Source: Eucommia ulmoides
Taxonomy: Eukaryota; Streptophyta; Magnoliopsida; Garryales; Eucommiaceae
Direction of reading: 5' to 3'
Assembly (NCBI GenBank): GCA_016647705.1
Contig: CM028336.1
Span: 11,726,880 to 11,790,879 of the forward strand
Length of the DNA: 64,000 nt
The notes beneath the pieces are model-generated. The model was not told the DNA's origin. It did no database searches and saw only the letters and a list, made by a program, of their open reading frames with translations. The number at the start of each line of letters is the position of its first letter. Position 1 is the stretch's first letter. Made by a program: the position numbers and the translations under genes. Shown piece after piece: positions 1 through 64,000 of this stretch.

Positions 1-1467
1 TCTCATGATTCTTCGTAATAAGAAATCAATAACTTAACATAATTTCAACAAAATTCACAATCAATTCAATCAAATTCAACAGTAATTAAGAAAAAATCAA
101 CTAAAGAACTGCAAAACCAAACAGGGTAAATAGATTTAAAAAAAATAAATAAAAATAAATCAGCACTCAACGTCAATTGTGTAAAACCGATGAAACAAAT
201 TGAAGGTATGAACCAAATTGATAATAAATAACGAGTAATTGAACCTTAAACACAAAACCATTGGAGTTGTCCATATTCTTATGATCCTTGAAAGCTCTGC
301 AAAATTCAATCAAGCTACGACAATCAACCATTGGTAGTTTCATTTCAAAATCAGTTCCTCTCAATCTAAACAGACTTGGATGAAGATTACTGCCGCCGAC
401 CCAATTAAGAAGGATTGGGCTATCAACTCAATATTAAGAGACCTAGATCCATCTCAATATTCTGAGAACTAATTATAAAGGATATGTATGATAAATTCCC
501 TATGATCAGTTCATGAAGAGGTTAATAAAAAATTTAAAAGCAGATATCTGTCAATTAACATACTAAATTAAAGTTTCGTACAATTTCATGAATAAGAATT
601 TCCAAATCGAAGAACCAATCGATCTGACGATCAGAATGGAGAATTGTCGAACACCTAATAAGTGCCAGAATCTCATGAAAAGGGAAAGAAAATCAGTGGC
701 AACCTTGACTTGATCCAACTTGAACACTCTTATCACAACAAAGATTAAAGCCAACAAAACTGGATATTCGGAAAATCTAAAAAAAAAAAAAGAAGAAATT
801 TCGAAACTGAACCCTAGATCTAAACAAGTAGAAAAAATATACAAGAAATAAAAAAATCAAATCCTAAATCTAAAAAATTGGCACAACGAACCTAAAAACC
901 GGGGATGTGTGTCGTTCCAACTAACGACGGCGAACAACGAACCTGTAGAATCGAACCCTAAACCACGATGTTGCAGCGACTAATGTCGGCATTGCGGTGA
1001 GAAGTGAAGGCGAGCAGATGAGAGAAAGGGCTTCTGCGACGGGAATGACTTTGGCTACGTACAAATTCTAGCAACGACAGACGAGATTGTGCCACGGCAA
1101 TGATAGGTGTTTAGGCGTTTTCGAGCGGAATGAAAGTGTAGAATGAATTTAGGAAAGACAATCTAACTACTTGGAAGATGAATACACACTTTTTTGCATT
1201 TTTTATTTTTTAGATATCTATTTTTAATTTTTTAACATTTAAATTATTTTTGGCTTCACATATATATAATTTCTAATTAAAGAGATAGACACGAAAATTT
1301 GGCGCTAAATTTGGGCACCAAAATTGACTCTAATTTTTTAACATTTAGTGGCAATTAGATTAATTTAGCGGCAATTAAATAATTAGCCACTAAAAATATA
1401 TTATTAGCAGCTATTTTTTTAAGTGCCCCTAGAATAATTGCCGCTATAGTTTATTTTTCTTGTAGTG
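1..1467. mobile_element. CACTA (En/Spm-type) transposon, right end; element runs off the left edge
   Basis: The block ends at 1467 in TTCTTGTAGTG, the reverse complement of the plant CACTA terminus CACTACAAGAA. It is followed by AAA, which could be one copy of the 3-bp target duplication. Just inside the end (about 1310-1460), motifs of the type TAGCGGCAATTA and TTAGTGGC recur in both orientations, the subterminal repeat pattern expected for CACTA elements. The interior (1-1300) has short minus-strand ORFs (173-364, 563-844) and a GC-richer segment at about 890-1140. I recognise no transposase domain, so this is either a non-autonomous element or the end of a larger one. The other terminus is outside the window. 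Confidence 0.75.
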
Positions 1468-1930
1468 AAATCCCTTACCCAAACACAACCTTAACCTTTT
1501 TATGTATACTTTTATAGGATTTGTTTTATTAGTCTTATTAGTCTTATTATTTATTATAGTTGGTATTGTTTTCTTCTATACAAAGAAAACAATATCAATC
1601 ACTTATTTATTTTTTTATTTTTTTATTTACACAATGTCTCTCTCTTAAAATAAAGAAAATATTAATTATATCTCAAAACTCTTAAAAATATATTTTAAAT
1701 AACGCAATAGTCCCAAAAATTTTAGAAGTCAAATTAAAATTAACATTTACCCCAAAAAATTATCAAATATAATTTATACCATAAATTTGCAAAATAATCT
1801 AAAAAATATTAAACTTATAAAAATAATATTTTGAAAAATATAAATTTTTGAGGTATTATAATTTTAACCCATTTAGTACGAGTATTTAAGCAATCTAACA
1901 TGTAGCATGTATGCTTGTATTTCATATAAT
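1468..1930. other. AT-rich spacer with gypsy-LTR-like debris
   Basis: No gene is visible. The stretch around 1660-1930 (short AT-rich phrases ending in TTTTTGAGGTATTATA, then TTTAGTACGAGTATTTAAGC) resembles segments at 18400-18480 and 53100-53291. It is probably a decayed piece of the same reverse-oriented gypsy LTR family. Confidence 0.35.
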
Positions 1931-3587
1931 TGTAGACACCGCGTTTTGTCTCGCTGAGTCAGTGTCGAATCAAAAGTACAAGTTCATATAAACTTTAAAT
2001 TTAGGTTTTAAAGGGAATGAATTTATACTTTAGTATCACACTGGATACTATGAAAAATGACAAAAAATAAAAGAAAACATAAAACTGTTGAATTTGACTG
2101 AATAAAAGTTTCAGGTCAACCTTGAAATTCCTAAAATTAAAGGGGGACTAAGATGAAATTATTAAAGGTTGATTTTCATTAAATCATCTTTAATATGAAT
2201 AAAAATTAATTACCCTTTAATTATAGGACATTTTACCAAATTACCCATGTTACCTACTTTAACCCCTGAAACATTTACTATAACCAATTTCGTTTATTCG
2301 ACACCAAATATATTTCTTTAAATAATTTTTTAAAATTCTAACATCCATAAATAAAGGCTAAAAAGACCTTGATCAAGCCAATGAAATGTCATGACAAGTC
2401 CAAGTTACACAAAGAAACTAAGGATTAGGACTCGATTCAAAATCAACCAAACCGAAGTCATTATGATTAGAATTAAAAGCCCATCAAATAAAGGGCCCTA
2501 TCAAGCATTAATGAATCATTAATGAGAATTAAATTACTAATATCTTTTCTATATATTTCCTTCAAAATATCTAAAGAAGGAAACCTAGTTACTTGAGAGG
2601 TAACTAACGGTTGTCAAACTAACCGATCTAGTTCGCCACCAAGCATACATTTAATGAAGACATTAAATGTCCATACCATCAATAATTAAATGCTTGGGAT
2701 GACATGAATGGGCCACATTCAAGGTATTAAGATATTTTGAACAAAATATCTTAGGGATTACCGAAATACTTGAAATGTGACTAATTGTTACACGGCAAAC
2801 CGATTCAATCCAATTTGAACCGATTCAGGGCCCATCACATCAAGTGTAACTATCAAGAATTACATCCCAAATGACACTTCAAGACTAAATACATTGAACC
2901 TCCAAAGCATTTATGGCAATTAAACCAAAATAGTTCAAGTAACTCGTACTTAACCACCAAACCAAACCAAACCGATAAGGTCACATCAAGCCATAAATAA
3001 TCCCATGTGAAATTAATCATATCCAAGACTTGGTAATGATGACTAATGATTTCCAATCATTGTACCTAGATATTTAATGTTTTGGTAATCATTACCAAAT
3101 CTTTAAAAGATCTTACAAAATCTTTGAGATTCGTCCAAAACTATCCATCATCAAGACAAGAGGGGATGACCCCTGAGTCAAACAGACCATAAAGAACAAG
3201 CTGGGATGGTCTGTGCATTACCCAATACGCAAACCTCCCAGGCTATAAATACAAGGGTCTATTTTCATATTTCAAAGAGTTGGAACACTTGTTTTCTTTC
3301 TCCAGGCTCGAGCATTTCTCTCAGGGCATTAGGATTTTCAAGTTTCCCTTCTATAAGCACCTCAAAATGTTGCTAAAATTCCATCCCAACCTATAAATAC
3401 AGGGGCCTATTTTCAAATTTCAAAAAGTTGGAACCCTTGCTTTCTCTCTCCAGGCTCGAGCATTTCTCTTGGGTCATTAGGGTTTTCAAGTTTCCCTTTT
3501 ATAAGCACCTCAAAATTCTGCTAAAATACCATCCCGAAGAAGTTCTTGAGGATCTTGGAAGAAGATCTCAAGAGGTTGACGACAAAC
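1931..3587 (+). mobile_element. LTR fragment (TGTAGACACCGCG start), truncated by an Athila-like LTR
   Basis: The segment opens with TGTAGACACCGCGTTTTGTC, an LTR start I associate with Tat-type Ty3/gypsy elements of plants. It continues as non-coding sequence to a TATA-bearing promoter region at 3243-3538 and stops abruptly at 3588, where another LTR begins with TGATAAATG. No tRNA-primer site or coding domain follows, so this is a partial LTR interrupted by a later insertion. The lineage is inferred from the first bases only; a search against a plant repeat library would settle it. Confidence 0.45.
3243..3538 (+). repeat. 148-bp tandem duplication of an LTR core promoter
   Basis: CTATAAATACA occurs at 3243 and again at 3391. 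The following ~148 bp are repeated with few changes (GTTGGAAC, CTCCAGGCTCGAGCATTTC, TATAAGCACCTCAAAAT). Both copies keep the TATA box and the downstream leader, so the LTR has two adjacent candidate start-site regions. Confidence 0.8.
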
Positions 3588-5610
3588 TGATAAATGTAAT
3601 TTATCTATTTATTTCCAAATCGATTTTATTAGTTTTCGAGTATTTTTATAGCGTTTTATTGTGTTTTAGTACATTTTTATTTATTTTGTCTTAAATGAGG
3701 TATTTGGGGTGAAAATAGACTAAAACGGACCTTAAAAGATTATATCGGAGCCAGCCCGGTGGGAAAACGAGCAAAAAGACAAGATTTCAAAGCAGCAGAC
3801 CTACCGCCGCGGCGGTGAGAGTACTGGGAGTGGGAAATCTCACCGTCACAGTGGTGAAAGTCCAGAGAGTTTGTTGAATCTTCACCACCACAACGGTGAA
3901 GTTAGCCGACATGCCCGCCGCCGCAGTGGTATACCCACCACCGCGACAGTCAGCGCCTGACAATTCAAGATATTTTAGGATATTTTGAGATATTTAGAAT
4001 CCTATAAATATCATCCTTATTCTCCCCAAACAAGAGTTTGACATTTTGGGAGTGGTTTTGAGAGCTCTAAACCCATCCAACCAAGAGAAGATCACAAGGC
4101 CAAAAAGGAATAAGCGATCTCGAAGCGATTTTAGCTACGGTTCTTCGAATAACGGCTAGTCTCCTTGTTTCTCTATTTTATTCTTATATTGGTTGGATGT
4201 TTTGTATATCTTTAGTTTGTATTTCATTGTATATGTAGTTATGGCCATGAAAAACTAAACATATATTGTCTAGGGCTTGATGTAATCTACGAAAACGTTG
4301 TTTGAATAAATTTATGTTTTGTTAACAATGGTTCATGTTTATCTGATTGTGTTTAGCATTTTTCCATGTTTATATGCTTGTTATGATATATGGAGAATAT
4401 GAGGTTTGACACTCGGGAGCGATCAGTCCACCACCGCGGTGGTGAAAGTGCTGGGAATGCAGAAATCTCACCGCCGCAACGGTCAGGCCACTGTCGCGGT
4501 GGTGAAAGTCCAGAGAGTTTGCTGAATCTTCACCATCGTAGCTGTCATTCCATCGCCACAGTGATGAAGGTATCCAACATGCCCATTGCCGCAGCGGTAA
4601 AACCACTGCCGCGATGGTCAACACCTGACAATTTAAGATATTTTAGGATATTTTGAGATATTTAGAATCCTATAAATATCGTCCCTATTCTCCCCAAACA
4701 AGAGGTTGATGTTTTGGGAGTGGTTTTGAGAGCTCTAAACCCATCCAACCAAGAGAAAATCACAAGGAGGAAGCGATCTCGGAGCGGTTTTAGTGACAAT
4801 TCTTCGAATAATGGCTAGTCTCCTCATTTATCTCTTTTATTCTTAGATTGGTTGGATTTTTTTCATATGTTTAGTTTGTATTTCATTGTATATATGGTTA
4901 TGGTCATGAAAAACTAAGCATATATTGTGTAGGGCTTGATGTAATCCACGAAAACATTGTTTGAATAAATTGATGTTTTGTTAACGGTGGTTCATGTTTA
5001 TCCGATTGTGTTTACCATTTTGCTATGTTTTTATGCTCGTTATGATATATGGAGAATACGGGGTTTGACACTCAGGAGAGGAAACCCTGAATTCAGATTA
5101 GGGTTTAAACACAACGTGACGATCTAATGATCTGGGAGGGCGTTAGAAAGTATGCAATCCATGAGGTTGGGGCGAGACTCATGTGACCTAGTGTCGTATA
5201 GACATTGAGGAGGACTTCAGCGTTGACGCGAAATCACATATTCATTCACTTTACACTCGGGAGATGTAGTGTTTGAGATTTCGATACCTAGATTGTCGGA
5301 TAGATTTGAATGCCGTTAATGTAGATTGAATCGAACACGTTTAAGTGAACAAAGTTAATCCCTAGATAATAAAATCCCAAAAACGTTATATTAGTATTAT
5401 AGATTAATTAGTTAATTTAGTTTAGTATAATATTATTAACAAAATTATGAATAGAGTCGCCTAGATAAAATTCGGTTATGACAATCGCGGTACTCAACGA
5501 CCATCTAATTCAATACCTATGGATACAACAACCCTTACTCTTCCAACTCTATACTAAAACTTGACCCGTACACTTGTGGTGAAAGTAGCGACGTGTTTTA
5601 TATGCTACCA
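3588..5610 (+). mobile_element. Athila-like Ty3/gypsy LTR (copy A)
   Basis: The LTR starts TGATAAATGTAATTTATC and ends TATGCTACCA, an imperfect inverted pair. It is followed at once by a primer-binding region of the type TGGCGCCGTTGCCGGGGA. TATA boxes CTATAAATATC lie at about 4010 and 4671. The LTR contains an internal tandem duplication of about 660 bp. Upstream of each TATA box are clusters of CCGCCGCGGCGG-type palindromes (about 3795-3960 and 4425-4615). No coding sequence is expected in an LTR and the short ORFs here are not believable. Confidence 0.7.
3790..5060 (+). repeat. ~660-bp tandem duplication inside LTR copy A
   Basis: GATATTTTAGGATATTTTGA begins at 3969 and again at 4637. TGATATATGGAGAATA begins at about 4384 and again at 5042. 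Each unit carries palindromic GC clusters, a TATA box, a leader and a stretch ending in TTTGACACTC. The second unit continues into the rest of the LTR. Confidence 0.75.
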
Positions 5611-5615
5611 AGTTT

Positions 5616-5634
5616 TGGGCGCCGTTGCTGGGGA
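5616..5634 (+). other. Primer-binding site, Athila type
   Basis: TGGGCGCCGTTGCTGGGGA directly follows the LTR. It matches the TGGCGCCGTTGCCGGGGA primer site typical of Athila elements apart from an extra G and one substitution. Confidence 0.75.
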
Positions 5635-5806
5635 TTGTGTTTTAAATTGTTGTTGATATTGTGAGTAAATAACTTGATTTTAATTTAGGCATTTCTTTTG
5701 TTTATAACTTTTTTGTTTGTAGTGTTGTTTTTAGTTTTTCATGTAGGGTACTTGAAGATGCTAGATCAACAAGAATTGTTGTATTTTTTTCAACGAGATT
5801 CCGAGC

Positions 5807-6671
5807 TTGGGATCGAGACAAAGAGTTGTTGTTCCGGTTCCCCAATCATCATTTCCTAAGGGAGTGTCAACTACTGAACTTCCTCGACAGGTTATTAGCC
5901 GCAACCAGAACATGGGTGGAAAGAGGAAATGGTATCACCTCTTTCGACTAACTAACCGCGGACGAAGCGTATTGATTGTTGGAAAGCATGGCGGAGTATG
6001 ATTTTTACTATTGGAATTATTCAACAAGTTACCAAAGCTTGGGGGATAGTTCCACCGTTTCGGTGCCATGGATTGATATCCTGGACCAAAACGTGGAGTT
6101 TTTCCTCACCCTAGAGAAAATATTTGCTGATTTTATTGGGGAGACTCAGGCATTCTAGAGGGAGACGAATGACTGGATCAATGAGCATGAAAATTGTCTT
6201 CACAACATTGAGATGATTTGCACTAAAATTGATGAGACCGTAAAGTCCCTAGAGACTTAAATCGGTCAGCTTATTTGCTTTATTGAGGCCAAGTCAAAGA
6301 CGGTGTCAATGAGAGATGAATGAGCCGCATTCGAATGTGAAAGCAATCGAGAAGAACCGGAGACGAGTGGAATGAGCTTGGGTAAGTGCAATAGCGACGA
6401 ATCGAATGAGACAGAAACCCAAGCATGGATCAACGATTGTGATTCGTTACCATTAGAGATCCAAATTGTGATGCCACCGTCGATCCCAGACGATCACATC
6501 TACGAGGATCCGATGTGGCTCACTTATTCTTCACCGCCATTAGCAACGTTCTTTCATGCCCACCAAGTACATGAGCCAGTGGAGAGTCGAGTTGAAAGCT
6601 CAAGCCGAATAATGCCAAATCTCGCCAATCTTGAGGGCGTAGTGAATCAAGACCCATACGTAGTGTTGTAA
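5807..6671 (+). pseudogene. Degenerate gag remnant of an Athila-like element
   Basis: Three short + strand frames (5807-6001, 5976-6158, 6372-6671) succeed one another in the region where gag is expected after the primer site. Around 6225-6290 the translation reads KSLET, a stop, then IGQL. This fits the 'NLETQIGQL' phrase that I know from Athila-type Gag, although the resemblance is short. Past the last frame, at about 6718-6755, comes GGGCCGAGGACAATAAACCA, a non-coding marker that recurs at 11510-11550 in the better preserved element. No protease, reverse transcriptase or integrase is present, so the element cannot move on its own. The internal region 5635-6762 is short and broken by stops and frame changes. 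Confidence 0.5.
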
Positions 6672-6762
6672 GACACTTACTATAGGCAGAACTCGCTCTT
6701 TGACAAACACTTATCCATGTCGGGCCGAGGACAATAAACCACGCGATTCTTGGGAGATAACT

Positions 6763-7553
6763 GATAGGTGTGATCTACCTATATATTTCCAAATCGGTTT
6801 GGTTAGTTTTAGAGTATTTTTTATAGTATTTTATTACGTTTTAATTTGTTTTTATTCTTTTTGTATAAATCAGGTGTGTAAGGTGAAAATGTATGAAAAC
6901 GGAGTATAAATGATCAGATCGAACCAAGAACGGTTGAAGAACGGTGGAAAAACGAGCAAAGAGGTAATATTCTAAAAAAGAAACCCACCATCGCAGCGGT
7001 GAAAATGTAGAGAGGGCCAATTCTTACTGGACATCCACTGCCGTAACGGTGAGATCCACTGTCGCGGTGGTGAAACTGCAGGATGGTCCTTGAATCTATC
7101 GCTTTCTTTATCACCTAGATGACCACTTAACCGATATATTCCACCGCCACGGCGATCACCTCTGTACAGATTTAGATATTTTTTGAGATATTTTCTCTAT
7201 TTAATCCCCTCTCATCTTCACTCATTTAAGGACCTCTGGCCATTAGAGCCCTTAGAGCTTAGTTTAGAATAGAGAGAGGGTATGGGGAGTGCTCAAACAA
7301 ATCTGAAGGAGATAATTACCATGCGGAGAAGGAGAAGCGATTGATGGATGGTTTTAGCGGCTAATCTTCGGACTACGGCTAAGTTCATCTGTTTTTCCTT
7401 TTATTTCTTAACTTCAATAATTGTTTGAGCATGTTTAGCTTGGTTTTCAATGTATAAACGGTTATAACCACGAGTTAAAGGTGGATTATCTATGGGATTA
7501 ATATTATTTATAAAAACGTAGTTTTGTTTGAGTTTTTGTTTCTTTAATGATTA
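6763..7553 (+). mobile_element. Athila-like LTR fragment (copy B), 5' part only
   Basis: TGATAGGTGTGATCTACC at 6763 repeats the LTR start seen at 3588, 9369 and 13116. The segment follows the LTR layout (GC palindromes at about 6985-7160, GATATTTTTTGAGATATTTT, leader, TTCGGACTACGGCTAAG). At about 7553 it joins internal sequence instead of finishing the LTR. This looks like a recombination or deletion junction. Confidence 0.6.
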
Positions 7554-8825
7554 TTCATCTGGGCCATTACCCGATAATGAAATTACCCCCTAGTTGTTTT
7601 TCGAGGTCAAGGGTAATGCCCATTCATGTGTCTTTTGTGTGCTTGATAATGTCGTTTTGGCGAAAGTTATTGTGGATCCTAATTTGCACGAGCACATAAA
7701 CTCAATGTATAGCTATTAAATTGATTTGAGGACGATTATCAATTAGCCAAACTCATGACAATTTAAGGATTGTAGAACCTGATTGAGGGGAAACTTGAGG
7801 TGAAATCCTAGGCGAGGTAGTTCGGGAGACGTGATTTAGGCATTCATTTGATTCGCTTGAGCCTTTGAAGCTTACCATGTAATATGTTTATCCCTCGTTA
7901 CCCTATCGAAACCTATAATGCCGTTTCAATTATGAACACATAACAAATACCCTGGCCAATTGAATGTTTTCCAAACCTAAATCGCTAAGCCAAAGGCACA
8001 ATTTAAGTGAATCAAGTTAGCATTCGTTATGTTACTTGAAGTGAGCAGTTGGGTTTAAGGCGAACTTTTCATTAGTTCGGTATTCGAGTACTCACTTATC
8101 ATTTTTCTTTCGTTTTAACCACACTCATGAAATTGTAAGAATCAAATAAGTTTGGGGGTGTGGTACTCGTTAAAGAAAAAAAAAATATAAATATAGTTAA
8201 ATTTTTGTTTCTTTTGACAAGTGAGTACGTCGGTCTAAAATGATTGTTCAGAGTTGTTTCCAATTTATCTATGGGGGTTTGAGAGTGATTAAGTGACAAG
8301 TGTTGTGCCTTGGGTATCGTTAAGTTAACAACGTTAACCCGTTTTATATTTCCGATATACCCTTGGCCAAATGTTCCAAACCGAACCAAGTCCTTTTGAT
8401 CTTTATGAATTGCTTAGCCTATATTAGTGGAGAGTGGAACTCAATCAGGCGTATGGATATCCTAATCCTTTATGGTATAAGTTATGAGTTTCGTTGGTGG
8501 ATAATCCAATCCGGACGTTGGATAGTTGTATAATTGAGTTTCGCACACGCACGTTGAAAGGATTTAGAATGGCATTTACCATTATTGAATGTTGAAATTC
8601 TAGAACATCACATGGTACATTTTACCACCGGAACTCGATATGATTGGGAGTTGTTGAGGGAAAAATATTTTGGTGGATAGAAGAATTCAAAACTCGCATA
8701 TCGTTATGTTTAGATTATTTGTGTTTAGGTTGTTCATGTTATTTAATTTAGTTGTGTTTTTCATTTTAGTGTGGGTGTTTTGCCCGAGGTCTAGTAAAAT
8801 TCCAAGTTTGGGGGCACAAACGATT
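7554..8825 (+). mobile_element. Athila-like internal region, non-coding 3' half
   Basis: From TTCATCTGGGCCATTACCCG the sequence runs collinear with 11830-13110 of the complete element, sharing GGTAATGCCCAT, GAGGGGAAACTTGAGG, GGTTTAAGGCGAAC and AAGTTTGGGGGTGTG. It ends at a polypurine-like tract, AAGTTTGGGGG (8805-8815). The expected 3' LTR is missing after that tract. No open frame with recognisable domains is present. Confidence 0.6.
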
Positions 8826-9368
8826 GAGAACAACCGAGAAGATCCAGAGAAGAAGAATAAGGTATTTGTTTATGGAAAGACCACTTCCCTGAACTAGGTA
8901 TGTTTCTTGATGATCCTTTGAACTTGTCTTAAATATGGTATTTTTTCTTGTGCATAGAATTTTCATATAGTTTTCATACTTAAATTTCATATACATAACA
9001 TATATAACATATAATCAAGTAAAAAACATTGAAACTATGTTAAATTCATCAAACCATGTCAAAACTATCTAAGATCATGTCAAGAACATCAAGAACGTCT
9101 AATAACATGTTAAGAACATGTGAGGACCAAAAATATCCAAGAACATATGAGGATCATATACAAAACATCTATCACACCATGAGTTCTGTATAGTCTCCGT
9201 GATTCTCTCATAAACACATCAAACCAAACTCTATTAACTATTAATCTAACCATATACTATTAAATAGCTGACTTTATATTACAGCTAAATGTCAAGATCA
9301 CAATGTAGCACTACGTCTTCAGGCTCATGGATTGGCACCTATATATATATATACACACATTGCGTCGT
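8826..9368. other. Spacer without recognised gene
   Basis: The stretch is AT-rich. At 9050-9180 there is a loose run of AAGAACATGT/CATGTCAAGAAC-like words, and at about 9340-9360 a TA/CA microsatellite. Nothing codes convincingly. Confidence 0.5.
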
Positions 9369-11098
9369 TGATAGGTGTAAATTACCTACGTATTTTCAAT
9401 CCAAATTAAATTAGTTTTCGAGTATTTATATAGTATTTTATTATGTTTTAATTAGTTTTCATACTTTTTATATAAATCAGGTGTGTAAGGCAAAATGATA
9501 GGAAACTGAAGCAAAAACGATGAGATCGAACCAAAGCGGTTCGAAATTACGGTGGATAAACAAGCTCGGAGGCTAAAAGATGAAACAGGCCCACCACCTA
9601 GGCATCCAGACCACCGCCTAGGCCGTGAAGAAGTTGAGAAAAGAGAAAAATGTTACTAACGGACGATCTCCTAGGCGTTTTCCTAGGCGGAAATCCAGCA
9701 GAAGACGAAGTTAAGCTATTGACAGTCGTTCGCCTAGGTGAAGTTTTCTTCGCCTAGGCGCAAATCCAAAAAAATGTTCTCCCAGTCCACCGCCTACTTC
9801 ACCGCATAGGCGGTCAGTCGAACCGACCTAACTCTGCCTAGGCACAATTTTCTTAGCCTAGGCGGATTTTCCCTGCACAGTCTTGAGATATTTTTAGATA
9901 TTTTTAGGATATTTTGGCTATAAATACCCCATCTCCTCCCCCTTGGCCAAACTCTCTCTTGTCCCCTTGGATTTTTTAGCCCCTTAGGCTATATATAAGG
10001 GTATATTAAGTAGTTTTATAGGTGGAGCTCACATCTCGAAGTGGAGAAGACGGCGAATTGATCGTAGAGCGTTCTTAGCGGTTTATCTTCGGACGAGGCT
10101 AAGTTCTTCGATTGTTTTTCCTTATTTCTTCTTTATCTTAGGATCATGTGAGTAAGTTTAGCTCGTTATTTTATTGTATATGCGGCTATGGCCTCGAGTT
10201 AAATATGGATTGTAGTAAGGATTAACAATAAATTTATAAATACGTTGTTTGGATGATTTCGGTGTTGCATTTATGTTTGTTCTTCATAGTTTGATTGTAT
10301 TTATCGTATTGTTTGTTTATTATGCTTGGATTGATAAATATAGAATACGAGGTTTTGACAAACCCCGTATTCAGATTAGGGTAAACAAACGCCACGATTC
10401 TATAACCCGGTCAGGGTTTGAATCGTGGACAATCGATGACATGGGGCAAGACACAAGCTACCTAGGGTCGTTAAGACATCGAGGGGGACTTTTTCGTTGA
10501 CTCGAAGTTGCATTATATCCCTCGTCTTACACTCGGGAGAGGTGACGAGGGAGTTTTAGAACAGAGATTGTCGATAGGGTAAATACAACGCGACGATCCA
10601 ATAACCTGGGAGGGAGTTGGATTATGTGCAATCAATGACGTTGGGCGAGACTCACGTGACCTAGGGTCATTAAGACATTAAGAGGGACTTCTTCGTTAGC
10701 TCGAAGTCATGTATTCCCCCGTCTTACACTCGGGAGAGGTGGCGATGGAGTTTACGTACTGAGATTGTCAAATAGGTCGAACACTGTAAACGTGAGTAAA
10801 TCGAGATCGAACATGTATTTGTAAACACGTTAATCCATAGGTAATTCTTGACCCTAAAACATATTATCATATTAGTGTAGTTAATTTAGGTTATATTAGT
10901 ATTAGTTTAATTAATTAAATACATTTGTTTTTGCCTAGATAAAGTTAAGTCACGACAAATGCGGTATTCGATAGTAACGACACCAATCCCTGTGGATACG
11001 ATAACATGATCTTAACGATCACACTATACTAAAATTTAGACCTCGTATACTTGCAAGTGTAAGTAGTGGCATATTTCACGCCCTACCAAGTTTTTGGC
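9369..11098 (+). repeat. 5' LTR of the LARD-like element
   Basis: It starts TGATAGGTGTAAATTACC and ends CACGCCCTACCA. The TATA box GGCTATAAATACCCC lies at about 9916. Upstream, at 9590-9870, is a cluster of CCTAGG-centred palindromes (CCGCCTAGGC, CGCCTAGGCG). Downstream, at 10350-10790, a ~210-bp module with TTACACTCGGGAGAGG occurs twice. Confidence 0.8.
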
Positions 11099-11104
11099 GC
11101 CGTT

Positions 11105-11237
11105 GTCGGGGATTGTTTTGATGTTATTGTCGGAGAAACGCGGTAACGACCGGAGACTTAGGTTTTAGATAGGAGAAGCAAATGTATCGTATTCTAGTCC
11201 CTTCAATGCACCAAGTTTTTGGCGCCGTTGCCGGGGA
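11105..11237 (+). other. Two primer-binding sites 115 bp apart
   Basis: AAGTTTTTGGCGCCGTTG is present twice, so the sites TGGCGCCGTTGTCGGGGA (11105-11122) and TGGCGCCGTTGCCGGGGA (11220-11237) are both intact in form. Only the first abuts the LTR end; the second is the better match to the Athila consensus. The sequence between them is not LTR-like. Confidence 0.75.
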
Positions 11238-13115
11238 TTAGCGATTTCGTTAGTGTTGATATTGTGTGTAAATGATTTAATTTTACTTTAGGCATTTCTT
11301 TGTATATAATTTTTGTTTGTAATTTTGTTTTTGTTTTTTATACAGGGTACTTGCCGATGTTAGATCGACGGGTATTGATACATCCCTTTTGACGGGATTC
11401 CAAGCAATTTATTGTGCTTGGCCAAGCACATAAGCCGGTGAGGCGTTTTGTTGAAAGATTGAGCCATCCAAAGCAAAACCTCGCCAGTCTTGAGGGTGTT
11501 CTGAAAATGTCAGGCCGAGAACATTAAACCACGCGCTTCATGGGAGACAACCCAATCAATTCTTTTTTATCCATCCTATCCGACTTGATTCGGAGGCGAG
11601 ATCCTCTCGCCTCCCAGGTAAGTGTTCTAAACACCCTTCGTCAGCATGCTTCAATTCCATATGTTGAAGAATGATGATTGGGTTCGCTGAGGACACTGTC
11701 CATTTTGAGTTCGGAAGTGATGTGTAGTATGTAGTATTGTTAGTTTATGTGTTATTGTTTTTTCCGTATTGTATGTGTGTTTAGGTTAGAATGTGTTTAT
11801 GTTTTTGTGTTGTTATTTTCATGTTGAGTTTTGTGTTCATCTGGGTCGTCACCCGATGATGAAAATTATCCCTGGTTGTTTTCAAAGTTAAGGGTAATAC
11901 CCATACATGGGTGATTCTGTGTGCTTGACTATGTGTTTTGGTAAAAATTATTGTAGATCCTAATTTGCACGGGCACATAGACTCAATGTATTTTTATTCA
12001 ATTGATTTGAGGACGATTATCGATTAACCAAATTCATGACACATTAAGGATTCTAGAACTTGACTGAGGGGAAACTTGAGGCGAAATCCTAGGCGAGGTA
12101 GTTCAGGAGACGTGATTTAGGCATTCTCTTTGTCGCTTGAGCCTTTTTAAGCCTACCTTGTTACATGTTTATCCCTCATTACCCTGTTGAAGCCTAAATG
12201 AAAATTCAATTTTGAACACATAAACTAATACCCTGGCCAGTTGATCATTTTCCAAACCTATATCGCTGAAATTAAAGGCACATTTGAGTTAATCAAGTTA
12301 GCCATTGCAAAGGATTCATGATGTGAGTGGTTGGGTTTAAGGCGAACTTCTAATTGGTTCGGTATTTGAGTACTCACTTGTCTTTTTTCATTTGTATTTC
12401 ACACACCCCTTCAATTGTAACAATCAAATAAGTTTGGGGGTGTGTTTGTTGAAAAGAAAAGAAAAAAAAAAAAAAAGAATCAAATGTAAATACGGTTTTT
12501 ATTTCCGATTCTTTTTGACAAGTGAATACAACGGTCTTAATGCATGTTCGGGATTGTTTCCAATCTTTTTTTGGGGCTTCAAGAGTGAATGTGCCAAGCG
12601 TTAAGCCTTGGATAACGTTAAGTTAACAACGTTAACCCGTTTTGTATTCCAAATTACCCTTGGCCAAATATACCAAAACCGAACCAAGTCCTAATGATCT
12701 TCATGAACTACTAAACCTACATTAGTGGTGAGTGGACCCCAATCAAGCATATGGAAATCTTAGTCCTTCACGGTCTAAGTCATGAATTTCATTGGTGGAT
12801 AATCCAATCCGATCGTTGTATAGTTATATTATTGAGCTCGCACTAATACGTTTATGGGATCTAGAATAGCGTTCATCATTATTGCATGTCGAAATTCTAT
12901 AACAATACATGTTGTGTGTTACCGCCTGAATTCGATATAACTAGCGGTTGTTGAGGGAAAAAATAAATAGGCCGTTAGAAGAATTTAAAACTCAGATGTT
13001 GTTATGTTTAGATTGTTTTTAGGTTGTTTGTTATTTATTTCCGTTTGTTGTATTTTTTAATTTTAGTGTGTGTGTTTGGCTCGAGGACTAGCCAAATTAT
13101 GAGTTTGGGGGTATT
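11238..13115 (+). other. LARD-like internal region
   Basis: The region contains the marker CAGGCCGAGAACATTAAACC (about 11510) and GGAGACAACCC, which in Athila-type elements mark the end of the gag region. A long untranslated stretch follows and ends in the polypurine tract at 13101-13112. Small ORFs such as 12392-12604 are chance frames. The 3' half is collinear with 7554-8825. Confidence 0.6.
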
Positions 13116-14800
13116 TGATAGGTGTAAATTACCTACGTATTTTCAATCCGAATTAAGTTAGTTTTCGAGCGTTTACATAGTATTTTATTATGTTTTAATT
13201 AGTTTTCATACTTTTTGTATAAATCAGGTGTATGGGGCAAAATGATAGGAAATTGGAGCGAAAACGATAAGATCGAACCAAAGCGGTTCGAAGTTACGGT
13301 GGATAAACAAGCTCGGAGGTTAAAAGATGAAACAGGCCCACCGCTTAGGCAGTGAAGAAGCTGAGAAAAAAGAAAAATGTTACTGACAGACGACTGCCTA
13401 GGCGAAGATACTTTCGCCTAGGTAGAAATCCAGCAGAAAACGAAGATGGGCTACTGACAGCCGTTTGCCTAGACGCAAATCCAACTGAATGTTCTCCCAG
13501 TGCACCTCCTACTTCACCGCCTAGGCGGTCAGCCGAACCGACCTAACTCCACCTAGGCGCAGTTTTCTTCGCCTAGGCGGATTTCTCCTGCACAGTCTTG
13601 AGATATTTTTAGATATTTTTAGGATATTTTGGCTATAAATACCCCCTCTCCTCCCCCTTGGCCAGACTCTCTCTTGCCCCCTTGGATTTTTGAGCCCCTT
13701 AGGCTATATCTAAGGGTATATTTAGGAGTTTTGGAGGTGGAGCTCACATCCCGAAGTGGAGAAGACGGCGAAACGATCGTAGAGTGTTATTAGCGGTTTA
13801 TTTTCGGGCGAGACTAAGTTCTTCGATTGTTTTTTCTTATTTTTTTATCTTAAGATCATGTGAGCATGTTTAGCTCGTTATTTTATTGTATATGCGGCTA
13901 TGGCCTCGAGTTAAATATGGATTGTAGTAGGGATTAATAATAAATTTATAAATACGTTGTTTGGATGATTTCGGCGTTGCGTTTATGTTTGTTCTTTGTA
14001 GTTTGATTGTATTTATCGTATTTTTTGTTTATTATGCTTGGATTGATAAATGGAGAATATGAGATTTTGACAAACCCCGGATTCGGATTAGGATAAACAA
14101 ACGCCACGATTCTATAACCCGGTCGGGGTTTGAATCATGGACAATCGATGACGTGGGGTAAGACACACGCTATCTAGGGTCGTTAAGACGTTGAGGGGGA
14201 TTTCTTCGTTGAATCAAAGTTGCATTATATCCCTCGTCTTACACTCGGAAGAGGTGATAAAAGAGTTTTAGAACAGAGATTGTCGATAGGATAAATACAA
14301 CGCGACGATCCAATAACCCGGGAGGGAGTTAGATTGTGTGCAATCAATGACGCTGGGCGAGACTCACGTGACCTAGGATCGTTAAGACATTGAGGGGTAC
14401 TTCTTCGTTGGCTCGCAGTCATGTATTCCCCCGTCTTACACTTGGGAAAGGTGGCGGTGGAGTTTACGTACTGAGATTGTCAAATAGGTCAAATACCGTA
14501 AACGTGAGTAAATCGAGATCGAACACATATTTGTAAACACGTTAATCCCTAGGCAATTCTTGACCCTAAAAGATATTAGCATATTAGTGTAGTTAATTTA
14601 GGTTATATTAGTATTAGTTTAATTAATTAAATACATTTGTTTTCGCTTAGATAAAGTTAGATCACGACAAACGCGGTATTCGATAGTATCAACACCAATC
14701 CCTGTGGATACGATAACCCAATCTTAACGATCACAGTATATTAAAACTTAGACCTCATATACTTGCGAGTGTAAGTAGTGGCGTATTTCACGCCCTACCA
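13116..14800 (+). repeat. 3' LTR of the LARD-like element
   Basis: It repeats the 5' LTR from TGATAGGTGTAAATTACC through the TATA box (about 13631) to CACGCCCTACCA. The palindrome cluster lies at 13340-13585 and has fewer units than in the 5' LTR, so this is the part that differs most between the two copies. Confidence 0.8.
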
Positions 14801-15850
14801 AGTTTTTAGTCGATAGCCTTATGGCTAAAAATTCAGGATAAATGAAAGATCTCTATTCCTTCGGGGATATGTGTGCACCTTCTTCAGAAATGTTCTCCTG
14901 TTTCTTAGTTACGAGTAGGACTAGCATATATACTATGTATTTTTTTTTTCCCTTTTAACTAACAACTCAAAAACAAACACTAATTTTGTCTAAACAAATT
15001 AGTTCGGTTATCGCGTTCTTAACAAAATCAAAGAGATTATTCATGATATCATTGTATGATTTATGTCTCGTTTGAGTAATAAAATCAATTTATTTTCACC
15101 AAACAAGCTACGCGATGAACTGATCCTTGGTTATTGGCCAAGGTACATAAGCAACTCATGTACGGGTTCGATCACCTATCTAAATAAAAATCAGTTCATC
15201 TTGAACAGATGAACTATGTTTTGACTAGATTCCCCGTGATAACTAGGATACGTAGGCAACTTTTATAAGGTTCGATCGCCAAAAAAATACGAAAATATTT
15301 TCATTTCATTTACTTTTATCTGTTGTTGCTGATAGATAGTTTAATTTACCTTCTTTCATTACATAAAAATGCATAAAAAGGAAAAACAATATTAAAAATG
15401 GGAATTATTTTGTTAACTAAACCAAAAACAATTACTTGGATTTTTTTAAAAGTGAATATCTATTTAAACTGAGGTACCGTCTTCGGACGAATGTCTTGGG
15501 GTGGGTAGAACCTTCCCCGAGCATAACCGACCTCCAAATTTAAAGAAATTTCTGGTACAAGATCTTTACGAGTAAAAACATGGGTTATTTCAAAATAAAA
15601 AATGAATTTCTAAAATTTCGGTGACCTAGCACACCATTTAACCCATGCTAGGTGATGACTCATTTTCAAACATAAATCTCGGCCCAAAGAACGTTTTTAA
15701 AATCGAAGTCTAGAAAAGCCCTTGAAAATCATTTTAAAAAATGAACGGATTTGGAGGATTTCAAGAGGGATGAATGAAAACTTGTTTTTCTTTTCTTCTC
15801 GATCTCTACTTTCTCTACTTTCACAAAAATCTGGGGTGCGTCAATAATCA
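14801..15850 (-). repeat. Reverse-oriented repeat carrying the CCTACGTATC module
   Basis: Read on the minus strand, 15206-15273 gives GTTGCCTACGTATCC followed by GGGGAATCTAGTCAAAAC, and 15123-15175 gives a weaker second copy. The same module occurs four times in forward orientation at 19480-20140. The rest (15480-15850) is a decayed, probably LTR-derived segment without ORFs. Confidence 0.5.
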
Positions 15851-16253
15851 TCACATAATAGTCATAAATATTTCATGAAAAATCAACACTTATAATTAAA
15901 CAATTATAACATGAATCACACAATAAATAGAGAGTTTAAATGCAAATATTAAAAGAATCAAGAATTCTACCTGAAATCCAAATCGAACTTGACGTTTCAT
16001 AATATCACCTATTTTTCGTTTTTTTTTTAACACTTGGAAAATAACAATTCCAAATTAGAAAGTTACCTACAAGTTATAACTAAAAAAATATATATTCATA
16101 CTTCACATTGTCACTTCCGCATTTGTGATGACCTATAATGTACCCAACGAAACACACAAACGTGGTGCACATCGGTAACTCCTAACACAGATCACTAATT
16201 GTTAGAGAATATTATGTTCTAAACACTTCCGCAATGCACTCCGATAAAAATAG

Positions 16254-16302
<49 letters not shown>

Positions 16303-18110
16303 AGAAAATCCTAACCATATCCATAAAATTTGATATCAATACATGCTTTCAATAATGGAATTTTCTTAGAATAAGAAAATATTTAATTACTATTTAATCC
16401 AAAGTAATAGATGCACAAACAAGTTATTAATCCTATAGTTTCTATCACATGATCATATATCAAACAGGATTTAGTACTCACATAACATATATATAAAAAA
16501 AAAAATGCAACTAATGATGTTGAGTTGTGTTGGAAAAATATTATATGAAAACCACAATAATATTTTGTGCATTGGTCCACATAATTAATTTGTACTACAC
16601 ATGCATTAAAAATATGTCATGCAATTTTTTTTTCTTCAAGATTATCAAGCACATGTATTTTTGTTCATTAGTGAGTAAAACGCAGAAGACATCCCAGAAA
16701 ATATCAATTAGACCAATGTGAAATCCATATACTACCAATAAAACTCAAAACCCAATAGCTAATTTATAAAAAATAATGTATTGATCCCGAACATTCTTAA
16801 ATAATGTATCAAATAATGTTTTAATCAAAGATTTCTCTCTTATGACAATTTACACTAACCCCTTGTGGAATCTCTAAAATTTTATTTAAACCCCAAAAGT
16901 TAAAAATAACATTTAAAATAGCAATTGGTTCCTAAATTTTTTTCTTTTAAATCAAATTAAAATAACAGTTGTTTCCTAAATTCACGCTATATTAGGGTAG
17001 CACGATAGCCACACTAAATATCACGTCTGACCAACTGAAACACTCTAATTATACGTCTATAGATATTCCAACAAAGTCATAATAGTCTAAACCTATATAT
17101 TACCAGCAACAACCCCAATAGTTTCAACGATCACATCACACTGTAACCTTAGCTATCGCTAGTGGTGGACCAATCTCTAACTGAATTACTTGAGATAAAT
17201 ATTTTATTGATGTATTATCTTCATAATATAAAAATAATTTATGATCAAATACTTTTATCAAAATCCACTTTAAAAAAATACAGTCACACAGTAGTATAAA
17301 AATTTCAAATATACCATCATAATAGAAAATTGAATTTAAATCAACTAATTATTATTATTTTTATATAATAAAATACCACACAATACTTTCCTACTAGTCA
17401 TAAAATCTAGTAATGAACAACAATATACCAACCACGTGACATAAACCACCATACCATCAACATATTTAACTACATGCAGGACTTGTGCTCCTGTCAGGTC
17501 TTACTACATCATACTTATAATCAACAACATATTCAAATCTACGACAATATATTGTTCATACCATATTCAACTCCACAATATTGATGGTCAACAACATATT
17601 CAACCACTCATACTAATAATCATAATACGTGGTAAAAATCACCATATTATAAGGACAATCACAATATATGGTAAAAACAATCACAAACCATGATTAAAAA
17701 AAAAAAACAAAAAAAACATCATACTGATAATCACAACATGTGTTAAAAATTACCATATCATACTAATAATCACAATCATAATATATCAACAATCTGCAGG
17801 ACATGCCCCCCTATCAGGTCCAACAACATCCCGCAGGACATTTCTTCCTGTCGGGATCACACTATGGTATTGTAGAGTAATATTAAAAAAATAATTTCCA
17901 CGTATAAAAATTCACTTGATTCATTTAACTTTATAAAATTGTCAATATTAATAAATCCCATTTTTTTTTTTTTTAAAACGAAAATATTAGTTGGTTATTT
18001 ACATAGAAGATAATACACTGACCTTTAAATCGATCTTTTAACTCAACGACATATCTTACGGTCCACTACTAACATGCACTCACCAAGTCTACAGAATCTA
18101 TAACCTAAGT
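15851..18110 (-). mobile_element. Reverse-oriented gypsy-type retroelement remnant
   Basis: About 170 bp at 15845-16015 is repeated at 18475-18645 (ATAATCATAAATATTT, CAACACTTATAATTAAACAA, GAATTCTA..TGAAATC). This suggests a second, truncated LTR of the element whose 5' LTR lies at 18123-19158. Between the two are AT-rich sequence and short words of the CCTGCAGG/CCTGTCAGG type (17475-17500, 17795-17870), which also build the minisatellites at 58825-61690. No coding domain is recognised. Confidence 0.45.
16256..16300. repeat. (TA)n microsatellite
   Basis: About 22 uninterrupted TA units. Confidence 0.95.
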
Positions 18111-18122
18111 TTCAATACCACT
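18111..18122 (-). other. Primer-binding site, initiator-Met type (degenerate)
   Basis: On the minus strand, AAGTGGTATTGAAACTTAGG follows the LTR end. This is a decayed form of the AAGTGGTATCAGAGC site used by many plant gypsy and copia elements. Confidence 0.5.
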
Positions 18123-19158
18123 TGTAACGACCTGGTCTCCTAGGGCTGTCACTCGGTTTCTCCTAAAAAGAATGAAATTAGAACCAAATCTATAAATACT
18201 TTGATATTCATAGATTTGACCAATTTTACAACTATAACGAAACTAACTACTACTTTATTATTATTTACTTATTACAATATCGACAATAATTAGAATAATT
18301 ACAAAATTTTATAAATCCAAATATAGTTTCACCATTTGTGGAGTGGCTCCAATTTCATCAACCCTGCAATAAGTATTGTAGGGTTGTAAGTCAACGTTCA
18401 GAAGAATTTTAGCCTCTTTAGTACATGTATTTAACCAATCTAACAAGTATCATTTATGCATGAATCTCACATAATTATCACATAATAATCATAAATATTT
18501 TGTGAACATCAACACTTATAATTAAACAACAATTACAACATAAATCACATAGTAAAGAGAGAGGTTAAATGTAAATATTAAAGGGATCATGAATTCTAGC
18601 TGAAATCTGAACCGAACTCGACATTGCATAATATCTCTTATCTTCCTTTTTTATTTATTTATTGGTTTTCCCTTTTCTTCCTCTCCTAATCTTTCCTTCT
18701 TCTTAATTCATCCCAACTCTCCTAATCTCTCTTTCTTCTTAATCCATCCCAACTCTCCTAATCTCTCTCTATCCATCTATCTATAACTTGCCTAACTCCA
18801 AGCCAAGTATCCCAATTTTTTTCCATTTTTTTTTTTTTTTTTTGTGTTGGCATTATCCCCATGCAATGCCTATAATATTTATATATATATACTTTGGTGT
18901 GTTGTGTTGTCCTCATTGGGACAACACAAACTCCCCTTCCCCCCACCCACCACATATATATTGTTATTTACACAAAGATCCCCTAAAATTTATATAACAT
19001 TATTATTAAATCCAAAAATTACACTCGTAACCCCAAAAGTTAATAAAACTTATTTATACCTTAAAATTTAAATAATATACAAAATAACCCACCAAAAATA
19101 TTTTCATGTTTTTAAATAAAGTATTATATTCAACTAAATATATTTTTGGGGTATTACT
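18123..19158 (-). mobile_element. Gypsy LTR in reverse orientation
   Basis: On the minus strand it begins TAGTAATACCCCAAAAATAT, close to the TGTAATACC start seen at 53291, and ends GGTCGTTACA directly before the primer site. A 35-bp duplication (CATCCCAACTCTCCTAATCTC) lies at about 18690-18765 and a poly-T run at about 18828-18843. Confidence 0.5.
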
Positions 19159-20640
19159 AAGAGAATTCTCAGCTGAGAAACCCTCGGGGAAACTCAACAC
19201 TTAGTGGAGTTTCATGGCAACATCCCACCTAGGACTGCCAAAAAGGGCTAGAAAACTTCCTGTCAGAAGTTACCTCGAATAAAATATGCCCCGGTCAAAT
19301 ATTAGGGCTCGGTAGTACATACTTCCCATAGGAAATGGATCAAAATCTTAAATTTGCCCTAGCCCAAGCTAGGGTGAATCCAATAAATGAATCTGGAGGG
19401 CGAAACCCAATATAATGTGCCCCAGGCCTAGGCTGGGGTGACGAAATAAATTCTGGGGTGTTCGGGAAAATGTGACAGAACCCACATGCGCTTCCTACGT
19501 ATCTTGATCAATTGTCTAGGTAAAAACACATTTTAGACAGTGTAATTTGTAGTGTCAAAAGAATACTAGAATTGTGTGGGTTGCTAAGTTATGCGTTATA
19601 TGATTTCGGATAAAGACTGTTTGTCTATTTAATTGTACAACCAAAATCCACCTGGGTTGCCTATGTTTCCTGGTCTTCACTAGGAATCAGGTCAAAATGT
19701 AGTTCATGGTGATGATTTTATTCAATTGGATGATAAAAAACAACAAATTGATGAGAAAAAATCTTGGCGACTCTTCTCAGATATAAGCGTTTGGACAAAT
19801 GCATCCACCACTAGAGGCACGAATAAGCGTTTATGTCTGCCATAGACGGGAATAAACGTTTCCATCTTCAAATATGGGGAGAGATAATTTCATCAACAGA
19901 GATGGTGATAAATGTTTTCTTTGCCAGAGATAGGAAGACACGATTTGTTTTGTTTAACTGTACAACCGAAACCTCATGGGTTGCCTACGTATCTTGATTT
20001 TTAAGGTCAGGAATCAGGTTAAAACGTAGCTTGTCCCTACGAATGATTGGATTTAAGTGGTATGATTGAACCTGTGTAGGTTGCTACGTATCCCTATTTT
20101 CAATGGGAATCAGGTCAAAATGTAGTTCAACCGAAATGAAGATTGTCAAGGTATCTCGATCTAAGACTACGAATTGGAACAAACATGGACTCCCCTGGGG
20201 AAATCCTAAATATGATAAAATATGCCCCAGTCTCTGACTGGGGTGGTAATGGATAAGATCTTTGAGGAATCAAATCCAACACTTCTTAACGTGAAACAAA
20301 GAACATAACCGGTGTAAAATATGCCCTAACCTGTAGGCTGGGAAAGAGACGGAATAGTGACTGTAGGAGAAGCTTGTTTTTATCAAATAAGATGAAAAAT
20401 GAATTCAAAGTTAATGTAGTAAATCCCTAAACTCGCTTACTGGTGTATTATTGAGTGGTGACGAAGAGGATTTCTATAAAGAGAAACCAACTTCCAAAAT
20501 TCGCCTGTAGGTGCAACACCCGAGCTATCTAATTTTTCGTTAAGTCTTAGATAAAATTGGTAGAATGATTTACCTGTTGTGTAAAATCTCATAGATCAAT
20601 GGTTGGAAATTGAATGGTGAACATTCTCCTTCCAATCTGG
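19159..20640 (+). repeat. Repeat field with two interleaved recurring modules
   Basis: Module 1 is about 70 bp long: GGGTTGCCTACGTATCTTGA, then GGAATCAGGTCAAAACGTAG. Copies lie at about 19480-19520 (partial), 19640-19711, 19960-20035 and 20065-20136. Module 2 is a short imperfect hairpin of the form ATGCCCCAG...CTGGGGTG, seen at about 19285, 19363, 19415, 20217 and 20306. I recognise module 1 as a dispersed plant repeat, probably LTR or leader sequence of a gypsy element, but I cannot assign a function. No ORF longer than chance is present. Confidence 0.55.
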
Positions 20641-21174
20641 TCATTACTTCGGTATTTGTGTTTTGAATGCCAATGCTAGAATGACCTGTGTATGTTTCCT
20701 TGTATTTTTAAGAATTAAGTTAATGTTATAATAAAAGCTCTTGTTTCCCTTCCTTAGTCTCATCTCTTGAACGGTGTATGACGACTTCTTCCCCTAGAAG
20801 TTGGCAAATCCTCATCCATCAGTGGATATCTTATTTTGACTGAAAGCTCCATCCTGCAGGCCACTCCATGGCATACCAAACTCGTCTTAAAATCGACTAT
20901 TTATATTGATATCCAAGTCTTCTATGAGTACTATGGTTTTTAGGTCCAAGACTTTTTATTGAATTCTAGTTGTTGCTGACTCCAATTCGTCTAGAACGTA
21001 GTCCAAGCTGAAGGCGAAGGGATCGTGAAGGAATCATAAGAGCGATCAAGGGAAAAAGGAATTGAAGGCGAATGGTCTGGTGGAGTGTAAAGCACTGCTT
21101 GCAATGGTGTCTCTCGGTCAGGTGGAGTGGGAGGTTGGGAGTATAAGAATCAACATAGAATGGTAAAATTATCA
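20641..21174. other. Spacer without recognised gene
   Basis: The sequence is mixed and I see no domain. A minus-strand frame at 20966-21175 has no recognisable motif. Confidence 0.5.
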
Positions 21175-21305
21175 ATTCAAAATATTTGGGACTATTTGGT
21201 GCAAACTACCACTATAGGAATGAGGTGCAAAAAAAATTTATGGGATCATCTTGGAGATTTTAGTGATTTAACTAGAGAATTTGGTATTTTTTTTCCTTAA
21301 TTTTA
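21175..21305. mobile_element. Mutator-like terminal fragment
   Basis: ATTTGGGACTATTTGGTGCA, then GATTTAACTAGAGAATTTGG and the run TATTTTTTTTCC, line up with the right end of the Mutator-like element at 26990-27107. No matching left end was found, so this is a truncated relic. Confidence 0.5.
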
Positions 21306-22723
21306 AGAGTTTAAAAAACGAAAGAAATTTAATTGTTACAAGATGTAGACTTGGTTAGGGGCAAGCGTAATCAAGAACACGATTGAATTCTATTTGTGAA
21401 GATAAATGTGAATAATTTAAGTGCGTGTGTGTGTGTTAGTGTGTGTCAAGGTGATGAGTAAAAGCAAGTGAAGACAACCAGACTGCTCAATGTATTAGAC
21501 TTTCCATCATTGGGCGGAATTCTATTTGTGAGATAGTATAAACTTCTCTTGTTTGACGAGGTAGCCAATAGTTTTAATTAAAATTATGATAGCAACAAAA
21601 ATACTTAAATAATAATAAATAAATAAATAAATTAGTCAACCTTAATTTGTGCTGGGTGGACACGTTCACACTATTATTTTATGTTTGGATCACCAAGTAG
21701 ACAGTGGGTCCAATTTCACATGTTAGAGAATATTACCAACTTTAATCCTAATTATTTTCAATTTGGATTTTTTTACCTTCCGATGAGTTAAGCCGCTGCA
21801 ATTAAATACTTAAAATTGAATACGTTAAGTACTTACATTTGATAATAAAATTAAACAGTCACTTAAAATATTGTTCGAAATTTTAAGTGAGGTATAATTC
21901 ATCTAATTTTGTAATACTTATCACTTAATAACATATAATATCTAATTATCACAACCAATATTTTACACTAGTACTGTAAAATCTTATAAAAAAATTATAT
22001 AATTTATATATGACGAAAATACTAAATTAAAAAATAGACAGAAAATTGTAGAAAGAGAATATTTTAGAAAACTAAAATTAGGAAAATTATTTTAGGAACA
22101 AATTTTTTTACAAAGATAAATTTTTTCAATTATACTTAATATATTCATCACTTAATAAATTCAACACTTATAATTTCAATATTTAAAATTTAGATATTAT
22201 GAAAATGACATGGGGTATCCTTGGTATTGGAATGTTGGGTATAAACTCAAACATTATTCAAAATTATTATTTTTAAAAAGCAAAATTAGCACCAACTTTC
22301 TTAAAAATAAAATAAAATTAATGACGAAATCCTCGTAATACAAAAAGTCTCAATACCCACTCTCTCTCTCTCTCTTATATAATATATTCAGTTATCTGCG
22401 TCGCCAATGTCCGCCCGTCGTTGCCTCCTTTAGTCATTGTTGTTGTCGTTGTTGCCACCACGGCATTTGCTTATCGCCGCCACCTTTGCTCATTGTTGTC
22501 GCCGCCTTGTCTACTTGTCCTCGACAATGTCTACTTCTTCCTCTTTTTTTGTCACCACTATCTTCATTTTTCACCATCCCCCATCTTTGTTTTTTGCCTC
22601 CACCACCATTTTCGTTTTTCGCCACCCCAATCTTAGTAGAATTTGTTATTGAGATCATATGTATAAAATAAGGACAATTTTAGAATGATAATGTTAGTAG
22701 GAGTTTGATTTGGGTAGGTCTTC

Positions 22724-22754
<31 letters not shown>

Positions 22755-23185
22755 TTTGGAGTGCTAAGAAAACCCTAAATTAAATATTGAGAATTTTAGG
22801 TTGCGGTTGGATAAGGTAATTTAAGGAAGGATTTCACTGTGAAAATGAATTCCACAAATTCTTTTTATAAAATCACTTGTTTAAGTACTACTGAAAGGGA
22901 TTTTTAAAATCCATTGAATTTGTAAAATATAATTTCAAAGGAAAAAAATGGAATTTTCAAATCCCTTCGAAATAGGTGTAATTTCCAAATCCCTCCAAAA
23001 AGGGATGTCACTTCTCACAAAAGGTATAATTATAACGATATTACTAACATTATGTTAGTAAAATTATATTATTAAAATAAGTTGCATAATTAAGATAATA
23101 TAATAAAAATGATATTACTAAAATATTAATATTATTATTAAAAATAGATATTTCATGGATGTATAATGAACTGAAGATACAACAT
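21306..23185. other. AT-rich spacer with simple repeats
   Basis: It contains a CT run (about 22361-22376), a low-complexity pyrimidine-rich block (22400-22660) whose overlapping ORFs on both strands reflect composition, and a (TA)n tract at about 22727-22751. The stretch 22800-23000 has AAATCCCTTCGAAATAGG-like inverted words that could be a MITE, but I could not define its ends. Confidence 0.5.
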
Positions 23186-23768
23186 TAGGCGTCAAACCCA
23201 GCTTATCCCCAAGCGAATGGACAAGCACAGGTTATGAATCGGTTAATAAAGAAAGCACTCAAAAAGCGAATGCATAATGCTAAAGACAAATGGGTGGAAG
23301 AACTACCAACAATCTTATGGTCCTACCGAACTACTCAAAGAACAACTACTGGAGAAATGCCATACTTCATGACGTATGGGATGGAAGCAGTGGTTCCAGT
23401 AGAGATTAGATTATCTTCGAGACGTGATAACACAGTCAATCTTGTAGAAAACGATGATGCTATACGCCAAGAGTGTGACCACCTAGAGGAAAAACAAGAC
23501 TAAGCAGCATTCAGAATCGCAGTCTATAAATTAAGGATGGCAAGGACGTTCAACCATGTAGTACGCCCAAGACACTTTACAATAGGAGAACTGGTACTTC
23601 AAAGTGTAATGCCACATTGTCTAGAGGCTCGACTAGGAAAATTAGCTCCCAACTGGGAAGGACCTTACAAGGTGGTTAAAGTGAATAGACCTAAGATGTA
23701 TTAGTTGGAAGACCTGGATGGGGTATCGATTCCTTGTCCATGGCATATTGTGCATTTACGAAAATATT
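23186..23768 (+). pseudogene. Ty3/gypsy (Tat lineage) integrase C-terminal part
   Basis: The translation begins in the integrase core (NPAYPQANGQAQVMNR) and continues through KKALKKR, ELPTILWSYRTT and MPYFMTYGMEAVVP. It ends with the GKLAPNWEGPYKV and CPWHIVHLRKY motifs that close plant Ty3/gypsy Pol. These phrases, especially KKALKKR and the LAPNWEGPYKV ending, are typical of the Tat/Ogre branch. The frame is broken by a TAA at about 23501 and a TAG at about 23701. The catalytic D,D residues and everything upstream (reverse transcriptase, RNase H, protease, gag) are absent. A tandem repeat and an antisense ORF lie immediately downstream, the layout known for Tat elements. Confidence 0.85.
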
Positions 23769-23815
23769 AGTTTCAATAAATGATCAGCCCTACGTCTAAG
23801 ACGATAAAAGGTCTA

Positions 23816-24000
23816 AAGTTGAGCTGCTCATATTAGTTCGTCAAAGAAACGATTGGTGACAAATCACCAAGTTTCAAAACATGAAGTTGAGCTGCTCAAA
23901 TCAGTTCGTCAAAGAAACGATTGGTGATAAATCACCAAATTTCAAAACATAAAGCCGAGCTGCTTAGATCAGTTCATCAAAGAAATGATATGAAGGCTCT
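23816..24000 (+). repeat. 68-bp tandem repeat downstream of the integrase
   Basis: AAGTTGAGCTGCTC (third copy AAGCCGAGCTGCTT) begins at 23816, 23884 and 23952, giving a 68-bp period. Two units are nearly complete, with CAGTTCGTCAAAGAAACGAT and AAATCACCAA; the third is partial. Confidence 0.85.
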
Positions 24001-24064
24001 GCATTGGGTAGCTCTACAAAAGTGTAAAATGGCTTCTCTTCATCTCCGTGCTCTAATAATCTGT

Positions 24065-24697
24065 CTAGGAAGGTAAGGTCGAGCTCAAGATGCTCTTGCT
24101 GAACTTGTGCCTTGCAGTACTTGAAGCTAACCAGTTGAATATTCTCCCTGAGGTCTTCAAACTGCTCTCAAAGCTACTTGATTTTGTCGTCATGTTCTTT
24201 CTATTTTGTTCTAATGTAGTGGACAACTCTTCGATTAACTTAGCCGGGTCAGCTGACTTTGCATCTAAAGATGAACTCTTAAGCTTCTTAGAGTTCAACT
24301 CAGTCGATATCAACTCTTTTCATTGCCCCAAGTGCTGGAGGGCATTAGTTTTTGCCTCTAACTCAACCTTCAGCAAATCAAGTTTGGATTGTTGTTTGTT
24401 GAGTTTCTCTGTTAGTTAAGAGTTTTCCATTGAAAGCGTATTGCTCTCATTTAGAAGCCTGTTGTTGTCACTAATCAATACTTGATTGCTAGTATGGAGA
24501 AACTCACATTGAGCATGAGCGGCTTGTAGATCGGTCTCTGATTTTTCTTTAGATGACCTCTCTAGCACTAATTTTGTTTCAAGGAAAATCTTTTTCTCTT
24601 GGAGAGCTCGAAGATCTTCTTCTAGCTGGCTGGATTCTGTTAGCTGGTGCTTGAGCTGGGTGTCCAATTCAACCATGTCGTCTGAGCTGCCTGCCAA
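24065..24697 (-). pseudogene. Antisense coiled-coil ORF downstream of Tat pol (aORF relic)
   Basis: Two minus-strand frames (24416-24697 and 24065-24313) read as one protein broken by a stop at about 24416 and a second break near 24315. The first is a strong heptad coiled coil (SQLEEDLRALQEKKIFLETK, then NRLLNESNTLSMENS); the second continues with KLNKQQSKLDLLKVELEAKT-like heptads and LIEELSTTLEQNRKN. An intron-like structure precedes it: GTAAGTTC at about 24765 and TTGGCAG near 24690 on the minus strand. Some plant Tat elements carry an extra ORF antisense to pol in this place, often linked to a plant mobile domain and a coiled coil. The position fits; the domain itself is not visible here. 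An unrelated captured host exon is the alternative. Confidence 0.6.
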
Positions 24698-24765
24698 GGT
24701 AGAAGACAGATCGATGCTCTAAAGAATGGATACAAACAATTAAATGGTAGGAGGAAGAACTTACG

Positions 24766-24990
24766 CTAAGAAGATGATCTTTCGTCTCGCCTCTTCGAAT
24801 CTCCACAAAAGTTAGGAGGGCAAATGATGTGGGAAAAATTCCCGCCCACGATATTTAGAAGCCAGTAGGGTGACGATGGGTCAAGTCGGGTAGTAAAATC
24901 CGACCCATAGGAAATGACTTGGAAATCACCCATGGGCCAACTGTGCCGATGACTCAAATTGTGTAGGATGGGTTCACTGAGGAAGCCCAA
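24766..24990 (-). pseudogene. Possible upstream exon of the antisense ORF
   Basis: This minus-strand frame ends in DSKRRDERSSS and a stop codon one base before a GTAAGT donor-like site. The acceptor-like TTGGCAG sits about 75 bp further on. If spliced, the frame would have to change to avoid the stop. I recognise no domain. Confidence 0.3.
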
Positions 24991-25806
24991 AGTATGACTA
25001 AATAGAATGATTCATAAGAAGCCCAACCATATTTGGGCTGACAAGAATAGAAGAAGGCCTCCTAATAGGGCCTGATCACAAGCAAGTAAGACTAACAATA
25101 GAATGTCGTTGAGTAATTTTCCGAGAATCTCCATGATCCCATGCATGTAGAAAGACGTAACCGTTTTACGTTCCATAGTAGGGTCATGGACGGTTTCCAT
25201 GAGGTTAAAGAGGAGATCGTAGAGGGAGTGGTGACATGAACGAGCTATGCATGATAAATGATCTATATATGAAGATAGTTACCAGGTAGTTAATATATTG
25301 CTTTTTACATACAGAGAGATTTTTCATCATAAACAGACTAATTTATTCTCACATCGAAGGTTATTTGACCGACACCACACCGGTGTCATTTGGAGCTAAC
25401 TAATTTTGCAGGTTCAGGTTGTAGGCTGTCAAGGTTTTAGGCACATGAAGAATTGTTTACACATGTTGGAGATTTTTGGAGGCATCACTTCATTTACCTA
25501 TCAAAATAAAAAATTATGAAATTACATAATAAATTTTTAATTTAAAATAGTTATTCAAACAAAAAAAAATTTGTAATTGATAAAATTTCAAAATCTCATC
25601 ATTTACAATTTCAAGAATTTACAGTCCTCTTGTCCAAAAGTCACTTTACAGTTACGAGAAATTAATGGCAGCGTAAATCTTAATTACTCCTCTTTACACA
25701 ATGTGATAGATTTGTATTTATTATGATAGTTCACCAATGGAATTTATGTGTTAAATATGCTCAGTTTATGAAACTTTAAGTTTTTAACAAAAAAGTAATT
25801 ATTGAA
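24991..25806. other. Spacer, probably the 3' part of the Tat-type element
   Basis: No gene is recognised. GACCGACACCACACCGGTGTC at about 25361-25381 is a notable inverted pair (ACACCGGTGT), and TCTCACATCGAAGG precedes it. This may be LTR sequence of the Tat element, but LTR ends could not be fixed. Confidence 0.35.
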
Positions 25807-25971
25807 TAAAATTTAGGAACACTTAGCAAGAAATCCTCATGGGAGGACAAAACTACTAAATACACCTTTTTTAAAAACATGCTATAAAATAGTCATTTTG
25901 TATTTTTATGACGATTTTACCCCTCATGTTATATTCAACACGAGGGTCGTGTAATATTCAACACAATCTCA

Positions 25972-26168
25972 AATCGTGTTACATTCAACACGATCTCGTG
26001 TTGAATATAATGCGAGGTCGTGTTACATTCTAATTTTTTCATTCAAATTGATAATTCATCTATCCTACGTTCGTGTTACATTCAACACGATCTCGTGTTA
26101 AATATAACATGAGATCGTGTTACATTTTAATTTTTTCATTTAAATTGATAATTCATCTATCCTACATT
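25972..26168. repeat. 97-bp tandem repeat containing palindromes
   Basis: Two units (about 25974-26070 and 26071-26168) share CGTGTTACATTCAACACGAT, ATTTTTTCATT(C/T)AAATTG and ATAATTCATCTATCCTAC. Each carries the palindrome AACACGATCTCGTGTT. A related partial unit lies at 25930-25973. Confidence 0.8.
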
Positions 26169-26620
26169 TATATACTTGATTTTTATCAATACAAACCAAA
26201 TCAATTCAACCAAATGAAGCCTAAATTCAACACAATCCAACCAAATCAATCAAATTAATTCAAACCCTAGAAAATACCACCTTAATCAACCAAATCAATA
26301 CAAAATCGCGATGACCTAGAAATCCGATCAGATCTGAAGCCGTGAAGATGAACAAAATCGAGATGAATACACTCGAAATAACAGCAATTAAGAGCAGAAA
26401 AAGGAGATCAAGCAAGATCAAAGCAATATACCCCTCTGGCTCTCTCTCCAAACAGGAATTTCTCCAACGAACAGAAATTCGTCGATCGATTTCGGGGGAG
26501 AGAGAAATAGAGGCCAAAATAAACATAGATTTGTCGAAAATCGATATCATTCAATCAAACTTACAGAAGAACCATAGAGATTTACTAGAAATCGATCTCG
26601 TTCTATCCAAATTCCAAACC

Positions 26621-26762
26621 CTAAACAAATGATACATTGGCATTGACTGCTTCCAACTGCTTCTTCGCATCCACTGTTTCGTCCTGCGACACGCCTTCCT
26701 TTATCTTCTTCGATAATCCTTCAATCAAATCTTTGGCCTCTTTCAACGCCAAGCTTGCCAAA
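26621..26762 (-). pseudogene. Captured fragment of ribosomal protein bL12 (L7/L12), C-terminal exon
   Basis: The minus-strand translation reads LALKEAKDLIEGLSKKIKEG, then VSQDETVDAKKQLEAVNANV, and ends SFV plus a stop. This is the C-terminal domain of bacterial-type L7/L12, whose hallmark is LKEAK.LVEG.PK..KEGV...EA...KK.LEEAGA.V. The C-terminal SFV resembles plant mitochondrial forms. Intact L12 functions on the large ribosomal subunit stalk and recruits translation factors. Here only about 46 residues of the domain are present. Upstream the frame runs into unrelated GC-rich sequence, so the gene is incomplete. It lies wholly inside the Mutator-like element, which supports capture by the transposon. 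Confidence 0.75.
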
Positions 26763-27118
26763 GCCCCGAGGCACCAGCAGGTCCAGGAGCTGTCGTTCGC
26801 ATCCAACGCCTAAACCTATGGCGATGGCGAAGGGAGCAGAGAAGAAGGAGGAGAAGAAGAAAACGCCGCCGCCGCCGCCACTTAAGCGTGAGAGCGGAGG
26901 AGGCGAGAGATAGAGAGAGAGGGAGAGGGGAGCTTGGAGCAGGACAGTTGATGAACATACACCTCAAGGGTAAAATCGTCACTTTACAAATATTTAGGAG
27001 TATTTAGTACAATCCAGCGCTTTTAATGGGACCATTTGGTGTAAAAAAAATATCATGGAATATCTTGTAGATTTGTTGATTTAACAAGACTATTTTGTAT
27101 TTTTCCCTAAAATTTAAG

Positions 27119-27475
27119 ATATGTTTGGTTGGAAGCTTGAAAAAGGAAAATAAAAAAATAATATATTTATCCATTATAAAAGAAGAAATTAGTATTGTTT
27201 AGTTAAGAAAAAAATCAAATGAAATGAAATAATTCTCTTTAATATAATTTATTATTTTATCCATGTATATTATAAAAATAAATTAAAAATTATATTATTA
27301 AAGGTATAATGGTAATTTTTCTCATTCTCCCTCACTTTTCTCCTAAATTTATGTGGGAAAAAAAATTGTTTTGAAAATTGTGTATTTTTTTCCTCCCATG
27401 CCAAATAATTTTTTTTTTTTTTTTCTATTATTTTTTTCCCTTTTCCATTCATTTTCCACCTAATCATACGCACCC
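27119..27475. mobile_element. Candidate AT-rich MITE
   Basis: The segment is flanked by TTAAG on both sides (27114-27118 and 27476-27480). Its ends are loosely inverted: ATATGTTTGGTTGG on the left, and GGGTGCGTATGATTAGG when the right end is read in reverse. The terminal match is weak and the duplication overlaps that of the neighbouring Mutator-like element, so the call is tentative. Confidence 0.35.
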
Positions 27476-27480
27476 TTAAG

Positions 27481-28282
27481 CATTAACTAACCAAATAAAT
27501 TCAACCATTATTTTAGTAAAAAAATAATAATCTTATTTTTTTTGGTACATTTGAACTTTAGACTTTTCACTAAGATGGTCAGCTAAATGTTACTATGCTA
27601 TAAGCCTTAAGATATAGTCATATTTTGTAATAGTTATATTCGTAGGACGCCACAACTATTAAAAATTTTTTATGATCTCAACTTTTACAATTTATTGTTT
27701 ATTCAATTTTCGATAATTTTACAATTCATTGTTTATTTCAATTTTTGATTTTTTTAAAAAAAATTCAAAATCACCAAAAAATTACACTGATTTTCATGTA
27801 TTATAATAGATTTGAACATTAAAAAATGAGATGAATTGTAATGTCAAAATTTATAAAATTGTTCACCAAAGTTAGAATTAAATGGTTTATTTACTAAAAA
27901 AGTAAAAATTAGTAAAGCTAGGCGCGTGGATTGATCGCCACTTCAGTATCTTCCTCGTCCTAGTTGGAACACCATCTTCATTCCTGATTCGTCCACGTCA
28001 GACGAAATTACGACGGAACAGCGTGGCGCCAAAGCGCTCGTCGCTCTATCCCACGCGCCAAAAAACCCCGCGCGCCTCCTGATTCAACAACTATCTTCTC
28101 CTCACAACCCTGAAGAACAAGTAAATTCAAGTCAACAGGAGAGATCTAATTCAATCTCTCTCGCTCGCATATCTCAGTTCTCAATTAGCTCTGACCTTGT
28201 GTATATATATATATATATATATATATTCATTTATAGAGAGGAAATTTGTGTTTTTGATAGAGAGAGAAAGAGATTGGCATTA
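27481..28282 (+). promoter_or_regulatory. Upstream region and 5' leader of the p24 gene
   Basis: AT-rich DNA gives way at about 27915 to GC-richer sequence that runs to the start codon, as expected for a plant promoter-leader. CCACGTCA at 27993-28000 (TGACGTGG on the other strand) is a bZIP-type element; the same core is known in plants as an unfolded-protein-response element. Further GC boxes (GGCGCC, CACGCGCC, CGCGCGCC) lie at 28020-28080. The leader includes TCTCTCTCGCTCGC and a (TA)12 tract at 28202-28226. I see no convincing TATA box and cannot place the transcription start. Confidence 0.5.
28202..28226. repeat. (TA)12 microsatellite in the p24 leader
   Basis: An uninterrupted TA tract ends about 57 bp before the ATG at 28283. 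An upstream ATG in the same frame (28199) would add a low-complexity MYIYIYIY extension in front of the signal peptide, so 28283 is the better start. Confidence 0.9.
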
Positions 28283-28498
28283 ATGGCGGGGGGACTCAAA
28301 TTGGTGGTTTGGTTGCTGCTGATATGTTGTTGGATGAGTAATATACTTCCGATCGCAGAAGCTATTTGGATTAATCTACCGAGTTCGGGGACGAAGTGCA
28401 TTTCCGAGGACATACAGAACAACGTCGTCGTCTTGGCCGATTACTCCGTCATCGGCGACGACGACCACTCTCACGCTATCCCAACCATCACCGTCAAG
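28283..28498 (+). CDS. p24 exon 1
   Basis: It encodes 72 residues: signal peptide and the first part of the GOLD domain, ending AIPTITVK. The first conserved cysteine is in SGTKCISED. The donor is AAG|GTGAGC at 28499, phase 0. Confidence 0.92.
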
Positions 28499-31400
28499 GT
28501 GAGCTTCTTCAATATCTTTATTTGACGATTAAAAGCTTCTGATTTCTACTGCTCTCTATGAGATTTCGTAGTTTAAATTTCTAAACGACTTGATTTTGTA
28601 CTTTAGACGCATCAAATTCTATTTTAATTAGGTGTTAATGCTTTGCTGATGTTATTTCTGTAATTGCATTTATAAATTTTACTTTTAATTCAGGTTTGAA
28701 AAGTATGGGATGTCTAGAAATTTTGTAGATGATGATGAGGAAAATTATTTTTTCGTGGAACTTCAAAATTAGGCAAATAACTTTTTTTTTGGAGAAATTA
28801 GTGAAAGAGATTTAATTAGATACTAGAGGCTGATAATGAAGAAGGGAATGTATGAGATGGCTTAAGTCTTAGTAGACTACTACTTTCATATGTATCTCTA
28901 CTGGTAAAAGAAAGGTCATGTTATGAAAGGTCTTCGATTTCGTCCAGCCATCAAAAACGAACAGCGAAACCCAGATTTGGAAATTCTATCAATTTTGTTG
29001 ATTTTTTTGGAGTAATTTGATCCTCAGAATGCAAAGTAACTTTCTGTGGAATTAGGATCTGATTGAATATGGACAAAGAACTACATCTGCTTCTTGAAGT
29101 ATGAAGAATGCTGGGGTGAAGAAAAATAGACAGATGAAATATTTGAATTTTAATCATCGGAATAACAAGAGATCTTGAAGAACCTGATAGAGTTTTGGGG
29201 GAAAAAGAATTAAGGAAAGAATAACTCAGAATAGAGAATATAATAATACAACATGATCCAAAGAGAGATGAAAGTGAAAAGAGGGGAGCTGGTTTTTCCC
29301 TATAGGAATACAAATTTAAAATGCATATCCCTTGAATGTCGAGCACCCACTTTGTTCGCTTCAAATCATTCGAACTCGACTTCAAACTGCAATTTCGTTT
29401 TGGCGCAAGTTATTGAAAAGGGATTTGGATTTGTGGCCTGAATTATAATTCCAACTCGTTTTGGTGCCAATCTTAAGTCTTAGTAGACTATTACTTTCAT
29501 ATGTATATCTACTGTTAAAAGAAAGGTTATACTATTTATAGAGGAGCCATGAGGCACAAATTTAGTTTGAACAAAAACACTTAGAACCTTCAAGAATTCA
29601 GCCACAACCTTCTACTGCCTTTAACAAAAGCTGCTGAGATTTCTTCCAGCTTTTTCTTTCAACAAACATGGCCACCGGTGGAAAAATGAAACTCTCCAAA
29701 TTGTCAAAAATAAAATGTTACAAAAAGTAGGAGAGAATGATTCACCTACTCCCATCAATTTTCCAACAAAAAGACAAATAGGGTTGGCCTACCTAGGTTG
29801 AAAATGGAGCCAAAATACCAACAATTTTCACCTGGGCGAGATTTTCAACCAAATAAAATTTTCTTCATACTTAAGGACATTCTTCCTCATACTATCTTCT
29901 CCAACAAAATCTCAATTTTAAAGATTAACTTCGACTAAGTCCAAGGGCTCTTTGAACTTGGCCATCGGTTCCCAAACATCAACTCAAGCCGTGTGTCGGC
30001 ACTCTTTCCAAAAGGAGTTGAGCTTGAGTCGAGAGCATTTACATTGAAGGGGGACGTGGACCGCGCGCATCGTTGAAGGGGGACATGGAAGCGCGGATCA
30101 TGTGACATGGGCACCTCACCTGATTTCTCTGTCGCGCAAAGTGCAACGGTGGCACAACGAAGGCACTTGACATCGAGAGCTGTGTTCACATCGCAACGAG
30201 GACATTTGAGATATTAGGTGGCCGAGAGTGTCACGGGTCGTTGTTATCAAGGCGGTCGGAATGAAAAATCATGTTGACTAGAGGATCCTAGTGCTTATTG
30301 CAGCTTCCAGCTAGGTGTGGGTGCTGACACCACTTGGTGTCCCTTCGAAGTCAAAGCATACCAACCCGGTTGAATTTGGAGATTATGTCGTTGGTCAAAG
30401 ACCTGACAAAAGAAGAGATTAGGCCTCTCCTGCAGAAATTGGTCAAAGCTAGGAGCTCAATGGAGGAGGAATCATATACGTAATATACTACACAAGTATA
30501 TACCTATATATGGAACTGTTCATACATACATGCGTATACGATACTATCCATAGTATTTATATGGGATGTAAACGGGGTGTATACGGCACTATTCATATAA
30601 TACTATTCATATGTACGATATTATTTACAAAGTACTGTATACGATACTATTCATTGGCAGCAAAGTATCGGTTCCCAAACATCAACTCGAGCCGTGTGTC
30701 GGCACTCCATCCAGAAGGAGTTGAGCCTGAGTCGAGAGCATTCACGTTGAAGGGGGACGTGGACTGCGCGCATCGTCGAAGGGGGACATGGAAGCGTGGA
30801 TCGTGCGACATGGGCACCTTACTTGATTTCTTTGTCGTGCAAAGTGCAACAGTGACACAACGAAGGCGATTGACATCGAGAGCTGTGTTCACATCTCAAC
30901 GAGGACGTTTGCGATATTAGGTGGCCGAGAGTGTCACGGGCCGTTGTTATCAAGGCGGTCGGAATGAAGAATCATGTTGATTAGAGGATCCTAGTGCTTA
31001 TTGCGGCTTCCAGTTAGGTATGGGCGCTGACACCACTTGGCGTCCCTTCGGAGTCAAGGCATACCGACCCGGTTGAGTTCGGAGACTATGTCACTGGTCA
31101 AGGACCTAACAAAAAAAGGGATTAGGCCTCTCCTGCAGAAACTGGTTAGAGGTAGGAGCTCAATGGAGGAGGAATCATATACGTAGTATACTACACAAGT
31201 ATATACTTATATATGGAACTATTCATACATACATGCGTATACGATACTATCCACAATATTTATATGGGATGTATACGGGGTGTATACGGCACTATTCATA
31301 TAACACTAGTCATACGTACGATATTATTTTACAAAGTACTGTATATTGTACTATTCATCGGCAGCAAAGTACCAGACCTAGATAGTAAGCTTACCATGGA

Positions 31401-34400
31401 TATGGTAAAAGACAGAATGTTGAACGAAGAGTCCAGACGAAAAGACGAAGGATATACTCCTGAGTCTGAAGTGCTTGTCTCAAAAGAGTAAGGCAAGCAA
31501 GAGAGGCGTGAGAGAAACAGAAGTTGAAATCCCCACGGTCAAGAAAGAGGACGATCTAAATCCAAATTTAGATCTGACAAGAAGTGCCATCACTATGGCA
31601 AATCTGGACATTTCATTTGAGATTGTCGGAAGTTGAAGGCGGAGCAATCTCGAAATCCTGAAGTTGGAACCCGAACAAATGACACTGCGACTGTCATTAG
31701 TGAAGCTGTCCTTGTTCGAGATGATAACTGTGTCAATCTTGTATCCCAAGATTCCACCTGGATTGTTGACTCAGGCTCCTCCTTCCATGTCACATCACAA
31801 CTAGATTTCTTCTCATCTTACACTAAAGGAGAATTCGGATGTGTGAAGATCGGAAATGATAGTGCATCTGAAATTGTTGGTATCGGTAATGTTTGTCTCG
31901 AAATCAATCTCAGGTGCAAATTACTTTTGAAAGACGTGAGACATGTCCCTGATATTCCTCTCAACTTAATCTCTACCAGGAAGCTTGACAACGAGGGTTA
32001 CAACAATTACTTTGGTGAAGGCAGATGGAAACTTACCAAAGGAAATTTGATGGTAGCAAAAGACAAGAATGACATCTCTCTCTATCTCATAGAAGCCAAG
32101 TTATGTAGAGGAGAGATGAATGTAACTAGGAAAGAATTCCCAACCGAGTTATGGCATAAGCGGCTCAGACACACGAGTGAGAAAGGTCTTAGAATCCTTT
32201 CTAAGAAAGAGCTCTTGCCAGGAATGAAAAGTACACCCTTGCAACCCTGCGTTGATTGTGTTATGGGAAAGTAACACAGAGTTACATTTCAAACTCATTC
32301 ACCATCTAGAAGGAAGAATATTCTAGAGATACACACAAATGTCTACTCAATGAGTCATAAGTCATTAGGATGTCCTCTTTACTTCGTGACTTTCATTGAC
32401 GACCACTCTAGAAAAGTGTGGGCCTTTGCCTTGAAAACTAAAGATCAAGTGGTGGAAGTTTTCAGGTAGTTTCATGTAAAAGTTGAGAGGGAAACTAACA
32501 GATATTTGAAGTGTGTACGTGCAGACAAGTGAATATCGCGGACCATTCGAAGAGTATTGCAGTAAATTCGGTATCAGGTTGGAAAAGTCAGTACCTAAGA
32601 CACCTCAGCACAACGATGTTGCAGAGAGGATGAATAGAATCATCTGTGAAAAAGTCATATGTATACTCTCAGATGCAAAGCTGCCAAACTCTTTTTGGGG
32701 AGAGGTAATGATGATAACTGTTGATTTAATCACCCTTTCTCCATTAGTTCCACTGAACTATGATGTACCAGAAAGAGTCTGAACAGGGAAAAATGTTTCG
32801 TATAAACACCTAAAAATGTTTGGTTGCAGAGCGCTTGTTCACATCCCAAAAGATGAGAGATCCAAGCTGGATAGAAAGACAAAGCAATGCATCTTTGTGG
32901 GATACGCCCATGAAGAGTTTGGCTACAGACTCTGGGATCCTATCAGTAAAAGGATCATCAGAAGTAGAGACGTGATGTTTCTTGAAGATCAGACAGTTCG
33001 AGGCTTTGAGAAACTAGAAAAGCCACAACCAGATGAATTTCAAGTAGATCTCAGACCTAACCCTTTACCAACAAATTCTGGTGACGGGAGAGCGGTACGA
33101 GATACTGATGATGTTACTCCACCAGCTAGCAGTTCGGAACCAGAATCGATTCCAGAACAAGTCCAACAAGAACCGAGAAGATCTATTTGAGAGCAACAAT
33201 CGAGTCGCAGCTATTCTCCTCAAGAGTATGTGATGCTCACTGAAGGAAGAGAACCTGAGAACTACGAAGAAGCTATAACAGATCAGCATAGGGATGAGTG
33301 ATTGAAAGCTATGCGAGAAGAGATGAAAATAGAGAATATTTGCGATGAATGCAAGAATCCTCATATAAATTTTATCTGAGATGAATGAGAGAAACCCCAA
33401 TTTTGGGAAAATTAGTGAGAGCCAATTTGTGAAGAATTTATCCACAAATTGAATACAATATTTTTATATATTGTTTGAGTGGTCCACCAAAGAGTGAGAT
33501 TTGTAATCCCATTATTTGTTATAGTGGAAGATTTTAAGTGGCCTACGGGTCCCGTGGTTTTTTACCTTCATGAGAAGGGTTTTCCACGCTAAAATTCGCT
33601 GTATTATCTTTGTTCTATTTTGGTTTGAAAAAACGTACTGGGACTGTAGAAATATCATATTTTCACTAAATTATCCTATCATCATTCCCAACAAAGTGGT
33701 ATCAGAGTTTTTCAGTCTGTACACCAGTTTCTTTTTTCCTTTGACTAGGAACCTTCGGTACCATGTAAATTTCCTTTTCAAGATCACCATATACAAATGC
33801 CATTTTTTGTGTCAAATTATTCAAACTTGAACCACTAGCCCCCTGCTCATGGCCTCTATTTCTATTTCACGGAAGCCAAGTTATGCAGATGAGAGGTGAA
33901 TGCAACCAGGAAAGAAGTCCCCACCGAGCTATGGCATAAGTGGCTCGGACACATGAGTGGGAAAGGTCTTAAAATCTTTTCTAAGAAAGAGCTTTTACTA
34001 GGAATGAAAAGTACACTCTTGCAAACTTGTATTGATTGTGTTATGGGAAAGCAACACAGAGTTACATTTCAAACTCATCCACCATTTAAAAAAAAGAATA
34101 TTCTAGATCTGATACACACAGATGTTTGCTCAATGAGTCATAAGTCACTAGGTAGGCAATCCTATTTGTCTTTTTGTTGGAAAATTGATGGGAGTAGGTG
34201 AATCATTCTCTCCCACCTTTTGGTAACATTTTGTTTTTGACAATTTGGAGGGTTTCATTTTTCCACCGGTGGCCATGTTTGTTGAAAGAAGAAGCTGGAA
34301 GAAATCTCAGCAGCTTTTGTTGGAGGCGGTAGAAGGTTGCGGCTGAATTCTTGAAGGTTTTGAGTGTTTTTGTTCAGACTGAATTTGTGCCTCATGGCTC

Positions 34401-37400
34401 CTCTATAAATAGAGGCCATGAGTAGGGGAGTAATGTAGATCTCTTAAAATGGAGATGGTATTTCTTGTGAGGTGTATTGGGAATTCCAAATAGGAATTTT
34501 GTGTACCCATACTCAAAGAGAGTGTATTTGTTAAGAGAGATTTTTGGGAAAATTTTGTTGTTAGTTCTTGAGTTCAAGAACTTATCTCCATTTGTGTATT
34601 TTTCTTCATATTAGTGAAACCATTCGTTGTTCTTCGCCTGTGGAGTAGGCAAGTTGTGTCAAACCACGTTATATCTTGTGTTACTTTTGTATTTACTATT
34701 TTCTCCGCTTCCGTATATTTTCTATTTTCATATTTTTGTCGCCTTTGAACCCAACACGATGAACATGATAATAGTGGTTGTGATTCCTTCTCTCTCATTT
34801 TTCCTCAAAACTGGAATATTTTAATGAAGAATATTGCCTAAGAAGCGCGGTTGTTTCTACCATGTTAAAGTATTGGTGTAGAGCATGCACTCGACTTTGT
34901 TGCTCCAGAGATTCTCCAGGGTGTTTGTCCAACACTCCCAAAAAAAAAAAAAAAGGAAAGAAAAAAAAAATGAAAAAGTTGGGATTCTGCAGGGATTTGT
35001 TTTGGGTTATGTGTTTTATTGAAAATTATGGGAAATTGAATATTTTATCATAAATTCTTTTTTGGGTTGAATATTTGGGTAAAAACTTGTTTTTAATAGT
35101 ATTGATTTTTTAAATAACTCTTTTATTATGTAGTTTACTGTTATTTACATTATTATTTTATTTTTGTGTGTGTATAACTGTGTGTATATACCCCACCTAT
35201 ACTTGTGTCCCCGGTCTAAAGGTACTATATTGATTTTCTAATATACAAGTGTAAAAGGATAGTAAATAATAAAAGAATTGCCAAATTAAATAGCAATGTA
35301 AAATTTAAAATGTACAAAATATAATTTTATTTAACCATATGTGAAATTTTTTGTATGAGATATTTTGAGATGGGTTGTTAGTTTATTGGATATATTATAC
35401 AATATAAGATTAGGGTTTAAAATGTCGCTTGATCTCAAATGTTTGTTCTAAAATTGATCCAACAGTTCAAAATATCTAAAATATAAAATATTTCTTGCCT
35501 TATAGAATAGATTGCCCATTTGTAAATATGGAATCATTGTAGAACTAAACCAAAAATACTAGTGAATAAAATGTCTTAAGTTGCAACTTGCAGGTATAAC
35601 TAATGAATATAATCTGATTTAGGATGATCATATGTATGCATCTTTTTCATTTCCCCCCTACTTTTGTGCTAAGCTTCTGGGTAATTACAGGCTAGATCAC
35701 GTTATGAGCGAGCATTGAATTAGAACTTTCGTTTTACACGTAGGTCGATCTGGGGTTCAAATAAGATTTTTGTTTGTAAAAACAATTAGAGTATGCCAAT
35801 GATAGTAGTTGTTAGATTAACTGAGAGGCAGAATATTGAGAGAATATGAGAGACTTGTATTGATTTATGAAAAAAATACATTTACAAATATATACAAAGA
35901 GTCTATATATAGGAGGAGACTAGGGTAACCCTAGTAGGGTTAGGATATGGTTTTCCTAGTGAGATTAGGGTTTAACATATGGACCAAGACCCATATACAT
36001 AGATCAACATCCCCCTTAAACTTAAGGCTGTAACTAAGGCCTGAACTTGAGTTTGGAAACTAGAATGTGGAAACGTCTAGATAGATGAGTCTTGGTGAAA
36101 ATATATGTTGTCTGATTGGCTGAAACGACGAATTGAAGGCGAACAATATTCGAGAGAATATGGCGACGGATGAAGGGGCAATCAGTCTCCATGTGCTTTG
36201 TACGCTTGTGGAAAACGTTATTATGGGCGATCTGAATAGTATTCCTATTGTCACAGTGTAGAACAGTGACAGTGGGGGCAGAAACTCCTATGTCAGCGAG
36301 GAGCCAGCAAAGCTAAGGTAGTTCTTGTGTTGCATCAGTGATGTCACGATATTCAGTTTCAGTGCTGGAGCGAGCTACCACATTTTGTTTCTTATTGTGT
36401 CTGGAAATGAGATAGTTACCCAAGAAGAAACAATAACCAGTGGTTGAACGTCTGTCGGTAGGATCTCTACCCCAGTTGACATCAGAATAAACTTATAAGG
36501 TAGGAGTGGATTGGGCGGAGAAATGAAGTCCTTGAAATAAGAACCCTTTACATACCGAAGAGTGTGAAGAACAACTGAGTAATGAGTGGTCCGAGGAGTG
36601 GATAAGAATTGATTAACTTAATGGACGACATAGGCGATGTCCGGTCGAATAATTGTGAGATATACTAAACTTCCAACTAATTGGCGATAGAGAGTGGCGT
36701 CCGGGAGAGGAGAATCATCTAGTGGAGTAAGTTTGATATTCAGCTCTAAAGGAGTGTTGGCAGTAGTGGAGTCAGTGATGTCTGCCTTAGAAAGAAGTTC
36801 AAGTGCACTTTTGGTCTGAGAGAGAGTATCCATCTGAACTAGTTGAAACTTTGAGACCAAGAAAATGAGTGAGCACGCCAAGGTCTTTCACCGCGAATTG
36901 GCCATTGAAATTTTTTTTTGGAGTTCAGAGATTCCCTGTAAATCATCTCCCATAAAGATCATGTCGTTCACATACAGTAGAAGAAGGATAATGTCGTTGT
37001 TAGTTTGGCAAATAAACAAGGCAGAATCATGAGCGTTGGATGTGAACTCGAATTGGTGGATGGTGGTACTAAATTTTGCAAACCAAGCACGTGGAGCTCT
37101 TTTGAGACCATATAGGGCACTGCGAAGGTGACAAACTTTGTGTTGAGAAGTAACTATACTAGGAGGGGTACGTATGTAAACTTCTTCAAGAAGGTCTCCA
37201 TTGAGGAAGATATTCTTGACATCCATATAAAAAATGGTCCATTTACGAATTGTAGCGACGACAAGAAGAGTAAGGACAGATGTAGACTTAGCTCCTGGAG
37301 CAAATGTCTCTTGGTAGTCAATGTCATATTCCTGAGCAAATCCCTTAGCAACGAGTTAGGCTTTATAGCGTTCAACAGAATCATGAGAAAGTGTTTTAAT

Positions 37401-40277
37401 CTTGAACATTCACTTGCATCCAATAGGAGTTTTCCTAGGGTGGAGGTTAACAAGATCTCGGTGTGAGTTTTGGCTCGGGCTTAAAGTTCTTCGTCCATTG
37501 GTTTCTGCCAAAGAGGGTTAGTACTTGCCTCCTTATAGGATTGAGGTTTATTTAGATTAATTATGGTACAAAAGTAATGAGAGTCATTGAGATGAGTTAC
37601 CTTATTAGAGCGGCAAGAGTGATATGGATGGTGGGTCTCAGAAGGAGTCTGTGCAGAATCATCGGATCTAGGAAGAGCCTCAGGCACGGTCGATGAAGTT
37701 GGAGGGGTGAGATCAGCAATGGTTCTGGAGTGGGCTTAGTTGGTGGTGCTGGAGTGGGCTCAGTTGTACCTGGAATTGCATCATCAGGGAATAACCTAGG
37801 AAGCATGGACACTTCGCCGAAGGTGGAGTGTCGGACACCGACACGTGTCGGACACGTGTCGAAATGTGTCGATATTTTTTCTTTTCTCCGACACGTGTCG
37901 ATATATATATATTTTTTTTTCTTAATATTTGACACGGCTTCAACACGGCAGGGATGCCGTGTCGGACACTTCACAAGTCCATGTCGAAATCCTAGCTGCA
38001 AACCCAGGGCGTCGTGGTTTTACCTCTATTTTTTATTTTAGATGTTGAATGGGCTGGACGGCAACAACCGCGAGATGAGGCACAAACCAGCAGAGATTAG
38101 ACAACCGTGGACGACGACGGCGAGCTTGGTTGGCGAAGACAGCGAGCGTGGACGACGACGGCAAGCTTGGTCGACGACGACGAGCGTGGACGACAATTTC
38201 AGCAGCAGCGAGATCTTCCCCTTGGACGACGACGACGACGAAGGCAGAGCAACGTGGGCCGAATGAAGTCGCAAATTCTAATTCCCAATTTTTCTGAATG
38301 CCTTTGGACAGCTGTAGTCCGCTACAGCTATTCTTTCTGCAGTGCTGTAGTGGAGTACAGCAAGCTTGACCAAAAAAAGAGAAAAAAAGTACAATAGGCA
38401 GCTTAATAAATAATATAAATTATTTCTTAATATTATAGTTATTTAAAAAAAAAAAAACTGTTTTTATTTATTTTTTATTTATAAATAAATAATTATAACA
38501 TATTTTATTTATAAATTATAACTTAATAAATTATAGCCATAATATTAATATACTATAATTTGATCAATTTATATCTATTTTTCATAATTTATATATATCT
38601 TTTTAAATTGAATGTAATTTTGTTTTTGTTTTTTGTTTTCCTTTTCTTAGAATTAGATATGGAAAAAAAATAAAAAATTTACTTACCGAAGAAAGATGCG
38701 AAGATGATAATCAACAAATTGATCTCGAGTGATTTTTTTTTTTTCCATTTATTTATAAGTGTTTTTAGCTTAAGCCTTAATTATTTTTGTTGAATGAATT
38801 TTATGTATTTCGTAAATTAAACTCATATATATAAAATTATATATTTATTTATTGACGTGTCCAAGCCGTGTCTGTGTTGGGGTTTTTGAAAAAAATTCGT
38901 ATCGCCGTGTCCGTGTCGTGTCGTATCCGTGTCGCGTGTCCGTGTCTGTGTCCGTGCTTCCTAGGGAATAACTCAATAAATGGAGGAATAAATAATCTGA
39001 AGTTAGTAATAGTTAATATATGAAATGGCCGTAAGGAAAAAAACATCTGATGTTCTCAAAAAATGACATGTCGAGATATACGAAAATTTTTAGCGATGGA
39101 ATCCTAACACTAATACCCTTTATGTTCAATGCCATATCCTAGAAAACAAGATAGGCGGGACCCTTGATTCCAGTTTGTTGTGTTCATGTGGTTTCAGAAG
39201 AACAAAACAAATACAACCAAAGACTTTGAGTTTAGAGTAAGTGCGTTGGTTACTGAAAAGACGCTCAAATAGAGACTGATGTTGAATTATAGAGGAAGGG
39301 ACATGGTTTATAGTATATGTTGGGAAGCCTCACCATAAAAGCACTCATGACAAGATAAAGAATTGAGGAGGGCACGGACTATGTCAAGAATGTGTTTATG
39401 TTTGCGTTTGACTTGTCTATTTTATTGGAAGATTTTAGGACACGAGTGGTAGGAGAGCATGATTAGGGTAATCCTGGTTGGGTTAAGATTTAGTTTTCCT
39501 AGTGAGATTAGGGTTTAACATATGGGCCAAGGCTCATTTACATATATTAACAATAGTAATTTGACCTTTGAAGTTACGTTTGCTGGCAAAATTTATGACA
39601 GCTTGTAAAAAAAAACTTGAATTAGCTTGTTATTTTTTTTCAGGTAACATCCCCGTATGGTAACACACTCCACCACCAAGAGAATGTGACTCATGGTCAG
39701 TTTGCATTTACAACGACTGAAGCTGGCAACTACGATGCATGGTTTAGCAGACGGGAATACCAAAGGAAATGTAACCGTTAATCTCGAGTGGAGAACTGGA
39801 ATTGCTACAAAGGACTGGCAATCTGTTGCGAGGAAAGAAAAGATAGACGTATGTTTTTTATTTGCTGCTTTTCACTTGGTTGTTCATTCCTTTACGATCT
39901 CCTCTTTTCATACACATGGGTTTTTATGCATGTAGGGTGTTGAACTTGAGTTGCAGAAACTTGAAGGAACCGTGGAAGCCATTCGTGAAAATATAGGCTA
40001 TCTTAAGGCAAGGTTGGTATTTTATGCTCTTTGATGTCGAGGCTTTCTATTTGATGGCGCTCTTAATTCATTCTTTCTTTCTCTTTTCCTTTTTCTTCCT
40101 TCGTATTTTGATGCGTGTGGTAGTCTCAACATCTATCGCATATTTTCTCTCTTTTCTTCTTTTGATCATAGATGCTGAACAATCACTGAAATGTAGAAGG
40201 AAACTTGGTCAACTAGGTTACATCAATATAGGATCTAGGAAGGATAAGGAGTATGAAAAGTAGGTACCGTTTGGTAA

Positions 40278-40310
<33 letters not shown>

Positions 40311-41357
40311 TACTTTCTATTGTGTCTGAAGGCCTTATCGTTTCAAACAACCAAAAGTAACCTCTTTGCCATTTTTAGAGGACTAATTGTACTGTTTTTC
40401 AATTATTCATTTTAGGTTTAGTTTAGATGCTATTTTCTCATGTAATATAGCTTAAAAACGTTATGTGAACTAAAACAATTATATGTTTCTCTGTTTGTGT
40501 ACATGGAAAAATATACAAATCAATTCATCAAAAAGAAGATAATTCATAAAATAGGGTAATTTGGTTGTCTTGCTCTTATTTAATCAAAGGTTCCAGAAAA
40601 TCGAGCTGTATTAGAATTAGAACTCTCCATTTTGTTTTATTTTATTTTATGGAATGAACTAAATGTTTTATGGGCAATGATTTGTTAGTTCTCATTCTTT
40701 CTTCTCGATCTTAATGATCATTAGTATATAGCCAACTAAGAATTTGTGGAATCCCATTTTAACTTTTTAATATTGGATCAGAGATCATGAAATATGCAGA
40801 GTTTTTTTTAACTTTTTTACATTGGATCATAGATCATGAAATATGCAGAGTTGAAACTGATTTTGATGAACAACTTTTGCTTTTAATGAACTAATATCTC
40901 TCTTTTAAATTGTATCTCACTATTATGAATTTTTGGATCATTTTCGTGCTTGTTTTAGTGCTAGTACATCTTAAATTATACACGAACAAAAAGGTATATA
41001 TTCTGTATTATTTTCTTGTTACATTACTTAGATGAAGCCACAAATACTTGTAAAATAAATAGAGTGGAAAGAAAGTGAATACAATGGGTGAAATATTGGA
41101 TAAAATAGCTAAGATATTCGAAAACAATGAAGGGAATTTTTTATTTATTTTTAATGAAAAATCTTTGATGAGCATCGGAATAATGAAGAATAAAATGGTT
41201 ATTAGGTCCCTGTTTGTTCAGTGTTTTTGTTCTAAGATATTTGATACAATAACCTGGGAACAGAAATTAAACAAATGCCGGCCTAAGTTGTCAAAATACT
41301 CTTGTGAAAAATAATACCTGACACACTTATATATTTAATCTTTTCTTTTTTGATTTG

Positions 41358-41392
<35 letters not shown>

Positions 41393-41550
41393 CACACACA
41401 AACAGGGAAGCAGAGATGAGGAAGGTAAGCGAAAAAACCAACGCTAGATTGGCGAGGTTCAGCATAATGTCGCTCGGCATCTGCATTGCAGTTTCGGGGT
41501 TGCAGTTATGGCACTTGAAGCGCTTCTTTCAGAGCAAGAAGCTAATCTAA
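28283..41550 (+). CDS. p24 delta-type emp24/GOLD transmembrane protein, four exons, frameshifted in exon 2
   Basis: p24 proteins are type I membrane proteins that cycle between ER and Golgi in COPI and COPII vesicles as cargo receptors. Joined coding exons (28283-28498, 39644-39848, 39936-40012, 41406-41550) total 643 bp, about the usual 214 residues. Visible parts are a signal peptide (residues 1-27, ending PIAEA), the GOLD domain start [17 protein letters not shown], an N-glycosylation site ENVTHG, a coiled coil [16 protein letters not shown], a membrane span [18 protein letters not shown], and a cytosolic tail FFQSKKLI with a diphenylalanine and a KKXX COPI signal. The tail fits the delta subfamily. 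Exon 2 is 205 bp where a multiple of three is needed. Uncorrected translation stops at 39779 after about 117 residues. A pseudogene, a mutant allele or a sequence error are all possible. Confidence 0.9.
28499..29532. other. p24 intron 1, proximal part with a 60-bp direct repeat
   Basis: CTTAAGTCTTAGTAGACTA, then TACTTTCATATGTAT and AAAGAAAGGT, occurs at about 28860-28920 and again at 29472-29531, bracketing about 550 bp. The minus-strand frame at 28951-29385 (144 codons) has no recognised domain and lies inside this bracket. The direct repeat is too long for a transposon target duplication. Confidence 0.55.
29533..29828 (-). mobile_element. Copia LTR fragment, reverse orientation
   Basis: On the minus strand it starts TGTTGGTATTTTGGCTCC, preceded by a purine-rich CAGGTGAAAAT. 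It continues to CTCTATAAATAG, where similarity ends. It matches the inverted LTR at 34149-34420 over about 260 bp (GGAGTAGGTGAATCATTCTC, CCACCGGTGGCCATGTTTGT). Only the first part of the LTR is present. Confidence 0.65.
29966..31373 (+). repeat. 703-bp tandem duplication in p24 intron 1
   Basis: CGGTTCCCAAACATCAACTC starts at 29966 and at 30669. The two units stay collinear through GAAGGGGGACGTGGAC, GGAGGAGGAATCATATACGT and a run of ACTATTCATA-like words, ending GGCAGCAAAGTA. ORFs inside (30510-30920 forward; 29935-30189 and 30647-30892 reverse) appear in both copies and carry no domain. The unit directly precedes the Copia gag relic and may be its leader. Confidence 0.85.
31374..33344 (+). 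pseudogene. Copia-type Gag-Pol relic (gag end, protease, integrase, start of RT)
   Basis: In order: a gag tail ([20 protein letters not shown]); a zinc knuckle [12 protein letters not shown] with the second cysteine changed to tyrosine; the protease motif [13 protein letters not shown] (about 31759); a GAG-pre-integrase segment [20 protein letters not shown] ending CVDCVMGK; integrase [15 protein letters not shown] and [13 protein letters not shown]; and the C-terminal [20 protein letters not shown] with [16 protein letters not shown]. It stops near the first residues of reverse transcriptase (KAMREEMK). Stops interrupt it at about 31618, 32272, 32467, 32780 and 33188. The phrasing resembles the Tnt1-like branch of Copia. 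It lies in the p24 intron in the same direction as the gene. Confidence 0.85.
33345..33693 (+). mobile_element. Copia LTR end
   Basis: The segment ends ATCATTCCCAACA, directly followed by a primer-binding site. Its start could not be fixed; it abuts the truncated pol of the preceding relic. Confidence 0.55.
33697..33707 (+). other. Primer-binding site, initiator-Met type
   Basis: AAGTGGTATCAGAG follows the LTR end and is the standard site complementary to initiator methionine tRNA in Copia elements. Confidence 0.8.
33870..34148 (+). pseudogene. Second Copia GAG-pre-integrase fragment
   Basis: The translation reads [20 protein letters not shown], then [20 protein letters not shown] and [16 protein letters not shown]. 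It repeats 32130-32390 with scattered changes. Here CVMGK runs on without the stop found in the first copy. It stops at 34148 where LTR sequence starts, so it is a deletion derivative. The leader 33708-33869 has no gene. Confidence 0.75.
34149..34756 (+). mobile_element. Copia LTR, forward orientation
   Basis: It contains CTCTATAAATAGAGG at about 34402 as a likely TATA region, and ends TGAACCCAACA at 34756. The first ~30 bp of the LTR are missing compared with the reverse copy at 29533-29828. The two LTR pieces form a 260-bp inverted repeat across the intron. Confidence 0.6.
34757..35809. other. p24 intron 1, AT-rich segment
   Basis: A-rich tracts lie at about 34936-34970. Short ORFs show no domain. 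No element boundary was recognised. Confidence 0.5.
35810..36009 (-). mobile_element. 3' LTR of the minus-strand Copia (200 bp)
   Basis: On the minus strand it starts TGTTGATCTATGTATATGGG directly after a polypurine tract (TTAAGGGGGA) and ends TTAATCTAACA. TATATATAG at about 35915 is a likely TATA region. The other copy's start is at 39460-39551. Confidence 0.75.
36010..37795 (-). pseudogene. Copia reverse transcriptase and RNase H, minus strand
   Basis: Read from 37795 downward: a linker with [32 protein letters not shown] at the RT start; then [36 protein letters not shown] and [16 protein letters not shown]. The last holds the RT box YVDD with the first aspartate changed to asparagine. 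It continues into [20 protein letters not shown] and RNase H phrases ([22 protein letters not shown]) to the polypurine tract at about 36010. Frames are broken by indels and stops. It is the same Copia family as the element at 44273-54351. A TIR transposon separates it from its integrase. Confidence 0.85.
37787..38972. mobile_element. 1.17-kb non-autonomous TIR transposon nested in Copia
   Basis: The element (37796-38963 or 38964) starts CTAGGAAGCATGGACAC and ends GTGTCCGTGCTTCCTAG, nearly perfect 17-bp inverted termini. GGGAATAAC is present on both sides (37787-37795, 38964-38972). With the symmetric CTAG ends the duplication is 8 bp (GGAATAAC, hAT-like); with 9 bp it would be Mutator-like. 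Subterminal GACACG words recur (CGACACGTGTCGGACACG on the left, GTGTCCGTGTCGTGTCG on the right). The interior has a GACGAC-rich stretch (38100-38270) whose ORFs are compositional. Removing the element restores the Copia frame across the site ([11 protein letters not shown]). Confidence 0.8.
38973..39440 (-). pseudogene. Copia integrase C-terminal part, minus strand
   Basis: The minus-strand reading gives [30 protein letters not shown], then [28 protein letters not shown] in two frames with stops. This matches the collinear segment of the forward Copia at about 50370-50600. Gag, protease and the catalytic part of integrase are gone, deleted between here and the 5' LTR stub. Confidence 0.75.
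39460..39551 (-). mobile_element. 5' LTR stub of the minus-strand Copia
   Basis: It shares GGTTTTCCTAGTGAGATTAG-like sequence and TTTAACATATGG with 35930-36009 and ends at ATTAACA (39551). Only about 90 of 200 bp remain. ATAGT follows; GTAGT lies outside the other LTR, a 4-of-5 match for a target duplication. Confidence 0.7.
39644..39848 (+). CDS. p24 exon 2 with a frame break
   Basis: The acceptor is TTTTTTTTCAG|GTAACATCC. The first part reads [20 protein letters not shown] and [12 protein letters not shown] in phase 0. From 39747 the p24 homology ([33 protein letters not shown]) continues in another frame. The length is 205 bp, so two bases are missing (or one is extra) around 39740-39747. 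The position of the second conserved cysteine reads TGG (W). The in-frame stop TAA is at 39779-39781. Confidence 0.9.
39936..40012 (+). CDS. p24 exon 3
   Basis: It encodes [19 protein letters not shown] and GYLKA plus two bases of an arginine codon. The acceptor is ATGTAG|GGT and the donor AG|GTTGGT, a non-consensus but GT donor. Intron 2 is only 87 bp. This is the coiled-coil segment that mediates p24 oligomerisation. Confidence 0.9.
40013..41405. other. p24 intron 3
   Basis: It contains a T run of about 30 at 40278-40308 and a ~45-bp direct repeat (GATCATGAAATATGCAGAG at about 40783 and 40834). The last 45 bp before the acceptor are a (CT)15 tract followed by CACACACA. No gene is seen inside. 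Confidence 0.85.
41406..41550 (+). CDS. p24 exon 4
   Basis: The acceptor is AAACAG|GGAAGCAG. It encodes [18 protein letters not shown], the membrane span [17 protein letters not shown] and the tail [12 protein letters not shown] followed by TAA at 41548. This exon is fully intact. The 3' untranslated region follows to about 41672, where a transposon begins. Confidence 0.92.
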
Positions 41551-41672
41551 GTTTTACTTTCTTTCTTTTTCTTCAATTTTATTTTCTGATCTCATAAAAG
41601 CTTAAAGACGAAAGAGTAGACCTTGTGAATGCTTTGTTGGACCGTAGATTTCATCATTTTTCCTCTCTCCTG

Positions 41673-42345
41673 CAAGGTTTTAAAAATCGGACCGGACCGG
41701 AGCAGCCGGTTGAACCGTCAACCGGGTCTGTTTCCTTTCCGGCCAACCGCCTAGAACTGTTTTAGGTCGAAAACCGCTGAACCGGACGGTTCACAGTTCA
41801 ACCAGCGAACTGCCAAACCGTAGCGATCTTGCACGAACCGGGCGGGTTTTTGAAATTTCTCATTTGTATAAATAGTTTCCCCCAAAACAAAAACCCTACA
41901 CTGCTACAGTCGCTCCTTGCCTCCTCCGTGCTCCTCTGGTCTCTCTCTCTCCCTATCGAATACCGATCGACGATCTCTTCTTCCGTAGTTCTTTGTGCAG
42001 CCTCCGACGACCTGGTGCAACCTCCGACTGACAAATGATTTGGTGGCTGACTGGCTGGTGTAACCTCTAACCTGTGCACCGCAGCTTCGATGGCAACAAT
42101 TAGTGTAATTTTTTTTTTTAATTTTGTGAAATTTATATGTTGTTTGTTTAATATTTACAAATTGTTAATGTCTTAGGGTTTTGTTCTTCTTATATAATTG
42201 TTGTAAATTACATGTTTAATTTAATTTAATTCTTTTTCTTCAAATGCATGTGTGTGTGTATATATATATATTAATGACGTAACAATTCGCCGATCAGTTG
42301 AACCGATGACCCGTGATCAGATGAGTTTTCCGGTTTAAAAGATTG
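41673..42345. mobile_element. hAT-like non-autonomous element in the p24 3' flank
   Basis: The ends are imperfectly inverted: CAAGGTTTTAAAAATCGG on the left and CCGGTTTAAAAGATTG on the right. The flanks CTCTCCTG and CTCCCCAG match at 6 of 8 positions, compatible with an aged 8-bp hAT duplication. The left part is rich in GGACCGG and AACCGG words, a common feature of such plant elements. ORFs at 41798-42079 carry no transposase motif. Confidence 0.55.
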
Positions 42346-42789
42346 CTCCCCAGTTTGATTAGTCTCCACTTAATGGGAGGAATTGTCCAAATCACAATTT
42401 ACGCCATTAAAAGTTAAACTGTGGTCGAATATTGTTCTATTAAGTTTTAATTTTTGTAATTTTCTCTCTGAAGTTGACCCTTTCTTGTCAACTTTTTCGC
42501 CAGATCAATTCACGTAAGGGGAAGGTGATGAAATGAAGGAAAAGATTAATTACATTTTGTACCCTTGATGTTTGAGTAATGTTGTTGTTTACTCATACAT
42601 TAAAGGAAAATATTAAATTATATTTTATGCCTTTGATGTTTTAACAAACAAATTAAGAACAATTTGTAGAGCGGAATGATAAATTCATATTATTCAGGTT
42701 TTTTTTATTACAAAGCAAAAATAAAAAATAAAAACTCAGACCAATAAATTATTTAAGTTTACTGGCTACAGATAAAATGTCGGAAGATG

Positions 42790-43645
42790 ATAGAGTTGAT
42801 TTTCAAGTCATGAACCGTTTAAGTTTGATTAAAAAATAGGTTGTCCAATAATGTTATTGAAAAATATTATATCGAATGATGGACTTTGTAATGACACTCG
42901 GCTGATAGTTGTTAAGTGTACTTCGTGTATAATTAAGGCTAACATTTTGACAAGGGATAAAGTTGAAAATTTGGTACTCATTCCTAGAATATCTTTAACA
43001 CCATCATCTACTCAATATCCTTTTTAAATAACATGATGACAATTTCTAGTTCATTTGACATTATGCCATAACAATAAATAAATAAATCACAAGGACAATA
43101 TTTGAAAATTGTTGAAGTTGATTTGACTACACAAATTTTTAGTCATGGTCAATTATATGTTGTTTTATCAAAATGCACATCCTTTGATCGATTAAGTGTA
43201 CTTGTCTCTAATGATGAATATCTCTCAACAACAAACATCGTTTATCTAGAAATTCTGTTGTGAAGATCTCAACTGAAATATTGGTGCGACAATTGAATTA
43301 ATATTTTTTTTATTATTATTATAATTTTTATTTATTTATTCATTCAATAGTATGTCATTATTTTCGTCAATTGTTTAGGAATTGGGTAAAAAAGTTCAAC
43401 ACTGTTGACGATAGTGTTATAAGATAACAGAATAATTGACAATGTTCGATTATTTTTATTCCTTCGTTTTACTTTAATTCGAGTTACTATTTTTATTTTA
43501 TGTTAAAAATGACAATCATTTTATTTGTTTCTCATTAAAAAATAAGTCTTTTTATAACTAATATGTTGGTAATTTGTTGATGTGTTCATTTCAAATTAAG
43601 TTGTTTTTTCTTAGTCCGCGCCTTCAGACACGGGTTATACGCTAA
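42790..43645 (+). pseudogene. Helitron helicase (PIF1-type) C-terminal relic with candidate 3' terminus
   Basis: Intact Helitron RepHel proteins join a replication initiator to a PIF1-like 5'-3' helicase. Here only the helicase end is visible: [20 protein letters not shown], then RLIVV and [28 protein letters not shown], a frame break, and [20 protein letters not shown]. The gap between the blocks is filled by decayed QF..LTFAMTINK-like sequence with stops. Some 375 bp after the last block, AGTCCGCGCCTTCAGACACG followed by GGTTATACGCTAA|T resembles a Helitron 3' end: a short GC hairpin, then CTRR, with T after it (end at 43645). The 5' end was not found. Confidence 0.8.
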
Positions 43646-44272
43646 TGCATGTGTATGTGTGCGTGCGTGCATGCGTGTGTATCCTATAAATTACAACATA
43701 TTTACATTTTGAGACATTTTAAGCCGTTAGATCGGATATCTAACGGTTGGATTAAATCTAAACATATTTTATATTTGAGACATTTTGGATGGTTGGATCG
43801 AATATCCAACGGCTGAGATTGAATAATATTAAGAGACATTTTCAACCCTTAATTAGATTCAAAGGTTTAGAAACCTCCTTCCCCATCTTTGGTTCAACCT
43901 TCTTCCCTATCTCCCTTCCTCTTGCCGCCTCAATCTGAACACCATTAGCCATCACCTAAATCCCATGTGAAATCGCCTCCATCGCCATGTCTTCTCGCTC
44001 TAGCTTCAAGGCAACGTCAATCTCGATCGATCAATTCCCCCCATTCTGCATGCTTCTATCAATTGATGTCTGACTTTAGAGATTGCGTTTTGTTATGGAT
44101 TTTGCCCCCTTTTTTTTTCTCTCTCTTTTTCTTGCGATGTCACTCTCGACCGTGAATCTATTGCCCGCATAACCCTTAGTAAGTCTTCTTTCCCTCACTC
44201 AGGTTCTATCTCAATTTCGTCGCTTACCACACACCAATATAACTTTGAACAAATTTGTGTTTTGTTAATGTA
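43646..44272. other. Spacer with CCGTTGGAT palindromes
   Basis: A GT/GC-alternating tract lies at 43648-43680. At 43722-43820 two related palindromes occur (CCGTTAGATCGGATATCTAA and GGTTGGATCGAATATCCAAC), each after GAGACATTTT. A 63-residue ORF at 43967-44155 is serine/proline-rich and unrecognised. Confidence 0.5.
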
Positions 44273-44420
44273 TTATATGGGTTTGGCCCACGTGGCTTAT
44301 TAGAGTAACACCCTAACCCCCACTCATTCTATAAATATATGTATATTTCGTTGTATTCTTATATCTCTTTCTAATATATCAATACATTATTCATTTTCCC
44401 ACTTCTCAATCATCTTAACA
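44273..44420 (+). repeat. Copia 5' LTR and adjoining primer site
   Basis: It starts TGTTAATGTATTATATGGG and ends CATCTTAACA, with TTCTATAAATATATG as TATA region (about 44330). TAGTATCAAGAGC (44421-44433) follows, a mutated form of the TGGTATCAGAGC primer-binding site. Confidence 0.85.
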
Positions 44421-44424
44421 TAGT

Positions 44425-44992
44425 ATCAAGAGCAAGTCTTTCCTAAACCTGTTCTCCCTAAAATTTTCGCAACCCTAAAGCTTCCACCGTCGCTTTCTTT
44501 ATTCTCCCAAGACTTTCGTCGCTACTGTAGGCGTCATCCTTACTCCGATATCAACAACCACCACACATTTATCTTCGTCTTGCAACGACAAACACAACGC
44601 CACCAAACTCACCGCTACCGAATCCCAAACGCGCCCTCATGCGCCTCAAACAGTCTGCAGCACCACCACACATCGCCATCTCGAATTTTAGGCTCTACCG
44701 CACATAATATCAAGAGCAAGTCATTCCTAGACCTGTTCTCCCTAAAATTTTCGCAACCCTAAAGCTTCTACCATCGCTTTCCTTATTCTCCCGAGACTTT
44801 CATCACTTCTGTAGGCGTCATCCTTGCTCCGATATCAACAACTACCACACCATCGTCTTCGTCTTGCAAAGACGAACACAATGCCACAAAACTCACCGCT
44901 CCCGAATCCCAGACACGCCCTCACGTGCCTTAAACAGTCTACAACACCACCACACATCGCCATCTCGGATTTTGGGCTCTACCGCCTCAACC
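44425..44992 (+). repeat. 284-bp tandem duplication in the Copia leader
   Basis: ATCAAGAGCAAGTC begins at 44425 and 44709. The units share CCTGTTCTCCCTAAAATTTT, GTAGGCGTCATCCTT and CCACACATCGCCATCTC. The duplication includes the decayed primer-binding site, so that site also exists twice. Confidence 0.85.
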
Positions 44993-45429
44993 TAGGCTCC
45001 AAATCGATGTCACAATATATCATCGGAACCATCTCGACGAGATGATTCAAAAGACAAAAAAATCAAGGCATTCTGACTCTGCACACGCTGACCAAAGACA
45101 CAGCTCCAGTTCACGCGTCATATCCACGCGTTGCCTCCCCTTTATCTTCATTGGTACTTTCACGTCAACCCTAGTTGTACAGTCAGCACCTAGTCAGTAC
45201 CCACTCAGCAGCCACGTCAGCGCCATATCACTACCATGTCAGCAATTGACCCGCCACGTCATCGGTTGACTAGCCATGTTAGAGTCTAGTTAATCTCTCT
45301 TGCTACGTCAGCGATTCAACTAAGGTACTTTCGTTAGACCGATTTAGGCCTTTTTATACCGGCTTTCTGCAAACTTAGAACAGATTCTATGATTTTTCGA
45401 CGTTCTGATTCTGTTTTCAACCTCCATTT

Positions 45430-46404
45430 TGTGATTTGAGGATCACAAAACGTACTTTCTTTTATATTTTTTGTGGTTTCTACACCGGTTCACCTCACTC
45501 TTTGCGCCTATGGTTGAATCGAACTTACCCTGGGTTATTACTACTATTCTGGACGAATCTAATTATGTTGTGTAGGCTCAAGAAATGTCTAGTTTCATCC
45601 GTGAGAAAAAAAATTGTGGCATTTCGTGATTGGATATATTACTAAACCTAAGAAGAAGAACAACGAAGATGCTTCCAAATACATTGACCATCTAAAGGAT
45701 TGAGATAAAAAAGAATCACTAGATTCTCACATGGTTTTGTGCCACCGTCATTCCAAAGATCAAACTTCAATTTGGTACACTCCAGACAGCTAAAGAACTT
45801 TGGGATCTTTTCCAGCATCGCTACACCAGGGTAGACATCTCAAATTGGTATCGTCTTATTTCCACCCTTCATAGCATGCGCTAAGAACTTGGGTAATTTG
45901 TCAACAGTTTTCTATCTCAAATGACTGCCGTATGGAACCAGTTGGCTCTCACTAAGCCAGCCCTGGAATAAACAAAAGAAGCTGATGTTCATGGAAAGTA
46001 CCAATCTGAGATATGTATTATGCAATTCCTGATGGGCTTGAGAGAGGAATCTAAGCCTGTACGAGCTTCAATCCTATACTGTGGCGCGATAGCTTCCCTA
46101 AATGACGTCCTTTTTTATCTACTCAGTGAGGAAACACGTCTTGCCACATTACAAGGATCTCATACAAATGTTGCCCTTGCAACACCACTTGTTCTTTCCA
46201 TACCAGCTGCCAAGGCCAACCCATCCCAGAAGCTCTTATACTGCAAATATTATAATTCATAAGGGCATGAATTGCTTAAATGTCCTTCTCGCCTGTATAA
46301 AGTCTGTAGAGAACCTGGCCACCATCTTGCAGACTGTCCTAAACTTCTATCTGGAAATCAGTCAAATAGAAACCAACATCGTTCTCGAGACTCTCGCAAC
46401 CGAT
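45430..46404 (+). pseudogene. Copia gag relic
   Basis: Pieces of a Copia Gag are readable with stops between them: QMTAVWNQLALTKPALE, IMQFLMGLREESKPVRASIL, EETRLATLQ, then a zinc-knuckle region CKYYNS.GHELLKCP (second cysteine lost, stop at about 46261) and CREPGHHLADCPKL. The reading ends at RNRSY (46409), where the palindrome is inserted, and resumes after it at SKPKNVAAIAT (about 49305). Gag forms the particle that packages element RNA; this copy cannot. Confidence 0.75.
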
Positions 46405-49304
46405 CTTATTGATAGGTGTAAAATACCTATCTACTTCTAAATCGAATTTGGTAGTTTTCGAGTGTTTTATTTATATTTAATTGCGTTTTAGTTTGTTTTT
46501 AGTTAATTCAAGTGTAGGGATGCAAACAAGCGATAAACGAGCAAAAACGGTGAAGAAACGTTGAAGAAACAAGGTTTCAAGATCACAGAAGCCACCCCTA
46601 CGGCGAGGAAGCCACCGCCGAGGCGGTGAGAATGCAGAGGACGTGCTGAAAAATGAACAGGAACCACCGCCTAGGCGGAGAAGCGTCAGAGAGTTAGTGT
46701 ACGTTGGGGTGCTGAACTACCGCCTAGGTGGAGAAACGTCAGAAAGTTGAGAACTGTTTCACCGCCTAGGCGAAGAAACCACCGCCTAGGCAGAAAACAG
46801 TCAGAATATTTGGTTCCAGCAGCCACCGCCTAGGTAGAAAGCAAACCGACTTAATCTCCGCCTAGGCGGAGATTCTACCACCTAGTTGGTAACGCTCTGC
46901 ACAGAAATATCTTTTTTTTTAGATATTTTCAAAACCTTTACTTAAAACCTTTTCTCACCAATTGGAAGGAGGTTGTTTTGGAGACCCGTTGCACCTTCGA
47001 TAATTTAGGAGTAGAATAGATTAGTTTAGGAAGTGATCCTTGGCTAATCTTGAAGAGATCGAAGAGGAAGATTCGCATGCCGAAGAAGAACAACAATAGC
47101 GGATCGATCTCGGGCGAAAGTGGACCACTCCACTTTAAGATTTGATATTTATTTCCTTGTTCTATCGTTGTATCTTAATGTTTTAGTATGATTTCCTCTT
47201 GGTTTAATGTTCTAATGGCCAAGATCATGTTAGTTTAGTTAGATATTAGTTAGGTTTAGATGTAATTCATGTAAATACCTTTTTGGTTGAATATAAGTTA
47301 ATTTTAATGGTTTGTTATCTAATTCCAATTGTGTTTACCGTTATTTCACGTTTATTACGCTTGTTACGATAAACTAAGAATATGGGGTTTGACACTCGGG
47401 AGAGGTAACCCCGGATTCGGACTAGGGTTAAACACAACACGACGATTCAATAATCTGGGAGGGAGTTAGAGAGTGTGCAATCCATGAGGTTGGGTCAAGA
47501 CTCACATGGCTATGTGTTCGAAAAGGCGTTCGAAGGGGACTTCGACGTCAACGCGAAGTCATGTATTCGCTCACTTTTCACTCGGAAGAGGAAGGGAGTG
47601 AGTTATAGATACCGAGATTGTTGGATGAGATAATAACCATTATTGATAACTAAACTAAGCCAAATAGGTACTAAGTTAATTAGTGTAATTAGAATTAATC
47701 CTTAGGAGTAGTTTTAATTAGTTGAATTTAAATATTAAATTGAATCGTCAGGATAATATGAGATTACGTAAATTGCGGTACTCAATTAATCACACTTTCC
47801 CTGTGGACACGATACCCAATCTTAACCGATTTACTATTCTAAAACTTTGACCTCATAGTCTCATATTATCCTGACGATTCAATTTAATATTTAAATTCAA
47901 CTAATTAAAACTAATCCTAAGGATTAATTCTAATTACACTAATTAACTAGGGATCGATTTCATTCACTTAGTACCTATTTGGCTTAGTTTACTTATCAAT
48001 AATGGTTATTATCTCATCCAACAATCTCGATATCTATAACTCACTCGCTCCCTCTTCTGAGTGAAAAGTGAGCGAATACATGACTTCGCGTTGACGCCGA
48101 AGTCCCCCTCGAACGTCTTTTCGAATACATAGCCACGTGAGTTTTGACCCAATCTCATGGATTGCATACTCTCCAACTCTCTCCCAGGTTATTAGATTAT
48201 TACATTGTGTTTAACCCTAATCCGAATCCGGGGTTACCTCTCCCGAGTGTCAAATTCTGTATTCTCTGTTTATCGTAACAAGCATAATAAACGTGAAATA
48301 ATGGTAAACACAATTGGAATTGGGTAACAAACCATTAAAATTAACTTATATTCAACCAAAAAGGTATTTACATGAATTATATCTAAACCTAACTAATATC
48401 TAACTAAACTAACATGATCTTGGCCATTAGAACATTAAACCAAGAGGAAATCACACTAAAACATTAAGATACAAAGATAAAACAAGGAAAGAAAGATCAA
48501 ATCTTAAAGTGGAGTGGTCCACTTTTTCGCCGGAGATCAATCCACTATTGTTCTTCTTCTTCGGCATGTGAATCTTCCTCTTCGATCTCTTCAAGATTGG
48601 CTAAGGATCACTTCCTAAACTAATATATTCTACTCCTAAATTATTCAAGATTGGTCAAGGATCACTTCCTAAACTAATCTATTCTACTCCTAAATTATCT
48701 AAGGTGCAAGGGGTCTCCAAAACAACCTCATTCCAATTGGTGAGAAAAGGTTTTAAGTAAAGATTTTGAAAATATCTTAGAAAATATCTAAAAAAAATAT
48801 ATTTCTATGCAGAGTGTTACCGCCTAGGTGGAGGTTAAGTTGGTTTGCTTTTTGCCTAGGCGGTGGTTTCTCCGCCTAGGTAGTGGCTGCTGGCACCAAA
48901 CATTCTGACTGTTTTCCACCTAGGCAGTGGTTTCTTCGCCTAAGCGGTGAAACAGTTCTCAACTGTCTAACGCTTCTCCACCTAGGCGGTGGTTCAGCAC
49001 CCCAACATGCACCAACTCTCTAACGCTTCTCCGCCTAGGTGGTGGTTTTTGTTCATTTTTTAGCACATCCTCTGCATTCTCACTGCCTCGGCGGTGGCTT
49101 CCTTGCCGTGGCGATGGCTTATGTGATCTTAAAACCTTGTTTCTTCACAGTTTTTCTACCATTTTCGCTCGTTTATCGCTTGTTGGCATCCCTACACCTG
49201 AAGTAACTAAAAACAAACTAAAACGCAATTAAATATAAATAAAATACTCAAAAACTGCCAAATTCGGTTTAGAAGTAGATAAGTATTTTACACCTATCAC
49301 CTAT
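46405..49304. mobile_element. 2.9-kb palindrome: two Athila-type LTRs inverted around a 95-bp loop
   Basis: Left arm 46410-47763 and right arm 47859-49299 are inverted copies (about 1.35 and 1.44 kb) around a 95-bp single-copy spacer. Both outer ends read TGATAGGTGTAAAATAC, the start of the Athila-like LTRs at 3588-14800. The spacer continues the left LTR (CCCTGTGGACACGATACCC) to CCTCATA, then switches strand at TCTCATATT, sharing CTCATA. Flanks are CTTAT and CCTAT, a 4-of-5 target duplication, and removing the block restores the Copia gag frame. The right arm carries an extra ~58-bp duplication at about 48592-48706. There is no primer site, coding or polypurine tract. CCGCCTAGGCGG palindromes lie in each arm. 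Confidence 0.9.
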
Positions 49305-49433
49305 TCCAAGCCAAAGAATGTTGCTGCTATAGCTACTAATGCTACATCAACTTCATCCAACTCTCCACCTGATTGAAATGATTTTTACATTGAGCTTATC
49401 GAGGCTCTAAGTAAAACCGGTAACTATATAGCT

Positions 49434-50800
49434 ATGTCAGCTACATCAGGTACATCCCGATGGTATTTTGATTATGCATGTTGCAATCACATGACTTCTA
49501 ATGCCTCTATCTTTTCCTCTAAACCCTGTGATGAGCATGCACTTACTATTCACACTACCAATGGATCAAATATGTTGGTTAGCCATACTAGACATGTTGA
49601 CGGTTCTTATTTGTCTCTCCTTGACACATATTTGGTCCCTAATCTTACGCTTAACCTTATATCTATTGGACAATTATGTGATCTTGGACTTGGCTTACAT
49701 TTTTCTTCTACTAGTTGTCGTGTGCAGGACCCTCAGACAGGAAAACTCCTTGTAACCGGCCGTAAAGTTGGATGCCTCTTTCAGCTCATTTACCTCCAAG
49801 TCCCATCCTCACCATCACCAAACCAATTAGCCGCATCCATCCTAGCACTCTCACCCGTAGAATTGTGATACTCTTGGTTAGGTCACACTTCATACAACCG
49901 TCTACGTTCTCTTATTTCTAGTAGTTTGTTAAATTCATTTCAGCATGAGTCTTTTCATTGTATTCATTGTCAACTTGCAAAACAATCAATTTTACCTTTT
50001 AATGAAAGTCATTTTATTTTCCTTGCACCCTTTGATTTAGTACATTCTGATGTTTGGGGGCCTTCTCCTCATGCATCAATGGGTGGTGCTCGCTATTTTG
50101 TTATATTTGTGGATGACTATTCTTGTTATAAGTGGTTGTTTCTAAAAAGCAGATCTGAACCATTTTAAATATATTCTAAACTTTTTTCTATGGTTCAAAC
50201 TCAATTCTCTCGGAATATCAAAGTTTTTTGTTTTGATAATGCAATGGAATATAAAGACCGTGCTTTTTCTAAACTTACTTCACAAAAATGCCACGCTCCT
50301 CCACCGCTCGTGCCTTGGAACCTCCCAACCAAATGGATGAGCCGAACTCAAACATAGACATATTCTTGACACCGTTCATGCTCTACTCATTTCGCCATCA
50401 TGTCTTGAATGTTTCTAGGGTGATGCTTCCTTAATCGTAGTGTACACAGTCAACGGTGTCCCTTCTGCCACAATCCAAAATCAGTCCTCATTCGAGCACT
50501 TTTTCAGTAAATATCCTGATTACTCGAACTCAGAGACTTTGGTTGTGCTTGTTTTGTTATTCTCAAACCACATGAACACAATAAATTACAACCAAGGGCT
50601 CACTTGTGTTGTTTCATTGGATATGTTATTGAACATAAGGGGTATCGATGCTGGGATCTTATTTCTAAAACTCTTCGTATCTCTCATCATATCATTTTTT
50701 GGGAACATCAAATATTCTCTTCCTTACAGTCATTTGACATGTCAACCATCACTAACTCCAGATTCTTTACTGATCCATCTATTGAGTTATTTTTTAAGAA
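49434..50800 (+). pseudogene. Copia protease, GAG-pre-integrase and integrase
   Basis: SRWYFDYACCNHMTS (about 49455) is the Copia protease start, with DYA in place of the usual D(S/T)G/A. It continues with YLVPNLTLNLISIGQLCDLG, the GAG-pre-integrase YSWLGHTSYNRLRSL..CIHCQLAK, and the integrase core FDLVHSDVWGPSP with FVIFVDDYS and FDNAMEY. The region after 50270 is frameshifted until VLLFSNHMNTI and GYRCWDLISKTLRISHH. Stops at about 49868, 50166 and 50358 break it. Confidence 0.85.
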
Positions 50801-51648
50801 TTTAGTTTCAGGTACTGTTGAGTCCACCTCAGAATCACCACCTGATATCACCCCTTCCGTTTTGGAACCACCAACTTATCCTACCTCTCCAAACCTAGCT
50901 CCAACTCTAGAAGCATTAGCTGATCTCACCCCTCTGACTCAATCGGTCATGACCGAGGATATTCTTGTGTCTGATGAGTTTGCACCGACTCCCTCTGAGA
51001 GTTATCTTCCAGATCACTCTCGCAAATCTACTAGGGTAACTCTTCGCCCTTCTTATCTTGCTGATTATCATTGTTTTTCCACTATACCTCATATGTATGA
51101 GCCTCAATCCTATGAGGAGATTAATACTAATCTTCTTTGGCAGAAAGCAATGAATGAAAAACTTTAGGCCCTAGCCAAAACTCATACCTAGGATATTGTT
51201 GATCTGCCCTCTAGAAAAACTTTTATTGGGTACAAATAGGTGTTTAAGATCAAGACACTTTCTGATGGCTCTATTGAACGATATAAAGCCCGACTTGTTG
51301 CCAAGAGATTTTCTCAATAATACGACATTGACTATGAAGAGATATTTGATCCAGTGGCGAGGCTTACATATGTCCATACACTTCTTGCTGTCGTTACCAT
51401 TCGAAGATGGATTCTGTTTCAAATGGTTGTCAAAAATGTATTTCTCAATGGGGATCTTTCTGAGGAAGTTTATATGCATACCCCTCCCAGCTTGGAGACC
51501 CCTCAAAATAAAGTTTGTTACCTTCGCCGTGCCCTATATGGTTTAAAACGAGCTCCACGTGCCTAGTTTGCTAAATTCAGCACTACTAGTCATCAGTTTG
51601 GGTTTATACCAAGTGCTTATAATTCAGCACTACTAGTCATCAGTTTGG
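50604..51648 (+). pseudogene. Copia integrase tail and reverse transcriptase, truncated before the catalytic box
   Basis: The frame 50604-51167 runs from the integrase tail through a proline/serine-rich linker (PPDITPSVLEPPTYPTSPNL) to NTNLLWQKAMNEKL at the RT start. Next come IERYKARLVAKRFSQ, DPVARLTYVHTLLAV, VVKNVFLNGDLSEEVYMHTP and [16 protein letters not shown]. It breaks off after KFSTTSHQFGFIPSAYN. The YVDD active site and about 40 residues around it are missing. A 28-bp duplicate (AATTCAGCACTACTAGTCAT onward) at 51574-51601 and 51621-51648 sits at the break. Confidence 0.8.
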
Positions 51649-53291
51649 AGTATCCCCCGTGCGGGTTTAGGAATTTGCACCCAAGGTCAACTCCACGGTA
51701 ACCCAATATCCTCGGTCCTCACATGATATCATCTCAATACCCCCAGCCAGACACATTTAACACACACACACACACAATATTTCCTTTATAGTATTGGAAT
51801 TGCCCAAACTTCAACTTTTTACAACAGACCCAATTTCATTTGAAAATACATTTTCAAGTAAACACACAAGAATACATATATATAATACATGCTCAAAAAC
51901 ACATAAGAGAATGGATATGATCCCCTACCTCAAGATGTAAGTAGTCACCTAACAATCTCAAGTAATCTTATTTCAGCTCACCTAACTATTAGAAGCAAAA
52001 TTAAACATTCTCTTTATTAATATCATCACTTTATGCGCGTACCCTTGATATCCCAATATTTCTTAAGGAGATATTGCACGTGTGAGAACTATTAGGGGGA
52101 ACACTCACTCATTTTACCACTGTTTAAAATTTGTTTATGTTCTTCTTATATTTCTCTATGAAAATAGACACCCCAATCTTTAAAACTCACTTTGAATCAC
52201 CAGATTTTGATTTTTCTACATTTAGTTATGATTTTTCAAAATTCAGCAAACAAGTTTCCAAAACATTACGGGACTACATTCAGTCAACTTTCAGGGTCTG
52301 GTTTGGCATCATTTCAGGTTCAATATTCACCATATAATAGCTCAATCCTCATTGAGTCTAGTTTCGTTTTCCACAAATTTCATATTTTTTTGATTTTTCT
52401 ACGAATTGATATGAATTTTTAAAGTTAGGTTGCTGGGGGAAACAAAATGCAGAATTTGCACTTCGTAATTTTGGTTCTTTAGTTTCTTTGATACGCAACC
52501 ACGTTTTTTGCTCTTCTAAGGCTTAGAGATCATCCCAAACTATCATACAATCATTCTAATTCATCTAGAGTTCATGTACATCATAGTTTTTTCCTTAGAT
52601 TTCCTCTCTTAAAACAGAAAAATAAAAAATAAAAAATGGTTTAAGCTCCAAATCTCATGAAGAAAGTAAAAATCAGATTTTTATACATGTTTATTTTTCC
52701 AAATCTCAAGTCAAATTCGACCTAACCAACTTGTACATGACAAATTTCAATTTTAATAGGTTAGTTTTACATCTTAACCCTTAGATCCATAAGAAATCAT
52801 GTTAGAACTTCAATTGTAATTTCTAGGGTTTTTGAGACTTACCAAATATGAGTTCATCATTCCTCCAAGAATTGATTTCACCCATAGATCTCCTCAAATT
52901 CTTGATCTAAACCCACAAGCCCTTTATTCTTCTCTCTTCCTCTCTTGAACGATCTTCTCTTTCTCTTTTTTCTCCCCTCTTCTTCCCTTAGGTTCATGAA
53001 GGTTGAGATAGAAAATACAAGAAGTTGATTTTTCTTTTGTCTTCCTCCTTTTCTCTCTCTCTCACGTTTTCCACACAATGGATTTACTATACAAGATTTT
53101 TTTATACTAATTACACTAACATCCCCATATATATTATAATATTATCATCAAACCCTAAAATTATACTTGTGCTCCCAAAATTATAAAATATTCGTCTTTA
53201 CCTCAAGATTTCCAGGATATATCAAAATAATCTCAAGAATATTTAATCATAAAATATTATTTCCTGAAATATAAATTTTCGAGGTATTACA
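51649..53291 (-). mobile_element. Gypsy LTR inserted in Copia, reverse orientation
   Basis: On the minus strand it starts TGTAATACCTCGAAAATTTA at 53291, a clean LTR terminus. Copia resumes right after it with FLSGQFKMKDLSVLTYFLG. The other end lies at the damaged junction near 51649 and lacks a recognisable LTR end. A pyrimidine-rich tract (52920-53080) and a CA run (51760-51775) are inside. Short ORFs have no domain. It resembles the reverse LTR at 18123-19158. Confidence 0.6.
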
Positions 53292-54196
53292 GTTTCTCAG
53301 TGGCCAATTCAAGATGAAAGATCTTAGCGTACTAACTTATTTTCTTGGTCTCGAAGTTTCATTTGGTTATGATGGATATTTTATCTCTCAAGCTAAATAT
53401 GCCTCAGATCTCATTTCTAAGGTTGGGATCACTAACTCTACCATTGCCACTACTCCTCTCAAGTTGAACGTCGAACTTACCCAACTCGATGGTTCACATC
53501 TTTTGGAAATCGCTCTATATCTCCAACTGATTGGAAGTTTTGTATATCTTACTGTCACTCGCCCTAACATTACCTATGTCATTCATTAGGTTAGTCAGTT
53601 CTTGTTCGCTCCTTGGACCACCCATTACTCGGTTGTTATTCGTATTCTTCGGTATATCAATGATACTTTATTTCATGGGATTCATTTCTCAGTTCAGTCT
53701 GCTCCTGTCTTACAAGCTTATTTAGATGCCGACTGGGCTAGAGACCCCACCGACAGATGTTCAACCACTGGTTACTATTTCTTTTTAGGAAATTCTCTCA
53801 TTTCCTAGCATAGTAAGAAACAAATTGCGATTGCTTACTCTAGTACTGAAACTGAATATCGTGCCATGACTGATGCAACTCAAGAACTTCTCTGGTTTCA
53901 ATGGCTACTCACTGACATAAACATCTCTTCTCTTGTTGCCACTACCCTACACTGTAACAACATGAGTGTTATTCAGATCGCTCACAATGATATCTTCCAT
54001 GAGCATACAAAACACATCAAGACTGATTGTCACTTTATCTATCATTATATTCTGCAGAATATGATTCGTCTATAATCCATCAGTTCAGCCGATCAGACAG
54101 TTGACATTTTCATTGAGTCTCATCCACCCGGACGCTTTCACTCTCTGGTTTCCAAACTCAAGCTTACCTCGCACTTACCACCTTAAGTTTGAGGGG
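53292..54196 (+). pseudogene. Copia RNase H region
   Basis: It reads QFKMKDLSVLTYFLGLEVSF, SKVGITNSTIATTPLKLNVE, IGSFVYLTVTRPNITYVIH, a stop, then [60 protein letters not shown] and HTKHIKTDCHFI. The RNase H acidic residues in DADWA, STETEY and the CNN (for CDN) position can be placed; the last aspartate is changed to asparagine. Stops occur at about 53587, 53806 and 54073. The polypurine tract TTTGAGGGG precedes the 3' LTR. Confidence 0.85.
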
Positions 54197-54351
54197 TGAT
54201 AATGTATTATATGGGTTTGGCCCACGTGGTTCATTAAGGCAAAACCCTAACCCCACTCCCCCTATAAATATGTGTATATCGTTGTATTCTTGTACCTCTT
54301 TCTAATATATCAATACGTGATTCATTCTCTCATTTCTCAATCATCTTAACA
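54197..54351 (+). repeat. Copia 3' LTR
   Basis: It starts TGATAATGTATTATATGGG (first bases changed from TGTTAATG) and ends CATCTTAACA, with CCCTATAAATATGTG as TATA region. Confidence 0.85.
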
Positions 54352-55360
54352 TGTTGAATTTAACTAAATGTAACTCCAATTTTGCTAGATCTAAGTTCGA
54401 CCTGATTAAACCCATTTCTATTTTGCTATATGTGTTTTACTGTTTTTTTTTTTTTGTTGTTGTTGTTGTTGTTGTTGTTTCTATAAGCAGTTGAATGGTT
54501 GAATATGTTTCTTTTACCGTTTGATTTCTATTGTGCTCCCAGAATTTTCAAACAATTTTCTGGAAACAACTAATTTATTCCTGCATTTCTATTTCTATAG
54601 TGAGAATGTAGGGAAATCTACCATACCAAAAGAATGCATAGGTAATCCCATTTTTTCCCCCAAATCTCTAACTATCAACGTTACCCAAGTATCATTTTTG
54701 GGTTTTCTGAAAGAGCTTTCGAGTTGCTAATTATGTACTGAATTAAAAATTTGTAATTGAATTGGGTGTTTCGCGTCAAAGTTTAGCAGTCGAGTTACTA
54801 ATTTTGTACAAAATCAATTTTTTTGTTATTCAATGCAAGTTATGTTATATCTGAGAGCGACGATACTAATCTCAGATTTTGAAAATTCAAAGCATCAAAA
54901 CAAATGGGAGTTGTATAATTCTCATTTATCTCTGCTTATATTTCTTTTACCTTTTCAAGTTGAAATCTTTTTAAGACTTTCGAATAAGATCTTTCCTTTT
55001 AGCTGCATTATTTACTATGATTCATGAATTATACTATACCTAGCAATAGAAAAAAATTATATAATCCTTGAAATAAAACACTTACATATCAACTAGATGT
55101 TGATATCTTTTGTTGAACCTAATATTTTGATGAACAATTAAATGATATTTTGTGGAACTAATATTTTTATTGAGTAATTTCAGATTTAAGTTTACTATAT
55201 TTAATCGAGATGGAAAATCACCTAAGAATTTATAATGGGTGCAAAATAAAGACAATAGAGATATAAAGATTATTGAATATTGAAGACAATTAGGTAAAAA
55301 CAAATCATTGTTTTTATACTCTTAATGTAACCCGAATTAGGATCACGCACGACACTTGAA
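54352..55360. other. AT-rich spacer
   Basis: A T-run followed by (GTT)n lies at about 54440-54480. ORFs 54521-54730 and 54833-55027 are AT-rich chance frames without motifs. Confidence 0.5.
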
Positions 55361-56590
55361 AGTGAAGTAATCTTATATGTGTAGTGATAATTTTATGTTT
55401 TTATGAAGTGCCAAGTCATTAAAGTGTTTTTAGTCAAGGGCCTAATTAAAAAAATGGTTTTAACATATAAAATTATGGTTTTTCAGGTCAATTTGGTCAA
55501 CCGACGAAAGGGGTCGGTAGACTAACCAAAGCAATGAGTTAAGAAAGTGAAATAGGTAACCTACTGGTCAATTTGGTCAACCGACAAGTTAGATTGGTCA
55601 ACTAATGAATCCAGTAGCTGAAAATTGAAAAAGATAGTGACATACTAGTCCAATCAGTCAATCGACCAAGATGGTCGGTCAACCGACTGTCTATGTTCAA
55701 TGGCCATAATAATGACCGTTGAAGCAGGCAATCGACCGATAGTAAGGTCCGGTCAACCGACCGACTTAGTCAATTTCTTGACTGATTTGGTTTTTGGGTC
55801 AAATCATATCTGTTTTGATGATTTCAAGAGAGTATTTCAATGGAACTTAATGTATTTTTGATATATCATATATTATCTGATTCCTATTTATTTGGTCCAC
55901 TTATTTATTTATTCTCTTAATTAGATTGATAAAATACTTCTTATTCTTAGGGATTTTGATATGAAAAAGTTTTAAGGACCAAAATAAGCTTTTCTAAAAT
56001 TATTTTTTAATGAAACATACTTATTTTGAATATATATGATATATGAAGTCTTAGAGTGTCATTTTAAGTCATGAAATTTGAAAAGTAGTTGTTATAGGTC
56101 TAGTTTTAGGTCTATTAATAGAGACTTGCGGGATTAAGAAAAATCAATCAAGAACATCAATTTTTTTTCTATTTTAAGAGAGATTCTTTTGCTGAAATTC
56201 ATATTTGAGATTATTAAGAGTTCTTGATCGAAGCGCTAAGTGTTTTTGGTCACCTGTTTGTGTTCTCTATTGTGCTATAGTAATCATTTTCAAAAAATCC
56301 TGGTGAGATCTTTTCAAACTATTTGTTTTGCTTGCTTAGATTATCTGATTAATTGCTTGGATAATTTTTTTTGAGAAAAATCGTTTTCAAATTTAATTTT
56401 GTGAAAATCTTTTAAAATGTTTTTTTATTTGAGAAATCTAGTTACTTGCTATTTGTGTGTTAAATTATTTAAATCTGATCTGTGCCTCATAGAGAATCTA
56501 TTACTTAGAATTTTAGGACATCAATCGAATATAATTGTATTGAGGTGATAGAAGTTCCTTGTGGGAAGAAACTGATAAATCTTTTGTTAT
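55361..56590 (+). repeat. Dispersed repeat, forward copy, with GGTCAACCGACC words
   Basis: The stretch is repeated in reverse at 62755-64000 (AATCTTATATGTGTAGTGAT, CAAGGGCCTAATTAAAAA, GATCTGTGCCTCATAGAGAA and others). At 55490-55790 the words GGTCAACCGACC, GGTCGGTCAACCGAC and relatives recur at irregular spacing. TGTAACCCGAATTAGG at about 55328 could be the outer LTR-like start. No ORF has a domain. Confidence 0.65.
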
Positions 56591-57717
56591 TTTTAATTTG
56601 CTAATCTTTCGATTAGCCATCACATTTTCTAATTTTTTTTCATTCTAATTTCATATTTGGCCATGTCTTTATCCATATCTGAGTTCTATTTCTCCAGATC
56701 TAATGTTGATTTGGCGGATTGAAGTCTCTATGTTTATTTTCCGTTATATCTGTTGTATCTTTGGTATATTTTTTTGAACATTCAATGCAGATTCCATAAT
56801 TAATATATATATATATATCTTGACTAGTCTGATTATTAGACTGATCTTTCCTTTTCTAACATATACCTGATTTGATTTTTCTGGTATATGTGCTGATGTT
56901 AATTTTTCTTTTTCTTTTTTGTTCTTGAATTTCTATTTTTGATTCGATCAATCATCTGTCAAATTTTATTTATTTTTATGCTGAAATGCATCATTCTAAT
57001 TCAATGCATCATTCTTGAATTTCTATTTTTGATTCAGTCAATCATCTATCATTTTTTTGTTTATCTATTTATATTTTGTTCCTTTTAATTTGTGATTTCT
57101 GTGATATTTTTAAGATTCTAAATTTCATTTATATTGCAGTTTTTTCAATTTGTTATTTTTTTTTTTTTTTGTGTGTAGGTTTTTTTTAAAGATAGATGTT
57201 GAAAATTCACTCTTTTGAATGTTTATAGATTATAAGGTGCATTTGTTAAGTGATTGTGTTCCCGTATTTATACTTCCATTTCTATAAATCTGAGAACAGC
57301 TATAGAAAGAAAATTAGTTACTTTCTACTCTCACCCCTACAATTCTCTTTATGAATTTTTGCTATAACTTTCCATATATGTTAGAAGCTTTGACCCAATT
57401 TCTTAGGAGTAACTAGTCTTTAGGTGGTTCAAAGTAGGTTTCTAAAGTCGAAAATACCCGACGAGCGATGGACTTTTACCAATATGGCCAGTGGTAGGGG
57501 GTTTGTTGGCCCAAAGATCAGCCCAATGATGGGGGTAAATTGAGAAGTTACAAAAATTTAAGCAATAAATTCAAAATAAAGATCTCAATTTTCCTAATTG
57601 ATTGTTATCTTGTATAACAGCGAAAACATGTTTAGCTAAGTGCACATCCAAACAAACAGAAAAGTAACAATGCAACACAATAGAATTTATCCTAATTCGA
57701 CAAGCTAATCTTACCTA
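56591..57717. other. T-rich spacer
   Basis: It includes a ~75-bp tandem duplication at about 56922-57055 (CTTGAATTTCTATTTTTGAT, CAATCATCT) and a T-run near 57150-57170. No gene is recognised. Confidence 0.5.
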
Positions 57718-58609
57718 CGTCCTATAAGACCCGATGTTTGCATGTAAATAATTTTTAATTGCATTTTAGAACATTTAGAAAATAATGGGATGCATTGTGT
57801 CATTTAATACTTACTTTAAAAATTTTAGGGTTTAATTATCAATTTTAAAATATTAATTTTAGATTTTGAGCTTAAATGATAACTTAAAGATAATTGGGGG
57901 AGATTAATGTAATTTGAAAAAAAATATATATATCTTTTGAGATAAAATCCAAATAAATAAATGAAACGAAAGGTCCTAAATGGTTTCCTTCCCATGGAAG
58001 AAAACCAAAACTTATTTCAATATATAATATACACATATAGTGCATGAGGTGACACATGTCTTTGTCAACTTTCATCAATTGACTAGATATGGATGACTAA
58101 GGTAAGGTAGGAAAAAAATAATTCTCTATTTCATTTGCTCTCTCTCGACTATCTCATCCACTTCTTTACTGTAAGTTTTTTTTTTCTTCTGTAAATATAT
58201 GCCTTCCTATTTTGATGTATATGTAAGATATATACGTATATATGAAACATATATTAGAGGTTTATAGTTTATCTATTAATATATTCAATAAATAGGAATT
58301 TAAAATAAATTACGAATTATATTAAATGTTAATTTTTGTATTTCATCGACTAATAAAATTTTTAACAATCGATTAATATTTTTCTACAAATTAAATTATT
58401 AACGCGAATTTGTTTTTGTAATCGTTACTATAATAATTCCTATATAATTAATATTGACATAGAAAATTGAATGTGCAGTAATTTTGTATAATCAAAATTT
58501 GGGAAATAGAAAATTATGCATTTTAGGGCCACGCATTGCATATTAGGCTTATTTTAAATAAATTATTAATTTAGACCCCATCGTTGTTAGGTTCACAGAC
58601 GACGACGCT

Positions 58610-59105
58610 CACGTAGTATTCGGTGACAGTATTTCTAGTAGCGCAAAAATCGAGGTGAGTGTACTGTCTTCTATATAAATTGACAAATTATATTTTGTAT
58701 AAATTGTGAAAAAAAAATAGTTATTAAAATAGACAATTTTATAACGCTATGCAGATCAAGTAGATTTTGAAATGTGGAAAGTGATTTTTGTTATCCGACT
58801 ATACCATAGTTGTCTTCTCGTTAGAAGGGCATGTCCTGCGAGATGTGGATTACCTGTCAGGCAAGACCAGTAGGGTGAATATATTGTTACCTGTCAGGCA
58901 AGACCAGTAGGGTGAATATATTGTTACCTGTCAGGTAAGACCTACAGGGTGGATATTTATTTTTACCTATCAGGCAAGTCCTGTAGGGTAGATATTTGTT
59001 GTTACCTGTCAGGCAAGTCCTGCAGAGTAGATATTTATTGTTACCTGTCAGGCAAGTCCTACGGAGTGGATATGTGGACCTGTTAGGAGTACAAATCCTG
59101 CAGGT
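58610..59105 (+). repeat. Duplicated segment plus minisatellite 1 (37-40 bp)
   Basis: AGTATTCGGTGACAGTATTT and GCGCAAAAATCGAGGTGAGT also occur at 61230. From about 58848 a minisatellite of about six units follows, each TTACCTGTCAGGCAAG(A/T)CC plus GTAGGGT(G/A)(G/A)ATAT. Confidence 0.85.
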
Positions 59106-59310
59106 GGCTACTGTAAGACCCTGATTTTTTATATACGCATAATTTAAGTCGTATTTTGGAACATTTAGAAATAACGGGGTAGATGGTGTTATATATTATT
59201 TTATTTGAAATTTTAGGGGTTAATTCATAATTTTTAAAACATTAAAATTAAAATTTGGTCTAATTAATATCTTAACAAAAATAAAAGGGGAGTTGGTGCA
59301 AATGAAATGT

Positions 59311-59311
<1 letters not shown>

Positions 59312-59343
<32 letters not shown>

Positions 59344-60140
59344 TCAATGAAGGAACGAAGGGAGGAGAGCTGTCCATTTGTCACACACGTATACAGTTAT
59401 ATATATACACACACATACACAGGTATATATACATACATATATTCATATATATCCACACACTCTCGGGAAGGAAGAAGAAGAATCCAAAAATCGAAGAGAA
59501 AGAAAGAAAGAGAAAGAGAGAGAGAAGGCAGTCCGACGTGAGGTGCGGGTCGGCGACGGTATGTCCATTGGGTCGACGTGAGGCTGTGTTTCGGCGTTGT
59601 GTGTGTGCAGTTGGTCGGTTAGGTGTATGGGTGTTGTTAATCGTTGTGAGCGTGTGTGTATATGTGTGTGATCGTCGTTGTCAGGGTGTGGGTGTCGCTG
59701 GTAAGTGTGTATGTGTGGTTTGATGTGTATGTCGACGACAATATGTGTGCGTATGTTGCTTCAATTGTGTGTATTCGATGAGAGTGTGTGCGTGTGTGCC
59801 ATTGATTGTGTGTATGTGCTCTATTTTGCCGGCAGTGGGTCATCGCCGTCCGTCCGTCATGGGTGTGGCGGTGTGTTTCATGGGTGTGTTTCGTTTGTGT
59901 GTGTGTGTTCTGCTCCTCCGGCAGTGTGAGTGTGTGCGTCGACTATGTGTGTGCGTGAGGTGTGCTGCTGTTCATTGATGGTAATGTGTGTATGTTTCAC
60001 TGGTCGGCATGGGTGGTGTCGCCGTGCGGGGGGTTTTGTCATGCATTTGTGTGTGTGCCTGCTGTGTGAGTGTGTGTTGTGCCGTCATTCAGTTGGTCCG
60101 ACGGTAGCTGTTTGGTGTGGGTTTGTTGGCAGTTGGTGTG
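59312..60140 (+). repeat. TA/GA microsatellites followed by a GT-rich block
   Basis: (TA)n then (GA)n at about 59311-59343, and CA-rich and AGAAAG-rich tracts to 59530. From 59560 to 60140 the + strand is strongly enriched in TGTGTG with interspersed CG. ORFs on both strands here are artefacts of the composition. Confidence 0.8.
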
Positions 60141-60144
60141 AAGG

Positions 60145-60300
60145 GTGACGATTATCTACTTGGTATAGTCCAGCAGAGTGGTGATTATCTGCTTGGCATA
60201 GTCCAACAGAGTGACGATTATCTGCTTGACATAGTCCTGCAGAGTGGTGATTATCTGCTTGGTATAGTCCGGTAGAGTGTTGTAACTCGTTAGGAAGGCA
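60145..60300 (+). repeat. Minisatellite 2 (33-34 bp)
   Basis: About four units of GTGATTATCTGCTTGGCATA followed by GTCCAGCAGAGTG, with small changes. It ends in the same AAGGCAAATCCTACGGGTGG tail that closes minisatellites 1 and 3. Confidence 0.85.
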
Positions 60301-60655
60301 AATCCTACGGGTGGTATAGTACCGTTGTAACTCCCGATCGTGAGGTTAAAACGATCATATGGCTAGTCAGAGGGTGTTTTGGTGTTTTATCGTATATGAG
60401 GAACTGGTTGGATATATATATATATATATATATATATTGTTTTAATTGGATTGATTCAGTTTGGATACATATTACTTTAAAATGATTGGCGTATAAATAT
60501 ATATTATTTTGGTTGACTGGTGAAATATTTTATCATGTGTTGAGATATTGGACTAGTGGGTCTAAAATACTTGGACGGGTCTATTTAAAATATTTGGATT
60601 GTTTGATCTAAAATAATCGGGTGGTTGATTTTCAATTGTTCGCATCGGATATTGG

Positions 60656-60659
<4 letters not shown>

Positions 60660-60711
<52 letters not shown>
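60660..60711. repeat. (TA)n microsatellite
   Basis: About 25 TA units. A shorter tract lies at 60411-60437. Confidence 0.95.
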
Positions 60712-60712
<1 letters not shown>

Positions 60713-61467
60713 TATTGGTTTATATCAATTGTGACAAGGGAAATTGGAATTTCGTATGGTATGTGAGTATATTATATTTTTATTTGGTATTTTTATATAC
60801 ATTATTTCTTTACAATGTAGATAGAGGGGAGTTGTTTCCGTATGTGGAGTACGATATATATTATTAGTATATCATTTCATTTCATTGGTGAAAATGGAAC
60901 CGGGTATGTGATTTTGTTATTTATATTTCGAAGCATGATGTTTATTATTTATACTTGATCCATGTAATGTTTTTATTATGAATACGGTACACCGATAAGA
61001 AATTTTGGGTGCAGGTACCGCGGCTACTAGTTGGTCCACTACTGGCATTAGGTAGAGTTCGGAGGTAATGTTGTTTTGGAGGTGAGCCAATCGGATGTGA
61101 ACCAAGGAAGGTTCAAGTATTTTCGTGTTTTCGGTTGTGAATATTTGGAATCGATAAATTCCCAAAATTTTGGAACGATTAATTATATATATAGTTTTGG
61201 AAAGAGAGAAGAAAATTTTACAATAGCACGACAGTATTCGGCGACAGTATTTCTAGTAGCGCAAAAATCGAGGTGAGTGTACTGTTTTCTATATAAATTA
61301 ACAAATTATATTTTGTATAAATTGTGGAAAAAAATAGTTATTAAAATGGACAATTTTATAACGTTATACGGATCAAGTAGATTTTTAAATATAGAAAGTG
61401 ATTTTTATTATTTGGTTATGCCATAGTTGTCTTTTCGTCAAGAGGGCATGTCTAGCGAGATGTGAAT

Positions 61468-61690
61468 TACCTGTCAGGCAAGACTTGCAGGGTAGATATG
61501 TTGTTATCTGTTAGACAAGACCTGCAGGGTGGATATTTGTTGTTACTTGTCAGGCAAGTCCTGTAGCGTAGATATTTGTTGTTACTTGTCAAACAAGTCC
61601 TGCAGGGTGGATATTTGTTGTTACCTGTCAGGCAAGTCCAACGGGGTGGATATGTGGACTTGTCAGGAATGCAAATCCTGCAAGTGGTTG
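61468..61690 (+). repeat. Minisatellite 3 (37-40 bp)
   Basis: Five units of TTACCTGTCAGGCAAGTCC with GCAGGGTGGATATTTGTTG, homologous to minisatellite 1, closing with GCAAATCCTGCAAGTGG. Confidence 0.85.
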
Positions 61691-62335
61691 CCCATACCAT
61701 TGGGGATATTAAATGACCCTAACATTGATAGTCACTTTAGATAGCACAGTTGTACAGGTTACGATACCATTGTAACTCCCGATCGTGAGGTGAAACGATC
61801 TTATGGCTAGTAGGAAATTTGAGTGCGGTATTTTGTTATATGTCGAAATGTTAGATTGGTTGATTTAAATATATTATCTTATTACAATGATGACAATGTA
61901 AATTTATTTTGGCATGGTGTTCGTTTACACAATATTATATTTGAAAAAATGGTATTTGATAATTATACTTAATCCATGAAATATTTTTATATTATGGAGA
62001 CAGTATACCGATAAAATATTTGGTTTCAAGTGCCGCAGTTAGGAGTGGGTCCACTACTGGCACTAGATAGACTCAAGATATGGGGTCGTTTTGGAGAGTT
62101 GGATGGACAGGTGTGAACCGTGGAAGGTTCAGTTTTCTTTTTATGATTTTGTTGTGAATATTTGGGACAGGTGTATTCCCAAATTTTGAAGTAAGTAAAT
62201 ATATTATTTTTTAAAAAAAAAAATAAAAATTATGGCAGTGCATGTATGTATATTTGTTAATTGGTCAGGTAACATCAAGTCGACATTACGCTTGACCTCA
62301 GGCGATGAAGGCCCGCGGAGGGGTGTGACACGTCC

Positions 62336-62754
62336 AGTCCCTCGAGCTTCACAAGGATTTCGTAATCCACCAGCCCTTGATTTCTTTCCCAGGTTGGATC
62401 CAAACTCTTATAATTCTGATTCTTTTTACATGCTTAGAATCAACCTTTATAACCCTGATTATTTTCACAGACTTATAATCAACCTATTACTCTCTCATAC
62501 TATTATATTTATCATTTTCGCAAGTTTAGGAAGAACTTTTACAATACTCAAATTCTATTATAGGAAGAATTAAAACTTAATATTTTCAAAAGTTAAAGAT
62601 TAACCTAATATTTTTCGCAAGTTAAAGATCAAACCCTAATCCTTTTTCAGTCTAAAGATTAAATCCCAATATCTTCACAGGCCAAAGATTTAAACCTAAC
62701 TACCCTGATTAAACACCGACCCGATTGTGTGTAATCCACTCAAATTCGCAAATA
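62336..62754. other. Spacer with AAAGATTAA repeats
   Basis: Loose ~35-45-bp repeats (CTTATAATTCTGATT, AAGTTAAAGATTAACCTAAT, AAAGATTAAATCCCAATAT) run from 62395 to 62700. The GAGCTTCACAAGG stretch next to the LTR complex is the interrupted outer repeat. No gene. Confidence 0.45.
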
Positions 62755-63693
62755 CAAAAGATTTTTAATTTTCTTTCTACAAGAAGCTTCTACCAAGTCA
62801 ATATGATTGTACTCTATTAATATTCCGAAATACTAAGTGATAGATTATATGTGAGGCACAAATCTGATTTGAATAATTTAAAGCGCAAATATCAAATAAT
62901 CTGATTTCTTCAAAAAAAAAATTAAAAGGTTTTCACGAAATTAGATTTGAAAACAATATTTCACAAACAAATCATCCAAGCAATTAATCAAATTATGTAA
63001 GAAAGCAAAACAAATAGTTTAAAAAGATCTCACTGGAATTTGTTGAAAATGACTACGATAACTCAACAACAAAACACAAACCGATGACAAGAACTTTGAG
63101 CGCCTTTGATTAAGAATTCTTTCAATAATATCACTTATAATTTTTATCGTAAAAATCTCTCTTAGAATAGCAAAAAAAATATGACGTTCTTACTTAATTT
63201 TTCTTAATTCTGCAGGTCTATATTGATAGACTTAGAACTAAACCTATATCTGCTAGTTTTAAAAAATCATGACTTTAAATGATACTTTAAGATCCCATAT
63301 ATCATATTTCTTTAAAATAAGTATATTCCATTTAAGAAAATTTTGTTTTGGCCATTAAAACTTTTTCAAATCAAAATCCTTAAGAATAAAAAACCTTTTA
63401 TCAATTCAATTAAGAGAATAAATAAATACGTAAACCAAATAAATAGAAAACACATAATATATGATATATATCAGAAATACATTAAATCTCTTGAAAACCT
63501 CTCTTGAAATCATAAAAAATGAGGTGATTTGACCCAAAAATCGAATCAGTCAAAAAATTGACTGAGTCCATCGGTTGACTGGACTAGACCGCCAGTCAAC
63601 CACCTGCTTCAACATTCTAATTTATGACTGTTGAACAACAACCAATTTTTTAACCAGCCATCTTGGTTGGTTGACTGATTGGACTAGTAAGTC

Positions 63694-63725
<32 letters not shown>

Positions 63726-64000
63726 TTTTCAGCTACTGGATTTGTAAGTCGACCGACCCAACTTGTCGGTTGACCGATCCAACCAGTAAGTCAACCATTT
63801 CACTTCCTTAACTCATTATTTTGTTAGTCGACCGACCCCTTTTGCAAGTTGACCGAATTGAGCAAAAAATTCACCATTTTAAGTGAAAATCAATTTTCAA
63901 TTAGACCCTTCACCAAAAACATTTTAATGACTTAATACTTCATAAAAAATATATTAAGACCCTAAACTTATCACTATACACATAAGATTTATTCATTTTC
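62755..64000 (-). repeat. Dispersed repeat, reverse copy, reaching the window edge
   Basis: This is an inverted counterpart of 55361-56590, sharing the GGTCAACCGACC-type words (63560-63860), the AGAGATTTT leader words and the outer GTGTATAGTGATAAG. A T-run of about 28 lies at 63702-63729. The outer end would lie just past 64000. Confidence 0.65.

Follow-up and report, generated by a model that had tools for sequence, protein, structure and literature searches.

Our analyses have identified a 2,890 bp palindrome in a 64,000-nt stretch of Eucommia ulmoides DNA (hereafter the window; C12:11726880-11790879 of the 947-Mb, 391-contig assembly that served as the genome searched). It lies at positions 46410-49299, inside an older, broken Copia element, and consists of two LTRs of one retrotransposon family that are placed tail to tail with a U3 start at each outer tip. 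Insertion of this palindrome as a single unit is well supported, and we consider it moderately probable that it represents an inverted LTR dimer, which would have been made before integration by a strand switch within U5 and then integrated by its two U3 ends.

Structure of the Palindrome

The main components of the palindrome, and one duplication that is private to its right arm, are as follows.

46410..47766, plus strand: left arm, an LTR of 1,357 nt from its U3 start, which aligns from base 1 with the LTRs of the complete element L069 (arm alignment)
47767..47855, plus strand: loop, 89 nt of the U5 of the left LTR, without a counterpart in the right arm
47856..49299, minus strand: right arm, an inverted LTR of 1,444 nt with its U3 start at the outer tip, sister of the left arm
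48590..48697, minus strand: tandem duplication of 54 bp in two copies, right arm only, absent in 27 of the 27 other LTRs

The initial annotation of this DNA had described a 2.9-kb palindrome of inverted LTRs with a 95-bp loop and had proposed an arm alignment as a check. The palindrome is borne out by the coordinates above, the loop is shorter than was claimed (89 nt), and the alignment gives an identity between the arms of 90.3% in a simple pairwise comparison (132 mismatches and 87 gap columns) and of 92.3% across the 1,326 shared columns of the family alignment. The arms are connected by five inverted blocks of 105-564 nt each, with 88-94% identity, a degree of correspondence that plainly appears to be above chance. 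Between the two LTRs there is only the 89 nt of U5, without an internal region; the loop sequence is found in all of the other 27 aligned LTRs, at a length of 89 nt in 26 and of 84 nt in one, and is lacking in the right arm. The LTR end is truncated in both arms, with ~40 nt missing from the left and ~131 nt from the right.

A 20-bp deletion is private to the left arm and is shared by none of the 27 other LTRs, though one of them retains 17 of the 20 nt. Near 46818-46890, a minisatellite block is differently arranged in the two arms; the 10-20-nt gap states that each arm shows there are also found in other copies of the family, and we provisionally read these differences as repeat-unit slippage. 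The LTR minisatellite is composed of short CCGCCTAGGCGG units, which are near palindromic themselves (window positions 46607-46881 and 48820-49047), and the number and arrangement of these units vary both between the arms and among the copies.

The LTR Family and its Complete Member

A complete relative of the arms, L069, is present at C16:24380000-24388600. Its direct LTRs (positions 633-2195 and 6479-7948) start with TGATAGG and end with CTACCA, 5-bp target copies (GTGGG) flank the element, a PBS-like TTTTTGGCGCCGTTGCCGGGGA follows the first LTR and a PPT-like stretch precedes the second. Because L069 carries the sequence of the arms as direct repeats with TG...CA ends, target copies and a PBS-like site, the arms are LTRs of the same family; a DNA transposon with long terminal inverted repeats was rejected as a candidate because the sequence is carried there as direct LTRs. 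Both outer tips of the palindrome read TGATAGG and align with base 1 of the L069 LTRs, in agreement with the earlier claim that both are true LTR starts; both are U3 ends and neither is a U5 end. The internal region of L069 gave one match to PF20167, a "putative plant transposon protein" (three of the eight listed open pieces were scanned). We take the PBS-like TTTTTGGCGCCGTTGCCGGGGA and the PF20167 match, a gag-type trait, to be characteristic of Athila, and the family is provisionally referred to here, as in the initial annotation, as Athila-like, within the Ty3 group.

The Insertion Site in an Old Copia Element

The host element and the two copies of the target site are located as follows.

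44251..54352, plus strand: host, an old Copia element, with LTR pieces near 44251-44421 and 54185-54352 and decayed gag-pol between them
46405..46409, no strand assigned: left target-site copy CTTAT, at a site that is empty in 28 of the 29 Copia copies compared
49300..49304, no strand assigned: right target-site copy CCTAT, a 4/5 match to CTTAT, from the same empty-site comparison

The direct repeats of the host are ~9.93 kb apart and its LTR pieces share 86.8% identity along 159 nt. Seven of its 19 listed open pieces were scanned for domains, and five of these gave matches (viz. Pol_BBD, gag_pre-integrs, SH3_retrovirus, and RVT_2) at 49377-53589. The RVT_2 match is itself split (profile positions 48-128 at 51321-51566 and 186-242 at 53275-53589), and the separation of its parts by ~1.7 kb suggests another insertion in the host at 51567-53274. 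A tandem duplication of 284 bp, with 89% identity, is present just inside the 5' LTR of the host (44418-44985). Since the reading frame of the left flank has a stop as early as 46262 and pol is fragmented, restoration of the host frame upon excision, on which the initial annotation had drawn, is not a useful criterion at this locus.

Other genomic copies of the host provide a direct view of the empty site. A search with the left flank listed 39 other copies, 29 of which were fetched, and the two flanks are contiguous with zero gap in 28 of these 29, the remaining copy being off by 2 nt. The flanks thus match an empty Copia site elsewhere, a mismatch at which had been named as grounds for doubting the insertion, and the claim of a target duplication agreeing at four of five bases is confirmed by the copies CTTAT and CCTAT. 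Because the empty sites themselves read CTTAT in 8 of the 29 copies and CCTAT in 7, one of the flanking target copies has probably been mutated at one base. The exact empty site, the target copies and the two U3 tips together sustain the earlier proposal that the dimer integrated as one unit; a rearrangement of the host after an ordinary insertion is not expected to leave a U3 tip lying exactly against the right target copy.

Common Descent and Relative Age of the Arms

The two arms are sisters in a maximum-likelihood tree of 29 rows, with support of 99/96, and in a tree of 36 LTRs, with support of 100/97, where they are each other's nearest relatives. The first of these trees left out L028 and L038, which are over-long, and L012, L017, and L033, which are shorter than 1,350 nt; the second added L012, L017, and L071-L075. 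L015, L034, and L037, which are without an LTR cluster of more than 900 matched nt, were unused, and two copies of identical sequence were removed. When the LTR was divided, the 5' half alone recovered the sisterhood of the arms at 100/95; the support of 94/77 obtained from the 3' half alone falls short of significance, and there the left arm is equally close to L011 and to the right arm (a path of 0.077 each).

The K2P distance between the arms is 0.081, and the corresponding values for four direct LTR pairs are 0.090, 0.074, 0.077, and 0.067, where the status of the pair as one element is demonstrated by its ends for L069 and is deduced from spacing, orientation and sisterhood for the other three. 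The arms have 17 derived sites in common, compared with 35 and 42 private ones, and the yardstick pair has 17 compared with 43 and 51. In another comparison set the arms share 20 derived sites and the four direct LTR pairs share 24, 18, 17, and 78, the last of these pairs belonging to a more distant clade. As the arms are nearest relatives and their K2P distance falls within the range of direct LTR pairs, they probably had the same sequence when they were inserted, and these comparisons support a single source for the two. A derivation of the arms from two different parents, a first impression gained near the loop (where the right arm is ~97% and the left ~89% identical to other copies), was rejected, because the figure of 89% includes the loop and the left-private 20-bp deletion and because the alignment and the trees place the arms as sisters.

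The Junction and a Proposed Origin of the Dimer

Two short motifs at the edges of the loop are central to the proposed strand switch.

47765..47768, plus strand: TACG, putative template side in the strand switch, present as TACG in 28 of 34 other LTRs
47854..47857, plus strand: CATA, taken to be CGTA in decayed form, putative primer end in the strand switch, with the ancestral state inferred

The left LTR reads through CCTCATA (to 47857) and is then followed by the inverted right arm, GTCTCATATTATCC. The strand switch had previously been assigned to a repeated CTCATA, of which there are indeed two copies, although a 6-nt fold-back primer would have left them in a different arrangement. A CTCATA 3' end that primed on TATGAG (47757-47762) would give CCTCATATTATCC, and because this predicted product misses eight bases that are observed at the junction, the CTCATA pairing does not yield it. 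The pairing of CGTA with TACG, on the other hand, places the first copied base exactly as observed, and we infer that this 4-nt match would explain the strand switch better than CTCATA. At the primer-end position CGTA is found in 28 of the 34 other LTRs and the second base is A in 4 of them; the C16 element has CATA in one LTR and CGTA in the other, so that this base can differ between the LTRs of a single insertion. The match in the present-day sequence is TA only (2 nt), and CGTA depends on the presumed ancestral base. From the earlier suggestion that a cDNA end folded back and primed on itself, the strand switch is thus kept, with the putative CGTA/TACG match, whereas the CTCATA primer is given up. 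A hairpin formed purely in cis is closed and has one integrable end, which counts against the dimer in its simplest form and makes a second copying step, or a switch to a second molecule, necessary.

On this basis we propose that the palindrome stems from a single aberrant event, in which an Athila-like LTR retrotransposon would have inserted as two LTRs joined tail to tail, without an internal region. A plus-sense LTR strand made in reverse transcription would have run from the U3 end to a point ~40 nt before the LTR end, and its end may have paired over ~4 nt (CGTA/TACG) with LTR sequence of the same plus sense, in its own strand or in a sister copy. The annealed strand would then have been extended back to the U3 start of the template strand, and either the resulting hairpin was copied or a switch onto a sister strand took place in the same particle, the presumed product being a linear duplex whose tips are both U3 ends. 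Integrase would have inserted this duplex into the Copia element with the usual 5-bp target duplication, after which the arms would have diverged independently by ~8%, with the 54-bp duplication arising in the right arm and the 20-bp deletion in the left.

Certain steps of this proposal have experimental parallels. In PMC4668388, self-priming by the minus-strand strong-stop DNA of HIV-1 is reported, and template switches by reverse transcriptase on 2 nt are cited. For integration, PMC3579926 describes concerted products formed in vitro by RSV integrase from donors with a single (modified) U3 end; as these imply the joining of two U3 ends, such a pair of ends should present no obstacle in principle. 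In the genome searched, the whole 501-bp junction query is matched by the window locus only, among the best 40 scored candidates, which counts in favor of the dimer; on the same result, an inverted-repeat transposon family was rejected as a candidate. The points that weigh against the dimer, besides the closed hairpin, are that the ancestral base of CGTA is a reconstruction, that the sisterhood of the 3' halves is not significant and that the minisatellite at 46818-46890 is differently arranged in the two arms.

Alternative Origins

The loss of the LTR end to different lengths in the two arms also suits end joining, and it leads to an explanation which we regard as unlikely, if credible. Here two sister cDNAs would each have supplied a U3 end to a shared integration complex, and the host, in repairing the broken chromosome, would have joined their distal parts tail to tail via microhomology; had the donors been of full length, a later LTR-LTR recombination would have deleted the internal regions. 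The one-U3-end donors of RSV integrase in vitro (PMC3579926) are as compatible with this sequence of events as with the dimer, sister cDNAs of one parent would likewise yield identical arms, and the unequal losses (~40 and ~131 nt) together with a microhomology of 2-4 nt resemble the products of end joining. It requires, however, that both distal breaks lie within 131 nt of the LTR end, or that two solo-LTR recombinations followed, and a strand switch in cDNA would take fewer steps.

Two separate insertions are very improbable. A second, reversed element would have had to enter exactly at the target copy of the first, after which a central deletion took both LTR ends. Nested insertions are known in this LTR family, and an inverted neighbor at C13:20.457-20.465 Mb, which was set aside as a second palindrome, reads from its match coordinates as an element inside an older LTR; but this course of events would require that both elements hit one 5-bp target and were parent-identical copies of equal age. 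Palindromes are common artefacts of long-read libraries, but it is exceedingly improbable that this one entered the contig through a chimeric or fold-back read, since near-identical arms would be expected, whereas the observed arms, which were probably identical at insertion and have diverged since, differ by ~8% with private indels in the manner of an old LTR pair, and the empty site fits to the base.

Other Inverted Arrangements of the Family

In overlapping LTR searches, whose match lists comprised the best 40 of 5,109-15,373 candidates each, no other standalone U3-to-U3 pair was seen. An apparent mirror case with U5 ends outward, the L070 palindrome at C2:17.1158-17.1180 Mb, is not a clean unit and was set aside: PBS-like and internal sequence follows its left end, the neighboring LTR L008 has PBS-like and PPT-like flanks, and a target copy of 5-7 nt was not found between the two places compared. 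This opposite palindrome of the same LTR occupies L070 positions 2805-5048 (C2:17115804-17118047), its center lies in the CCTAGGCGG-rich part of the LTR, the K2P distance between its arms is 0.080 and further element copies adjoin it. In the 36-row tree the L070 arms and L008 form a group of three, and L012 is placed beside L008, and not beside the other arm, with weak support. L008 itself (positions 1354-2889; C2:17110029-17111564) lies between a PBS-like and a PPT-like flank, which would fit a tandem LTR-internal-LTR-internal-LTR arrangement. A further candidate at C5:41.978-41.981 Mb (L076) was set aside as a 3' LTR with a PPT-like flank adjoining older LTR pieces. Weak inverted matches of ~170-270 nt are present in L014, L021, L023, and L033, a 56-nt inverted match is found at C2:47221509, and opposite LTRs ~7 kb apart occur at C9:4.886/4.894 Mb.

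Folding and Silencing Potential

For a transcript of 46405-49304, the predicted fold has an MFE of -2148 kcal/mol, and the two arms pair with each other in 1,270 of its 1,316 base pairs. The arms have 229 distinct 24-mers perfectly in common, and 207 of these also have an exact match in one or more of the 27 other LTRs. If the palindrome is transcribed at all, the inward-facing LTR promoters would be better candidates than the host Copia, and transcription from either inward-facing U3 would cross the loop. The initial annotation had suggested that such a hairpin might supply small RNAs against Athila-like LTRs, a role that inverted-repeat loci play in maize. Such a role, which would resemble that of Mu killer against MuDR, is compatible with each of the origins considered above. 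The strong predicted folding, the shared 24-mers and the inward direction in which both U3 promoters would read make this role possible, but the host Copia is decayed and a perfect duplex would be formed by 229 of the 1,334 left-arm 24-mers. The share of C>T/G>A among the private changes of the arms (0.71) lies within the range of the four direct LTR pairs (0.62-0.75), so that there is no sign of unusual methylation-driven decay in the arms. Taken together, a working silencer at this locus is improbable. The broader notion that LTR retrotransposons regularly make and integrate inverted U3-U3 dimers, and thereby generate hairpin loci with inward promoters and small RNAs against their own family, appears hardly probable.

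Comparison with Known Systems

The palindrome resembles an ordinary LTR-retrotransposon insertion or solo LTR in its LTR family, its U3 tips, its 5-bp target duplication and its age class, which is that of the LTR pairs of the family; it differs in that its LTRs are opposed, their U5 ends are lost, an internal region is absent and two U3 ends were probably used. It is thus without the direct LTRs, PBS, internal region and PPT of a full LTR retrotransposon, and, as two truncated LTRs that extend from U3 tip to U3 tip, it falls outside the definition of a solo LTR, which is one complete U3-U5 LTR. The palindrome is an unusual product of a known process, namely reverse transcription and integration. 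Among the matches listed for the open-licence PMC literature, the titles and the starts of the abstracts do not name an integrated inverted LTR dimer.

Several systems that share some of its features are described in the literature cited here. In retroviral 2-LTR circle junctions, LTRs are also joined to each other outside the chromosome, but the join is between U5 and U3 and involves few palindromic bases (PMC1905944), whereas the join observed here is between U5 and U5 and is integrated. In HIV-1, a short cDNA similarly folds back and primes on itself; this is the minus-strand strong-stop DNA, a source of abortive products (PMC4668388), whereas the palindrome would need a strand of plus sense whose 5' end is U3, and is integrated. 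DIRS-1 also has inverted LTRs, with ORFs between them and a tyrosine recombinase (PMC5633606); the palindrome has only 89 nt of LTR between its arms and a 5-bp target duplication, which places it outside the DIRS elements. The maize Mu killer (Muk) locus is, like the palindrome, an inverted copy of a transposon sequence that is able to fold into a hairpin, and a silencing effect has been demonstrated for it (PMC2725412), whereas for the palindrome, which arose by insertion as a unit, the folding is a prediction.

This clean example of inverted LTRs inserted U3-to-U3, with its relative dating, suggests that the integration of an LTR retrotransposon can be completed in a living genome with two ends of the same kind. 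Its signature, viz. an inverted LTR pair, a single target duplication and sister arms of LTR-pair age, is offered for searches of other genomes. If such insertions are recurrent, hairpin loci of a kind comparable to Mu killer would arise from retrotransposons themselves.
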